Origin: Cafeteria roenbergensis
Lineage: Eukaryota > Sar > Bigyra > Bicosoecida > Cafeteriaceae
DNA: 64,000 bases
Reading direction: 5' to 3'
Assembly (NCBI GenBank): GCA_008330645.1
Contig: VLTN01000024.1
Span: 372,001-436,000, forward strand
The position numbers and the translations under genes are program-made. Numbering within the stretch: position 1 is the first letter of the stretch; each line of letters begins with the position of its first letter. The notes under the pieces are model-generated. The model saw nothing but the letters and a program-made list of their open reading frames with translations. It ran no database searches and was not told the origin of the DNA. Shown one piece after another: positions 1 to 64,000 of the stretch.

Positions 1-2430
1 GCTCAGCGCGAAGCAGAAGACCTCGAACCGGGACTTGTCGTGCATGCCAAAGACGGACTGCATCAGGTGCGACAGCGGGTGGTTGCCGAAGTCGGACGAC
101 ACGTAGCCCACCCGCAGGCGCTCCCCCGGGTTGAGCGAGGGCATGGCGAAACAGGGGAGGCTGGCCGCGCGGGCGGTGAGGGTGGCGCGCGCAGCGTAGC
201 AGCGCGCGAGCTCCTGCATCTCGCGGATGTCCAGCGGGTAGACGAGCGAGTGGAAGGGCTGGACGGAGGGGAGCAAGTGCCCGGGGATGACACCGTTGGC
301 GCCGGGGCGGACCGGCCCAACCACGGTGCCGGGGGGCAGACGCATGGAGGCCACGGCCACGTCGCCAGGCGGGGTGGGGCCGCGCGCGGAGGCCCTGAGC
401 GCGTGCGACGGGTCCCACGACGGGGTGGTCCCTGGCACGGGGGCGTCGGCGTGCGCCGGGAGCGATGCCCTGAGCTGCTGGTGGAGGACGTTGAAGAGGC
501 CGTGCAGCAGGCGCGTGCGCTGGCGCCAGTCGCAGACGATGAACAGCGAGTGAACCAGGTTGCTGTACGCGTCGGGGAAGTTGGGCTTGAGCTGCAGCGC
601 GCGCCGGTAGCAAACGATGGCCTCCTCCACGCGGCCGCAGTCCTTGAACGCAGAGGCGAGGTTGCTGAGGGCGTCGCCGTGCGCCGGGCGCAGGCGGATC
701 GCCATAGCGTAGCACTTGATCGCGTCGCCCAGCCTGCCGACGTCCTTGTATGCGTTGCCCATGTTGCTGTACGCGTCGGCGAAGGAGGGGTCGGCGCGGA
801 TGGCCGCGTGGTAGTGGGCCACGGCCGCGTCGAGCTTGCCCTGCTCCTTGAGGATGGAGGCGAGGTTGGAGTGCGCGGCGGCGAAGGAGGGCATCAGGCG
901 GCACGCCGTCATGTAGCAGTGGATGGCCTCTTTGACGAGGCCCTTGTCCTTGAGCGAGTTCCCGAGGTTGTTGTACGCGTGGGCGTGGTCCGGCTTGAGG
1001 TCGAGCGCGGTGCGGTAGCAGCGCACCGACTCCTCCACCATGCCGAGCTCGCGGTACGCGTTGCCGAGGTTGTTGTAGGCGTCAGGGAAGTTGGGCTCCA
1101 GCCGGATGGCCAGCGCGTACTCGTCCACGGCGCGGCGCATGTCGCCCTCGTCGTAGAAGCACGAGGCGAGGTTCCCGTGGGCGATGGCGAAGCTCGGCCG
1201 GAGGCGGATCGCCTCGTTGTAGGCGGCCTTGGCGTCCCCCAGCCGCCCTGCCTCCTTCAGCGCGTTGCCCATGTTGCTCCACGCGTCGGCAAACGAGGGG
1301 TCTAGCCTGACTGCCTCCTGGTAGGCGCTGATCGCTCCCGGCACGTCGCCCGTCTCCTTCACGAGGCCGGCGAGGTTCGACCACGCGATGGCGAAGCCGG
1401 GCCGCAGGCGGATGGACTCCAGGTAGCACGCCTTGGCCTCCGCCATCTGGCCGCGCTGCTTGAGCAAGTTCCCGAGGTTGCAGTGCGCGTCGTGCAACCC
1501 TGGGTTGATGCTGATGGCGGTCTGGTACGCGTGAATCGCCGCGGGGGTCTGCCCCAGCTGCGCATACGCCGCTGCAAGGTTGTTGTACGCGTCGCAAAAC
1601 CGCGGCTTGAGCGCAATGGCCTGCGAGCGGAGCGGGAAAGGAGCCGGAGCGGGCCAGCGAGACGGTCGCTCGTGAGCCGTTCCGAACGGCCCCAGACGCC
1701 CGGGCAAGCTCAGGACGCGGCGCAGCCTTGGCTTGAGCGCTGCGCACGCAGGGCCGAGTGGTCACCCGCACATCCAAACAACTGGCGCGCAGCAAGCAGG
1801 CAGGACGGCGCGGAACTGTGGCAGCACGCTCGCGCACCTTGTTGTAGAAGTGGACGGCGCCGTCCAGGTCGCCAAGCTCCTTCAGGGCGTTGCCCAAGTT
1901 GCCGTACGCCTCTGCGAAGGACCGGGTGGGCCGAGCAAGGCGCTGGCGGGGTGGGCCCGCAGCAAGGGTGCGGCGCACGAGGCAAGTCGAATCGCGAAAA
2001 GCCGAATCCCGCGCCGCCACTCCCACGCGGCAGGGCTTGCGAGGCCGGGACTCACCCGCGAAGCTAGGGTCTGTCCTGACTGCTGCCTCGTTGCATTCGA
2101 TGCAACTCCTGAAGTCGCGCATCTGGAAATGCGTGGCGCCTTTCAGCAGCATGGCGTCAGTTCGGCTGGGCTCCGCGGCGAGGACCTGCGAGCGGCAAGG
2201 GCGGGCGGCGCAGAGTCGGGACACTGGGGCGGCGCACTTGGTGCCCGGCGCTCCGGCGAGGGCGAACGCGTGAGGACGTGGCGCCGAGGCCAGCGCCGGC
2301 TCACACTGTGGCAGTGTTCGAGTGCCTCGCCGTACCGCCGCTGCCTGTACAGCGCGTGCGCCGAGGACAGGGAGGGCGCCGCCGCCTGCCCCTGCGCGTA
2401 CTGCCCAAAGGACCCCTGCACGGCCGCCAT
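1..2430 (-). CDS. OGT: O-GlcNAc transferase (OGT/SPY type), 3'-truncated by window edge
   Basis: This protein transfers N-acetylglucosamine from UDP-GlcNAc to Ser/Thr of nuclear and cytosolic proteins. Four exons read in frame: 2430-2305, 2185-2056, 1911-1838 and 1620 to the edge. Introns are 119, 144 and 217 nt; two donors are GTGAG and the third is GTGCG. About 650 residues are visible. More than ten TPR units follow one another with the pattern A-x-x-NLG-x-x-x-K-x-x-G (for example GNLGNALKELGDLDGA). The catalytic domain then begins, with LRVGYVSSDFGNHPLSHLMQ near positions 85-150; its His in DFGNHP is the conserved active-site region of the family. The C-terminal UDP-binding half lies outside the window. 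The start is the ATG at 2430 (MAAVQGSF), the first Met before TPR-like sequence. Each exon junction restores a TPR helix, so the model is secure. A SPINDLY-type O-fucosyltransferase is the main alternative, but the catalytic start looks OGT-like. Confidence 0.93.
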
Positions 2431-3717
2431 CTTCCACGGCTGTGCTGCTGCTGCTGGCGGCCCGAGCAACTGTTCCGGAGCGCGGCAGAGCGCCGATGAA
2501 AGGCAAAGCGCCGTTTGGCAAATCCCCGTCGATCGTCGCCGTCTGGCTCTAGCGGGCAGAGTCCCTCGTGGCGAGGCTGCGTCTGCTCTCCCAACCTGGC
2601 AGGCTGCGGACCCGAGCTGCCCCTGGAGCGATGCCCGCAGCTGCTCCGGGTGGCTCTTCTCGCCGCGCTCCGGGGGGCGTGGTTCCGTTGGGCTGGGCGT
2701 GCGTGACGCTGGAGCCGCAACGCTTTGCCACCTCGGCCACACAGATTTGGCCCTCCCTGTGCGGAGTTGGGAGGCCGTTCGGCGTGGGCGCGTCTTGCGC
2801 ATGGACAGCGCGGCGCCGCCGAGCGCCTTCAAGGCAACCTAACATCGAATCCCAGCTGAGACACGCGAGACAGGCAGAGGCGCCGCAACAGCAGCTAAAG
2901 GACGACGCGCAATCGCTCTGGGATACGGCTGTCGCCCTCGCTGCGACCATTGTCCATTCGCGCACGCCCCGCACCGCCGCGTGCGTGGGCTGACAAGCTC
3001 AGGCGCCGCAAGTTAAACCCAGCACCTCTACGCCAGCCAGCGTGTCGCTCCTGCGGGGTCTGAGGAGACGGAAGGAAGCGCTCATCCGGATTGATGTTGT
3101 GTTGCGTGGGCTCTGGAATGAAGAGATCCGGGCGGACATGTGCTTGGCGCGCCGGAAAATGAATGCCGCCTGCCTGCGACGGTGGCATTGCAGCCCTGGT
3201 TCCGCCAGACTCGGCTCCTCTCTGCGCGCGTGTGGTTTGCAATGGCCAAAGCCTCCAAGGGTCTGCAGCTGCCGCAAGCCCCAAGCGCCGAATGTGGCAT
3301 ATGACTGCGACCAGCCAATCGCGCATCCGCAGAGAGGCGTCAGCTTTTTGCGGTTTCGCTGGCACTTGGACGTTGCTGGTGCTTTGGCATGACGCCGTCG
3401 GGACAGCAGGCGTCGCTGCTCTCACTGGCACGCCTGCGAGCCGAGGGAGGCGACGAGGCACACTCGGCCGAACCAGGACGCACGCCGCCCTGTGCAATGC
3501 CGAGTGGAACACAAGCTACCACCAGCGTACTCAAGCAGCGGCTCGTGTTTGCAACCGAAAAAGAGGTTCGGCGTCGTGCTCCCACGGCTCGCTGTTGGCG
3601 ATCTCCAGGTCGGCAGAGCGCTGCTCAGTTCCGGCTCGCCCCCGCCCGCACTCGCCTCGCCGCGCAGGCCTCTGCTTGCCCCGCGCTGCTAAGGGCGCTC
3701 TCGGGACGGAAGCCGAG
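2431..3717. promoter_or_regulatory. Divergent intergenic region between OGT and PRP28
   Basis: About 1.3 kb separates two genes transcribed away from each other, so it must hold both promoters and 5' UTRs. Short open frames run through it on both strands, but none shows a recognisable domain, a leader or paired splice sites. I see no TATA box or repeat that stands out. An undetected 5' non-coding exon of either gene is possible. Confidence 0.4.
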
Positions 3718-6357
3718 ATGGAAGCTGCGGCTGGTCGAGCCCTCTCAGCAGAGGAGCAGGCCGAAGCCGACAGGTTTGCGGCAATTGCTGCCCGTGCTGA
3801 GGCCCGCGCTGCAGCCCGCCAAGCCGCGGCCCGCCAGGAGAGTGAGCCCCCATCTGCAAAGGTGCCGAGGCTCGAGCTAGCCGGTCCGGATAGCGCGATT
3901 CGCTTCAAGTCTCGGGCGGAGCGAGAGGAAGACGCGTTCAAGGAGGAAAAGCGCCGAGCGCTCAAGGGGGCGGATGCCCTGACCCCTGCGACGGCCGCCG
4001 ATACCGTCGCGCCGCCCGCTTCAGCCCGCCCGCTACCGAGCGAAAGCGGGGCCAGCCGTCCCGGCCCCTCCGGCTGGCTGGTCAACCCCGGCAGAGCCAC
4101 CACCAGCGGCCGCGGCCGCGCGGAGGAGGAGCGAGCGCGGCGGGAAGAAGAGGCGCGGAGAGCCCAGCTTCGGAAGCAGTGGCAGCCTCGCGAGCAACTG
4201 CTCAACAAGCCGCGGCACCCGGACGCTCGAGGTCCCGTCGGATTCGGCCACGGCAAGGCCTGGGTGGGCCGGGGCGGCCGCGGCGGGCGAGGCCGCGAGG
4301 AGACGGAGGCCCGGGTCGAGCCCACCGAGGAGGAGCTGCAAGATGCATCCGTTTCGTCGTCGTTCTTCGACGGGCTGGCCCCTGCGGACCGGGCCGCCGT
4401 GATGAAGCGCATTCGCAGCGAGTACCTGGGCGGCGCTGCGGCCACCTCCAGGCACAAGCTTCCCAGGAAGCAGGACCGTAGCGTGAAGGAGCTCAGCGGC
4501 GATTGGAACCCCGAGGACGATACGTCCATCGACGCCGACCCGCTGTTCCGCAGCCGCGTGCAACAGGCCGCCTACCTGCAGGGCCGCGCACCCGCCGCTG
4601 GCCCGAGCGGCGCCGTGGGGCTGCGCCAGCCGCCCTCGGCGGCAGCAGCAGCGGGGGCCGTGCCGGCAAGCCGTGCGGGGCCTGCGACCGTGGCGCCAGC
4701 GCACTCCCGGTCTGGCGTGCCGGCGTGGATGCGGGCCCAGCTGGCAACGGTGTCCAAGCCAGTATCGGGAGGGGGCGCGCAGCAAATGGCAGCCCCGACC
4801 GCACGGCCCGCTGCGGGCAGGGCTGGCGGCAGGGGCGCGCGGCGGCGAGCCCTGGCCGACGACGACGACGCTGCCGCCACGACGCACTGGAGCGACAAGC
4901 CGCTGGCTGCCATGACTGAGCGGGACTGGCGCATTCTGCGCGAGGACTTTGATATTCACATCCGCGGGAAGAGCGCGCCCCGCCCGCTCCGCAACTGGGA
5001 GGAGGCCGGCCTCAAGGACAGCCTCATGCGCGCGATCGACGAGATGGGGTACAGGGAGCCAACGCCGATCCAGCGCGCCACTGTGGCGACGGGCCTGCAG
5101 CGGCGCGACCTCATGGGCATTGCGGAGACCGGATCCGGAAAGACGGCCTCCTTCCTGCTGCCGCTCCTCCAGCTCGTCATCGGAATGCCCGAGTCCGTGC
5201 GCAGCGCTTGCGCCAAGCAGGGGCCCGTGGCGGTGGTTCTGGCTCCCGTGCGCGAGCTGGCGCAGCAGATCGAGGGCGAGGCTGTGAAGCTTGCCAAGTT
5301 CTGCAACGTGCGCACCGCGTGCGTGGTGGGCGGGGCCAACATCGACGAGCAGGCCCAGCGGCTGCGTGAGGGCGTTGATGTCGTCGTGGCCACGCCTGGG
5401 CGGCTGATCGAGTGCTTGCAGGGCGCGCTCCTTGTGTTCAACCAGTGCCAGTACGTGGTGCTGGACGAGGCAGACTCGATGATCAACCTCGGCTTCGAGC
5501 CGCAGGTGACGCAGATCCTCGAGACGATGGCGGCCCACTCGGCCTCCGCCAAGGCCCCAGCGCCCGCTGGTGCAGCTGCTGCAGCTGCTGATTCACTGAG
5601 TGGCCCGAAGCCAGCAGCTATGCCCGCAGCGGCTGCCGCTGGCTCCAGCTCCAGCTCCAGCTCCAGCTCCAGCTCCAGCTCCAGCTCCGGCGCGGTACCC
5701 GAGGCGGAGGTCGACGCGGCGGCCGGGAGCATGGAACGCACCACTGTGATGTTCTCGGCGACGATGCCGCCTGCTGTGGAGCGCATCGCGGCGCGGTTCA
5801 TGTGCGAGCCGATCAAGGTTCGCATCGGGGACGTCAGCAGCATCCGCAACAAGCGCATTACCCAGAGCATCATCTACACCACTCACGCCGGGAAAAAGGC
5901 CAAGCTGGCAGAGGTGCTCGGCAAGGGGCTGCACCCCACGATCGTGTTCGTCAATACCCAGAAGAACTGCGGCCCCATCGCCGAAAACATCTCCAAGCTT
6001 GGCTTGCGCACCGTGGTGCTGCACGGCGGGAAGACGCAGGAGGAGCGCGAAGAGGCAATCGGCATCTTCAAGGACGGCGGGGCCGAGGTGCTTGTGGCCA
6101 CGGACGTTGCTGGTCGCGGTCTTGACATTCCCGGCGTCGCCCAGGTTGTCAACTACGACATGCCCGTCGACATCGAGCGGTACACTCACCGCATTGGGCG
6201 GACGGGCCGTGCAGGCCGAGAAGGCTCCTCCACATCGTTCTTCACTGACGAGGACGGTCCCATCCTTGCGGACCTGCGTGCCTACTTGGTGTCGACCGAT
6301 CAGCGCGTGCCATCGGAGCTTGACAAGCACCCAGCCCTTGTGAGTGGGCGGCTGTGA
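3718..6357 (+). CDS. PRP28: DEAD-box RNA helicase, Prp28/DDX23 type (U5 snRNP)
   Basis: Prp28 displaces U1 snRNA from the 5' splice site so that U6 can pair, acting in the nucleus as part of the U5 snRNP. This is a single 879-residue exon; human DDX23 is 820. An Arg/Glu/Ala-rich N-terminal half, the counterpart of the RS-like region, precedes the helicase core. The core has RNWEE (about residue 425), the Q-motif PTPIQ, motif I AETGSGKT (about 469), DEAD (583), SAT (680) and HRIGRTGR (824). The RNWEE box ahead of the Q motif and the MINLGFEPQV sequence after DEAD are what place it with Prp28 and not another DEAD-box helicase. A low-complexity Ala/Ser insert of roughly 65 residues (about 608-672) sits between DEAD and SAT. 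The ATG at 3718 is chosen as the first Met followed by helical charged sequence; the frame is open further upstream but has no domain there. Confidence 0.93.
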   Translation: MEAAAGRALSAEEQAEADRFAAIAARAEARAAARQAAARQESEPPSAKVPRLELAGPDSAIRFKSRAEREEDAFKEEKRRALKGADALTPATAADTVAPPASARPLPSESGASRPGPSGWLVNPGRATTSGRGRAEEERARREEEARRAQLRKQWQPREQLLNKPRHPDARGPVGFGHGKAWVGRGGRGGRGREETEARVEPTEEELQDASVSSSFFDGLAPADRAAVMKRIRSEYLGGAAATSRHKLPRKQDRSVKELSGDWNPEDDTSIDADPLFRSRVQQAAYLQGRAPAAGPSGAVGLRQPPSAAAAAGAVPASRAGPATVAPAHSRSGVPAWMRAQLATVSKPVSGGGAQQMAAPTARPAAGRAGGRGARRRALADDDDAAATTHWSDKPLAAMTERDWRILREDFDIHIRGKSAPRPLRNWEEAGLKDSLMRAIDEMGYREPTPIQRATVATGLQRRDLMGIAETGSGKTASFLLPLLQLVIGMPESVRSACAKQGPVAVVLAPVRELAQQIEGEAVKLAKFCNVRTACVVGGANIDEQAQRLREGVDVVVATPGRLIECLQGALLVFNQCQYVVLDEADSMINLGFEPQVTQILETMAAHSASAKAPAPAGAAAAAADSLSGPKPAAMPAAAAAGSSSSSSSSSSSSSSSGAVPEAEVDAAAGSMERTTVMFSATMPPAVERIAARFMCEPIKVRIGDVSSIRNKRITQSIIYTTHAGKKAKLAEVLGKGLHPTIVFVNTQKNCGPIAENISKLGLRTVVLHGGKTQEEREEAIGIFKDGGAEVLVATDVAGRGLDIPGVAQVVNYDMPVDIERYTHRIGRTGRAGREGSSTSFFTDEDGPILADLRAYLVSTDQRVPSELDKHPALVSGRL
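5641..5692 (+). repeat. CTCCAG hexanucleotide microsatellite encoding poly-Ser
   Basis: About eight copies of ctccag lie inside the PRP28 coding sequence and give a run of Ser residues in the insert between the DEAD and SAT motifs. The unit is six bases, so length change keeps the reading frame. Confidence 0.95.
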
Positions 6358-6485
6358 GGCCGGAGAGTAGCTTGTCGTGCCCAACGTCGAGCACTTCGTT
6401 GCAGGAGGCGGCGAGTTGCTGCCACACAAGCAGAGCAAGCGCGCAGGGCTCGAAGACTTCGCGGGGCAGCGAGGTCGCGCTAGCA

Positions 6486-8756
6486 TCACTCTTTGCCTGC
6501 TGCCGCGCCGTCAGGTCCCGCTGAGAGACTTAGCGGGACATATCGCACTGGCCTTCGCCAGGTCGAGTCGCCAGTGGCGACGTTGTAGTAGAACATCTGC
6601 CCCGTGTTGTCATCAAATTGCTCCACAAAAATGTCTTCGCGGAACACGAACGGCTCCAGTCCCCCCTGAACCGGCAGGATTGGCTGCCTCTCGCGGGCGT
6701 TTGTTGCCTCGGCGAGGCTCGTGCTGGCAATGCTTGGGTCGGCAGACATGGCGCAAGCTTCAATGACGAGGCCAGCGAAGTGGTAGCCGTACGTGTCGAC
6801 CAGGACCTTGCGGGCGTACTCTTCGCACTCGGAACAGAAGCCGGAGTTGTGGGTCGCGTGAGCGGGTCGCGGCTCGCTGGCCACGGAGACGACCGACGGC
6901 GCGGGGTGCACTCGAGACGCTCGCGAACTCGCCGACGTCGTCCTTGACCGTTGCTGTGGCAGAGGCTCGGCCGCTGCTGAAATCGCCAGGCGGTTGCTCG
7001 TCGGGACGAGGGCCCTGGACTGTGAACGCTCACGGGCCGCAATTTCGCCAATGTTCCGAGCGCAAAACAAGCAGGGGGCGTTCACCCTGCGGATGCTGGA
7101 ACCGACCCCAGACGCGAAGTTCAGCATCACAGTCCGGGCGATGTCAATGGGGCCGTCCTCCAAGGAAGCTCCCGCCGGGGCGGGGTGGGTGCGCGCCCAG
7201 TCGGTGATGGAGGGCGCAATGGGCATCGGCACGCTCAGTGGCACGTCGCGCCGAATCTCCCGCTTCGCGGAACCACGCGCTGCAGCGGCAAACAGGAAGC
7301 CGACGGTCTTGTTTGCAGTGTCGGACGAGATCCGAGCGCTACCGGGGGCGCTCCTCTTTGCGACGTCGGTGATTTGCGCATGTTCCAGAGTTCGCCGGGT
7401 CGCGTTCACTCTCTCGGCCAGGGTGAACGCGCCAGTGTGGGGCTCCAGCGCGGTCGCGTTTGCGCTCAAGTCGAGAACTTGCGTCGCCCGCTCGCGGGTG
7501 CCGCCCAGCCCGGCTCTTGTCGGTTGCCTGGAACTCTGCGCACGCTCCATTGCCACTGCGACGGCAAGTTCCCCGCTGGGCTGACCTGCGGTTTCGGCGC
7601 TAGCCACCCCGCCGCTGCGCCCGTGCACGCCGTCGTCGTCGCTGCTGCCCTCGCTCTCGTCCGACTCCTCGTGGATCGTGTCCTCAATCGCGCGCCTCGC
7701 GCCGATGCCCATTGACAGGGCAAAGGCGCTGCTCTCTGGGGTCTCTCGCGGGGGCTCCTCGCCAAGCGGCGCATTCGGCAGCGCATCTTGCAGCTCGGGC
7801 AAGTCTGACCACTTCCGGCTGATGGAGTGCATGCCGGGGTCCGAGCTGCGACCAGAGTCTGACGACGGCAGCATGTCGCCCGCTGGGAAGGCGCCGGCAT
7901 CCCACGCAGGGACCAGGGCACGAGTTGCCTGCGATCCCATCACGAGCGGCCGGGAGCCCGAGGAGAGGAGCTCGAGGATGACTTGCCGCGCCGTGACCGC
8001 CTTAGCACCGCTGTACGAAAAGTCCGCTGGCTGGATCAGCGTGTGGTTGCGCCTGTGGAAGTCGTTCCAAAACTGCATGCCGAGGAAGCGTCGCTGAATT
8101 GCGCGTTGCATCTGCATCACCGGAAAGAACAGCCCAGGGTAGCGCACGCCCAGCTCCACAAACGCCGGGAGCGTGTGGGGCACCCCGTCCCGGCAAACCA
8201 GTTTCTTGCAGAGAGCCTTGGAGAAGGCATCCACCCTGTCGCTGGAAATGTAGCGCACAATCGCCCGAACCCCGTCTGCGTCGATAACTTCCGACCCTCC
8301 GATGACGCGCGCGCTGACGACCAGAAGCGTGAAGTAGTCCATGGAGGCAATGTCCAGAATCAGTCGCACTGCTTCCTCAAACAGGAGCCGAGGCCTGCGC
8401 CCTCCCGCCTGCAGCCGCACGAGCCGCCGAAGCAGCTTCGAGAAGTGAGTTTGGAACATGCCGAGAAACACCTTGACGGGAACGGTGCCCAGGGATGCCT
8501 GGTCGCGAAAGTCGCAAAGCTGCAGAAACAAGCACTGCAGGTGGTACTCGGACACGCCCCTGACCGCGCACTCCGCCTTCAACTGCTCCCAGTCCTTCCG
8601 GGGAAGCACAGTGTCGGGAAGGAATTGCTGATTCACGTGGCAGACGCCTCGTGGCCCACAAGGCACTCGGAAGGTTGGCGGGCGCTCCGGAGTTGCTTTT
8701 GTTCGAGCATCGTCCTCCTCCCAAGCTTTCTGGCAGGCCAGCGCCGCGACTCCCAT
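6486..8756 (-). CDS. Unrecognised protein with C-terminal WW-like domain
   Basis: This is a 756-residue open frame. I do not recognise the family. Residues 1 to about 270 look folded, mainly helical and EF-hand-like in rhythm, including YHLQCLFLQLCDF and a YPGLFFPVMQMQRAIQRRFLG stretch followed by FWNDF. The middle (about 270-680) is Ser/Arg/Ala-rich and probably disordered. The last 40 residues carry a WW-like signature: DDNTGQMFYYN, then STWRRP. The first Trp of the canonical WW domain is not in its usual place. A Cys pair (CSECEEYARK) lies about 85 residues before the end. The ATG at 8756 (MGVAALACQ) is the first Met in the open frame. Protein-like sequence (QADQICYAADRRVLESLG) continues upstream of it, so a 5' exon may be missing. 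It converges on PRP28 with only 128 nt between the stops. Confidence 0.7.
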   Translation of the reverse strand: MGVAALACQKAWEEDDARTKATPERPPTFRVPCGPRGVCHVNQQFLPDTVLPRKDWEQLKAECAVRGVSEYHLQCLFLQLCDFRDQASLGTVPVKVFLGMFQTHFSKLLRRLVRLQAGGRRPRLLFEEAVRLILDIASMDYFTLLVVSARVIGGSEVIDADGVRAIVRYISSDRVDAFSKALCKKLVCRDGVPHTLPAFVELGVRYPGLFFPVMQMQRAIQRRFLGMQFWNDFHRRNHTLIQPADFSYSGAKAVTARQVILELLSSGSRPLVMGSQATRALVPAWDAGAFPAGDMLPSSDSGRSSDPGMHSISRKWSDLPELQDALPNAPLGEEPPRETPESSAFALSMGIGARRAIEDTIHEESDESEGSSDDDGVHGRSGGVASAETAGQPSGELAVAVAMERAQSSRQPTRAGLGGTRERATQVLDLSANATALEPHTGAFTLAERVNATRRTLEHAQITDVAKRSAPGSARISSDTANKTVGFLFAAAARGSAKREIRRDVPLSVPMPIAPSITDWARTHPAPAGASLEDGPIDIARTVMLNFASGVGSSIRRVNAPCLFCARNIGEIAARERSQSRALVPTSNRLAISAAAEPLPQQRSRTTSASSRASRVHPAPSVVSVASEPRPAHATHNSGFCSECEEYARKVLVDTYGYHFAGLVIEACAMSADPSIASTSLAEATNARERQPILPVQGGLEPFVFREDIFVEQFDDNTGQMFYYNVATGDSTWRRPVRYVPLSLSAGPDGAAAGKE

Positions 8757-9212
8757 GCGGCCCAGAGACTCGAGCACGCGCCTGTCGGCAGCGTAGCAGA
8801 TCTGGTCCGCCTGGCCACGAGCGGGGGTCGGGAGTTTCGGTCTCCACCAGTGTCGGCAATGGCGGCGCCGTCGCCGTCGGCCAGTGCGGCTCGGATGGAC
8901 GGAGAACCAGAGCCGGCAGTCGGCGAGCACGCGCGCACAGAGCAGCGCACACTGCGAGTGAGCGGTGCTGCCCGGGCCGAGGGAGGAGACGGCGCGCTGG
9001 GAAACCGGGCTGCCGGGCGCGGGCTGCGCAACCGTCGGCAGAGCAGGAGTTGACGCAAGTTCATCACTCGCGCCAAGCGCCCACTCGATTTCGAAGCCAG
9101 CCGCTTCCCGGCGACCCGCGCACGTGCAGTGGCGGCAAGCGTGCACGGACACGAGCTCTCCGAGAGGGCGCTGGGCTCTCGCGGGCTGGGAGGGCAGGGA
9201 GCAGCCGGCGGC
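8757..9212. promoter_or_regulatory. Divergent intergenic region, WW-domain gene / THH1-like gene
   Basis: About 455 nt lie between two divergent start codons. It should contain both promoters. Open sequence on the minus strand directly upstream of 8756 could be an unannotated 5' exon of the WW-domain gene. No repeat or clear promoter element is visible. Confidence 0.35.
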
Positions 9213-12200
9213 ATGGCCTCAGCTTGGCCAACCTCGCCTCCCGGCGAGGAGGCCGATGTCCAGGACCCCATGGCCCGGGCCGTCGACACCTGTGAGTGGT
9301 TCGGGAGCACGCGACGTGCGGGGCCGCGGCCGGGGTGGCAGGGGTGCAGGGGGGCGGGCCGGAGGGGCGAGGGGGAGGCTTGGCCGAGCGAATTGCGCGC
9401 GCAAGCGCGCTCGACCCCGCGCGAGGGCCCTCCCATCGTGCCCGGCCATTCGCAGGGACGAGCGACGAGCCACCAATGGAGTGGTCGGAGACCCTGGGGA
9501 TGTCTTGGCTTGTCTTCGTGGGCGAGAACGGCGCCGTTTGCCTCTGCATTCTCGTGCTTGCGCTCTGGCAGGCCTGGTTCCGCCGCTGCAGCTGCGCGAA
9601 GAAGGACCCTCCGGCGCGGCGGTCTGCCAAGTGCTTCGACTTCCGCTCCTTCTGCCTGTCGGTCGTCGCTGCTGCCATGGCTGGTGAGTCCGCAGAGGCG
9701 CCCGCGCGGGCCTCCGGCTGAGCGCGGGTCTGTGGAAACGCACGCCCCCCGTGCTTCAACTGCGCTTGCCCCGGACGAGCCCGCCTCGCCCCGCCCGGCC
9801 TGCCCGCCCGCCCGCCGTCTCCGCCCGCCTAGCTGAGCGCCTGTGGGGGCCGCACCCGAGCTGCCGCAAGCCTCCCTCGCCCCCTGTGCCGCCGGCTCCC
9901 CCCGCACGCCCCCCCCGTTTTCGCAGTGCGGCTGGCGTGGCTGGTCGACCCGTTCGGCTTTTTCCAGCTGTGGAGCTTGCCCGTGCAGGCGCTGCTCCTT
10001 CATCTGCCGCAAAGCCTGCTGTACCTGGCGGTGCTGCTGCTGATCGCCATGTGGCGGCGCGTGGTGACGGCGGCCGAGCGGCTCCACCGCATTCGCTCCG
10101 CTGTCATCGTCGGCCGGTACAAATGGGTCCTTGGCTCGCTTGGAGTGGTGCTGCTAGGAGCCTCTGGGCTCGGGGTGCTTGCCGCCGCAGCGGTCGCCGA
10201 CTCCGCGCTGGTGCGGGGCGTCGTGCGGGGGGTGTTCTCCTGCTTCGCGGTGGGCTATTTTGTGTGGGGCTCGCTGTACGCCACGCAGTTCCTCGACGTG
10301 CTCGCCGGCTCGGACTCCGACACCGCCCGCTGCGGGCCGTGCGCCGTGGCCCGCGCGTGGTGCGGCGTGGGCGGGCTGTGCTGCTGCTGCGCCGACTCGC
10401 CCGAGCGCATGGCCTGCCTGTGCGCTCTCTGCCAGTGCGTGGCGAGCGACACGGGGGTCGACGTCGCGCTCAAGGGCACCCCGCAGGCGGGGGAGGGCGC
10501 CGACACGGAGGAGGACGTGCTCGACGACGCGCTGGCCTCCGGCTGCTGCAGCAACCTGTGCGCCCGGTGCTGCGGCCGCTGCCTCTGGGGCGGGCGGTGG
10601 GGGGCCTCCGCCGGGGCGGGGCGGCGCCGGCGCGTCGACGACATCAGGGTGGGGCCCGGCACCCGCGTGCTCACAGCCCGCCGCCCCATCAGCGTGGCGA
10701 CCCCCGTGGCGGAGGTCGAGGCGCAGGTGCAGCGGGAGCAGGCCGCAGCCCACGGCGCCGCCAGGCAGGGGGGCGGAGGGCCGCGCCATCGCCGCAGGGC
10801 GGGCGCCACGCGCGCCCAGCAGGAGGCGCGGGCCCGCCTGCGCGCCACGGTGACGCTGCTGCTCCTCGCCGGGCTGGCCTACTTTGCGCTGGTCACCTGG
10901 GGGTTCGTCCTGCGGTTCCTCCACCCGCTCCAGTTCCTGCTGGTGGCGTGGGGCACGCAGGCGATGGAGCAGACTGCGGCGGCGGCTCTCATTTATGCCA
11001 TGTACGCCGGTGGATCGCGGCCGCGGCGGCGCAAGGGCGGGCTCAAGGAGGTCTGGGAAGGCGACGAGGTGGCGGCCTCGCTGCGGGAGGCCAGGCTGGC
11101 GGCCTGCCCGTGCCCCGGCGTGTGCCCCGGCCAGGTGCCGCGCGGCTGCCGCTGGCTCTGCTGGCTGGTGTGCTGCTGCTGCTACCGCTGCGACGCCCGC
11201 GCGGGACGGCCGCCCACGGCCGAAGAGCTGCGGCGCAGCGCCGGAGCCCAGGCCGCCATCATCCGGGCGCAGGACGACGAGATCAAGGCGTGCAGGGCGC
11301 TGCGGGACGCGGGGGAGGCGGGGGGCCGGCCCGCCCCGCAGGCCAAGCGGGGCGCCGAGCACGAGGCCCCCGCTGGCTCTGCCAAGGCGGTGTACGGGCC
11401 CGCGTCGGGACAGGAGCCGGCGATGGTGGGGAGGACAAGCCGCCAGCCGCCCCGCGTGATCGGCGGGGGGGGGCGTTCGCCGCGGGGGGCAGGGGCGGTG
11501 TTGCGCGCTCTGGCCCGCAGCGGCACCGGCGCCAGTGCCCCTGCCAGTGCTGTCGCCAGTACCGGCGCCGGCGCCGGCGCTGGCGCCAGCAGCGCTCGGG
11601 GTTCGGGCTCGGCACCGGTGCACGCCCATCGCGCCGCTGCTACGGCTGCCAACGCCGGCGCGGAACGCGTCGTCGACCGGCGCTTGGCCGCGACGTTGGC
11701 AGCGCAAACAGCTGCCGCAGAGGCGCTGCCGCCTCCTCCGCCTCCGCCCCCGCCGCCCCCGCCCCCGCCGTCAGCGCTCTCCTCCGCGGCGGCGCGCTCG
11801 GGCCATGCACTGGCCCATGGCTCCGTCCCAGGCAGCGCCCGCAGCAGCCGAACCAGCCTTGGCTCCGCCCAGTCCGCCGGAAGCGCACCGACGCTGCCGG
11901 CCGCCGTGGGACCAGGCCCGGCAGGCCGCCTTGCGATGATGAGCCCGCTTGCAGAGGAAGCGGGGGCGGGCGCTGACGCGAGCGCGGGCCTGGAACCGCT
12001 CGCGGACGAGTGCATCCAGTGGCTGGCGAGCGAGTGGGCAGCGCCCTCCGGCGCGGGCAAGGCAGCGGTCGCGGGCGGCGACGGCGACGGCGACGGCGAT
12101 GACGAGGATGCCTTCGACGACGACGACGAAGGCTACGAACTCGGCGAGGACGGAGCTGGGGACTTTGAGACCAACGCTCTCCGCATTGGCGGAAAGCGGC

Positions 12201-12346
12201 TGCCCGCGCCAGTTTCCGCAGCCGAGGCCGCCGCAGCATCAGAGGCGCGGGACCGCATTGCGTTCGCACCGTCGGCCACTGGTGCGAGGTTCACGCTGCT
12301 CTCCAAGTCGGCAACCACGCTCAACCCGGCCGCGCACCAGCGCTGA
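9213..12346 (+). CDS. Seven-helix Cys-rich membrane protein, THH1/TOM1/TOM3-like
   Basis: Three exons (9213-9291, 9456-9683, 9927-12346) give 908 residues; both introns start GTGAG, end CGCAG and keep frame. The first ~380 residues hold about seven hydrophobic segments, including VCLCILVLALWQAWF, LLYLAVLLLIAMW, GSLGVVLLGASGLGVL and ATVTLLLLAGLAYFALV. The spacing, the P-x-x-LLYLxVLLLIxMW motif and the Arg-rich end after the last helix resemble the THH1/TOM1/TOM3 family, a GPR137-related group of endolysosomal seven-helix proteins. The match is partial. Three cytosolic Cys clusters stand out (CCCC, CCSNLCARCC, CCCC near the C-terminal side of the helices), so palmitoylation is plausible. The ~450-residue tail is low complexity, with a 14-Pro run near 11730-11770 and an acidic end. 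The start is the ATG at 9213. An unrelated multi-pass protein cannot be excluded. Confidence 0.72.
11728..11771 (+). repeat. C-rich tract encoding a poly-proline run
   Basis: Consecutive ccg/ccc/cct codons give about 14 prolines in the cytosolic tail of the THH1-like protein. Such tracts often bind SH3, WW or profilin-type domains; that role here is inference. Confidence 0.85.
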
Positions 12347-12489
12347 GCTTTTTGTTTGCCCGGCTCGCAGAAGCAGCGCGCGCAAGCTTCCTCAGGGTTG
12401 CCGGGCGTCGCGATTCCCGGGTGCGTTGCGTTGGGCGCGTGTGTGCAGCTGGCAGCGGAGTGACCGGCGCGCGCAAGCTGCCCGATTTC

Positions 12490-12545
12490 CAAACGAAAAT
12501 ATTTACGTGTGTCAAACATTCGCGCCGCGTGAAAAACGAAACCCA
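12490..12545. promoter_or_regulatory. AT-rich patch between THH1-like gene and CEP120
   Basis: Only 231 nt separate the stop at 12346 from the CEP120 ATG at 12578. Inside lies one of the few AT-rich stretches of the window (aaaatatttacg, then gtgaaaaacgaaa). It may hold the upstream poly(A) region, the CEP120 promoter, or both. No experimental signal is visible. Confidence 0.3.
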
Positions 12546-12577
12546 CGCCAAGCGCCCTCACCGGTCGCGCTGGTGTC

Positions 12578-15500
12578 ATGGCCGTCGACGGCCGGCGCAT
12601 CCAGCTGCGCGTCGCCCTGTCCAGCGGCCGCGGGTTTCCGCGGCCGCCCCTCCACGCCCGGGTCGTGGCACAGGCCACGCTGGAGGGCGCGGTGAGGCCG
12701 TTGACGCGTCGGCAGCGCTAACGGCGGCGCCCGGAGCGGCATCCGCCCGCAGCGCGGCGAGCGCGCCGCGGGGCCAGTGCTCCGGGCTGGGAATTTAAAA
12801 ATAATGCAGCCCTCGGGGCCCATTTGGCGCGCCGTTCGGGCTGCGATGCTGCCGGCTCGTGTTGCCACTTGCAGGCGCCCGCGATTTCCACCCACCGCCA
12901 CAACCGCTTGGGCGCAGTTCCGGGAGACGCAGCCCGCGATTTTTGGCCGCGGGACGCGGGAGTACGACCCGCTTTGGCCCCGGGACTCAGGGGAGCTGTC
13001 GTGGGAGGCTCCCTACTCTGCCTTTCAGGCTCTGAAATCGTCGGCGCCGCATGTGAAGGTGTACGTGGAGTGGCGCCAGGGTGCCGCGGCCGGGCGCAGC
13101 GAGGCCACGAGCGAGAGTCTGGGCTGGTTTGTGATCGATCTGCGGCACGTGGAGGCGGGTCTCTCGTCGTCCGTGAACCGACGTCTGACCTGGGAGACGG
13201 TGCACGGGGGCGGCAAGGCCTTCGGCGCCAGCGTGCGCGTCGCCACGTGGGCGGTGGTGCTGGAAAGCGAGGGCGACGCTGGCGCCGCTGTAGCGCCGGC
13301 GCAGCAGGCAGGCGAGCCCCGCGGCGTCCCTCCGCCGGCCGGCTCCAGGCCGGCCGTGCGCCCGGACCGCCCCGCCCCGCCCCGCCCGCGCGCCACGGAG
13401 GGCACCGACGCCGACTGGAGCAGCGACGGCACGCCCCCGTCGGCCGCCAGCGACGCCCCCCTCGTGCGCATGGTGCCCCGCGCCGAGACCTCCGCCGCGC
13501 CCGCCGCCCTCCGCGCCAGCTCCGACGCCATCCCCGTGGGCGGCCGCGGAGGCCAGCGCTTCGTGCTCCGCGTGTCGCTCTCCGCGGCCGCCGCCCTGGA
13601 TCGCATCCCGTCCGCCGCCCGCCTGTGCTCCGTGCCCGGCCGCCGCCTCTGGCTCTCGTACCGGCTCTTTGGCGTGCTTGTGCAGAGCGACGCGTTCGAC
13701 GACCCTTCCAATCCTGCCTTCAGGCCCATGCGGGACGGCTTCGCCATCGCCGCGCACCCGGCCGACCTCCTCCGCTTCCTGCGCGCCCAGCCGCCCCTCC
13801 CCGTTCACCTCTGCACGGCTGGGGCAGTGCTGGCAACGGCGTCCCTGCCCCTGGCACAGCTGCTGCCGGGCGCAGTGGTGGTCCCCTCGCCCGCCCAGGC
13901 GGCCGCCGCCGACCCCCTCCGCGCGTCGATGCGCCAGACGGGGGCAGCGGCTCTGGACGCCGAGGACAGGGTGGCCCGCTGGCCGCGCGCCGGCCCGCCC
14001 GCCGCCGACGGGCTCTGCCTCCTCAGCGACGTCGCAGGGTCCTTCCCACTCCTCCCGCCCGGGGCGCCAGCCTCGGCAGGCGCGACGCTCGGCGCCCACC
14101 TTCAGGCCTCGCTGGCGCTGCTGGAGCCAGATACGGGCCACCGGACCCGTGTCGAGCCGCTGGGGCTTCGCCACGGCCAACTTGAGGCAGACCGCAGGGG
14201 CGCATCTCATGGCCCGAGCAGCGGCCACCCCGACGGCTCCGCGGCCAGCAGTCCGGAGGGCCAGCCGTGGCGGCGGGGGGCAGACGCCTGCGCGAGCGAC
14301 TCGGGAGGTAATGACAGCGACAGCGACAGCGACAGCGACAGCGGCAGCGACAGTGGCGGCGACGGCGGCGGCGACGACGATGCTGGCCTGTCTGGACGCA
14401 GCGGCGAGGCTGCGGCGCCAGGGGCGCATCTTCCCCTGCTGGGCGCGGCGCAGTCGCTGCAGCGCGCCTCTGCGGCGGCCGCTGCCGTCGTCGACAGGCT
14501 GGCGGCTGCGGCTGCGTCGGCTGCGGCTGCGAATAGCGCCGAGCCCCGGCCAGAGGCTGTCCCGGCGACGGCATCGGAGCGCCAGGCTGGCGAGGCTGTG
14601 CCCGGCGCCGCAGGTCTGGCCGGCGGACCCGCCGAAGCCGGTGCCAGAGAGGAGGCGGGCGGCGCGGAAGAGGACGAGGCGGCGGACGGCGCGGAAGAGG
14701 ACGAGGCGGCGGACGGCGCGGAAGAGGACGAGGCGGACGGCACTGTGATGCACGGCGCGGCCACGGAGGCGGCTGGCGGCCACGAGGGCTCTGACCAGCG
14801 CGAGGGCTCTGGCCAGCGCGAGGGCGCTGGTGCTCGCTCCGGCCTCGCCCCGCCTGGGCCGCCGCCCCCGCTTGCATACGCGGGCGACCCCAGCGTCAGA
14901 CACTTCCGGCTCAGCGTGGAGGTCCGGTCCGTGAGGGACGTTGCGGCGGCAGGCCAGCTGTTCGCGCGGTGCGCGCTGCCTGAGCTGGGCCGTGGCGCGG
15001 ACCACGAGCTCCGCACCCGCCCCTCCGTATTCGTCCCGCGGCACGCCGAGCGCCTCCTGCCCTCCCCGTTCAGGGCCTTCGAGTTCGCGGCGGCAGGGGC
15101 CGACCTCGCCGACTGGTGCGCCCGTCGCCCGCTCGAGGTGGAGGTGTGGCGGACGGACCGCTTTCGCGAGGACTCCCGCGCGGGGCTCGCGAGGGTGGAG
15201 CTTGCGCGGCTGCTGCAGGCAGAGCCGCACTTCCGCTGCCCACACACCGGCGCCACCTTCGTGTCGGCGCCCATGCTGGAGCGGCACGTGGCCCAGCTGA
15301 GGGCGGCCGGGCGCGCCTCCGGCTCCGGGGCCCGCGACTGGTCTGCCCCTGCCGTGCTGGTGCGAGCCTCGGACGCGTACGTGAAGGCCGTGGCGTTTGC
15401 GGCAGAGCACCCCGGCCCCCGTCGGCACGCTGCCAGGCAGGGGGCGGCGCCTCCGCTGCCCGCCCGCCGTGTGGTCGAGAGCTGCTCTGTGAGAGTGGTG

Positions 15501-17069
15501 GTCTTCCTCGAGGACCTGGGGCCGCTGTCAGAGGCCGACGCCGCAGCGGGGGCAGGGCTGGGCGCCGCGGTCCAGCAGCGCAAGGGGGCGGTGCCCGTGC
15601 CCGTGCTGGAGCTGCGGGCGGCTGCGGACGAGGCGGAGGCCGCCGACGCGTCTCTCGCCGCCTCTGGGCCCGGGCAGCCCCCGGGGCGCCAAGCAGGGAC
15701 GCGAGCGCCTGCCACTGCGGCCAGCGGTGGCGCCGTGGCCGCAGCGCCTCCAGCGGCCGCCGGATCCTCCAGCGCGGGGCCCCACGACCAGTTTGGGGGA
15801 GCCTTCTCCGGGTACGCGAGGGGCCAGGGCCCCGCCGCAGGCCCCCCGCCGGGCGAAGGGGTCCGCGCACTGGAGGCCAGGGTGGACGCGGCGGTGGCGG
15901 AGGCGGTGGAGGCGGCTTCCGAAGACTTTGCGCGGTGGCGGGCGAGCGAGGAGGCAGCGTTCGCGGCTGCGCTGCGAAGGCAGGAGGCCGAGCTGAGGGA
16001 GAGGCTTGAGGCGGAGTACGGCCGGCGGGAGGAGGAGCGGCGGGCGGAAATGGCGGCGGCGAGGGCGCATGTCGACGGGCTGGAGAGGCAGCTGAAGCGC
16101 GCCACGGTCGCGGCCGAGCAGCGCGCGCGGGCGGCCAAGGCGGCCAAGGAGGAGAGCGAGCGGGCGGCGGCGGCGGCGCAGCGCGAAGCCGAGGCGGAGT
16201 CCCGGTGGGCGCGGGAGGCCGCGGAGGCCGGCATTGCAGCGGAGCGGCGGCGCGCCGAAGCGGCGGAGCGGCGCCTGGAGGAGGAGCGCGCGATGCGGCT
16301 GGAGGAGGCGGCGCGCAGGGAGGCCGCGGAGGGCAGGGCGGCCGAGGCGGCGGAACGGGCAGGGAGAGGGCCCTCGGCCGAGGCGGCTGAGCGGCTGGCC
16401 GGGGCGCTGGCCGAGAGCGGCGTTTTGCGCGATCGGCTGGAGGAGGCTCGCGCGGCGGCGCGCGCTGCCGAGGAGAGGGGGAGGCGGTCGCGAACGCAGG
16501 CGGTGCGGCTGGCGAGGGAGGTCCAGCGGCTGCGGGCGCAGCAACGGGACGCGGCGGCCCTGGAGCTGCACAAGCTTCGCGTGGAGTTCCTCGCGCGGGA
16601 GCAGCGCGCGGCGCTGGAGGGGGACGCGCAGCGACTGCGGGCCATCCGGCGGCGCATCGAGGCGCTCCGGGGGGAGGACGACGCGGGGCGGAGCAGGCGC
16701 GATGGTGGGGCGCGCAGCAGCGCCGGCGCGGCGCCCTCGCCTGCGTCTGGGCGCCCGCGGGAAGCCCCGGGCGCGCCCGCCCAGCCTGCGTGGCGGCAGG
16801 GCGCTGCGCGGCTGCGGCAGGAGGCAATCGAGGAGAGCAAGGCCGGCTCCAGCGGCGAGGACACCGAGGGGTCGGACGAAGAGTCTGCCGGCAGGAGCGG
16901 GGCCCCAGCGGCCGGCGCCGTCGGCGGTGGTGCGCGGGAGCCGGCTGCCGCGAAGGAGGGCGTGCAAGCGCTGCGCAGGCAGAGGGCCGAGCTTTTGCGC
17001 GACGGCTACTCGGAAGACGACCAGATGGTACAGCACATCGACCTGCTTCTCTCCGTGAGCGACGCGTAG
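12578..17069 (+). CDS. CEP120: CEP120-like centriole elongation protein
   Basis: CEP120 promotes centriole elongation and basal-body assembly through C2 domains and a C-terminal coiled coil. Two exons (12578-12691, 12918-17069) give 1,421 residues; human CEP120 is 986. Exon 1 (MAVDGRRIQLRVALSSGRGF) aligns with the first strand of the family's N-terminal C2 domain and joins, phase 0, to the remainder ending in GWFVIDLRHVEAG. A second C2 domain lies at about 252-356 and a third at about 700-836 (HFRLSVEVRSVRDVA). A Glu/Arg/Ala coiled coil covers about 1023-1293. The extreme C-terminus (LRxQRAELL then YSEDDxMVxxIDLLL) matches the conserved CEP120 ending. The extra length comes from disordered linkers between C2 domains, rich in Asp/Ser and in an EEDEAADGA repeat. 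The order C2-C2-C2-coiled coil and both termini make the call strong. Confidence 0.9.
14308..14366 (+). repeat. AGCGAC tandem repeat (Asp-Ser) in CEP120
   Basis: Imperfect agcgac/agcggc units encode a DSDSDSDSDSGSDSGGDGGG-like acidic, phosphorylatable stretch in the linker before the third C2 domain. The six-base unit keeps frame. Confidence 0.9.
14664..14742 (+). repeat. 27-nt in-frame tandem repeat in CEP120
   Basis: Three near-identical copies of a ggcgcggaagaggacgaggcggcggac-type unit encode GAEEDEAAD. The third copy is shortened. It forms a strongly acidic segment between the second and third C2 domains. Confidence 0.9.
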
Positions 17070-17553
17070 CTGGGGCGAAGCGCGCGGCGAGGCTGGCTGT
17101 TCTTGCTGGCGGCGGGGCGAGTGATCCTCAGGGCTCGGCGTCGGCCGCAATGTTCGGGGCCCGCAAGCGGCCCATGCAGCGCGCACGAGCCAATGCGTGA
17201 AGCTTGTTTCGACTGAGCGGGCGCCCCCTCCCGCTGCGCCCGCGGCGCTGCGGCTGCCGAACGGGGGCCGCAACTTGAACATTCCGCGCCAGAGCCATCG
17301 CGCGCCGGCAGAGTCGGTCGAGAGCAACGCATCACTCGATCTGCCGCTCCGCGCGCCCGGCACAGACGCGCGCTCGGCACGGCCTCGCTCCCGCAAGGCT
17401 GGCCGCTCGAGTTGGGGTTGGGAAGCAGCTTGCTCCCTTGATGATTGCTGCGGAGTTCTGCTCTCAGTCCAAGTCCGGGGAGATCACAGCCGGCTGCCCA
17501 TAGGCGCATCGACCTCAAGGAACTCAGACTTCCCAAGCCAGTCCCAGCCAGCC
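17070..17553. other. Intergenic region CEP120-PRL
   Basis: The 484 nt run between the CEP120 stop and the PRL start on the same strand, so they should hold the CEP120 3' end and the PRL promoter. I see no coding segment, repeat or recognisable element. Confidence 0.4.
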
Positions 17554-18413
17554 ATGGCCGCCGCGACTGTCGCCAACCCCGTCAGCCTCGTGGTGCACAA
17601 GCACATGCGCTTCCTCATCACGGACTCGGTGAGCCGGCGCCGCGCGCCGCGGCCCGCTCGCGGCACGGGCCGGAGCACTCGAAGGCTCGAAGCCCCGGCA
17701 ACGCTCCGGTTTGGCGCGCCGGGCTGGAGCGGGCCTTTCCGCCCGCCGGCGCTCGCGGCCCTCCGCCAAACGCACGAAGTGTGCAGCCCAGAGTCGCCAG
17801 CGGCGGTTCGCGCTGCTGGGGGCGGGGCGCGGGGCCTGGGCAGGCGCCGCGGCTCGCCGGCGCGGCTTTTTCGCGTCACGCCCGAACCTTTGCTCGACAG
17901 CTCCTCTGCCCCTGCGGCTTCCCTCGACACTCCTCCCCCCCCTGTCCGTCCTGCCCGCCCCTGCGCCCCGCCTTTCCGCAGCCGACGGACCGCAATGTTG
18001 AGGCCTACGTGCGGGAGTACAAGGCGCACCACGTGTCCCACCTGGTGCGCACCTGCGACCCGACCTACGCGCTCACGAGGGTCAAGGCCGAGGGCATCGT
18101 GGTGCACGAGCTGGCCTACCCTGATGGAGACCCGCCCCCCGAGCGCGTCATCGACGCCTGGCTCGAGGTGTGCAACACGGCCTTCAAGGGGGGCAACAAG
18201 GACGGCAAGGCCGTGACCGTGCACTGCGTCGCAGGGCTCGGCCGCGCCCCCGTCCTGGTTGCCATCGCTCTCATCGAGACAGGGATGGACCCTGGAGACG
18301 CCGTGGCGCTCATTCGCGAGAGGCGCGCATCTGCGTTCAACAGGCGCCAGATGTCCTTCTTGCTCGACGAGTACAAGCGGCGCGGACGCCGGGGCCCCTG
18401 CGCGGTGATGTGA
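17554..18413 (+). CDS. PTP4A: PRL-type protein tyrosine phosphatase (PTP4A), prenylated
   Basis: This is a dual-specificity phosphatase of the PRL family, anchored to membranes by prenylation and known to bind CNNM magnesium transporters. Two exons (17554-17628, 17982-18413; intron 353 nt, GTGAG/CGCAG, phase 0) give 168 residues; human PRL-1 is 173. The join reads MRFLITDS-PTDRNVEAYV, matching the family's MRFLITHNPTN. The P-loop HCVAGLGRAPVLVA has the catalytic Cys107 and Arg113 with the PRL-specific Ala after Arg. The likely general acid is Asp73 in YPDGDPPP. The C-terminus is a CAAX box, CAVM (Cys165), preceded by basic residues (YKRRGRRG), as in animal PRLs. The CAAX Met suggests farnesylation. 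No transit peptide is seen. Confidence 0.95.
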
Positions 18414-18580
18414 TGCGCATCCTCCGTGCCCGCCGACAGCCCGTGTGTGTGTGCGTGCGTGCGCGGGTGTGTGTCTTTGCACCGCCGCAACGACGCCTGG
18501 GCATTGCCGACGCCATTTCGAAGCCGACCCGCTCGCTTCTCGAACCGCTGGCTCGCCGCTCGGCGGGCCGACTCAGTAGT

Positions 18581-18611
<31 letters not shown>

Positions 18612-18852
18612 CACACACACAAAAGCACAGACACAAACACTCGCGCCTCGCGGCCACCGCGCCGCGCCTCCCCGCTCCGTCCCAGCTCGCCCCGCCCCGC
18701 GTTGGCCCCACCCACGGACCCCACGCATTGCGCGGTGTGGAGCCCACGGGAAAGCCCCACCAAAGGCCCATCGCTGACGGCGGTGGGGGACGGGCGGCGG
18801 GAGCTGGCGACGACGGCATGCGGCGAAGGCAGGCACGTGTCAGCGGAGAGTC
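18414..18852. other. Convergent intergenic region with TG-rich and AGC repeats
   Basis: PRL and the L1 gene end here from opposite strands. The region holds a TG/CG dinucleotide-rich stretch (about 18444-18480) just after the PRL stop and an AGC microsatellite (about 18573-18610). No coding evidence was found. The TG-rich block may belong to 3'-end formation. Confidence 0.5.
18573..18610 (+). repeat. AGC trinucleotide microsatellite
   Basis: About twelve agt/agc units run uninterrupted in the intergenic space between two convergent genes. It is not in a supported coding frame. Confidence 0.95.
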
Positions 18853-19861
18853 TCATGCTCTGACGGGCTCGCCGCGGCGGTGGCGCGCCATGAGGGCGAT
18901 AGCGTCCACCTTGACTGCAGAGCCCAGCTCCTCGAGCTTGGGGTCGCGGTACTGGCCCGAGGTGTGGCCGAAACGGGCGCGGGAGGGGTCAATGGTCGTG
19001 ACGTCGATGTGGACGCCGGGCCCCATGGTGGAGGACAAGGTGGCGTGGCGGAAGAAGTCGCCCTTGAAGCCCTCCGGCTTGAGTGCATTGATCGCAAGCA
19101 CGAGCGCGCGCAGGTTGGAGAGGATGGCCTCGTCCGAGAAGCTCACGCGCCCAAGTGGCGCGTGGATGATGGCCTGCTTCTCCACGCGGAAGCTCACTTG
19201 GCCCTTGCGCGCGTTGGACACGGCCGCGGTGACGTCCATGGTCACGGTTCCGAGCTTGGGGTTGGGCATGAGGCCTCGGGGGCCGAGGATGCGTCCCACC
19301 CGCCCCACCAGCGGCATCACGTCGGGGGTGGCGATGACCTTGTCCGCCTGCAGCCCGCCCGACTGAACGAGCTCCACCAGCTCCTCCGCGCCCACGACGT
19401 CGGCGCCTGCGGCGCGCGCCTCCTCGGCCTTGTCACCACGCGCGAAGACGGCGATGCGCACGGTCTTGCCGGTGCCGGCGGGCAGCTGGGCCACGCCGCG
19501 AAGGTTCTCGCCCGCCTTGCGCGGGTCCACACCCATCTGGATGGCGATGTCAATCGACTGCGTCGGAGGGTGGGGGGGGGGGCGGCAAGAGCAAGGCGTT
19601 GGGCGGGGCGGGGCGGCCTGGAAGCGAGCGGAAGCGCTGGCGGCAGCCTGGCGAGATCACCCTGCGAGCCGCCACAGGCGGCGCCACAGGCGGCGCCACA
19701 GGCCGCGCCACATGCGACACCACTTTGGGCGTGGTCGGGGCTGCTCTCACCTCGTCGAACTTGGCAGTGGCGGCCAGCTTGACGAGCTGCAGGGCCTCGT
19801 CTGGGTAGTACACGAAGTCCCGGCGCGTCTTGATGGTCGGGCCCTTGGCCTTGGTGGCCAT
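18853..19861 (-). CDS. Bacterial-type ribosomal protein L1 (organellar large subunit)
   Basis: L1 binds 23S-type rRNA and forms the L1 stalk at the E-site. Two exons (19861-19751, 19557-18853; intron 193 nt, GTGAG/CGCAG, phase 0) give 271 residues, slightly longer than bacterial L1. The join AATAKFDE-SIDIAIQMGVDPRK matches the bacterial [21 protein letters not shown] block. The signature LGPRGLMPNPKLGTVT and the QVSFRVEKQAIIH region are complete. The C-terminus extends past the usual end (RARFGHTSGQYRDPKLEE). The sequence is of the bacterial kind, not cytosolic L10a, so the product should work in mitochondria or a plastid. Yet the ATG at 19861 (MATKAKGPTIKTRRDF, good Kozak) gives only a short basic N-terminus as a leader. 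An upstream leader exon is possible. If the host has a red-type secondary plastid that encodes its own L1, this copy is mitochondrial. Confidence 0.9.
19672..19714 (+). repeat. 14-nt tandem repeat in L1 intron
   Basis: Three close copies of ccacaggcggcgc lie inside the single intron of the ribosomal L1 gene. No function is evident. Confidence 0.8.
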
Positions 19862-20867
19862 GGTCGCAGCAGTGCCAGCGCGAAGGCTGCTTCGAGGAGG
19901 GGGAAACAGTCGGGGCGACGGGAGGGGGCCGGGCAGCTTCGAGTGGGAGCACGCAGCAGGCAGCGCCGCACAGTCCGCTCCGGGCGCAGGCGAGCCCGCT
20001 CTCCGAATCCCGGACGGGTGCACCCAGGCTGACGAAAGGCAACGGAGCGAGCCCCGCTGCCACGCGGGAGCGCGGCGGCAGGGGCATCAGCGCGGAGGCA
20101 GGTCTCGAGGGCGTGGCGGGCCGGAGGCAACGAGGACGAAGGCGAATCGACGCGAGCGGCGCAGGCGCTCCTCTCGGCCGTGGCGGCCGCAAGGAGGAAC
20201 CGGCTGGCGCCGGGCAGGAGGGCGCTCTGCGGTTCCAGGCGCGCCCGGCACACCTGCGCTCGGCCGAGTGGCGCGCATCGGCGGCGCCGGGCGGGCGACA
20301 TGCAGCGCCCCATCGCCTCACGCTCGCAGCACCGAGGGCCTCGGCCGGAAGAGGGCCGGGACGGCAGGCCCCGCCGCGGAGACGACAGCAGTCGCAGCGC
20401 GAGCCAGCATCGGTCCGACTTGCGCGGCGCCCGGGTCTGTGGGGCGCGCCCTGGCGGTCTGCGCTTGCGCGCTCGAGAGGCTTGGTGCGGATGACCGCTC
20501 TGCCGGCCGCCGAGCAACTCGCCCGCCAGCGGCGAGGTTAGGGTTGACGCATGCGTTACTGGCGCCTTGCTCCGGAGAGTCCCAGCGCGACAGCAAGCAG
20601 CACCCTTGCGTCGCGCTTGGCGCGAGCCCCCTCCACCAGGCTCCCCGGCCGCGCATACCGGGAGGGCGCGCTAGCAACCGCGGCCCCCGGCCCGAGAGGC
20701 GGCTTGTTTGCCCGAGTGAGTGGTGGAGGCGCCGTTGCCCTTGCACGCCGCCTGCGCGGCGACCCCTGACTCGCAGCGGCGCGCCTGGCGGTCCCCGCGC
20801 CGCCCCATGCCGCCGCGCCGATTCCGTGTTCTGCCGCCTGCCGCAGGAGGGGCACGTCCGGCCGCCA
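19862..20867. promoter_or_regulatory. Divergent intergenic region L1 / DYRK1
   Basis: About 1 kb separates the L1 and kinase start codons. Open frames cross it but show no domain. The minus strand just above 19861 reads Arg/Ser/Pro/Ala-rich in frame with L1 without an ATG, so an L1 leader exon could hide here. A possible acceptor (CTGCCGCAG at 20837-20845) precedes the kinase start, hinting at a 5' non-coding exon. Confidence 0.35.
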
Positions 20868-23436
20868 ATGGCTCACGCCGCCATCACGAGCAGCATCGTG
20901 CTCGAGCGGACGGTCCAGGCGAACTCGAACCCCCGCAAGGCGACGGATGGGCCGGTCCGCAAGGTGAGGCCGACACCCGTGCAGCCAGACGAGCATGCCC
21001 GGCCCGCGGGGCGAGCCACCCGCTGGGACGGGGCCGTCGCGCGGCCTCTCAGGCGCGGCCGTGGCATTCGATGCTGAACGAACCGCCACGCCCGTTTGTA
21101 TTTTTCCCGTGCCATCGAGCGGCCGGCCAGGGCTGCCCCAGCGCCCCAGCGCCCCAGCGCCTGCTGCACGCCGCGCGTCGGGATGCCAAGCATCGCTGGT
21201 CCACCCCGCGCCGGTCCCTGACCCCCCCCCTGGTTGCCCCGTGTGGCTGCAGTTGACCACGGAGCTGCTCAAGACTTACAAGCACATCAACGAGGTTTAC
21301 TACAAGAAGAAGCGCGAGCGCCAGCGCCAGCGAGAGGCCGCCAAGAAGACGTACGACTTCCAGGTGAAGATTGGGGAGGTGCTCAACGGGCGCTACGAGG
21401 TGCAGAAGGAGCTGGGAAAGGGGTCGTTTGGCCAGGTGGTGAGCGCGCACGACAGGCAAACAGACCTGTCGGTCGCGATCAAGGTCATCAAGTCCAAGGA
21501 CGCGTTCCGCAAGCAGGCCAAGACTGAGATCCAGCTGCTGCAGCTGCTGAACTCCATGGACCCGGACGACCAGTGGGGCATCGTGCAGCTGCAAGAGGTG
21601 TTCGACCACGGCAAGCACGTTTGCCTGGTGTTTGAGCACCTCTCCTTCAACCTCTTTGAGCTCCTGAAGCGCATGAAGTTCACCGGGGTATCCCTGAACC
21701 TGATCCGCAAGTTCGCGCGCCAGATCCTCAAGACGCTGGCCTTCCTCAGCCTGCCCGACATCGACGTTGTTCACTGCGACCTCAAGCCCGAGAACATCCT
21801 GGTGCGCCAGCCCTCCCGCTCCGCCATCAAAGTCATCGACTTCGGGTCGAGCTGCAAGCGCGCCAAGCGCATGTACTCGTACATCCAGTCCCGCTTCTAC
21901 CGCTCTCCGGAGGTGATCCTCGGCCTCCCCTACGACCAGGCCATCGACATGTGGTCGCTCGGATGCATCCTCGTCGAGCTCCACACGGGCGTGCCCCTCT
22001 TCGCCGGCCGGGACGAGATGGACCAGATGCACCGCTTCGTGTCCCTCAAGGGCCTGCCTCCCCGCCACATGCTGGAGAAGGGCCGCAAGACCGCGCAGTT
22101 CTTCTTTGTGGAGAAGCAAATATGGGACGCCATTCCGGCCGTGCCCACTCCCCCAATGCCGCCAATGCCGGCGCGCGGGGCGGGCCGCACCAGCGCGGAG
22201 CTGTTCTCCGTGCCGGGCATCCCTGACTCCGCGTGGGACGTGACCGCGCCGGTGCCCGAGCCCTCTGCTGAGCAGGACGGGGCTGGACAGTCGTCGTCTT
22301 CCTCCTCCTCCTCCTCGTCGTCTTCTTCATCGGCAGCAGCGGGGGCAGGGACACGGGCTGGCGCAGCAGCTGCGGGCTCGACCGCGGCCGCCTCTGCCGG
22401 CCGGGCCTCCGGGCCCGCCAGCTCATCGTCGTCCGCGGCCGCCGGGACGGCGGGCGCCACAGCCGCCTCGGGGGCAGCGCCAGAGGCGGCCCGGACCAGT
22501 GCCGACCCGTCGCTGCCTGCCGCCGCCGCCGCCGCTTCTACTGCTGCGGCCGCTGGCGCGAAGCCCTCGTTTAGCCCCGCCTCAGGGGCTGCCGGCCGAT
22601 CGCTGCCCTCATGGACGTCCGACCCCGGCCAGGCCGCGTCGGACCATCGCGCCTCCACGGCGGGGGCCGACGGTGCTTCCGCTGGCTCCACGGCCGCGCC
22701 TGGCACCTCGGATTCTGGTTCCGCTGCTGCTGCTGCTGCCGCTGGCTCCGGCAACGTGGCTGGCAGGCTAGCCCCCCCCCACCTCCCCGCAGCAAGCGTG
22801 CGTGACAAGGAGGCCCTCGCCGCCATGGTGCTCCGACGCAGCGCAGAGCGCTTCCGCGCCATCCGCGAGCAGTCCCTGCCCTCCAGCTACTCCCTCAAGC
22901 CGCGCTCCGAGCGGCCGGGCGCGTCGCAAGAACAGGCCATGGTGTCGGACCTGCGCGAGGCCCTCGGTGTGCACACGTTCGGGCCCAAGGGCCGTCGCCG
23001 GGACGAGCGAACGGGCCACACGGAGCGCCACTACGAGCTCTTCCTCGACCTCATCGAGCGGATGCTCGAGTGGGACCCCCGAAAGCGGGTGCGTCCCATG
23101 CAGGCGCTCAACCACCCATTCCTGCGCGAGGACGTGGAGGCGGGGAGGGAGGACGCGGCCGCATCGCGCACGGGTACGCCCTCCGGCAGCAGCGGCCCGG
23201 GCGGCGCAGCGGCAGCGCCCGCAGCGGCAGCCGCGGACCCCAGCGACGCCACTCCGGCGGCAGGGCACGTGAGGTCCACGGCGGCCGCAGCGGCCGTAAG
23301 CGCGGCCGCGGCGATGGCAGCATCCGCTTCGTCTGGCGCTGCTGCCGCCTCCGCCGCCCCTGCGGGGCCTCGCAGCTCGGCGGCGGCCCACCTTCGTTCA
23401 GGTGAGACGGACAGCCGAGGCTACACCATTCTGTAG
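20868..23436 (+). CDS. DYRK1: DYRK1/Minibrain-type dual-specificity kinase
   Basis: DYRK kinases autophosphorylate an activation-loop Tyr during synthesis and then act on Ser/Thr. Two exons (20868-20963, 21253-23436; intron 289 nt, phase 0) give 759 residues; human DYRK1A is 763. The join GPVRK-LTTELLKTYKHINEVYY reproduces the DYRK1 pre-kinase motif and DH box. The kinase has GKGSFGQVV, the ATP-binding Lys109 (VAIK), HCDLKPEN (Asp208), DFGSS (228) and the loop MYSYIQSRFYRSPE, with Tyr242 as the autophosphorylated residue. The pattern LGVHTFGPKGRRR-TGHTERHYELF matches the DYRK1 C-lobe segment, but about 280 residues of Ala/Ser/Gly/Pro-rich sequence (roughly 322-602) separate it from the GRKTAQFFF segment that should lie close by. 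A low-complexity tail follows. The ATG at 20868 has a good context; no nuclear signal or His run like those in vertebrate DYRK1A is seen. Confidence 0.93.
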
Positions 23437-24118
23437 GTGCACGCAGTGCCGCGCCCCGCTGCGTCGCCGCTCCGTTGCATGAGCTGTGGCGTCTCCAGGC
23501 CTTGTGTGGGTGTGCGGACGACGGTGTGGGAGTGAGCACGCGCGCCCGTGTTTGCAAGACAATTGGAAGTTTGCTTTGCCCGCCCCCGGTCGCTCTGCTC
23601 CCCCCACCACGCCACTCGCACCGACCGCTATTCCGCCGCGCCCAGCACGGCTGGGCCGGAGCGCGATGCTCCTCCCGGAGGATCGTGGCGTGCAAGCAGC
23701 CACCACGTGCGCGCGCGTGGTGCGCGTGAAGGGGGGTGTTCGAGCGGTCGCCGACGGCTCGCACGCTTTCGGGAGCCCATGCGCGCCGGACGGTCACAAA
23801 GGGAGTCATGCACGAATTACACAAACATGCGCGGCGACGCCCGTCCGCTCGGGGCGCTCCCTGCCGGCTCCGGCTTTCGCCGGGCGCTTGGGACAGGGGC
23901 CCGTCACAGCGGATGGCCCGCGCGCGGAGCAGCGCACACGCTGCAGAGCGGCAGGGGGCGTTGCGCCCTGCTGAGCTGCACACGTGCGCAGCTGCGTGAG
24001 GCAGCCGAGCTGGGAGGACTCGCGCTGCCGCGGTTCGGGGCGTGCCGGGGGTTGCAGTTGGCGGGCGTCGTTCTCGCGAGCGCCGGCGCCAGCTGTCCCT
24101 CTAGCACGCCCCCCCGCC
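23437..24118. other. Intergenic region DYRK1 / small membrane protein (convergent)
   Basis: These 680 nt follow the kinase stop and face the 3' end of a minus-strand gene. The first 150 nt are TG-rich (tgtgggtgtgcgg, ggtgtgggagtgagc). No ORF here shows a domain or coding character I can support. Confidence 0.4.
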
Positions 24119-24493
24119 TCAGGTGCTCGGCGGCGGGCGGGGCAGGTCGTGCAGTGTCCTGATCCTCGCGCCGAACGGCCGGTCCTCGCGCCTCGCCCGC
24201 CGTTGCGAGCTGGCGGGCGCGTCTGCCTGCCCGTCCGCCACGAGCCCCACGACGAACAGCCCCCCGAGGACGCTCGCGCCCACACTGCCTCGCCAGCCCC
24301 AAACAATGCTGGCGATGATGACGAAGGCGGCCAGGTACACCACTGCGGGCACCCCGCCGAACTTGCGCCTCAGAGCTTCCATCACTTGCGACGGCGGAGC
24401 AGGCCGCGACGCCGGCGCCTCGCTCGTGGCCGTGGCTTCCCGCGGCGCAGACGCCCCGACTGCGGGAGCCCCCTTGGGGACTGTGTCGGCCAT
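24119..24493 (-). CDS. Small membrane protein, unknown
   Basis: This is a 124-residue open frame without introns. The N-terminal ~40 residues are Ala/Pro/Ser-rich and probably disordered. Two hydrophobic segments follow closely: VVYLAAFVIIASIVWGW and VGASVLGGLFVVGLVADG, so a hairpin membrane protein or a single anchor is likely. The C-terminal ~35 residues are basic (SSQRRARREDRPFG). I do not recognise the family. The general shape (short soluble lead, FGGxPAVVYLAAF, short tail) is like small ER or mitochondrial membrane proteins such as SMIM/TMEM types, but this is only a shape argument. Its ATG lies 184 nt from the divergent flavin-reductase-like gene, suggesting a shared promoter. Confidence 0.6.
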   Translation of the reverse strand: MADTVPKGAPAVGASAPREATATSEAPASRPAPPSQVMEALRRKFGGVPAVVYLAAFVIIASIVWGWRGSVGASVLGGLFVVGLVADGQADAPASSQRRARREDRPFGARIRTLHDLPRPPPST

Positions 24494-24677
24494 CGCACCC
24501 CCTCTCAACGGAGTGGCGCGCTGTCTGCCCGCCGGGGGAGTGTCCCGCCTGGCCGCCCTGCAGCCGAGAGTTTCCGCCGCGGCAGAGCGCCAATTTTGGG
24601 CCCGGCGAACGTGTGCCGCGCAGCACAGCGCCCGCGCCGCGAGAAGGGAGCGCCACCGCCCCGATCGGCTGCCCGGA
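24494..24677. promoter_or_regulatory. Short divergent promoter
   Basis: Only 184 nt separate the start codons of the small membrane protein (-) and the flavin-reductase-like gene (+). It must contain both 5' UTRs and a compact bidirectional promoter. No TATA-like element is visible. Confidence 0.4.
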
Positions 24678-25364
24678 ATGGCCGCGGCGGCCGGCGGGGA
24701 GGCGGTGTGCGACGTCCTGCACGTCGCCGCCAGGCTGCTGTACCCCAACCCGGTCTGCCTGCTTGGCACCGTCGGCCCCGAAGGCGTCCCGAATTTCATG
24801 ACGGTGTCGTGGCTGACGTGCATCGACAACGACGGCTCGGTGTTTCTGTCGGTCAACGAGCGGCGGTGCTCCGCGGCGAACCTGCTCGCATCGCGGCGAC
24901 TGTGTCTCAGCGTTGCGGTGGACGGGATGCAGTCGCTGCTCGTCGCGGTGGGGAGCTGCCACGGCGCCCAGGAGGGTCTGCCGAAGAGCGAAGCGCTTGG
25001 CATCGACTGCTGCCTTCCGGGCTGGGCGGGGGAGTGGGCGGCCGAGGGCGGCCCGCCGGCAGCCGTGTGCGGGGCCGCGCACGTCGTCGTCGAGGTGGCC
25101 TCGGTGGACACGCAGGCCGGCCACCACCGCATCGTGGGCACGATTGCCGGCGCATGGGTCAGAAGGAGCATGTGGGCGGGCCGCACATACGCCGTCGCCG
25201 CGGAGGGCGGGCACAGCGACGCGTCTGAGCTGTGCGGCAGCCCGCACGACGAGGCGGCGGACGCCCAGCCCCGGGGGCTTCTCACCTTCCTGGGATCGCG
25301 GCGCTTCGGGGTGGTCAGGCCCGCGGCCGCGCCGCGCAAGCCTGGGTCCGACAAGCGAGCGTGA
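24678..25364 (+). CDS. Flavin reductase-like, FMN-binding split-barrel protein
   Basis: This is a 228-residue protein without introns. The N-terminal half matches the flavoredoxin/flavin-reductase split barrel: LLYPNPVCLLGTVGPEGVPNFMTVSW, then NDGSVFLSVNERR. These proteins bind FMN and reduce flavins or act as electron carriers, usually with NAD(P)H. The middle (about 110-140) has a Cys-containing loop and the later VRRSMWAGRTYAV segment closes the barrel. No transit peptide or membrane segment is present, so the cytosol is likely. Its exact substrate cannot be read from the sequence. The start at 24678 (MAAAAGGEAVCDV) is the first ATG and precedes the fold directly. Confidence 0.8.
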   Translation: MAAAAGGEAVCDVLHVAARLLYPNPVCLLGTVGPEGVPNFMTVSWLTCIDNDGSVFLSVNERRCSAANLLASRRLCLSVAVDGMQSLLVAVGSCHGAQEGLPKSEALGIDCCLPGWAGEWAAEGGPPAAVCGAAHVVVEVASVDTQAGHHRIVGTIAGAWVRRSMWAGRTYAVAAEGGHSDASELCGSPHDEAADAQPRGLLTFLGSRRFGVVRPAAAPRKPGSDKRA

Positions 25365-25687
25365 CTGCGGGGTCCAGGCCGCGCGGCGCTGAATCGCTGC
25401 CTGGGACCTCCGCCTCCCCCCCCTCTGCACCCCCACCCCACCCCAGGCATGCACCCGCACACGCACACGCACATGCACGCAGCTCGCCCCTGTTGTGTGT
25501 ACTGGGCACGCGTGCCGCGTTTGCACGCGCATGCGTGCGCGTGTGTGTGTGTGAAGGTGCGCGAAACGGCCCGTGCCAGCGAAACAGGTGGCCTGCTTGG
25601 TAGGCAGAGCGGCAGCTGGCCGAGGCACAGACCGCCAGGCGAGGGCCAGGCGGGCACAGGACGCCGGCCGCAGAGTGCACGGTCGAA
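25365..25687. other. Convergent intergenic region with CA/TG-rich repeats
   Basis: This 323-nt space lies between two 3' ends. It contains a cacacgcacacgcacatgcacgc tract (about 25448-25482) and a gtgcgcgtgtgtgtgtg tract (about 25534-25553). On each strand the TG-rich version falls downstream of the nearest stop. No gene is seen. Confidence 0.6.
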
Positions 25688-27542
25688 TCAGAGGCTCTTG
25701 AGGCGCTCGAAGGCGGCGCGCTCGAGCTCCTCGCGGTGGTCGGGGTGGGCGATGCTGATGAGCAGCTTGGCGCGCTCCTGTAGGGACTTGCCGAAGAGGT
25801 CCACGGCGCCGAACTCGGTGACGATGTTGTGGACGTGGGCGCGCGTGGTGACGACGCCGCCGCCCGGCTTGATGGTGGGCACGATGCGCGTCTCTCCCCT
25901 GCGAGTGACGGAGGGGAGGGCGATAATGGGCACGCCAGTGGGGCAGAGGGAGGCGCCTCTGATGAAGTCCAGCTGGCCGCCCACGCCCGAGAAGATGCGC
26001 TCGCCGATGGAGTCGGAGACGACCTGGCCGGTGAGGTCGACCTCGACAGCGGAGTTGATGGCCGTCATGTTGGGCTGCTGGCGGATGATGGTGGTGTCGT
26101 TGACGTAGGCGATGTCGCGCATGCGGACGAGGGTGTTGTCGTCGAGGAAGTCGTAGAGGCGGCGCGAGCCCACGCAGAATCCGCCGATGAGCTGGCCCAC
26201 GTTGAGGTGCTTGCGGGCGTTGGTGATGACCCCGTTCTGCACCAGGTCGATGATGCCGTCGCTGAACATCTCCGAGTGCACGCCGAGGTCGCGGTGGTCG
26301 CCCAGCTGCGAGAGCACCGCGTCGGGGATGGCGCCGATGCCCATCTGGAGCGTGGCCCCGTCGCGCACGAGCTCCTCGCTGATGATGCGGCCGATGTCGC
26401 GCTCCTGCTCGCTGGGCACGCGGACGCCCATCTCGGGGATGGGGTCGTCGGAGTGAAGCACCACGTCGATCTGGGACATGTGCACCTGCCCGTCGCCAAA
26501 CGTGCGAGGCATCTGCGGGGAAGCGGGGGGGCGAAAGGAGGCGCGGGGGGGGAGGGGGGGGGTGAGGGCGGCGGGGAGGCGGGCGTAGCGCTCTGCCGGG
26601 GCGGGGGGAAGGCCCGCCGAGGGATGCCAGAGTGGGCCACGGGCTGGAGACACGGCGGCAATGGAAGCGCCGTGGGCGGCTCACGTTGGGGTTGACCACT
26701 GCGATGGTCGTCTTGGCGCACTGGATGGCGGAGCGGACGACGTCGACGGAAACGCCGAGCGACGCGTAGCCGTGCTTATCGGGCGGCGAGACCGTGATCA
26801 GGGCCACGTCCAGCGGCACGTAGCCGCGGCGGAAGAGGAGCGGGATCTCAGACAAGAAGATGGGGGCGTACTGGCCGTGCCCCGCCTCGATCGACTTGCG
26901 GGCGTTGGGGCCCGTGAAAAAGTTGCGCACGTGAAACACGTCCGCCAGCTCCGGGGCCATGTACTCGCCCTTGCCCTCCGTGTGGATGTGCACCACGTGG
27001 ACCTTGTCGCCCTTGCCGCGGAGGCTCGGGCCGTGGTCGGCCAGCGCCTTGGTGAGAGCCAGCGGAGTTCCCGCCGCGGAGCCCACAAACACGGTCGTGC
27101 CAGGGCGCACGGCCGCGGCGATGGCGTCCACCGCGTCAGTTGCAACCCGCGGCTCGTGGCCCGGCCGCACCTGGAAGGGCTCTGCGGTGCGCGAGTCGGC
27201 GCGGACACGCGGCTTCAAGGTGGGTTTGCAAATGGTTCTCAGATTCGGCTCCCGCCGCCCTCAGACTCGGGCTCAAGGCAAGCTGGCGCAGCGGCACGCC
27301 TTCGTCCTGACACGACGAACGGGCATGTCGGCGGGGCGGCGCTGGACCCCCACCGCTGCCGCCTTGGATGTGTGTGTCCCCTGCGCGCCGTCGCTGCGAC
27401 TGTTGCTGCCGCGCCCATTTTCGACCCGAGCGCTTCCGGCCGCAAGGCCCGGCTCACCGGACATGGCGATGCATGGGGCCGCAGAGTCGTGGTATGCGCG
27501 GCCGGCGAGGCGCGCGAGGGCGCGTGCTTGGCGGGCAAGCAT
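25688..27542 (-). CDS. ACH1: Mitochondrial acetyl-CoA hydrolase / acetate CoA-transferase
   Basis: The enzyme belongs to the class I CoA-transferase family (ACH1, acetate:succinate CoA-transferase, 4-hydroxybutyrate CoA-transferase). It moves CoA between acyl-CoA and a carboxylate through a glutamyl-CoA intermediate. Three exons (27542-27458, 27181-26685, 26512-25688) give 468 residues, in frame at both junctions. Exon 1 is a textbook mitochondrial leader (MLARQARALARLAGRAYHDS). The core has GIGAIPDAVL, HSEMFSDG, NSAVEVDLTGQV (its Glu is the probable catalytic one), FSGVGGQLDFIRGA and RIVPTIKPGGGVVTTRAHV. These motifs fit the acetate/4-hydroxybutyrate CoA-transferase branch closely; whether succinate is the partner cannot be told. 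It lies third in a same-strand run after POLH and HIS7, with 135 nt to HIS7. Confidence 0.92.
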
Positions 27543-27677
27543 GGCGAAGGAGCTGTGCGGGCGGGCGCCGTGTGTGGGTCAGCTGATTGGCTCCTGATGG
27601 AGGCACGCTGCAGAGCCGCGACTCGGAATAGTTTTTGCTTCGTGCGGCAGCCAACGAGGGGCTGCGCAGGCGCTCGC

Positions 27678-29836
27678 TCACGCGTCGTCCCCGCGGTGCT
27701 CGACGCCCGCAGCTGCCAGCTCGCCCTTGACGGCCGAAATGGGAACCTCGCGCCTGTGGAAGATGCCGGCCGCGAGGGCGGCCTCTGCCCGCGTGCGCGA
27801 AAACACCTCCGAGAAGTGCTGCGGCTTCCCTGCGCCCGACGACGCAACCACGGGAATGCCCACGGCGGCGCACAAGTCGCCAATCAGGTCCAGGTCGAAG
27901 CCCTGCTTCTGGCCGTCCTCGTCCACGCAGTTCACCAGGAGCTCCCCAGCGCCGAGCGCCTCGCAAGCGCGCGCCAGCGCGTTGGTGTCCAGGCCGCTGC
28001 CCTCCCGCCCCCCGCTGAGCGTGCACTCGTACCACGCGTAGCGCTCGCCCGCCGGGCCGAAGCGGCGCGGCTCGGTCATCTCGACCACGTGCTTGTCCGG
28101 GGCGTCCTCGGGCGAGGCCACGTACACCCGCCGCGGGTCCACCGACACCACCACCGCCTGGCTGCCGTACACGCGCGCAATCTGCTCGATGCACGACGCG
28201 CCGGTGGCCTTGCCGCCACTCGCGTGCCAGGCCAGCGCCGCGCGCACCGCGTCCGACCCGACGGAGATCTTGTCGGCGCCGGCCCGGAAATAGCGCGCTG
28301 CCACGTCCAGCGACGTCCAGTGCTTGCCCGCCGAGTCGGTGTAGTCGCGGATGCCGCCGCCCACGGTGAGAGGCACGAACGCGGCCGCCGCGGCGCCGGC
28401 CAGCACCTCGAGCATCGGCTGCTCCTCCAGCGGCATCTCTCTGAAAGCAGTGATGTTCAGGAAGCACACTTCGTCCGCGCCCTCCTCGTAGTACCGCTGG
28501 CAGAGCTCAACCGGCTTGCCCAGGTTGCGCACCGCGCCGCCGCCCGACTCGCGGACGTCGTACTGGTCGCCCTTGGTGACGACCAGGTCGCCCGCGTCGT
28601 TCGAGCGCACGTCCAGACACCTGAGCGCAAGACCGGGGGGTGGGGGGTGGCATGCAAGGGCCGCGGGCGGGAGGCGGGGGGTCGCTTAGGGGCGGGCGAG
28701 GCGGGGGGCGTGGGCGCGGCGGGCGGTGAGCCAAGGGCTGCCGGTGGGCAACGCGCCAACTCACGCGACCACTCGGCGGGCGAGGCGGGTCGGGGAGGCG
28801 ACCCACGGGCCAGCTGCCGGCGCTCCGGCTTTGAGGGCCCCTGCGTCGCCGTTCGCCACGGCCGTTGCCGCGACGAGGAAGCGCCTGAGCAGCGCGATGC
28901 CGAGGGCGCCGCTCTTCTCGGGGTGGAACTGCGTCGCTGCCACGTTGCCTCGCTGCACTGCTGCGATGAAGCGCGAGCCGTCGTAGTCAGTGGAGGCCAG
29001 CACCCAGTCCCTGTTCGCGTCCGTCACCTCGGCGCGGAAGCTGTGCACGAAGTAGAGCTTGCTCGGGCTTGCGCCTGCAGCGGGGGCCGACCAGGCGCGG
29101 CAAGCCTCTTCAGAGTCGCCGAGAAGCGGGGAGGCGCGCCACGGGCTGACGCCGTTCCAACCAATCTGCGGCACCGCAGCCATGGCTCCCTTGAAGCGCG
29201 TAATCGTGCCGGGAATCACGCCAAGGCCCGCCACACCGGGGCTCTCCTCCGAGGCCTCGAACAAGGTCTGCATCCCGATGCAAATGCCAAGGAACGGGCG
29301 ATCCGCAGCCAAATACCTGCGTCAATCGAACGGAGTCGGTGGTGAAGGGGAGGCGTGGGAGGTCAGGCTGCGCGCTGCCAGGCTGTGTGACCCGGGACCA
29401 AATTTGGCCAGGGAGCGGCGCCGGGGACACAGCGCAGCCGCAGCAGCGCCGTGAGCGATTGCAGGCTCACTCCTTGAGCGGCTCGGCAAAGCCGCGGGCA
29501 GTCAGGGTCTCCATTGCTGAGCCAAACGCTCCGACTCCCGGGAAGACGAGAACTTTCGCGGTCCGGATGTCATCGGGGGTGACCACATCCTTGGGCGAGA
29601 ACCCGGCCTTGACAATCGCGTTCCTGCGGCGCGGCGAGAGGAGCGCGCGGACGCCGGCCTCGGTGGGGATCGCGTCGGGCGGGGCGCGCCACGACAGAGT
29701 CGGCGCGGGTGTCCCCGTCACTGCCCGCTCGCGCGTGCGGCCTGGCTCACCGGATCGACTGGATGTTGCCGGCACCGTAGTCCAGCAGGGAGACCTCTGG
29801 CATCTCGCCAGCACTCGCGGACGACGCGGCTGCCAT
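27678..29836 (-). CDS. HIS7: Imidazole glycerol phosphate synthase, fused HisH-HisF (HIS7)
   Basis: HIS7 converts PRFAR plus glutamine-derived ammonia into imidazole glycerol phosphate and AICAR, step five of histidine synthesis. Four exons (29836-29751, 29623-29471, 29316-28765, 28620-27678) give 577 residues; yeast HIS7 is 552. Introns are 127, 154 and 144 nt and all joins keep frame. The glutaminase domain begins LLDYGAGNIQSIR-NAIVKAGF and has nucleophile Cys92 (GICIGMQ) with His211 and Glu213 (QFHPEKSG). The synthase barrel begins RRVVACLDVRSND and shows VVTKGDQYDVRE, FVPLTVGGGIRD and the late phosphate loop IPVVASSGAG. The fused form is typical of fungi, plants and algae. The start chosen is ATG 29836; no clear organelle leader follows, though open Arg/Ser-rich sequence continues upstream. 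Confidence 0.95.
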
Positions 29837-30012
29837 GTCGGGCCCTTGCGCGAGGGGAGTGCGACGAGTGCGGCGAGTGGCCGGCGCGCGGCTTTCTGAC
29901 GTGACAGCTGCGGGTTGCAACTTGAACGGTCTGACGGCGACGAATCTCTGACCGGTGCAATCGAGGCCGCGCGGCCCGCGATTGCCACACAACAGTCGCC
30001 TGGCCACCGGCA

Positions 30013-32283
30013 CTAGGTGCGAGCCGGGTCAAAGAAGTTTCGCAGCGTCAGCAAGGGCGCCCCAGGCGGGGGCGGCGCAAGCCGGGGTCGCTTCGGCGCC
30101 GGCAGCGCCTCGCCGGGTTTCACCGCCGTCGCAAAGCGGGCGATGCCTCCCGGCGCAGCTCCAGCTGCTGAAGACGTGTGCGTTCCCCCGTGGTCGTCCC
30201 AAGCAGCGCCGTCGTCAGAGTCGCTATCGCTGCACAGGTTCACGTCGGCAGCCGCGGCAGTTCGCCCCGCGCGGGCAGGCGCACGAGCCCCCGCTGAGCG
30301 GCCCCTGCTAGGCCGCAGGCTTGCCTGCCCAGCGCGAGAGGCAGGAGGGGCCGGACATTCACCAGCCCCGGCGGGCTCAGCGGGAGCGCGCACGCCGAGA
30401 TTGGCTGTGGCGTCGTGCCCCGCCCCGCCCTGCTGCCGCGCCCCGCCCTGCTGCCGCGCCCCGCCCTGCTGCCGCGCCCCGCCCTGCTGCCGCGCATCGC
30501 CCTGCTGCCGCCGAGCTCGTGCGAGCAGCGTGTCCACAGACCCGTGCCGGGCAGAGGCCGGCCTGGCCGGCGCTCTGGCTGCGGCTTCAGCGCCAGCAGT
30601 CGCTGCCCGCGTGGCGGTCGCCGCGGGGCCCTTCTCGGTGGCGAGCGGCGCGGCGGGTTCGCGGCGCTGGGGCCGGTCCCGAGGTCCCTCTGGGGCGCCC
30701 GCGCTTGTGCCAGCGGCCGCGGGCGGGGCGGACCGCCCGGCCGCCGCCAGCTGGGCCGCGATGTTGCCAGAGCGGGCGGGCAGCGGCTTGAAGTCCGTTG
30801 CGCTCAGAGCCAGCCACGAGCAGGGCAGCCCCCCTTGCCGCACGCACCGCTGAAGCCCAGCCTCGGCCGCAGTCCGCAGAGCGCTCGTCACCTCCGCCTC
30901 CGCCGCATCCCGCGGGGCTCCCTCGGCCGCCCTTGCAGCCGCGCGCAGCGCCGCCAGGAGCCTTCCCGGCAGCGCCGCCGACGAGCTGCGCATCCCCGAC
31001 CCCCGCTGACCGCGGGCCTGCCGCCAGTGCGTCACGAGCAGCGCAGGCCGGCGCTGCTGCTCGCGCCAGTCCCGCGCCAGCCGCGGCCCGAACTCCGTGC
31101 ACAGCAGCCGCATCCACTTCCGCGCCTCCTCCACCGTGCCGGCAGCGGAAAAACTCTTTGCCGAAAGCAGCGACTTGCTGGGCCCCTTGCGCACCACAGC
31201 CTCGGCCCCGTCCAGCCCGCGGCAGCGGCGCCACACCCACAGCGCAGTGCCCTCGTCCAGGGCACCCCGCAGCTCGGCGAGCGCGAGCCGCTGCGCCGCG
31301 GCAGCCGTCAGAGAGCGATCGCCGTCGCCCCGTGCCCCAGCCGCGGCCGAGCCGCCCTCGTCTTCTGGCCCGGCGGCGGCCAGCTGCTCCACCGCCCGCC
31401 CCAGCTTGCCCCCAAGCCCGCGAAGCTTCCGCAGCGGGGTCGCCGCCAGCACTGCCTCCACCGCCCCGGCCGGCAGAGCCGTCTGCTGGTTCGGCTTGTG
31501 CATTGCGCTGCAGAGCTTGGCCAGCAGCTTGTTGTGCGCCACTCCTGCAGAGCAGGTGAAGCCGGTGGCCCGCTCCACCGCGGCTCGCAGTCGCGCCGCG
31601 ATGGCCATACCCGCCCACAGCAGGGAGTCGGACCTAACCAGACCCGGCCGCCACCTCGCTGACGCAACGACGGCGCCGCCGCCGCGGGTCGCGCCCGTGT
31701 CGTTGACCCCGACGACAACCCAGGAGGGCGGCATTGGGTCCGCCGCAGCCTCCCGGGGGGAGCCGCCCGTCGCGCTGGCGGCGCCGTCAGCACCGACAGT
31801 CAGCCCCGCGACCGCGGCGGCCGCCTCCGCCGACACGTCCACAAACGCCTCGTCAATGCTCGCCCGCTCCACGAGCTGGCCCCCCGTCTCGGCGGCCAGC
31901 GCCGCGAACACCTCTTGGCTGGCGAGCCGGTACCGCTCCAGCGACACCTTGGCGGTCCGCGAGTCAGCCGGATCCGATGACGCCCCGTGCTCCGACACGG
32001 TCTCCACGTGAGCGAGGGCGATCCCCGGGCACAGCGCCTGCGCCTCCGCCACCCGCGTGTGCCGCGAAATGCCGGCGCGCTTGGCGGCGTAGTTGATTGC
32101 AATCAGGTTACCCCACTGCACCACGCCCAGCGCCTGCGACCGCGGAAGCCCGAGACGCTTGCTCTCGACCTGGGCGTAGAACCCATCGAGGTCGATGTGA
32201 AGGATACAGCGCTCGAGCTCCTGGGCGCGCTCGGCGGTCGCGTCGGGCTCGCCGGTGATTTGCTCAACCAGGGCCGCAGCCAT
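30013..32283 (-). CDS. POLH: DNA polymerase eta-like, Y-family translesion polymerase
   Basis: Pol eta copies past UV photoproducts in the nucleus. This is a single 756-residue exon; human POLH is 713. The catalytic metal ligands are visible: Asp31 in HIDLDGFYAQVE and Asp144-Glu145 in ERASIDEAFVDV. The LGVVQWGNLIAINYAAKRAGISR stretch is the eta-type finger/palm segment, and SAGVAHNKLLAKLCSAMHKPN is the family thumb motif. PSKSLLSAKSF opens the little-finger domain. The C-terminal third is disordered, with a Gln-Gln-Gly-Gly-Ala-Arg repeat. It lacks the Cys/His zinc finger (UBZ) of vertebrate eta. The last residues, LLTLRNFFDPART, look like a PCNA-binding motif without its usual Gln. Start ATG 32283. 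Pol kappa or DinB is less likely given the WGN..A.NYAAK segment. Confidence 0.88.
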   Translation of the reverse strand: MAAALVEQITGEPDATAERAQELERCILHIDLDGFYAQVESKRLGLPRSQALGVVQWGNLIAINYAAKRAGISRHTRVAEAQALCPGIALAHVETVSEHGASSDPADSRTAKVSLERYRLASQEVFAALAAETGGQLVERASIDEAFVDVSAEAAAAVAGLTVGADGAASATGGSPREAAADPMPPSWVVVGVNDTGATRGGGAVVASARWRPGLVRSDSLLWAGMAIAARLRAAVERATGFTCSAGVAHNKLLAKLCSAMHKPNQQTALPAGAVEAVLAATPLRKLRGLGGKLGRAVEQLAAAGPEDEGGSAAAGARGDGDRSLTAAAAQRLALAELRGALDEGTALWVWRRCRGLDGAEAVVRKGPSKSLLSAKSFSAAGTVEEARKWMRLLCTEFGPRLARDWREQQRRPALLVTHWRQARGQRGSGMRSSSAALPGRLLAALRAAARAAEGAPRDAAEAEVTSALRTAAEAGLQRCVRQGGLPCSWLALSATDFKPLPARSGNIAAQLAAAGRSAPPAAAGTSAGAPEGPRDRPQRREPAAPLATEKGPAATATRAATAGAEAAARAPARPASARHGSVDTLLARARRQQGDARQQGGARQQGGARQQGGARQQGGAGHDATANLGVRAPAEPAGAGECPAPPASRAGQASLRPSRGRSAGARAPARAGRTAAAADVNLCSDSDSDDGAAWDDHGGTHTSSAAGAAPGGIARFATAVKPGEALPAPKRPRLAPPPPGAPLLTLRNFFDPART
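30411..30508 (+). repeat. 18-nt tandem repeat in POLH tail
   Basis: About five copies of ctgctgccgcgccccgcc encode, on the minus strand, repeated QQGGAR units in the disordered tail of the polymerase. Copies are almost identical, indicating recent expansion, and the unit keeps frame. Confidence 0.92.
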
Positions 32284-32739
32284 GCTACCGTGCTGCCCAG
32301 CCAAGGTCAGTGACAGGGCAAGCAAGCCGCGCAGACGCTCGCCCGCCCCTTCCGTTGCCGCGGGGCTGCCAGCTCGGCCTTGCCGGCACGCCCCCGCCTT
32401 GCTGCAGAGACGCTGCTGCCGGCCAGCACGTCGGGCTCGCTGCCGCGCGGCACCGCAGACCCCGGGGCACCGCACCGACGCGTGAGCAAGCCTACCCAGG
32501 TGGAAGCTTGGGTTCGAGGGTGTGTCGCGGGCTCTGTGCTTGCAGCACTGCCCGCGGTTGTCGGCACGCTTGCGCCGACGCAATGCAGACACAAACCGCG
32601 AGGCTCTGCAACCTTGGCTGCTCTGGCCTTGCTGCTGCCACCGCGCCCGATCAGAGGTCCCAGAGGGGACCGCCCCTCGCTGCAGGCCTGCGACACCAGC
32701 ACCAGACATTCGGGCGCGCGAGACGCTGCAGGTCCGCCC
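32284..32739. promoter_or_regulatory. Divergent intergenic region POLH / CLU
   Basis: The 456 nt between two divergent start codons should carry both promoters. No TATA-like box or repeat stands out, and open frames across it show no domain. Confidence 0.4.
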
Positions 32740-35700
32740 ATGTCAGGCCAGGCAGCTGGCGGCGGCCGGCCGCTCGCTGGCTACGCCGCGGCAGTGGGCG
32801 GACTCCCGCCCAGGGAGGCAGTGCCTCCACAGCCGCGGCAGAGTGTTGGCAACCGCCAACCGGCGGGCGTGCCAACGTCTGCGGGGCCGCGCGGCTCGGG
32901 GGGCCGGAGCTCGGCAAGCGTCGCCACTCGGGCGGGAGCACAGGGCCAGGCGGCGCCGGCATCGTCGAGCCAAGGAGAACCCCGTGGCGTCCGCATAGGG
33001 ACCCCTACCGCGGCAATCTTTCGGGGTGCCAGTGTGGGCACGCCCCCCACGGGCGGCCTTCGCCGCCCAAGCTCCGGCGTGCTGGCGGCAGCCGAACCCG
33101 CGCGCGTGGCGAGCCTCGGCTCGCGCCCCCCCAGGGGGGGGCGCAGCGTTGGCCTACGGGAGGGTTCCGTTGGTGTGGCGAGCGCCACGGGCGGTGCGGC
33201 GCCCGCTGGGCGCGTCGCGGGTGCTCGCTGCGCGGTTGCCGGCAGTGCGCCCTCCGCGGCGTCGCCTGGCCCGGCGAGCGCGGTTGCCGCACGTGGCCCC
33301 GTCCCGCGCGGTCTCGGGGCCCGCGGCGCCTCTGTTGGAGGCAGGGTCGGCGCTGCCGACGGTGCCGCTGGCCCGAGCGCGGCGATCCTGCTGCCGCAAG
33401 CGGCAGCCGAGGCCAGGCCCGTGCGGACCCCGGGCTCGCCGCTTCTGCGCAGCGCCAGTGTCGGAGGCGCGCTGGTGCAGCAGCGCAGCGCGCCAGTGGG
33501 GGGCGCCCGCCCCGGCCCGGGCAGCTCCGCGTACGAGCAGTCCCCGCTGCTCAGCGCCGGCCCCCCCCCGGCGGGCCCGTCGGCTCCCCCGCCCCTGGAG
33601 CTCTCCGCGCCCGTGTCCCGGCTGGACCCGGACAGCAGCGCGTTCGATGACACGTACCAGGACACGCTGGACCGCATCACCGACGAAAAGATCCACGAGG
33701 AGGTGTCGCAGTTCGAGCGTCTCGTCGGGCTCACGCGCTCCTTTGAGCAGTCGGCTCAGCAGTACGCACGCGTCATCATCGGCGAGCGGCACCTGCCCCC
33801 GTCGCGCAAGACCATCAAGCCGGTGCGCCTGCACGGCGTGGCCGGCGGGCAGAAGTTCCTCGTCGGCTCGATCCTGTTCCGCTTCGCGGTTGCCGACGCG
33901 CAGCCAGTGCGCATCTACCCGGACGACGCGGCAGCCGCCAAGGAGGCCGGCCACCAGCTGCGCTCGCTGGTGCGGGCCGTGCGCGCGAGTCACGAGGTCA
34001 GCGGCTCGCCGGCCAAGCGGGCCCTTCGCCTCCCGCTCATGACTCTCGTCGACTGGCTCGGCTACCGCATGGTGGCCGTTAGCAGGCTGCCCATCAACGG
34101 GGACGACACTCTCGTGTATGGCTCGGCCGACGGCTTCGAGACCTTCCGGGACTGCGACGCGCGCGCCACCGCCGCCGTGGCCGAGATGTGCCGCCGGCTC
34201 GGCCTCGCTCCCCACGCCGTCCTCCCCTTCAGGAAGCGCCCGCGCGGCGTCCGCGGCAGCCCCAGCTGCCCCCTGCCCTCCCACCCGCCACCCGCCTCCC
34301 ACGCCCTGGCCGCGCCAGCGCAGCCCGACCTGGTCAACTCCGCGCGCATCGCCGGCGCGGCAGAGCCAGTCCTTCCCATCCTCGGCCAGGCGGAGCAACG
34401 GTCGGCCGCGTCCGCCGCGGCGCTTCGGCAGAGCCAGTCGGCCGCCGCATCCCAGCCGCCGCAGGCCCCCGCCGCCCCCACGCCGCCGGTGCAGCGGGCG
34501 GTCTCGGTCCCTGCGGGCGCGGCGCCCCCCTCCGTCCCCGACCAGTGCCACGTGGCGTTCGGCCCCGTGGACCTCGAGGTCCACCGGTCGGCCAACGGGC
34601 ACGCGTACGTGGTGGACTTCGCGCGCCTCTTCCCGCCCGAGCCGCTGCGGCCCGGCGGCCGCCCGGCGGAGGCGCTCACCCGCCTGCTGCGGCCCGAGCT
34701 GGTGCGGTGGTGGTCCACCCACAGGCAGCCGCTCTGCTCCGACAGCAACATGCTCTTCCAGTGGCACGGCTCGCGGGAGCACCAGCTCCGCGTCCGCCAG
34801 GCCGTCGCCTTCCGCGACTCCCGCATCATCCCCAGCCTCTGCCGGTACCTGGACAGGCACTGCTCCACGGCCGACGCGCCGGGCGCAAGTGCGGCGATAG
34901 GGCCCAGGCCGTCGCAGCGGGCCGTGGCGCCGGACGCCACGGGCTGGCGCCGCCGCGCAGAGACCGCCCGTGGCTCCGGAAGACTCGTGTCCGGCCCCGC
35001 GCCCTCCGGCCGCACCTCGCCTGCCGTCAGCGTTGCGTCTGACGACGACGAGCTGGTGCAGCAGCTGACCGCCGGCGACGCCTCCCTCCGCCGCTCGCCC
35101 CCGGACCTGACGTCCCCTTCGCTCCCGGACCTGCGCTCCCCCTCCTCCCTCGGCGGTTTCGTGGCACCGGTCACCGCCGCATCGCCGCAGCAGCCAGGGC
35201 CGTCCAGCCAGCGCCCCCTCCCCGACGCGGGCTCCCGCTCCCCGGCGTCCAGCACCTCGAGCGAGGGCAGCGAGGACAACCTGGACGCCCTGCTGCTGGC
35301 CACGCCCTCGGCGGCCGTCGCGCGGCAGTCCTCCACGGCGACGTCCCTGGCCGCGTCATCGGCTGGCCTGGACGCGCCCTCGGGAGGCCTGCGCTGGCAG
35401 CGCACCGTGGCCTCCAGCGCCGCCCCCACCGACGCGGCCGAGTCGGCCGCCCCGGCCGATGCGTCGCTCGCGAACCCGTCCGACGGGTTTTACGCCGACC
35501 CCGCGCTGCCGCGATACCAGTTCCCGAGCAGCACGGGCCCTGCGCGCGCGGCAGCCGACCCCAGGAGCCCACCGACCCCCTGCTGGGCGCTCACCTGCGG
35601 CTGCAACGCGTGTGGCGACGGCACCGCGGCGCTCGGGCACTCCTCCGCCCTCGTTCTCGGCCCGGACATGATCGCCGCGGTGGACGAGCAGGCGGCTGCA

Positions 35701-38700
35701 GCCTGCCTCCAGGCGGCAGACGCCTCGCTCGACCTCAACGGCCCCTCCATCTTCGTGCCCGAGGCCGACCCTATCCAGCTTGACGAGGCGCCAGCCGGCG
35801 CGCCCAATCAGGCCGACATGGACCGAGGGCCTGCCGGCGGCCCCGCAGCTGCCGGTGGTGCGGCTGCCAGTGCCGCAGGCCGGCGCAGCGCCGGTGTGCC
35901 AGCCAAGCGACGCCCTGACCCGACAGCACCTGAGCCAGCCGGCCCTGCCGCTCTCCCCTCTGCCGCCCCCCCCTCTGCCGCCCCCCCCTCTGCGGCTCCC
36001 TCCTCTGCCGCCCCCTCCTCTGCCGCTCCCCTCCCCCCTCTGCCGCCCCCCCCTCTGCGGCTCCCTCCTCTGCCGCCCCCCCCTCTGCCTCCCCCCCCTC
36101 TGCCGCTGTCGCTGGGGTCGTCAGGAGCGGGGACGGGGCCAGGGCGCGGACGCTGCCCGCGACCCCGCCGCGAACGCCTGCGCTTGCGGCGGCGACGCAC
36201 CGCCCGTGGAAGGGCGCCAGCTTCGCCGAGGCGGTGACGTCCGCCTCGGCGGTGGCCAGGGCGCGCGCGAGCGAGGCAGTGGCCGGCCTCCCGCTGCCCC
36301 TGCCTCTGGACCTCAGGCTCGCCCTCGGACTGCAGTCTGCGGCCTTCAGCGGCCGCCACGCCGCCACCACCGTGGCCGGCCGCGCCGCCGTGTCGCACAA
36401 GGAGGCCAGCCAGGCGGCGGCGGAGGAGTTTGACGCCGACGGGCTGTGCCGGCTGCTGCACTCTCAGGGGGTGAACCTGCGCTGGCTGGGCCGCGTGTGG
36501 GCGGGGTGCGAGTGCGACGTTCCCCGGCTGCGCATCGGGGTGGAGTGCCTGGCCCGCACCATGCGGACGAGGCTGCGCAGCCGCTGGCGCCGCGTGGAGG
36601 CCCGCCGCGAGCACGGGCTTGGGCTGTGCGGCGACCACGAGCCGTGGCGGAGCGCCGCTCGCCGCGCCCTCAACGAGGCTTGCGGCGTGGGCGCGCGATC
36701 GGCGCTCGCGTGGGTGATGCTGCTGCGCACCGCGATGCGCAAGTTCGAGGGGCTGATCGAGGGCGGTTTCGTCGGGCCGGCGCTGCGGGCCGCGCTGGAG
36801 GCCGACCCGGCAGCTGTGGCGGACCAGCTGGGCCAGACGCTGGAGAGCGTGGGCGCGGAGGAGGAGGCGGACCTGCCTCCCGCGGGTGCCCCCGGCAGAG
36901 CAGCGCAGGTGCAGGCGCAGGCGCAGGCGCAGGGCCGGGCCACCCCCAGCCCGGCCAGACAGGCCTACCTGGAAGCGCTGGGGTCAGCCTCCGCCGCCCC
37001 GACCCCCAGTCTGCGGCCGCAGCTGCCGCCCCTGCCCGACGCGGCAGACTGGCTCGCGGACCTGAGGGCGCTGCGGGAGCGCATTCCGCCCGGCGCGCTG
37101 GCGCTGCGAGCTGCTCACCTGTGCGGCGTCAAGCTGTCGTCCGACGTGCGCGACGCCATCGCCAGCAGCGGGGCCCGGCTGTTCATGGCCGCGGAGCCCT
37201 TCTCCGACGCGGACATCGACGACCTGCTGCCGCGAATGAAATCCACCCCTATGCGGCACTACGCAGAGGGCACGCTGCAGCTGATGCGCTCCCTCCACGA
37301 GGCGGAGGAGGCCAAGCGTCGCTCTCGCGAGGAGCAGATGGCCGCGCTCCCGCCGCCGCAGCAGCAGTCCCCGGCCCCCGGAGCCGGCTCCTCGCAAGCT
37401 GCCTCGGCCGGTGGCGCCGCGTCGCTTCCGGCCGAGGCCGCGGCGTCCCACGGGGCCGGCCCACGCCACCCGGGAGTCCTGCCCAGGGCAGGCGCCCTCC
37501 CCGCTGCCACCTCTGTCTCTCGCAGCGCCGCGACTGGTCCTGGCAAGGGCGCCGTGCCTCGGTCCGGCCCCGCGCCTGCTGCCGCCGCTGCGCCCCAAGC
37601 CAGCTCGCCGTACCCCATCGAGGCGAATGACCCCGCCTTCCCTGACGGCATCCACCCTCACATGGGGGCCTCCCATGTGCGGCAGGCGCTGTCCGCCGCG
37701 CTGTCGTTCGAGACAGCCCTCGCGCTGGGCGGGGACGACGCTGCAACCCTGTGCAACTACGGGTACCTGCTGGAGACAGTGCTGGGAGCGCCCCGCCTCG
37801 CACTACACGTGTACGCCCACGGGCAGGAGACCTCCCCGACGCACTCCCGCGCCCGCTACTACCTTGCCATGTGCCTGGACAAGGCCTCCCGCCGCCTGCG
37901 GAAGGACAACCAGTCCAAGTGTGTGGCCCCCAACCGCAGGCAGTGGCTGCACTTGCAGGGCGGCATCGGGCTGCGCCACGCCGTGGAGCTCGACCCGCGG
38001 CTCGCCAACGCGCGGAAGGACCTGGCCAACTTCCTGCGCCACACGGGCCCCAAGCTCAGGAGCGACGACGCGACGAGGCGGTGGCTGGCTGCGGAGCAGC
38101 AGTTCCGCCGCGTTCTCGCGGTGGACGCCAGCCACAGCATGGCCTGGCTCAACTTGGGGCAGCTGCTGCTGGCGCTGCGGGAGGACTGGGTCAAACGCTC
38201 CCGGGCAATGGCGCGCGCAGCGGCCGCTCGAGAGGCCAGCCGGCTTTTGCCAGGCCGCCAGCCGCCAAGCGGCAGCCGCGGCGACCACTCTGGCCGCGCG
38301 AGCGACGCCTCGTCGGCCGGCAGCGGCAGCCGCAGCTCCAACCGTGGCAGAGAATCGCCCCCCCGTCCTTGGGGGCGCAGCTCGGCGGAGGCCACCACGG
38401 CGGAGCTGCACAACGCGATGCTGGCCGTGCGCCGAGGCACCGAGCTCGGCCTGTTCCCCGCGAGCGGCGCGTGCGCCCTGTCCGAGGAGGAGGACGGCGA
38501 GATTGTGCGGTTCGGCATTGCGGGGGTGGCGCTGGCATGCATGATGCGGGGCGCGCGCAGCAGCAGCATGGCCGGCCGCTACCTCATCATCACTGCGCAC
38601 CCGCTCGTGCGGGCCGTCACCGGCACGATCGCCAGCTACGCCCGCCAACGCCAAAATGCCCTTAAGCGGGATAAGCAGCGCGGCAGCGACCGAGTTGCGG

Positions 38701-39764
38701 CCCAGATGGCCGTTCAGCAGGGGTGGGACGACCTGCCTCCGCAGCACCTGCTGGACCGCATCGTGTGGCAGTGCCTCGACCTCATCGCGCAGCGCGTGCT
38801 GCACATCGTTGGGAACTCGGGCCAGGACGGGAAGCTCTCCGATCACCTCATCATCAAGCCGGCGCACGGCACGTCGCTTGGCTACGGGGGCGCGGAGCGC
38901 GCCGGCAGGTTCAACCGCAAGGGCGCGGTGCCTGGCTCGGCGGAGTCGCTGTCTCCGGACATGGTGAACTTGTGCACGGCAGAGCTGCTCAAGCCCCGCA
39001 CCGACGTCGAGCCGCAAGTGCTGATGCGCGTTGCAGAGGCGGCCGAGCACGTGTGGGCGCCTCAGGGAAGGCAGTCGCTGTTCGTGCGCTGTCAGGTGAC
39101 CCAGCTGACAGAGGGCAGCGCAGCAGTGGCGACCCTCCTGTACGATCGATCCGGCCGCACGCGCACCAGGGCGGTGCTTGAGTCGCTGCAGGCGGTCAAG
39201 GACGAGCTGTCCGTGGCGCAGCTGAGCAACAGCATGCTGCACGACTGCCTGGAAGGCACCGCGCCTCGGACGCATGGCGTGCAGGGCGCGTGGGCCGACG
39301 GGCCGCCTTGCGCCCAGGAGGCTATCTACCCGCCCTTCTTTGTGGTAGACGAGTCGGGAACTGTGACGCGGACCGCCGACGCTCACGAGCGGCTGGCCGA
39401 GCCGGCCTGGCTCGCGAAGCTGGTCGCTACAGTCCAATCTCTGGGACGGCAAACGGTCGGAGCGAGCCGGCTGGACAGGGCCAAGGTGATGTGGGTCATG
39501 GAGGCGCTTGCTCGAGCCGCTGCGGCAAGCATCGGCATCCACAACGCATTCATCACGGACTGGGATTGGGCTCAAGTGCGTATCCGACTCGGGGAGGCGC
39601 CGCAGCCGGTTGCATCGCAGTCTCTGAGGCGGGTCATCTTTTACACTTTGGCTGCGTGGTGGTGCCAGCCATCGTGGCACTGGGAGGCGGTGTGGAAGGC
39701 GCTGCTGCTGGCCAGAGTCGACGTGCGCCGGCTTATCAGGCCGCTGTCGCTCAGCGAGACGTGA
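32740..39764 (+). CDS. CLU: Clustered mitochondria (CLU/CLUH) protein, frame broken near 36030
   Basis: CLU/CLUH binds mRNAs for mitochondrial proteins and keeps mitochondria dispersed. Two long frames together would encode about 2,340 residues; human CLUH is 1,309. Frame A (32740 to stop 36237) has a disordered lead of about 290 residues and the CLU core (33820-34215: KFLVGSILFRFA, LPLMTLVDWLGYRMVAVSRLPIN, DTLVYGSADG). The partner segment HVAFGPVDLEVH plus YVVDFARLFPPE follows. Frame B (open from before 36100 to 39764) has the central LLHSQGVNLRWLGRVW block and TPR-like helices (about 37680-38170), then about 450 residues unknown to me. The parts lie in CLU order, so this is one gene. No intron with plausible splice sites bridges the frames. 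The shift falls in a ctctgccgccccc repeat, so a sequencing or assembly error in C runs, or a real one-base indel, is more likely than splicing. Start ATG 32740. Confidence 0.85.
35950..36110 (+). repeat. C-rich minisatellite (CTCTGCCGCCCCC type) in CLU
   Basis: Repeated tct-gcc-gcc-ccc type units encode Ser-Ala-Ala-Pro in the linker between the two halves of CLU. The Ser-Ala-Ala-Pro reading lies in frame A up to about 36030 and in the next frame afterwards, so the repeat itself records the frame change. Confidence 0.92.
36025..36041 (+). other. Apparent one-base frameshift site in CLU
   Basis: Between the ccc at 36028-36030 and the next tct at 36039 lie eight bases instead of a multiple of three. 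Upstream the repeat reads SAAP in one frame and downstream in another, joining directly to the second CLU half. A single missing C in the run at 36033-36038 would explain it. Confidence 0.75.
36907..36936 (+). repeat. CAGGCG hexanucleotide repeat (Gln-Ala) in CLU
   Basis: Four to five caggcg units encode QAQAQAQ in a linker of the second half of the CLU protein. Confidence 0.9.
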
Positions 39765-40028
39765 CCGTGCCTGTCCGCCCGCCGCCTCCCGCTTCTCCCC
39801 CCCCCCTACAACAAAGAACTATGCAGCACACGTCGTGCTTTGCACGAAGGGGCGAGGAAAGTGCGAACCCATTATCATTCGCCAAATATGTTGCACCCAA
39901 TTTGATGACACGCACTGTCAATGCAAACACAATGCTTGGAACGTGTCACGCCGCCTGCAAGCATCCAGCGAGCGCGCTCAATCCAGAAGCTTGCGCCTCT
40001 GCGGCGAATGGGCCTTTGGCGCACAGGC
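39765..40028. other. Convergent 3' region with AT-richer patch
   Basis: The CLU gene and a minus-strand gene end here. Bases 39810-39960 are clearly less GC-rich than the surroundings (for example cattatcattcgccaaatatgttg). It may hold the 3'-end signals for both genes. Confidence 0.35.
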
Positions 40029-42692
40029 TCACCGAGCTCGCGGCTCGTGGCCGAGGCCGTCACCCGCCTGCCGCGGGGTCTGGTGGCCGCTGGCGGCGGG
40101 GAAGAACGCCGACAGCGGCCGCCTCCGTGGCGAGGCTGAGGGGCCACGGCGCGCAGTCGGTGCTGCCGACTCCAGCCGATGACCCGCCGGCGAGGCTGCG
40201 AACGCGGGCATGGGGCGCAACTTGGTCGGTACCGCAGGCAGCGTGGTGCCAGGGTTGCAGGAATCGGGCAGCCGATGAGCCGGCGGCGAGGCCCGCAGTC
40301 GCATCGCTGCTTCGCCCTTGCGGCCGCGCGGCGGAGACTGCGCCCGAGACAGCAAGTGCGGTCCCGGCCGGGACAGTTGGCGCCTGGAAGGCGCAGTCGA
40401 CGGCCTCACAAGTCGCGCGCGTGGGGAGCTTGAGTTGCCTCGAGCTGGTGTGCGCGGCCTGGAGGGCCGACTGGGCAGTTGCGCAGGCGAAAGGATAGAA
40501 GACCGGCCAGCGAGCTCGCGCGCGGTGTATGGCGTCTGCGGCCTGCTCGCCCGCCCAAGCGTGGCCGAGGGGGACGCACAACCCTCGACTCCCGGCGTGC
40601 TCGGCCTGCTGGGCCGATCAGCGCGGAACGGAGGCAGCAGTGGTGGAGGTGACTGCGCGCCCTCGGAGGTGGAGTCAGCCGGTTCGCCTCGCAGGGTGGC
40701 TGGCTGCTGCAGGCTGAGCTGCGAAGCGAGGGTTCGGGACCGCTCGGCCAGGTCCCGCGCTCGAAGGCCCCGAGTTGTCATTGCCAGCGTTGCAGGACTC
40801 GCATTCTGCACCACTTTGGCAATGCCCGCAGGCACCAGCATCGACACCCGGCGGGCGCCCGGCGTGCAGTCGCCAGGGCCCAGGTCATTCACGTCGTCCA
40901 GCAACGCCACGAAGCCCCTCCTGCACAAGTAGTCGTGCGAGCACGGCGGCGACTTTGACTCGCCCAGCTCCGCCTGCTGTGGCTGGAACTCATCGCGGCG
41001 CTTCCGCACACCGCGCACGATGGCTATCCTGCGGGCTCGCCGCCTCGGGGGGCCTGTGACTTGCGGCAGCTCGGGCAACGTTTCGCGGGGGGTTGTGACC
41101 GGGCTGCGAAAGACCTTGATTCCCGGCACCCTCGTGACCAGGGCGGCAACTGCTCGCAGCTTGCGCATCTCCTCCGTCGTTTCCCCGTAGGCGTCGGAGG
41201 CGTCCACAGTGAATGCCAAGATCCGCTGGCCGTACTTGCCCTCAACCATGGTCAGTGAGTCGACCAGGGCTTCGAGCAGTCCGATGACTTCCTTGGCCCT
41301 GACGGACTTGCAGGCGATTTCCGCGTGCTCCCAGATTGCGATGGCGAAGTGCTTGTAGTCCATCACCTCGTTGCCTGCGGAGTCGTGCATCCAGTCGTCT
41401 CGCATATTCTTGGCCCGTGCGTCTGGGTCGTCGGCTCGCAGCGCATTGACACGGGAGATGGACCCTTTGATGTCGTCGATGCTGCGCTTGAGCCGTTGGA
41501 AGAAAACGCCGTGGGTCTTTTCTGTCATGCGCTCGCCCAAGCAGTTTGTGAAGCCTTTCCAGAGCGCCCTCGTGGCTCGAAGCACCCGAGGATGAAACCG
41601 GTTGCTCTCGCGAATCAGAATCTTTGCATTTGAGTAAACCTCGTCGAACTCGGGCAGTTTGCGGGCAAGATACGTCGTCATCTTGATTTTCTTGTCCGTC
41701 ATCGTGCTGATTGTGTTGGGCATGTATAGGGTTGCCAGCATCGTGAGCAGACGAGACTCGGGGCGATCGCTGCTGAGCTCGCGGAAGCCCATCTCCTCCA
41801 GACGAGCCGACGCTGCCTCCCGATCCGGAACGCCCATGTCCAGCACATCCACCATGCTGGCTGTCCGGTGCATGTGGCCAGTGACCGGCACCGTCAGCGG
41901 CCTGGCAGACACGTTGGGCACCGGTGCCTCGCGCTTTCGGCGACGCACCGAGCGATACCGCGATGTTGTGTCCCGCGACATGGCAAGTGCTGCCGCGCGT
42001 CTTGCTGCATGAGCAGACGCGCTGTCGCGTCTCCTCGGCTGACCAGCCCTGCCGTGTGCCGAGAGTCCCGACACGCGGCGCGCCCGGGCCTCCGGAAAGG
42101 CACGCCGGCCAGAGGGGGACCAGCCCGGCGGAGTGCCACTCAACAGAGGCGACGCCCGCCTCGCCCTTAGGACCCCAGGGAGGTCCGTGATGGAGTCTAG
42201 CCCCGCGCGACCGCGCCCAGCCGCTGCAGAGCTCGGCGGCTCGACTGAGCCGACGGGAACGCGGACGCGCCGGCGCAAAGGTGGGGACGGGCGCTGGCTG
42301 CTCGTGGCGGACGACAGCGGGCCATCGCGCCCGAGACGGCCGACTCTGGCGGACGGCGAAGGACTGGCACTTTGGGCCGCAGCAGCTGGCGCGGCAGCAG
42401 GCCGCACCAGGCACGGTGCTCGCTGGCCGAGAGCGGAGCGGCAGGCCTGGATGCTCTCGTCCACGTAGTGGCGGCGAGGCACGATGCGCTGTTTCAGTGA
42501 CCCTTGCCCTTTGGGCCGGCGACCCTGGATCGTGGAGTGCTTGGCTGGAGGGTCAATGACAATGTCTGAGTCACTCCATCGCCGGGGTCGTGGTGGGGGG
42601 CGCAACTGCGCGATGGCAGCACGCCCAGCCGCCCTGAGCCATAGAAGCAACTTGGCGTACAGCCTGCGCCGCCGCTCTGGCTCGAGAGGCAT
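40029..42692 (-). CDS. Arg-rich unknown protein, EF-hand-like core and RPxTP motifs
   Basis: This is an 887-residue single exon starting at ATG 42692. I do not recognise a named family. The N-terminus (RRRLYAKLLLWLRAAGRAAIAQL) is basic and amphipathic, like an IQ or calmodulin-binding helix. Residues about 50-270 are disordered and Arg/Ser-rich. Residues about 275-535 look folded: a helical lead, then DDWMHDSAGNEVMDYKHFAIAIWEHAE, which has the rhythm of a degenerate EF-hand seen in some protist flagellar proteins as I recall them. The C-terminal 220 residues carry repeated RPSTPG, RPQTPY, RPRTPA, RPSTAP and RPLSAF motifs, a style common in microtubule or cilium-associated proteins. A cytoskeletal or flagellar role is inference only. 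It converges with CLU (264 nt between stops). Confidence 0.72.
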   Translation of the reverse strand: MPLEPERRRRLYAKLLLWLRAAGRAAIAQLRPPPRPRRWSDSDIVIDPPAKHSTIQGRRPKGQGSLKQRIVPRRHYVDESIQACRSALGQRAPCLVRPAAAPAAAAQSASPSPSARVGRLGRDGPLSSATSSQRPSPPLRRRVRVPVGSVEPPSSAAAGRGRAGLDSITDLPGVLRARRASPLLSGTPPGWSPSGRRAFPEARARRVSGLSAHGRAGQPRRRDSASAHAARRAAALAMSRDTTSRYRSVRRRKREAPVPNVSARPLTVPVTGHMHRTASMVDVLDMGVPDREAASARLEEMGFRELSSDRPESRLLTMLATLYMPNTISTMTDKKIKMTTYLARKLPEFDEVYSNAKILIRESNRFHPRVLRATRALWKGFTNCLGERMTEKTHGVFFQRLKRSIDDIKGSISRVNALRADDPDARAKNMRDDWMHDSAGNEVMDYKHFAIAIWEHAEIACKSVRAKEVIGLLEALVDSLTMVEGKYGQRILAFTVDASDAYGETTEEMRKLRAVAALVTRVPGIKVFRSPVTTPRETLPELPQVTGPPRRRARRIAIVRGVRKRRDEFQPQQAELGESKSPPCSHDYLCRRGFVALLDDVNDLGPGDCTPGARRVSMLVPAGIAKVVQNASPATLAMTTRGLRARDLAERSRTLASQLSLQQPATLRGEPADSTSEGAQSPPPLLPPFRADRPSRPSTPGVEGCASPSATLGRASRPQTPYTARELAGRSSILSPAQLPSRPSRPRTPARGNSSSPRARLVRPSTAPSRRQLSRPGPHLLSRAQSPPRGRKGEAAMRLRASPPAHRLPDSCNPGTTLPAVPTKLRPMPAFAASPAGHRLESAAPTARRGPSASPRRRPLSAFFPAASGHQTPRQAGDGLGHEPRAR

Positions 42693-43247
42693 ACTGGCAG
42701 CCAGGCGCCAGGCCAGCCCACGGAGCGGGAGGTGGCCGAGCCCTGGCTCGCCAGCGCGCCAGAATCAGACGAGGCAGGCCGTGCGACGCGCGAGGAGAGC
42801 TGTGCTCAGTCGTGTCTCCAATGATTTTTTTTCGCTTCACGCCAGTGTGGCGTTGGCAGAGCTGCGAATGTGGCGCGCGAGGGTGACGTGAGTTTCACCG
42901 TCGCGCGATTGCAGTGACTTGCTCGTCCATACCCCATGGCTGTTTGTGGGCAAGCGCGGCCGCTCCTTCCCCGCAGAGACTGCTCCGAGGCGGCCCGCGG
43001 CGCACCTGTGGCGCCGCGTGCGCGCTGCCAGCCTCGGCGCTGCAACTGCATTTGCTGGCTTCAGCGCCCTGCGCCACAGCAGTCGCCACAGAGTGATCAT
43101 TGAAGCCGCGTGACCTACGGCCTCCTGGCTGGGCAGTTGGGGCTTCCTAGTGGTTGTGCCTCTGAGGAGCGGGTGCTGGCTCTGGAGTGGTTCAGGCAAC
43201 TCTTCAAGTCATGCCGGGTTGGAGCTGCAACCGGCACGGCGCCGCGT
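42693..43247. other. Intergenic region on minus-strand pair
   Basis: These 555 nt separate the PTGES2-like stop from the start of the Arg-rich gene, both on the minus strand. They should hold the Arg-rich gene's promoter. A T run (about 42824-42831) is the only notable feature. Short open frames lack support. Confidence 0.35.
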
Positions 43248-44259
43248 CTAGGACGACGCGATCGGCCCAGAATTCTTCACTCGCTGCTGCATGGCAGAGT
43301 ACCACGCGTCAAGTTCGGGCCTGGCAGCGAGGACGTCCCGCAGCGTTTGCATGGAGGTCATGGCGCGCAGCATGCCGAAGACGACTGCGTCGGCAGCAGT
43401 CGGGTCCTTGCCGAAGCGGAAGTCGCCCTCTGTGGTTGCCAGCCTGCTCAGCCACGTATCGAGCTCGTCGAGGAGCACGGCCCGCGCCTTGTGCCTGCCC
43501 CCTGTCCGCTTCTGAGCGATTCGCCCGCCCACCACGTACATCATAAGAGGGGCGCCGTAGCGAAGCGCAGCCCGCTCCGTGGTTCCGAAGGACGGCTCAT
43601 CGTCGACGTACTTGAAAACCTCGAAGGACTGGGGCAGGGAGGAGTAGATGTTCGCAGGGAGCAGCGCAACCAGCCGGTCGTACGCCCACGCCACCTCAGC
43701 CGCGACCTCGGAGTCCGCGCCCCGCGCCGGCATCGGCGCCGCAAGCTCCGCGCCCATCTCGTCTGTGAGCCTCTTCATGATGTCGAAGGAGTCATTCAGC
43801 TGCTGCATGGCCGGGGCTGCCCCGTCCTGCGCCTCGAACTGCGCGATCGCAATGGGAACCTTGGAGTAGCCCTTGGCGACGTCCGGGTGCGTCTTGAGCT
43901 GCGACTTGGTCACGGGGTTGACCTCCCTAGTTACGTAGTCGATGCCGTTGACATCCAGCCAAGCCTGCGTGTTCCGGAAAGCCGCGGGGCCGGGCAAGGA
44001 AGCTTGCGTCATCGCGGCCGTCCGGCAGGCGGGAGCGCAGCCCGCACGCCAGCCGGCGCCGAAAGAAGCGAACGGCACCGCCCGCTGCGACGGTCAAGCT
44101 TACGCGAAGGGCACCGCAGAACGGGCAAATCTTGTACTGAAGGACCTCCAGAGGGGCAGCGAGGCCGGCCATGCCGCGGACTCGCAGGCTGGCGGCGCTG
44201 CTGCCTGCGCGCCCGAGCGCACGCGCAGGCCCGGACCGAAGGGCCATGGCTGCTCGCAT
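43248..44259 (-). CDS. PTGES2: Prostaglandin E synthase 2-like glutaredoxin/GST-fold protein
   Basis: The family has an N-terminal glutaredoxin-like domain with a CPxC site and a C-terminal GST-like domain; in mammals it is membrane-linked and binds glutathione and heme. Two exons (44259-44104, 43964-43248; intron 139 nt with the window's only GTAAG donor I identified, phase 0) give 290 residues; human PTGES2 is 377. The join LQYKICPFCGALR-AWLDVNGIDYVTREVNPV reproduces the family block, with Cys45 and Cys48 as the active pair. KVPIAIAQF, QQLNDSFDIM and, later, the LLPANIYSSLPQS and FGMLRAM segments match the GST-like part. The N-terminus (MRAAMALRSGPARALGRAGS) looks like a mitochondrial leader. 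Prostaglandin synthesis in this organism is not implied. The gene is head-to-head with METTL5. Confidence 0.9.
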
Positions 44260-44438
44260 TCCCGAAAAGCAAGTCCCGCCGAGAGCGCGGACGGAGTGAG
44301 TGCTGCCGCGGAAACCAGGAGGGCGTCGCCGGAGCGGCGATGGGAGTTTTGCCGGCTCGCCAGCGGCAGAGCCGCAGCCTGCGAGAGAGGCCTCGTGCCC
44401 GCTTCTGCGCGCGCTGCGGCCACCGCTGGCTGGCCGGA
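44260..44438. promoter_or_regulatory. Short divergent promoter PTGES2-like / METTL5
   Basis: Only 179 nt separate the two start codons, so one compact region must drive both genes. No clear element is visible. Confidence 0.4.
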
Positions 44439-45251
44439 ATGGACGCAGCGACGCCCCAGCTCCGGGTGAAGCGCCTCCGGGCGGTGTTGCAGAGCGTGAG
44501 TCTCGGGAACGCCGAGCCTTCCCCCGCCAGAGTGTCGCGAAGGGCAAGTGCCACCCAAAGCCTTCGCTGGCTGTCCCGGTGCTGCCGCCCTTGCCTTGCC
44601 CCGCAGGTGCGGCCCTTTTCGTCGCCGAAGATCGAGCTGGAGCAGTATCACACTGCCGCGGACCTGGCCGCGCGCATCTTGTTGCTGGCGCAGTCCCACG
44701 GCGACGTCGCTGGCCGCACTGTTGTGGACCTCGGCTGCGGCACAGCCATGCTGGCCATCGCCGCGCGGGCATGCGGGGCGGGTGTTGTGATTGGCGTTGA
44801 CACGGACGCGGACGCCCTCGCCGACGCGGCAAGCAACCTGCGCGCCCTTGAGATGGAGGACGGCGTGGACCTGGTGCACTCGGAGGTGGGCTCGTTTTGC
44901 CGCTCCGTGGCCAAGCGGCCCCGGCCGGCAGGCGTGCACACCGTCATCACGAACCCCCCTTTCGGAACGCGCACTGCTGGCGCGGACGTGGCTTTCCTTG
45001 AGGCAGCGGCGGCTCTGCAGCCCCAGGTGATCTACTCCCTTCACAAGACGTCAACGCGCGCGTTCCTGCTGGGCCGCGCCGAGGAGATGGGCTACCACGC
45101 CGAGGCAGTGGCGGAGATGGCCTTCCCCCTTCCCAAGGCGTACGCCTTCCACCGCAAGTCGGAGGGGTCCGTGGCGGTGGACTTGCTGAGGCTGACCCGC
45201 GAGCCGCCTGCCGCTGCAACAGCCGCAGCTGCAGCCGCTGCTGGCGAGTGA
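44439..45251 (+). CDS. METTL5: METTL5-like 18S rRNA N6-adenine methyltransferase
   Basis: METTL5, with TRMT112, methylates one adenosine in the decoding region of 18S rRNA. Two exons (44439-44495, 44607-45251; intron 111 nt, GTGAG/CGCAG, phase 0) give 233 residues; human METTL5 is 209. The family lead LEQYHTAADLAARIL is present, followed by the SAM motif VVDLGCGTAMLAIAA, the acidic GVDTDADAL and the catalytic NPPF at 135-138 (NPPFGTRTAGADVAFL). YSLHKTSTRAF and LPKAYAFHRKS match the METTL5 C-terminal half. A short Ala-rich tail is added. The size and LEQY lead separate it from HemK-type NPPY enzymes. The product should be nucleolar/nuclear and cytosolic. Confidence 0.94.
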   Translation: MDAATPQLRVKRLRAVLQSVSLGNAEPSPARVSRRASATQSLRWLSRCCRPCLAPQVRPFSSPKIELEQYHTAADLAARILLLAQSHGDVAGRTVVDLGCGTAMLAIAARACGAGVVIGVDTDADALADAASNLRALEMEDGVDLVHSEVGSFCRSVAKRPRPAGVHTVITNPPFGTRTAGADVAFLEAAAALQPQVIYSLHKTSTRAFLLGRAEEMGYHAEAVAEMAFPLPKAYAFHRKSEGSVAVDLLRLTREPPAAATAAAAAAAGE

Positions 45252-45439
45252 ATGTCTGCGAGTGCCTGTTGCGTGCGCGGCCGCGCTGCTGGCAGGGCGT
45301 GCGGCTGACGCCAGCGCGCCTTGCCGGCCCGGCAATAGCGATTTGGCGTCCCAGGAGCAACGTGTCGGTCTTGGCAGCACAATCGCGTCGCGCGGGTGAA
45401 CGCACACGCACGCCTACGCAGCACCAGCCCAACTGCCCG

Positions 45440-47618
45440 TCACACCTCGCGCAGCAGCGCCTCGGCGTCGTGCTGCACGTCGCGGGCGTACTGCTCCTGC
45501 AGCAGCCGGCGCCCCGACCCGCCGGCGCCGGCGGCGGCGCCCGACCCGCTCCCGCCTGCGCCAGCGTCCGAAGCCTCGTCATCCGACCCCGTGCCGCCCG
45601 CCAGCAGGGCCCGTGCCTCCTCCACCGCCGCGCTGGCCACCGCCCTAGCGTCCTCGGCGTCGATCATGCCCAGCCTGAGCGCCGCCGCTGCCGCCTCCGG
45701 GTAGGTGCGGAAGAGCACCACGCCAGCCTCGCGCAGCGCGTCCTTGTGGGACCCGTCACCCGTGGTGGGCGACGTCTCGTTGACGTCGTGCACAAATGCG
45801 GCCAGGACCTGTTTCGAGTGCCGGGCCAGCGCCTCCGCTGCCACCGCCGCGTCGCCCTGCCCCGAGTCGCCCAGGAACACGGCGCAGCACTCTCGCCACA
45901 GCGCCAGCTGCAGCGTCAGGTTCGAGGCCTTGCGCTCGGCGATGGCTGCAGTGCTGATCCCGCTGGCTAGCGACCCGGCGAGGACGGTGGCGGAGGGGGG
46001 CGCAAGCCAGCCCAGCCCTTCGAGCGTCCGCCGCCTCAGCACGTCGAACGCGCCAGCCGGCCGGGCTGTCAGCACCACCAGGTGGCCCGCGGGCTCGTCC
46101 GCCGGGGTGCGTACCGTGATCGGCATCACCTCTTGCCACCCAGCCGACGCGGCCGCAACTCGTTCCGCGCCTCCGCCCGCGCCATCAGGCTCCGCGCCGC
46201 CAGCTGGCCCCCTCGCCGTGCCCGCCGCTGCCCCGTCCCGCGGGACCATGCCGCGCAGCGCCGCAGCCTCGGCCGCGTCCCCTCGCCGGTGCGTGCGCAT
46301 CCACCCGCCCGCCAGCGCCAGCGTTTCCAGCGCCGACTGCGACCGCCACGGCCCTCCTGCCTCCACCCCGCCGTCCGACCCAGCTGCCCCGTCCCCCTCC
46401 TCCTCGTCATCGGCCCCGTACAGAAACCGGTCGGCACCGTCCGAGTCGCTCGCCCTGAGCGCAGCTGCAGCCGCCGACCCCGCCGCCCCGGCGCCATCCT
46501 CGTCAGTTCCGCCCCCCAGCTCCTGGTCGGCCGCGCCCATGGCACCGCCGGCCGCCCCGCGATCGGCACGCGGCGACTCGCAGGCGCGAGCGTCCGACCC
46601 ATCTGCATCGGCTCCGCCCAGCGCAGCTGAGCTGGCGCCGGCCGACCGGCCTTCAGCGCCCGCGTCAGCCGGATGGAGCAGCGCGCTCCTTCCCAGCAGG
46701 GCGCCCACAAAGGCCTTGGCGCCCGGGTACGGCGCCCCTCTGGGGACCCGGCGGTCCAGCCACCCCTGCCGCAGCGTGTCGTCGAAGTCGGACACCAGCT
46801 GCATGCCCAGGCGTCCTCCCGGCGGCAGGGCCGCCCGCACCGCCGCTGCCTCCAGCGCCAGGTGCTGCAGGAGCTCTGCCTGCGCGGCCGGGGCCCCGCC
46901 GACGTCCCTGTACACGAGGCGGAACAGGTCGTGCCTGCCCCCGCCGACGTCGAGGGAGCGCTTCAGGCGCGTGAGGTCGCTGCCGCAGGTGCTGAGCAGC
47001 ACGTCGGCGATGGCCCTGGCGGAGCCGGGGCGCAGACGACGGCCCTCCGACGCCAGCGCTCGGATGAGCACTGCACGGGCGCTGAGCCCGAGGTCAGCGG
47101 CACGGCTGTGCGCGAGCAGGTGCAGCAGGCGTGCCCGTGACGGGCCGTCTTGGAACGCGTCTAGGAGCCGTGCGGCGAGCGGGGCGGCCGGTCCGGCGAG
47201 CAGCGCCTCGGAGAGCTGGGCGGCGGACATCGAAGCCAGTCGAGCCAGCACCTGGGGGAGCGGGCGGCCGGGGCAGCGGGGGCGCGTGAGGGCGGGAAGT
47301 GGCGGCGTGAATGCGGCCTCGCCCCGTTGCGGAGAGTGCCGCGGCCGTTTAGGTGGGGAGCGGGAGAGGGAGCGGAGAGCGGACGCGGAGGCTAGCTGGC
47401 CGGCTGGGGCTTCGGCGTCTGCGCTGATGAGAGGCTGGACTCACCTCGTCAATGTCCTTGGCCTTGAGAAGGGCGTCGGCGTCCTCCCACGCGTCTGGGC
47501 TGGCGCCGCCTTCGCGGAAGAAGGGCTGGAGGCCGGCGTTGTCGCCCTTGTCCCACTTGTACGGCTGCGGCTTGGGGCTGCGGAAGCCACGGCGCGGGGG
47601 CCAGGGGAGAGGCGGCAT
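45440..47618 (-). CDS. App1/LNS2-like HAD phosphatase (phosphatidate phosphatase-like)
   Basis: Two exons (47618-47445, 47251-45440; intron 193 nt, GTGAG/CCCAG, phase 0) give 661 residues. The catalytic part matches the App1 (DUF2183) group of HAD-type phosphatases, in which yeast App1 dephosphorylates phosphatidate: nucleophile motif SDFDDTL (about residue 212), a Thr motif in VLTARPAG (about 450), and FLGDSGQGD (about 518), then KQVLAAFVHDV. An Arg/Ser/Glu/Ala-rich insert of about 180 residues separates the first motif from the second. A helical N-terminal domain of about 150 residues precedes the catalytic part (AAQLSEALLAGPAAPLAARLL onward). No signal or membrane segment is seen. Start ATG 47618 gives a Pro/Lys-rich lead (MPPLPWPPRRGF). 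Substrate specificity is inferred from family only. Confidence 0.8.
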
Positions 47619-48148
47619 TGCTGGGCGAAGCGAAGCAGACACACCACGGAGCAAGCGCATAGAGCGCGGGAGATCGGAGCGCGGGGCCGCCACGGAGCCG
47701 CAGGTTCGGTGCGAACGCTGCGTCGCATTGTCCGCGAAAGGCGACCCGCACCTTGCTGTGACCCCGGCAGCGTGGCACTGCGCAATCGAGGCGGGCGCGC
47801 ATGCCAGTGCCACAGCATTGGACTCACGAGCCAGCCTTGGCGATTCTGTCAATCATGGCTCCCAGCCTGGCCTTGAGAGCGCCGGACTTGCTCGGGGGCG
47901 GCGCTTGCGGTGTGACCTGTTCGGCCGCACCGCTGCGGGCCGAAAGCCAGCGCCCGCCGCGCTGGCGGAGAGCACGCGCAACCTTGCCCGACATGCTGCA
48001 GCGGGCCGTCCTGCTGCCGAATGTCCCCCCCCCGCGGCGGGGAGTGTTCCGGAGCGAGTCGCCGGCGTGTTCGCCGGGAGGCGCGAGTGAGTCGGGCTCT
48101 GCCAGCGCCAGGCGGGCAACTGCGTGCGGGGCACCTGAGGGCTGCGGC
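47619..48148. promoter_or_regulatory. Divergent intergenic region App1-like / separase
   Basis: About 530 nt lie between the two start codons and should hold both promoters. No domain-bearing ORF, TATA box or notable repeat is visible. Confidence 0.4.
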
Positions 48149-51100
48149 ATGGCCGCCCAGGCCATCATCGATGACGCGTCTCGAGGCTGTGCCTCCGAGG
48201 CCGGGCTCGGGCGACTTGTCGTCACGCTGCGTCCAGTTCTCAGTCTTCCCGAGGGCGCCAGCCTGGACGACACCAAGTGAGCGGCGGCAGCCGTTTGCCT
48301 GCGCGGACGTTGGAGCGCCATACGCACGGCGCGCCAGCCGTGTGCCCTGGCAGTGCGCCCCATGCCGTGTATTTTGCAGAAAGACAGCAGCCAGGATGGG
48401 CGGGTTCGTGCTCAAGCTGGCCCAGACTGCGACGAGGGCACTCCGCGCGGGGTCGAGTGGGAACGGGCCGACTTGCGACGCGGCCTCGGCTGCAGTGCAC
48501 TGCTTGTATCGCATTCGGTCTGCGCTGCGGTGCGACAAGCACGCCCTGCTTCGGGCGGAGTGCCAGGTCGTGACGCGCGCAGCTGAGTGCCAGCTATTTC
48601 CGGCGGTGGTTCGCGAGGCGGCCTCCCTCGCCGACCTGTGCGCCGGGAGGCCCGTGCGCCTCTTCGTCGAGCGCCTCCCCTCCGCCGCGGTGTCTCGCAT
48701 CGCGGCCGGCTCGGCCACGCAGGACGAGCAGGACGCCTTCGCCGACTGCGTGCTCGCCGCTGCCAGCTTTGCGGCCCCCGGCCGCGGCCACGACGCGGCC
48801 TCTGCCAGGCTCGTGGTGTCGGCTCTGCACGCGACGCTGGTGGCGCTCGCGCAGCTGGGGGAGGTGGGCGCTGCTTGTCGTCTGGCGACAGAGGCTCTCC
48901 CCGCCTGGCTGGCTGCGCAGGCCGAAGCGGACGGCGCAGCGGCCGACCACGGACGGCGCGACGTCGGCGCCGCTGCCCAGGCAGGGAGGACGCCGGGAAA
49001 GGCCCCTCGAGCGCCCCTCACGCCCTCGGCGCCGCGCGTGGCCAACGCAGCCTCCGCCGCTGCCGGCGGCAAGGCGACCCGCGGCGCGCCCTCCGTCGCG
49101 CAGACGGGAGCCGGCGGGGTGCCCGCGGGCGGGCCGGCGGCTGCCATGGCGGCCGGCCGTGCCCGCGAGCTCTGCGTCCGTGCGTTGCTCGCCGCGGCTG
49201 ACCACGCGGCCGCTGGAGCGGGCAGGGCCTGTGCGGGGGAGGCTCTCCCGAACGGCGGCGCCGTGGCGCGAGCGGCCCGCTCGGCCAGCCTCCGCGTTGC
49301 CGCAGCGACGCTGCTGCTGGACACCGGGGCCGTGGCAGCCAGCGCGGCAGCGGCAGCGGCGGGCGAAGAGGCGGACGCGGACGACGCGGCGGCCGAGGCT
49401 ACGGCCCGCGCCGCTGCTTTGAGGGAGGCTGCGGTCGCCGCCATGTCGGCAGCAGCGGCGGGAGTCAGAGTTCTGCAGGAAGTGACCCCTGGCAGCGACG
49501 AAGCGGCGGAGGCGGGGTCCTTCGTCGTGGCCAGGCCTCGCGGGGGGGCGGCGCTGGTGGAGCCCTCTGGCGCCGGCAGCGTGCGCGGGATGAGCCTGGG
49601 GCGGGCGCAAACGGTGGCCGTGGCGGCGCTGCTGCTGCCTCTGGCCGAGCGTGTGGCCAGGCGCGCCCCAGAGGGCGAGGCGGAGGCCGTGGCGGACTGG
49701 CTTGCGCGGGCAGCGGACGCATGCGAACGGGCGGATGACGTGGCAGGCGCGGACCGGTGCAACGAGCTGGCGCTGGCCGTGTGCAGACGCGAGGCGCGGC
49801 TGGCGGGAGCCGCGCTGGCCGCTGCACCGCGCGGCAGCGGCAGCGGTAGCGGCAGCGGCAGCGGCAGCGGTAGCGGCAGCGGCAGCGGCAGCGGCAGCGG
49901 CAGCGGCAGCTCTGTGAAGCAGGCGAGCCGGCTTGTCGCGGCGGCTGCGTCAGAGGCCGCCACGCACGTCTGGGCCGGTCGCAGGCTGCTTGAGCGATGG
50001 CTGGCCGACTCTGGCAGCCCGGGGCAAAGTGCCATCACTGCCGGCAGAGCTGCAGAGCGAGCCCCTGGCACGGTGTTCCGCACCGCGGCGAAGCGGTCCC
50101 GACGCCACGGTGCCAGTGACAGCGATGCCGACGACGACGAGCACGGGGCAGCGACCCCTGCAGAGTCAGGTGCCGGCGGCGCCGCAGAGGCGGCAGGTCC
50201 CGGGCAGGGGCCCCTCGCGAGGCGCCTTGGCTTCGGCGCCGACAGCCCGGCAGACAGCCCAGGAGCTGCTCCGGCCGCGGCACTGGCATCGCGCTTCGGC
50301 GCAGATTCGCCCGAGCCGGCCGGCCGCCGCCGCCGCCCCCACCCCGTCGAGACCCCTGCTGCGTCGCGCCCCGTCCGCTCCCGTGGCGGCGCCGTGGCGC
50401 AGTGCCACGAGCGGCCGGAGGGGGAGACCCCCTCAAGCGACGCCGCGGCCCCGGGAGCGCCCCCCCCCGCAGAGGCAGCAGCGGCACTGCGGGCTGCTGC
50501 GCAGGCCATCCGCCACGCCCGGTCCAGCGAGCTGGCCTGGGCGGAGCTGCGCCGCGGACACGGGTGGCAGGCGCAGAGCCCCCGCTGGCTGGCCGCCGTC
50601 GAGGCTCTCATGGCAGTGCGGCCGCTGCTCGTGGCAGCAGCCGACACCGCAGGCTCGCTCGCAGATGCGCCGGACGACGTTGAGACGCCGTCGCCGGAGC
50701 AGATGGCGCACGCAGCCGCCGGGGCGGGCAAGACGCCCGGCAGAGCCGCCGGGGCGGGCAAGACGCCCGGCAGAGCCGCCGGGGCGGGCAAGACGCCCGG
50801 CAGAGCCGCCGGGGCGGGCAAGACGCCCGGGTGGACACGCGGCGGCCCCGGCAAGACGCCCGGCCGCGGCGCTGTGCCGGCCTCTGTGCTTGCGGCGAGA
50901 GAGCTGACGAGGACAGCGAAGAAGGCTCCCGGAACGTTCCACAAGCGCGCCCGGGCGACGCCTGGGCTGGCGGCTCTGGCGGCGATGGCGAGCACTCCCG
51001 GCAGAGCTCTCAACTTTGGAAGCGTGGAGGACTCTGACGACGACAGCGAGGCGAGCGAGGCGAGCGAGGGAGCCATGCCCAAGCGGGGTCGGGCGGGGCT

Positions 51101-54100
51101 GATAGCCGGTGCTGGGGACGACAGCGACGGCGATGGCGATGAGGACGGCGCCGGCGCCGGCGCGGTGGGCCGCAGGCTGATGTTCGGCGCTGCGACGCCG
51201 GCTGCCGGGAGGCTAGGGCGCACCCCTGCGGCGACGGGGGCGCACGCGCCGGAAGTGGCTACGGCGGCGGCCAAGGAGGGCGCGTCGGCCGAGGCTGCGG
51301 TGGCGCGCGCGACGTGGCTGGACGCCTTTGCCGAGGCGCAAGCCGAGGCGGCGGAGCTGGCCAGAGCCGTCTGCGCGGCGCTGGGCTCGGACACGGGCGA
51401 GGCTGCTCTGCCCGCTGTGGCGGCGGCGGTCGCCGGGGCGTCGGACGCGGGTCCGGTCGCTGCAGGCGAGGCAGCGGTCGCGGCTGCGGTCCCGGCGTGG
51501 GAGGGCGACGGCACGGCGCGCAAAGTGCTGCTGCGGCTGTGCGAGGCTCTGCAGGGGACGTCGGCGGTGGGGCTGGAGCGCATGCGCGGGGCGCTTGAGG
51601 CAGGCATGTCGCCCGGTAGCGGGCTCGCGGCCGAGGGCAGGCAGGCCGCGCGGGCGTCGATGCTGGCGGCCGCGGGGGTGGCGGCGCGGCTGGGCGGCGC
51701 CACCGGCGCGGAGTGCTGCGCCGAGCTGGCAGGGGCCGCGCACAACCTCTCCGCGCCGCTGTTCAACGCTGCCAGCAGGCGCAGGGCCGGGGCGGACGCG
51801 CGAACGGCATCGGGCATGGCGGCGGAGCTGCTCTCGGACGCAGCGGCGGTCTGGGAGGTGGCCGCCGCGGCGGCGCGGGCAAGCGGGGAGCCGGCGGCGG
51901 CGCGGTCGCTGCTGGATCGCGGGGGGGTGGAGCAGCGGTGGCGGCGCGCGGCGGCGGCTTGGACGAGGGCGGGGGACACGGCTGCCGCGTGCCGGTGCCT
52001 GGTGCGGGCGGTGGTGGTGGCGGCCGCCGGGGCGGCGGCGGCGGCCGGGGCCGAGCTACGCAGCGGCGGCGCCACGGGAGGGCTGGTCGGCTGGTCGGGG
52101 GGAGGGCTGGACGCCGCGGCCGAGGCGGCGGCTGCCGCTGTGCTCGCCGGCCCTGAGCGGGTTCTGGAGGGCGCAGGCGGCGCGGGCACCGGAGTGTCCT
52201 CTTCCTTGGACGTGGCCTCCGTCGCCGCGGCCGGGGACTGGCAGTGGGAGCGTGTCTCTGGCGAAAGCACCACGGGGGCGTCGCAGCGCCGCGGCACCAC
52301 CGGCCCCAGCCGGGCCCGCCGGCAGAGCCTGGGGGAAGCGGGCGCAGCGGCCGCCCCCATGCCGGGCTTCGCCTCCGCAGGCAGCGTGGCGTCCGCGGCC
52401 GGGGTGGAAATCCCGGCTGTGCTTGGCGCGGCTGCGCTGAGCGCACTGGCGTTCAAGGGCGCGGGCGCAACGGGGCCGGTGGCCGCCGCAGCCGCCTCGG
52501 CCCTGGCGGCTGCGCACAGCCGCTGCCTCGCATCGAGCGTGGACCGGTTCGAGTGGGCGTCGGCGACGCTGCGTGGGGGGCCTGGGCAGGCGGGCAGCAG
52601 CGCAGCAGCGCACAGTGGAGCCCCGGCGGCGGCGGTGCTGTGCGTGCCGCTGTCCTCGCCCGCCGTGCTGGCGTGCTCGCACGCTGCAGCCTGCTTCGCG
52701 CTGGCGCGGGCGGCCGCGGGGTGGGTGCAAGTCGGCGGGTCGGCCGGCCGCAGCGCGGCGGACGCGGCGGCGGCGGGGCTGGCGTCAGCCGCGCTGGGGC
52801 TGCAGGCAGCCGCAGGGGCGGTGCGGAGTCGCTCGCTGCGCCACTGGAGGGCGGTGGCGGATGCGGCGGCGGCGGCAGAGCGTTCGGCCAGAGCGGCGGC
52901 GGGAGGCGCGATTCCGGCTCTGCCCGCGTGGGTGGACGTTGGCGCACCAGCCTCAAGGGAGGAGGCTCCTGCGGCCGGGCCTGGCGACCTGACGGGCGGC
53001 GTGGCGGACGTGGCGAGGCAGCAGCGGCGCCGACGAGACAGCGTGGCGTCGGCGGACAGCGAGGCGTCGGCGGGCACCGAGGCGTCTGCTCTCTCCGACG
53101 GCCCAGGCGCAGCCGCCACCGACGCCGACGCCGCGGACGCAGCTGCAGCCGCGGCCACGCGCCTCCTCGCCGCCGCGGCGCAGTCCCAGGCGCGCATCGC
53201 CCGCGCCGGACTCGCTGCCGCCGCCGCTCTCGCCAGCCGCGGCTCTGCCGTGTGCCCGGAAGAGAGCGAAGTGGCTCTGCCGCCCCTTGCGCTCGCCTGC
53301 CTCCGCCTCGCTGCGGGCCGCGCGGACGACGCATTTCGCCACGCTCAGCACAGCCTCAGGCCGGCCGCCTCCGGCACACCCGCCGCGTGCACAGCCGCCG
53401 TCAGGCTCGTCGCGGCCCTCGCAACCGCACCGGGTGCGCCTCCGGAGTGGCGCGAAACCGCGCTTGAGGCCGTTCGGGGCTCTGCCGTGGACGAATCAGC
53501 GCGCCAATGGGCGCTAGCGGAGCTTGGGGCAGACGCCGACCCTGCCCAGCTGCCGTCGCTGGCAGAGCCCGATGCGCTCGCAGTCGCTGCCTCTGGGCTG
53601 CTGTGCCGCTGCCGCTGCTGCTGCTGGCTGGGCGGCCGGGCCGGCGGCGGCTCTACCGGCAGCGGCGACGCCCCCTCGGGGCAGCGGTCCGCCGGCGGGG
53701 CCGCCCGCGACAGCGGGCGCCTCGGAGCTGGGTGCGAGCACCCGCGATGCTCTGGGGTAGGCGCCGCGGCAGCACGCGCGCTGGGAGCCGCGCTGCGCAC
53801 GGCCGAGGCGGAGGGGCGCATTGCGGCTCTGCACGGCTCTGCCGGGCCGCGCTCTCTGGATGCGGACACGGCGAGCTTGGTCGACCGCCTGATGTGTTCG
53901 CGCGCATTCGCTCTGGCCTCGGCTGAAGGGATGCGGTGCGGCGACGACGCCGGGGCGCGTTCAGCGGCGTGGTCTGCCGCCAGGGCCGCGGCTGCGGTGT
54001 CCTCGGCAGCGATGGAGCGCGCTATGGGCGCTGTGTGGGCGGCGGACGGTGTTTCGGGTCGGGCCGGCAGGGCAGCTGCCCACGCTTGCCTGGCAGGCAC

Positions 54101-57005
54101 GGAGGGCTCTGCATCGGCTCTGCTTGGCCAAGCGTCGTGGCTGGGGCTTGAGCGGGCGGTGGAGGCAGCGGGAGGCGCAGCGGCGGCGGGGGCGCCGTCG
54201 AGCGCCGGCAGCCCCGGCGTGCCGCTGGCTGCAGTGGAGGCAGCGGCGGCGATGCAGGTGCTGGCGGCCGCGGGTCCGGTCGCCGTCCTCGACGGCGGGG
54301 CTGCCATCGGAGCGGCCGGGGCTGCGGCTGGCACACCGCAGGCGCTGTGGTCGGCCGTGGCGGAGGCGGAGGCGGCGGTGGGTGCCGTGGCGGAGTCGGG
54401 CTCGCCCGCCGAGGCCGCGGCTGCGGCTGCGGCCGCGGAGGCGGCGGCTGCCCGGCTGCGCCCGCTCGCCGCCGACCGCGTGGCGGCGCTGTGGCGCTGT
54501 CGTGCGCTGTGCGCTGCTGCGTCGGCGTGGACCCACTTGGAGTGCCAGACGGCCCCTGGCGGCGGCGCTGGCTGCGGAAGCTGCGCTCCGGCTGCTGCGG
54601 CTGCCGCTGCGGCGGCCGCGTTCGAGAGCCTGACAGGGCCGCAGGGCGCCACAGGGGGCGGCCGAGGGGCCGCTCTGGCCTGCGCCTGGGCGGGGCTGGC
54701 GGCGGCAGGGGCCTCGCTCCCCGCCCAGGCTGTGGCCCGCCGCGCTGTCGTTGCAGCTGCCGTCTGTGCGGGCCTGCTGGTCGGTCCGGCAGCGGCGCGC
54801 GTGGCCACGGCCGTGGCCGCTGGAGGGGAGGAGGGCGAAACCGCCGCAGCCGCCGCCCCCGCCGCCGCCACAGGCTGGGCCCGGCGCGCGATTGCAGCTG
54901 CGCGGGAGGCCGCTGCGGCAGGGGGCGCTGCTGGCGGATTCGATGCGGGCGTGCTGGCACGGCTGGCAGAGCTGCCTTCCCAGCCGGCCCCGGCGGTCTC
55001 CGCACGGGCAGCTGGCCTTCGGGGTGCGGCGAGGCACGGCACGCCCCCGGAGGCGCACGCTGTGCTGCCGAAGGACGCCGTCTCGCTCCAGGAGGCGCTG
55101 CTGCAGTGGCTGCCCGCCGGGGCCGGCGCGGGCTCGGCCGGCGCGGCGGGCGCGGCGTCGTCGCCGGGCGTGGCTGCCGGCGCTGCCGCCGACCCCACCG
55201 CCGCACCTGCCGGCGCTGCCGCCGCCTCTGTGGCTGCGTGGCGCGTGCGGCCGGGCGGGCCCGTGCTGCTTGCCTGGCACCGCGGCAGCGAGGGATGCGC
55301 CTGGCTGGCCGGGCCGCAGCAGTGGACAGGCCCGCCCCAGCAGACGGTGCGGCGGGCAGCGGCGCGCCTGCCTGGGGAGATCAGGCTTGTCGCTGCCTGG
55401 GCGGCGCCTGCAGGCGGCTCCGCGGCCGGCGGCGGCGCCTGCGTGGCCCGCTGGCCGCACCCCGAGGCAGAGCTGGAGGCCGTGCTGCTGACGTCGGGGC
55501 GGTCCGTGCGCGCCGGAGCGGCTCGCGGGGCCGACTGGCGGACGTCGGACCGGGCTAGGTGGTGGCGCGCGCGGGAGCACCAGGATGCCTGGCTGGAGTC
55601 GATGGCCCTCCGGCTGGCTCGGGCTCTCAGGGGGCCGGGGGACGCGGCCTCGCTCTCGGCCGGCCACGCGGCGGCGCCAGGGACCGACGGCGGCGCTTCC
55701 CCTTCGGCCGGATCAGGGGCCGATGCGAGCGATGGCTCTGCCAGCGACGAGCCCGACGGCCCGCCAGCCCCGAGCGCGCCCCTGGCGCCTGTGGCAGACG
55801 AGCCGGGAGCGGCCGGTCAGGCGGCAGGTGTGGCAGCGGCTGCGGAGGAGCAGGAGGAGGTCGACGAGGGCGAGGAGCAGCAGGAGGAGGAGGATCTGCT
55901 CCCGCCCCCGCCGGCGGACGGGTGGGCGTCTCTTCGTGTGGTCGACCTGCGAGCCTTGCTGCGAGCGGCCGGGGCCAAGACCTCCGGCCTGAAGGCAGCC
56001 CTCGTCGCCCGCGTCGAACGGCTCTACCACGAGCAGGAGGCTGATAAGTCGCAAAGGAACGCCGCGCCAGCCACGCCAGCGCCCGCGGCGGCCGCGTCTG
56101 CCGCCGGGTCCGGCGGCCTCGCAAGCCAGGCCTCTGCGCCACGAGGAGCAGCGGCGGAACCTGTGGCCGTCCCAGCCGGGGCACCGGCGGCATCGCCCGG
56201 CACGGTCGCGGCTCCCAAGCAGAGCCACGCCGCGTGGCTGGCAGGGGCCACGAGCGTCCGGCTGTGCCTGGGGCCGGGGCTTGACGCGCTGCCCTGGGAG
56301 GCGGCGGTGGCCCGCTCGGCGCCCGACGCGGTGGTGGTGCGGGCCGCCCCGGTGCGGCTGGCTGGGGAGGCCGTCGGTCAGCTTGCCGAGCGGGGCCGGC
56401 CGGAAGACCAGCGGGAGGCGTCGCTGCTGCGCGGCGGCGCGGTGGTGAACCCGAGCGGCGACCTGTCGTCCACTGAGACAGCGGTCGTCACTGCGCTGCG
56501 GCGAGCGGTCGAGGCGGCGCCGCCCGCCGGCCTGGGAGGGCGCTGGCGCGTCCACGCTGGCACTGCTCCGGCAGAGGCCGAGTTCGTGGGCCTGGCCTCC
56601 CGGGGAGGGGCGTTCTTGTACTCTGGCCACGGAGCCGGGTTCAGCGTGTGCCCTGCGGACGCCATCGCAGCGTCGACGGCGCCGCTCGCTCCAGTGGCGC
56701 TGGTCATCGGGTGCTCCTCGCACCGGCCGGCCGGCAAGGGGTGGCTTGGCTCAGCGGTGCCCGCGCACTCGTACGCAGCAGGAGGCAGTGCCACGGCCGT
56801 GGGGTGCCTCTGGGACGTGACGGACGGCGACGTGGACAGGCTGACGGCGAGGCTGCTGGCGGCGGCCGCCGAGGCCAAGGACGCCTCGAGCGTGTCGGTG
56901 GGCGCCCTGCTGCGGGAGGCAAGGGCCGTCTGCCGGCTGCCGCACCTGACGGGCGCAGCCGTGGTATGCAGCGGCGTAGACTCGCTCGTCAGGCTTCGCA
57001 AGTGA
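48149..57005 (+). CDS. ESP1: Separase (cohesin protease, peptidase C50) with embedded SAP domain
   Basis: Separase cleaves the cohesin kleisin at anaphase and licenses centriole separation. Two exons (48149-48276, 48380-57005; intron 103 nt, GTGAG/TGCAG) give 2,917 residues; human separase is about 2,120. The C-terminal protease block is complete: [25 protein letters not shown], the catalytic His2793 in YSGHGAG, Cys2821 in [11 protein letters not shown], then [19 protein letters not shown]. His and Cys are 28 residues apart (26 in human). The long Ala-rich N-terminal region is presumably a helical-repeat scaffold, but I cannot match it by motif. Just before the protease block, after an acidic [16 protein letters not shown] stretch, residues about 2558-2592 form a SAP-like helix-turn-helix ([31 protein letters not shown]). 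Two internal repeats (Ser-Gly and GKTPGRA) add length. No securin gene was seen nearby. Confidence 0.93.
49831..49911 (+). repeat. GGCAGC hexanucleotide microsatellite (Gly-Ser) in separase
   Basis: About thirteen ggcagc/ggtagc units encode a GSGSGS run near residues 527-553 of separase, a likely flexible linker. The unit keeps frame. Confidence 0.95.
50715..50866 (+). repeat. 30-nt tandem repeat encoding [10 protein letters not shown] in separase
   Basis: Three perfect copies and one partial copy of a 30-base unit (gccgccggggcgggcaagac onward) encode [10 protein letters not shown], followed by a diverged [10 protein letters not shown] copy. This gives five GKTPG motifs at about residues 822-872. 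The perfect identity of copies suggests recent amplification. Confidence 0.95.
55923..56027 (+). other. SAP-like DNA-binding motif within separase
   Basis: About 35 codons encode [17 protein letters not shown] then [17 protein letters not shown]. The pattern L-x-V-x-x-L-R-x-L-L-x-x-x-G, two to five residues, G-x-K-x-x-L-V-x-R matches the SAP motif (SAF-A/B, Acinus, PIAS). It lies between an acidic segment and the protease block. Confidence 0.8.
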
Positions 57006-57304
57006 GGCGTCGTGCAGAGCCGCAGCGAGCTTTTGTGCGACTCATGATTGGCGCCAGCTGCGACTAAACAGACGATGAATGCTGCCCGGCGCCCAGCTAT
57101 CACGCACACCGAAGCCGCGCGAACAGGCTCGCGCTCGCCCTTTCGTCCGCGCGGCTGCGCGCTCGCCGGCTGCGTCTGCCACGCTGGCCGCGCAGAGCGC
57201 CGGCCAGTCGCGGGTGCCGGCTCTGCCGCGTCCGGCCCAGCAAGGCCAGGCGGCACAGGAAGGGCTTGGCCGAGCCAGCGCGGGCGCACCGGCTGCGGAG
57301 CGGG
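57006..57304. other. Intergenic region separase / alpha-beta hydrolase
   Basis: About 300 nt on one strand between a stop and the next start. It should hold the separase 3' end and the hydrolase promoter. Nothing else is visible. Confidence 0.35.
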
Positions 57305-58533
57305 ATGCAGCGTGCAGGCGCTGCGGTGGCCAAGCGGCTTGCGTCCTCGGTGTCGTCAGCAGCCGCTCGAGTGACGCCGGTGGACCCGCCAGTGCAGCGA
57401 CTGTGAGTCAGTCGCGCCGCGGCCGCTGGTTGTCGAGGGCCGCGACGCACCTGGGCCCACGCGCCCCGCGGCGCCGTATTTGAGCGCGAGCGCCGTGCGC
57501 TGCTCGACGCCGCTCCGCGTTTTCCGCCTTTTCCGCGTTTGGCCGCAGGGCGCTTTCCCGCGGGGACATCGGCTATACGGATGAGCCGGGTTCAAGCGCA
57601 GGCTGCCCGGTCATTGTGGCGCTGCACGGCGGGCCGGGGTCCGTGCACGACTTTCGGTACATCGGGGGCGCGCTGGGCTCGCGCGCCAGGCTTGTGCGCC
57701 TGGACCTTCCGGGCCACGGGTCCAGCGCGGAGCACGTGGCGGAGTCGCCGTCCACCAAGCACGCGGCCGAGGCCGCGAAGGAGGCGTGCGACTTGCTCGG
57801 GCTCGGAGACAGCAAGGTCGTCGTGATGGGTCACAGCTTGGGCGCCCAGATTGCGCTGGAGCTCGCTGTGCAGCTGGGGCCTGCGCGGGTCGCTGGCATG
57901 TGCATGCTCGCGCCGGTGTCGCTTCGGCCGCACCAGGCGCTGCGGCCGTACTGGCTGGTCCAGGCCCTCAGCAGCGCGCTCACGCTGCCCCTTGTCGGCG
58001 ACGCGCTGTTCAAGCCCCTCATCTGGCTATTGTACACACAGCTCCTGGGGTTCGACCCCAAGCGCACCAGCGCGGCGGAGAGCGCCTTCACCATGCGGCA
58101 GGTGGGGCTGCTCGACTTTGAGCGGGCGGCCTCCAACGCCAGGGCGATCAAGTGAGAGCTGCATCCCCATGCGGCCCCCCGCAGCCGCATGGACGGCCCC
58201 AGAGCCGCGCCGCCGTGCCGCGCGCCGCGCGGTGGTCTCGCCAGCGCCCTCGCGCCGCCGCCGCCGCCGCTGAGGGGGTCCCGCTGCTCTCGCGCTGTGC
58301 ACCGCAGGGCGTATGGCGTCCCCGCCATGGTGTGCTGGGCGACGGACGACCCCATTTTGGAGCCCGCCATCGCCAAGGAGCTGGGCGCGGCGCTGCCGGC
58401 GGGGCCGCGGCTGGAGTTCTCCAGCGGAGGGCACTTCATGAACAAGCACCACGCGGCGGAGGTGGTTGACGCGCTGCTGGACATGCTAGGGGCAGCGGCG
58501 GGCAGCGCCGCACCGGCGCGCAGCCGCCTATGA
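57305..58533 (+). CDS. Alpha/beta hydrolase, probably organelle-targeted
   Basis: Three exons (57305-57402, 57549-58151, 58308-58533) give 308 residues; introns are 146 and 156 nt with GTGAG donors and CGCAG acceptors, in frame. The fold is complete: oxyanion motif HGGPGS (59-64), nucleophile elbow GHSLGAQ (Ser129), acid Asp247 or Asp248 (ATDDPI) and catalytic His276 (SGGHFMNKH). A helical cap (WLVQALSSALTLPLVGDALF) lies between. The first exon (MQRAGAAVAKRLASSVSSAAARVTP) resembles a mitochondrial or plastid leader: basic, Ser/Ala-rich, no acidic residues in the first 25. The substrate is unknown; such proteins include esterases, epoxide hydrolases and lipases. The start fits because it is the only frame that joins exon 2 in phase 2. 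Confidence 0.85.
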
Positions 58534-58832
58534 GCGCGGGCGCGTTGCACCCGCACCGCGGCCCGGGGCCAGCGTCGAGCCGTCGTGCCGGCAGCGCAGC
58601 TGCGCCCGAGGGGCGGTACGGGAGGGCGGCACAGCCGTGTGTGTGTGTGAGCGTGCGTGTGAGCGTGCGTGTGAGCGTGCGTCGGCCGCTTGGCGCGCGA
58701 ATCGCGGCCGCATTTGTGAGGGGCCCACACATCGGGGCCGTGGGGGCAACGACCTTTGCAACGCGCCTCGCCGGAGGCAGGGCGCGGCCGCGAGCCGGGA
58801 GGGACGGGGCGGCGGCCGGCAACCCACGCGGC
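58534..58832. other. Convergent 3' region with GTGAGCGTGC repeat
   Basis: About 300 nt between the hydrolase and MRD1 3' ends. It contains three copies of a gtgagcgtgcgt-like unit inside a TG-rich stretch (58637-58683). No coding support. Confidence 0.6.
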
Positions 58833-61601
58833 TCACTGCTTGGGCTTGTGCTTCCTCCCCCCACGGGGCCGGCGCCTCCGCGAGGCCTCCTCCGCCTCCG
58901 GCGCGTCGGAGCGAGCGGCAGCAGACAGCGCCTGCTGCGGTTGGGGAGGAGCCGGTTCCGCCTCCTTGTCCGCCGCCCTGGCCGCCTTGGAGTGCAGCGC
59001 CCCCAGGGAGCCGTCGTCCTGCGCCCACTGGATGACCAGGTGCCGGCCGTACAAGTGCGACGAGGCGAGCGAGGACACGGCGGTGCGGGCGTCGGCGGCG
59101 GATGCAAACTCGACGAAGCCGAAACCGCGGCCGCTGCCGCCCTGCTTGCGCGGCAGGCGGACGTTGCGCAGCTTGCCAAAGGCCCCGAAGAGCTGGCGCA
59201 GGTCGTCGCGCGTGGCCTCGAAGGCGAGGTTCTTGACCAGCAGCTTGGTGGCGGCGCGCGTGGGGGGCGCCGTGCCCGACGCGTCCTTTGCCGCCCTCCG
59301 CTGCACGGTCTTGTCCGCCCTGGGCGCTGAGCGGCTGATGGAGAGGTCGAGGGCCCGGCCGTCGAGCACCGTGGCCTGCAGCCGCTTGACAGCCTGCGTG
59401 GCATGGGCCGGGTCCTCGAACTCGACGAAGCCGTACCCGAGCGACTGCCCCTCACGCCCGGCCACGGCGGCGCGGCGGGGAATCTTGACGGCCCTGACCG
59501 GGCCCACTGTGGCGAAGAGCTCCTCCACGCCGCCCTCCGAGGTGGAGAAGGCCAGGCCCTTGACGAACACGGTGGCGGCGCCGCTCGGGGCAGCCGACGC
59601 AGCGCCCTCCTCCGCGGCGTCCTCCCCGTCGGCGCCGGCAGCGGCGGCCTCTGCGGCAGCGCTGGCTGCTGCGGCGGCCGCAGCGGCGGCGGGGTCCGGC
59701 TGAGCAGGCGCGTCCGCGCTCACCGTGCCCGTGGGGGCCCACTCCAGGTAGAGCGGGACCGATTCGTAGCGCTTGTATGCCAGCCCCTTGAAGGCGCGCT
59801 TCGCGTCCACAGGGCGCTCGAACTCGACCACCGCCAGCACCTTGGCCGGGGGCAGCACCAGCCGCACCAGCGGCCCGAAGCGGCCGAAGAGACCCCGCAG
59901 CGCCGGCGCGGACGCCGCCGCCGGCAGGTTCTTCACCAGGATCACCGTGTCGCTGCGCATCGACGCGCGCAGCTTCTTCCCGCCAAGCGCCAGCTGCAGC
60001 GCCGCCAGGTCGACCCCTTGCGCCCTCAGGAAGGACTTGGTCTGGTCAATCACCGCCGTCTCTCCCAGCGCCACGCGCACGGCCAGGTTGTCCGCCGACG
60101 GGTCCAGCACCTCGCCAGCGGACTTGCCCGCGGCCGCGGCCGCGGCCTTGACCGCTGCGTCGGCCCTCACAAAGAGGCCGTTCCACGCGGCCGCCTCCTC
60201 CCCGGAGGCCGCCGCCCGCCGCCGCGCCTGCTCCTTGGCTGCCTGGTACTCCGACACGCCGGGGCCGGCCGCGGGGGCGTCGTCGTCCTCGTCGTCGCCC
60301 GCGCCCTTGGGAGCCTTCTTGCCCGGCAGCACGTGCAGGAGCCGCCCCTGGAACATGCGCAAGTCAGCCTCCGCCATCGCCGCCGCGGCGCAGGCCGCCT
60401 GGGCGAAGGCGACGAATCCGAACCCCTTGGACCTGCCCGCCGCGTCCCTCGGCACGCGCGCCTCCGTGACGTCGCCCCACCGCGCAAAGTGCGCCCGCAG
60501 GTCGTCGTCAGAGCATGTGAACGGGAGGTTCCTCACGAAGAGCCGGCCCGCCGCCAGCTGGTCCTCCGCCCCCTCCGCCGTCCTCGCGCGCTTGCTCCCG
60601 GGCGCGGCCGCCCCGCCCTCGCTGTCCGAGTCCGCGTCGTCCGCCACGCGCAGCTCGGCCAGGTCGTCAGCTGGCGTTTCCGCAGGCCTCTGGCGCTTGC
60701 TGCTGCGCCGGATCTCGCCGCCCTCGATGTCGAGCGCAGAGTCGTCGCTGGCGTCAGAGGCAGCGTCGTCGTCGTCGTCCAGTTCCTCCTCGTCCTCCTC
60801 CTCGTCGTCGGCCTCCGCGGCCGTATCGCCAGCAGCGCCCCCGTTGCGCTTGGACTGCAGGAAGGAGAGCGCCGAGGCCGAGGCCGCGCCCGTTGCCACC
60901 GAGGCCTCCGCCTGCCGCATCAGCGCAGCCATCTCGTCGTCATCCTCAGCCGCGTCTGCGCCCTTTCCGCCCGAACCCTTGCCGGCACCGTTGCCCTCCT
61001 CGCCCTCAAGCCCGTCATCGCTGTCGCTGTCGCTGTCGCTGTCGCTGTCGGCGTCTGCGGGCGCATCTGCGTCGCTGTCACTCTCCTCCGCATCGCTGCC
61101 CAGAGCGGCAGCCTTGGCGCTGTCCTCTGGACCAGACGCGCCGAGCGCATCACCCCGCTTACGCGCGCGCGCATTGCTCGTGGCTGCGTCGTCGTTGGCC
61201 CACGTGGCCGCGGCGTTGCGATTCGCCATAACGGCCTTGTACTCTTCGAAGCCCTTGCCTGGCGCCGCGGGCGCGTCCTTGGCCGGCCCCGAGTCAGCCC
61301 CCTGGCGCACTTCGGCAGCGGGCTTCGCCGGCTTCGCCCCGTGGACCGGCGTGCCCTTGCCAAACTCAAAGGCCGCTTCCACCTTGACGCGAGTGGTGCC
61401 GAGGAACACCTTGTCCATCTCCAGCGCCTTTTCCGCGTGTTCCGGGGTCGCGAACCCGACGAACGCAAACCGCCGGCTGCGCCCGTCCTTGCGGCGCATG
61501 ATGCGGCAGTCCGTGACGGGCGCGACCTCGGTGAAGAGCTCTCGCAGCTTCTGCTCAGTCGCATGCGTCGGCAGCTGCTTGACGCAAACCCGAGTGGACA
61601 T
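58833..61601 (-). CDS. MRD1: MRD1/RBM19-like five-RRM ribosome biogenesis protein
   Basis: Mrd1/RBM19 acts in the nucleolus within the early pre-rRNA complex and is needed for 18S rRNA processing. This is a single 922-residue exon; RBM19 is 960, yeast Mrd1 887. Five RRMs are visible, as in Mrd1: RRM1 at 1-80 (STRVCVKQLPTHATEQKLRELF), RRM2 about 352-430 (RLFVRNLPFTCSDDDL), RRM3 about 551-620 (VILVKNLPAAASAPALRGLF, with the family's AVVEF and AFKGLAYKRYESVPLYLEW), RRM4 about 676-760 (TVFVKGLAFSTSE) and RRM5 about 785-865 (KLLVKNLAFEATRDDLRQLF). The AFKGLAYKR..LYLEW signature is specific to this family. An acidic, low-complexity stretch of about 200 residues with a DSD repeat lies between RRM1 and RRM2. 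A basic tail (RRRRPRGGRKHKPK) ends the protein. Start ATG 61601, first Met before RRM1. Confidence 0.94.
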   Translation of the reverse strand: MSTRVCVKQLPTHATEQKLRELFTEVAPVTDCRIMRRKDGRSRRFAFVGFATPEHAEKALEMDKVFLGTTRVKVEAAFEFGKGTPVHGAKPAKPAAEVRQGADSGPAKDAPAAPGKGFEEYKAVMANRNAAATWANDDAATSNARARKRGDALGASGPEDSAKAAALGSDAEESDSDADAPADADSDSDSDSDSDDGLEGEEGNGAGKGSGGKGADAAEDDDEMAALMRQAEASVATGAASASALSFLQSKRNGGAAGDTAAEADDEEEDEEELDDDDDAASDASDDSALDIEGGEIRRSSKRQRPAETPADDLAELRVADDADSDSEGGAAAPGSKRARTAEGAEDQLAAGRLFVRNLPFTCSDDDLRAHFARWGDVTEARVPRDAAGRSKGFGFVAFAQAACAAAAMAEADLRMFQGRLLHVLPGKKAPKGAGDDEDDDAPAAGPGVSEYQAAKEQARRRAAASGEEAAAWNGLFVRADAAVKAAAAAAGKSAGEVLDPSADNLAVRVALGETAVIDQTKSFLRAQGVDLAALQLALGGKKLRASMRSDTVILVKNLPAAASAPALRGLFGRFGPLVRLVLPPAKVLAVVEFERPVDAKRAFKGLAYKRYESVPLYLEWAPTGTVSADAPAQPDPAAAAAAAAASAAAEAAAAGADGEDAAEEGAASAAPSGAATVFVKGLAFSTSEGGVEELFATVGPVRAVKIPRRAAVAGREGQSLGYGFVEFEDPAHATQAVKRLQATVLDGRALDLSISRSAPRADKTVQRRAAKDASGTAPPTRAATKLLVKNLAFEATRDDLRQLFGAFGKLRNVRLPRKQGGSGRGFGFVEFASAADARTAVSSLASSHLYGRHLVIQWAQDDGSLGALHSKAARAADKEAEPAPPQPQQALSAAARSDAPEAEEASRRRRPRGGRKHKPKQ
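61015..61056 (+). repeat. GCTGTC hexanucleotide repeat (Asp-Ser on minus strand) in MRD1
   Basis: Several tcgctg/gctgtc units encode an Asp-Ser run in the acidic linker of MRD1. It mirrors the Asp-Ser repeat in CEP120. Confidence 0.9.
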
Positions 61602-63325
61602 GGTCACACGCGCACTGCCCCAGGAGAGCTGTTCGGGCAAGGCGTGGCGGTGGGGGGGCGGACAACTGTGGCCCTGCGGCGGCGCTTGCGCGGCTGCCCA
61701 CGGCGCCAAAGAGCTTCGGGTTGCTTTTCTGTCGAGCTTTGCGCGTGCGGCTCTGCCGGAATTCGAGCTGCCAGCGCCAACGAGCGCGGGCCGACACGAG
61801 CAAGGCATACGAGCCGTTCGGCGAGCCCACTCGCGCTCTCATGCTCATCTCCGGCTTGGGGACGGCGATGAGCGCGATGCGGCGCGAATGTGGCGACCGA
61901 GACCGGCCGTGGAGCCCCCTGCAACTGGAGACTCCTGGCCTCCGGAGGCGGCCAGGGGCGAGGCTGGATGCCGAGACGGCGGCCACGTCGGTGCGGGCGC
62001 GCTCTCCGTCGACCACGCTCGCTCATATCGCGGAGGCGTCCGCTCGCCTCTCCTGCCGGCAAGCCCGGGGCGAGGTCGGCCCGCCGGCTGGCGGCCGGGC
62101 ACTGCGGAGCGCTGTTGCGCCCCTGCTGAGGTCTGCGGGCGGGCAGCCGCCGCACGCCCGCCGAAGAAGGAGGGGAGGGCGCGGGAGGCCGTGCTCCCCA
62201 GGCCGAGAGGGACGTTTCCGGACCTGGCCACCGGCTCCCCCAGCCAGCCGCCGTGCCTGCGCAGCGCGTAGTCGATGAGGGCCCCGCTGGCGTCGCGGGG
62301 CGGCGGCCGACCGCGAGCATCAGGCGACACAGCCGCAGCGCTGGGCTGCCAGGCCCTGCTGTTGTGCCGCCTGCCGCCCATCGCCTCGCCGAGGGACCAC
62401 TCGTCGCTGCGCACCTCGGAGACGGGCACGCCGAGGTCTGCGTCCAGCACGATGCGCCTCCTGGGCACGCCCGGTATGCGGAACGCCGACCTCCTCCCGG
62501 GCACGGCCGGGGCGGGGGATACTGCCCGTCGGTTTCGAACGCGCTGGGCAGCAGGGCGGGGCGCTCGGCTCGACGCTTGGCGCCTGCCCGGCACATGGCC
62601 GCCCAAGAGCTCCGGCACGAGCCGTGCAAACGCCTTCCGTGGCGGATTGGGCTCGCACGGCAACGAGGGGCCGCTCACAAGCCCCGCGGCCAGAGCGTGC
62701 TTCGGCCTGCAGCGGAACCTCGACGACGCAAGCAGCTCGTGTCGTGGCAGGGGGTCCCGCGCGAGCGCTGGTGCGCGCCGGAAGTCTGCACGCGCGTCCG
62801 ATCCCACGCCTGGGACGGTGGCAGTCCTGGCCCGCCTTGGCAACTGCGACGGGTGCAATTTCAACCGGGAGCAAATACGCGCAAAGAGCTGGTCGCACCC
62901 GCTCCACAGCAATTCCGACGCGAGTGATGCACCCGCACGGGCACATCCCCGCGAACCAGGCCGCCCTGGCGCGCGCACACAGACCGCCAGTGCTCACCGC
63001 GTCGACCGCCACACAGCGCTGCGTCGCACAACACGGGGGAGCTGCCCCGGGCCGAGCGCCGCCGCGAGGCGATTCGGGGCGCATGCCCTCGGTGGCCACG
63101 GCCTTTGCCCGTGCCCCCCCCCCGCCGCGTCCGCCCTTGCTTGGCACCCCGCCGGGCCTGCGCGGCGGCCGAGCAGCGTTTGTGCGACCGCCGTCGCAAC
63201 ACGCCTGCGACGGCTCTGCGCGAGGGGCCGGCGTGCGATCGACGAAGCGACGCGAGCCTGACCTCCGAGCGGCGGAGGATGCGAGGGCGCGCCGCCCCAC
63301 CTCTCTATCGAGCTTCCTCGTCGCC
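61602..63325. other. Intergenic region MRD1 / mitochondrial gene
   Basis: About 1.7 kb lie between divergent starts. A 178-codon minus-strand frame is the only candidate gene (listed separately). Elsewhere both strands are open because of base composition; I found no motif, leader or convincing pair of splice sites. Confidence 0.35.
61845..62381 (-). CDS. Doubtful hypothetical protein
   Basis: This is a 178-residue frame from the ATG at 62381 (MGGRRHNSRAW). Sequence just upstream in the same frame (RRRIVLDADLGVPVSEVRSDEWSLGEA) looks more protein-like than the rest of the region. It could therefore be part of a longer, spliced gene whose start I cannot locate. The C-terminal half is Pro/Ser/Arg-rich and uninformative. 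No domain is recognised. It may be an artefact of open GC-rich sequence. Confidence 0.2.
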   Translation of the reverse strand: MGGRRHNSRAWQPSAAAVSPDARGRPPPRDASGALIDYALRRHGGWLGEPVARSGNVPLGLGSTASRALPSFFGGRAAAARPQTSAGAQQRSAVPGRQPAGRPRPGLAGRRGERTPPRYERAWSTESAPAPTWPPSRHPASPLAASGGQESPVAGGSTAGLGRHIRAASRSSPSPSRR

Positions 63326-64000
63326 ATGGCCGCCGCTGCCCGCTCCGCAACCGTGCGCGTCACCTCGGCCGTCACCGGCCGCCGCGCGATGTCGACCAAC
63401 CTCGTCAAGGACATGGGCGGCGCCATCGCCCCCCTCGTGGTGAGACGAGCATCAGCCTCGGGTCTCGGAGCTTGGCCTGCGCGGCCCGCCACGGGGTCGT
63501 CGTCCCCGGGGCCCACGTCCCGCCCAGGCCCTCCCTCGTGGCGCGCCTGGGCTGGGGAGAGCTTCGCGCGGGGGTCGGGGCCGCGACAGCAGTGTGCAAG
63601 GCGCCCGCCCGCGCGATGCTCCCGCTCTGTTGGTTCCGCTCGCCAGCCGCCCTCGCCCTTGCTGCGCCCTTGCTCCTGGGCCTCGCAGAACGCCCCGAAC
63701 TCCCTCAAGCAGAACCAGGTGAGCGCTTGCCACCCCTCTTTCGCGGCCGGAGCGCCGCCAACGCGGCCGCGCGGAGCGGCCCGTCAGCTGTCGCTGTGGC
63801 TCGCCGACAGGTGTCGTGCGCAACTATGATCCGGCTCCGACGGTCGGGCTTTCCAGCCACAGGCCGCAGCTGGCGGCTGGGTTGCTGCCGCGTGCTCCAT
63901 GACGGCACTCTGGTGCGGCCGGCCCTCGTGGCGGATTCGGAAGGCAAGAGAGGCCTCAAACGTCGTTGGCCGCGCGTTCCCCCCCCCCCACCACCACCTT
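63326..64000 (+). CDS. Mitochondrial protein, 5' end only, with 30-nt exon
   Basis: Exon 1 (63326-63439) encodes 38 residues, MAAAARSATVRVTSAVTGRRAMSTNLV onward, a typical mitochondrial leader ending in RRAMS (a probable cleavage site). It stops at LV followed by a GTGAG donor, phase 0. A 30-nt exon (63689-63718, NAPNSLKQNQ) is bounded by CGCAG and GTGAG and also keeps phase. Further exons are expected; a possible acceptor CCGACAG at 63804-63810 leads into VVRNYDPAP in another phase, which does not fit phase 0 directly. The identity is not recognisable from so little. The right edge truncates the gene. Confidence 0.6.

Follow-up and report, generated by a model that had tools for sequence, protein, structure and literature searches.

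The stretch of Cafeteria roenbergensis DNA analysed here, referred to as the window (64,000 nucleotides of contig VLTN01000024.1), carries on its forward strand a long frame (P0001) that encodes a separase, as judged from its sequence signatures; separase is the protease that severs the rings by which sister chromosomes are joined. Pfam was run on 10 of the 22 candidate frames of the window and matched seven of these (Table 1), in which no evident link to separase was seen. The GC content across the window is 66-79% in steps of 2 kb. Many long open frames occur in this GC-rich DNA, among them an antisense frame of 1831 codons overlapping the 5' part of the separase frame, so that the openness of the separase frame is by itself little evidence. 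Upon division of that frame into 31 blocks, GC was strictly lowest at codon position 2 in 24 blocks, tied in two and not lowest in five. The encoded protein has a high content of Ala, Arg and Leu. Just upstream of the candidate start codon, the sequence TATTTTGCAG (48370-48396, forward strand) resembles an intron acceptor, and the gene may have an extra 5' exon upstream of 48396.

Table 1. Features located in the window, in order of position.
Feature	Position	Strand	Evidence and remarks
TPR + glycosyltransferase 41 (OGT-like)	4-1761	-	Pfam
DEAD helicase	3163-6354	+	Pfam
Cep120-type domain	12705-17066	+	Pfam
Protein kinase	20968-23433	+	Pfam
TPR-type match	35934-39761		Pfam
Separase frame P0001	47916-57005	+	3029 stop-free codons plus stop codon; one candidate start ATG at 48396
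6-bp tandem array, 13.3 copies	49831-49910	+	Codes Gly-Ser run inside separase frame
30-bp tandem array, 3.9 copies, 100% match	50714-50830	+	Codes repeated 10-residue units with T-P-x-R
WR-type helix, residues 2544-2570	55545-55625	+	WWRAREHQD versus published WWxxRxxLD, Leu replaced by Gln
Acidic stretch preceding SAP	55836-55901	+	Sequence
SAP motif, residues 2672-2703	55929-56024	+	PF02037
Linker, SAP to catalytic domain	56025-56237	+	Ala/Pro/Ser/Gly-rich sequence
Caspase-like catalytic domain	56238-57002	+	C50 84.2 bits; PDB separases; alignment; LPWE from 56289 (residue 2792)
SGHGAG catalytic motif	from 56622 (GHG from 56625)	+	Intact
IGCSS catalytic motif	from 56706 (GCSS from 56709)	+	Intact
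Alpha/beta hydrolase	57484-58152	+	Pfam
RRM protein with five stretches	58836-61838	-	Pfam

The T-P-x-R units coded by the longer of the two tandem arrays correspond to [ST]P.[KR], the CDK-type consensus. From residue 160 on, six such sites are present in the separase frame (residues 359, 940, 950, 960, 981 and 1027), a number reached in 6 of 2000 shuffles. All six read TPG[KR] and three of them lie inside the array; the shuffle mean of 0.06 applies to a pattern picked after seeing the data. The array region is possibly a CDK-regulated insert.

The assignment to separase was made on the C-terminal part of the protein. Residues 2779-2973 matched Peptidase_C50 of Pfam with 84.2 bits (cut-off 27.8, E 1.3e-23), and this was the single C50 match in the whole assembly of 36303456 bases in 167 contigs. 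When PDB sequences were compared with the catalytic region, the best 11 of the 13 listed were separases of C. elegans, yeast, Chaetomium and human, with a best E of 1.5e-18. Alignment with the yeast, Chaetomium and C. elegans PDB separases showed invariant GHG and G-C-x-S columns and an identity of 30-36% over the aligned part. For an N-terminal alpha-solenoid of the HEAT/TPR-like kind, Pfam gave a sub-threshold AF-4 match and nothing else in that region. Relatives of the catalytic domain were searched by pattern, with 15 and 35 matches in viral_contigs and 11 in genome_contigs (bacteria, archaea), none of them confirmed. In the same genome 13 SMC_N matches were found, nine of them over cut-off; a search for the kleisin, using PF04824, PF04825 and the N-terminal sequence of human RAD21 as queries, gave no match, a result that says nothing about its absence.

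Upstream of the catalytic domain, the separase frame contains a SAP motif. Against a cut-off of 23.9, PF02037 scored the full frame at 31.3 bits (E 1.5e-7) and a 146-aa piece holding the motif at 36.0 bits (E 4.8e-9). Both the SAP and the Peptidase_C50 profile are thus over cut-off, the SAP match being significant, and the combination of SAP and separase in one frame, proposed in the initial annotation, is borne out. The same holds for the acidic stretch described there in front of the SAP (13 Asp or Glu and no Lys or Arg in residues 2640-2668) and for the catalytic His and Cys, which are in place within SGHGAG and IGCSS. The protease had also been called complete; this applies to the caspase-like catalytic half, the C50 model being matched at positions 214-395 of 395 only.

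In a six-frame search of the genome with PF02037, the separase SAP ranked fifth among 16 candidates, ten of which were over cut-off. Six of the 15 other frames were scanned for further domains: one is of the Tho1/MOS11 type, one combines a Ku domain with a SAP at the C-terminus, another shows a WW domain and a sub-threshold RING, and three have the SAP alone. The Ku-type SAP (35.7 bits) and the Tho1-type SAP (48.3 bits) score comparably to or above that of the separase. A local SAP profile was built from 10 of the 15 non-separase candidates, leaving out L013-L017, which are partial and below cut-off, and retaining L012 though it is below cut-off; two members, L007 and L008, have the same sequence over the motif. 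This profile gave 23.0 bits on the whole separase frame, for which 1000 block shuffles reached 12.9 at best, and 27.9 bits on residues 2600-2775, compared with -2.9 for the reversed piece. Among 20000 shuffles of residues 2600-2775, 11409 obtained any reported score, with a maximum of 8.6 bits. Chance or composition as the source of the SAP signal was ruled out by these shuffles. By blastp, the nearest of the ten profile SAPs was that of L012, with 52% over 31 residues (E 4e-5). The SAP-like stretch concerned (L012 1501-1593, 21.7 bits, sub-threshold) lies in a frame that by eye resembles a membrane transporter.

Helices were predicted at about residues 2675-2684 and 2690-2713, giving a putative helix-loop-helix, but Foldseek and VIA with the SAP model returned no significant fold match. 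The AF2 model of the C-terminal 654 aa had a pLDDT of 38 and no fold claim rests on it. For the SAP of RAD18, the available text of PMC9399289 reports that ssDNA affinity drops on changing the His, Gly or Leu at the start of the loop or the Gly or Lys at its end. Three of these five positions are kept in the separase SAP, both glycines as G2686 and G2691 and the lysine as K2693; Ala stands in place of the His and the Leu (RAD18 mapping by eye).

The position of the SAP was determined relative to the WR motif, WWxxRxxLD, described as highly conserved in separases in the part of PMC4626109 consulted. The stretch WWRAREHQD (residue 2549, from 55560) contains the sole WW in the separase frame. A loosened WWxxRxxLD pattern was present in 84 of 20000 frame shuffles, and phmmer with Chaetomium on the WR region gave -0.9 bits, which is not significant alone; the assignment is supported by the order and place of the motif. 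The SAP begins 123 residues after the start of the WW, and 88 residues separate its end from LPWE. In human separase, residues 1773-1920 match C50 model positions 69-245 and the segment begins at the WW motif. Since the WW lies upstream of the SAP here, the SAP falls inside the separase C-terminal module; in the linear order of motifs it follows the WR motif and precedes the catalytic strand. The upstream WR motif ruled out that the SAP was simply fused to the front of the protease module, and the placement of the SAP in front of the protease, as given in the initial annotation, is correct with respect to the catalytic domain only. According to the accessible part of PMC12609080, the WR-motif residues W1776 and W1777 touch substrate near the cleavage site in human structures, so the insert comes after the substrate-contacting helix in sequence.

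The distance from WW to PWE is 244 residues here, compared with 127 in human, 170 in Chaetomium and 155 in yeast. On these linkers, the local SAP profile scored 27.0 bits for Cafeteria and at most 1.4 bits for Chaetomium and yeast, with no score for human. The comparison covers human, yeast and Chaetomium, and Pfam was applied to the human linker alone, where PF02037 had no match. A MAFFT alignment of the four linkers was unreliable between the WR helix and LPWE. The earlier statement that known separases lack a SAP agrees with the missing signal in these three linkers, but the contrast was drawn too strongly, as human securin-separase itself binds DNA. In the available text of PMC6858450, this binding is to dsDNA, without sequence specificity and with a KD of about 300 nM for 50 bp. 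Peptide cleavage kinetics of human separase are described there as unchanged by DNA, and DNA binding is said to localise the enzyme to chromosomes; DNA-dependent chromosome recruitment of separase is credited to Sun 2009.

One frame carries the domain order, the catalytic motifs, the SAP signal and part of the DNA-contact loop. For this separase of a Cafeteria-like flagellate it is proposed that the SAP, inserted in the linker that follows the WR helix and leads into the catalytic domain, would tether the enzyme to DNA near cohesin, a reading to which we give slightly better than even chances. The SAP, held on flexible linkers, would bind chromosomal DNA with low affinity and little preference for sequence. 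Once bound, it would keep separase on the DNA encircled by cohesin, and the tether would enrich kleisin locally around the active site and leave the chemistry of cleavage unchanged. Direct tethering to chromatin, as suggested in the initial annotation, is plausible. Two points speak against a tether: the acidic stretch adjoins the SAP, and in hnRNP U most selective DNA binding is done by a domain other than the SAP, as stated in the part of PMC10403129 available. A stronger version, tentative and rather doubtful, is that cleavage of cohesin becomes dependent on DNA in cis through the SAP. With the SAP lying after the substrate-contacting WR helix and before the catalytic strand, DNA and kleisin would be docked side by side, and mainly cohesin on the bound DNA would be cut.

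The separase SAP could also be real and serve contact with protein or RNA, for instance a partner or an inhibitor, or be an almost neutral insert that a permissive loop accommodates. We regard this as unlikely on balance, though it deserves weight: low-complexity linkers flank the SAP, the WW-to-PWE length varies among separases, and SAP domains are minor DNA binders in some cases according to the same part of PMC10403129. The SAP core and most of the loop are nevertheless kept between those low-complexity flanks, which suggests selection. It is improbable that the hairpin is an ordinary helical linker of separase which drifted towards SAP likeness in a protein where Ala, Arg and Leu abound. 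A helical-looking stretch is found at the same place in human separase, but that segment has no PF02037 match, and neither the other linkers nor the composition shuffles approach the local profile score obtained here. Absence of the segment from the mature message, as an intron or through a wrong gene model amid chance open frames, is very improbable: the antisense frame overlaps the 5' part of the gene, and in the linker that follows the SAP (residues 2726-2750) the second codon position does not have the lowest GC (0.84 versus 0.84 and 0.64), but it does have the lowest GC in all three 25-codon blocks holding the SAP (residues 2651-2725), and a single frame is common to the WR motif, the SAP and the catalytic domain. 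Removal of the SAP via a GT[AG]AG donor was ruled out, a scan of 55001-57005 for that donor type alone having found no such site.

The way in which separase is directed to the correct kleisin sites is only partly understood, with DNA binding as a possible contributor, as far as described in the available parts of PMC12609080 and PMC6858450. A small separable module of the DNA-binding type, of about 40 residues, would make the contribution of DNA to cleavage directly testable. If the tether reading is true, it would illustrate how a targeting module can be accommodated in the linker that joins the WR helix to the catalytic domain; if cleavage depends on DNA in cis, a dedicated module would do the job that human separase does through a DNA-binding surface. 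A literature search lacking preprints and most subscription papers found no description of a SAP-separase architecture and nothing on a Cafeteria separase.

The protein shares with the known C50 separases (human ESPL1, yeast Esp1, C. elegans SEP-1 and Chaetomium) the catalytic domain with GHG and GC.S and a WR-type motif upstream of it, and differs from them by the SAP placed after the WR helix and before the catalytic strand and by a WW-to-PWE distance of 244 instead of 127-170 residues. With the SAP proteins Tho1/SARNP, Ku70, RAD18 and SDE2 it has in common the PF02037 match, the Gly...Gly-x-Lys loop and the predicted helix-loop-helix. Its SAP lies within a protease module, unlike two others of the same genome, the Ku-type SAP being C-terminal and the Tho1-type SAP near the Met taken as start. 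The closest parallel in function would be the DNA-dependent recruitment of human separase to chromosomes, in that DNA binding would bring the enzyme to its substrate, although the human linker tested has no SAP signal. Because DNA binding by human separase has been published, the role of the separase SAP would not be new; what would be new is a recognisable SAP module and its place in separase.
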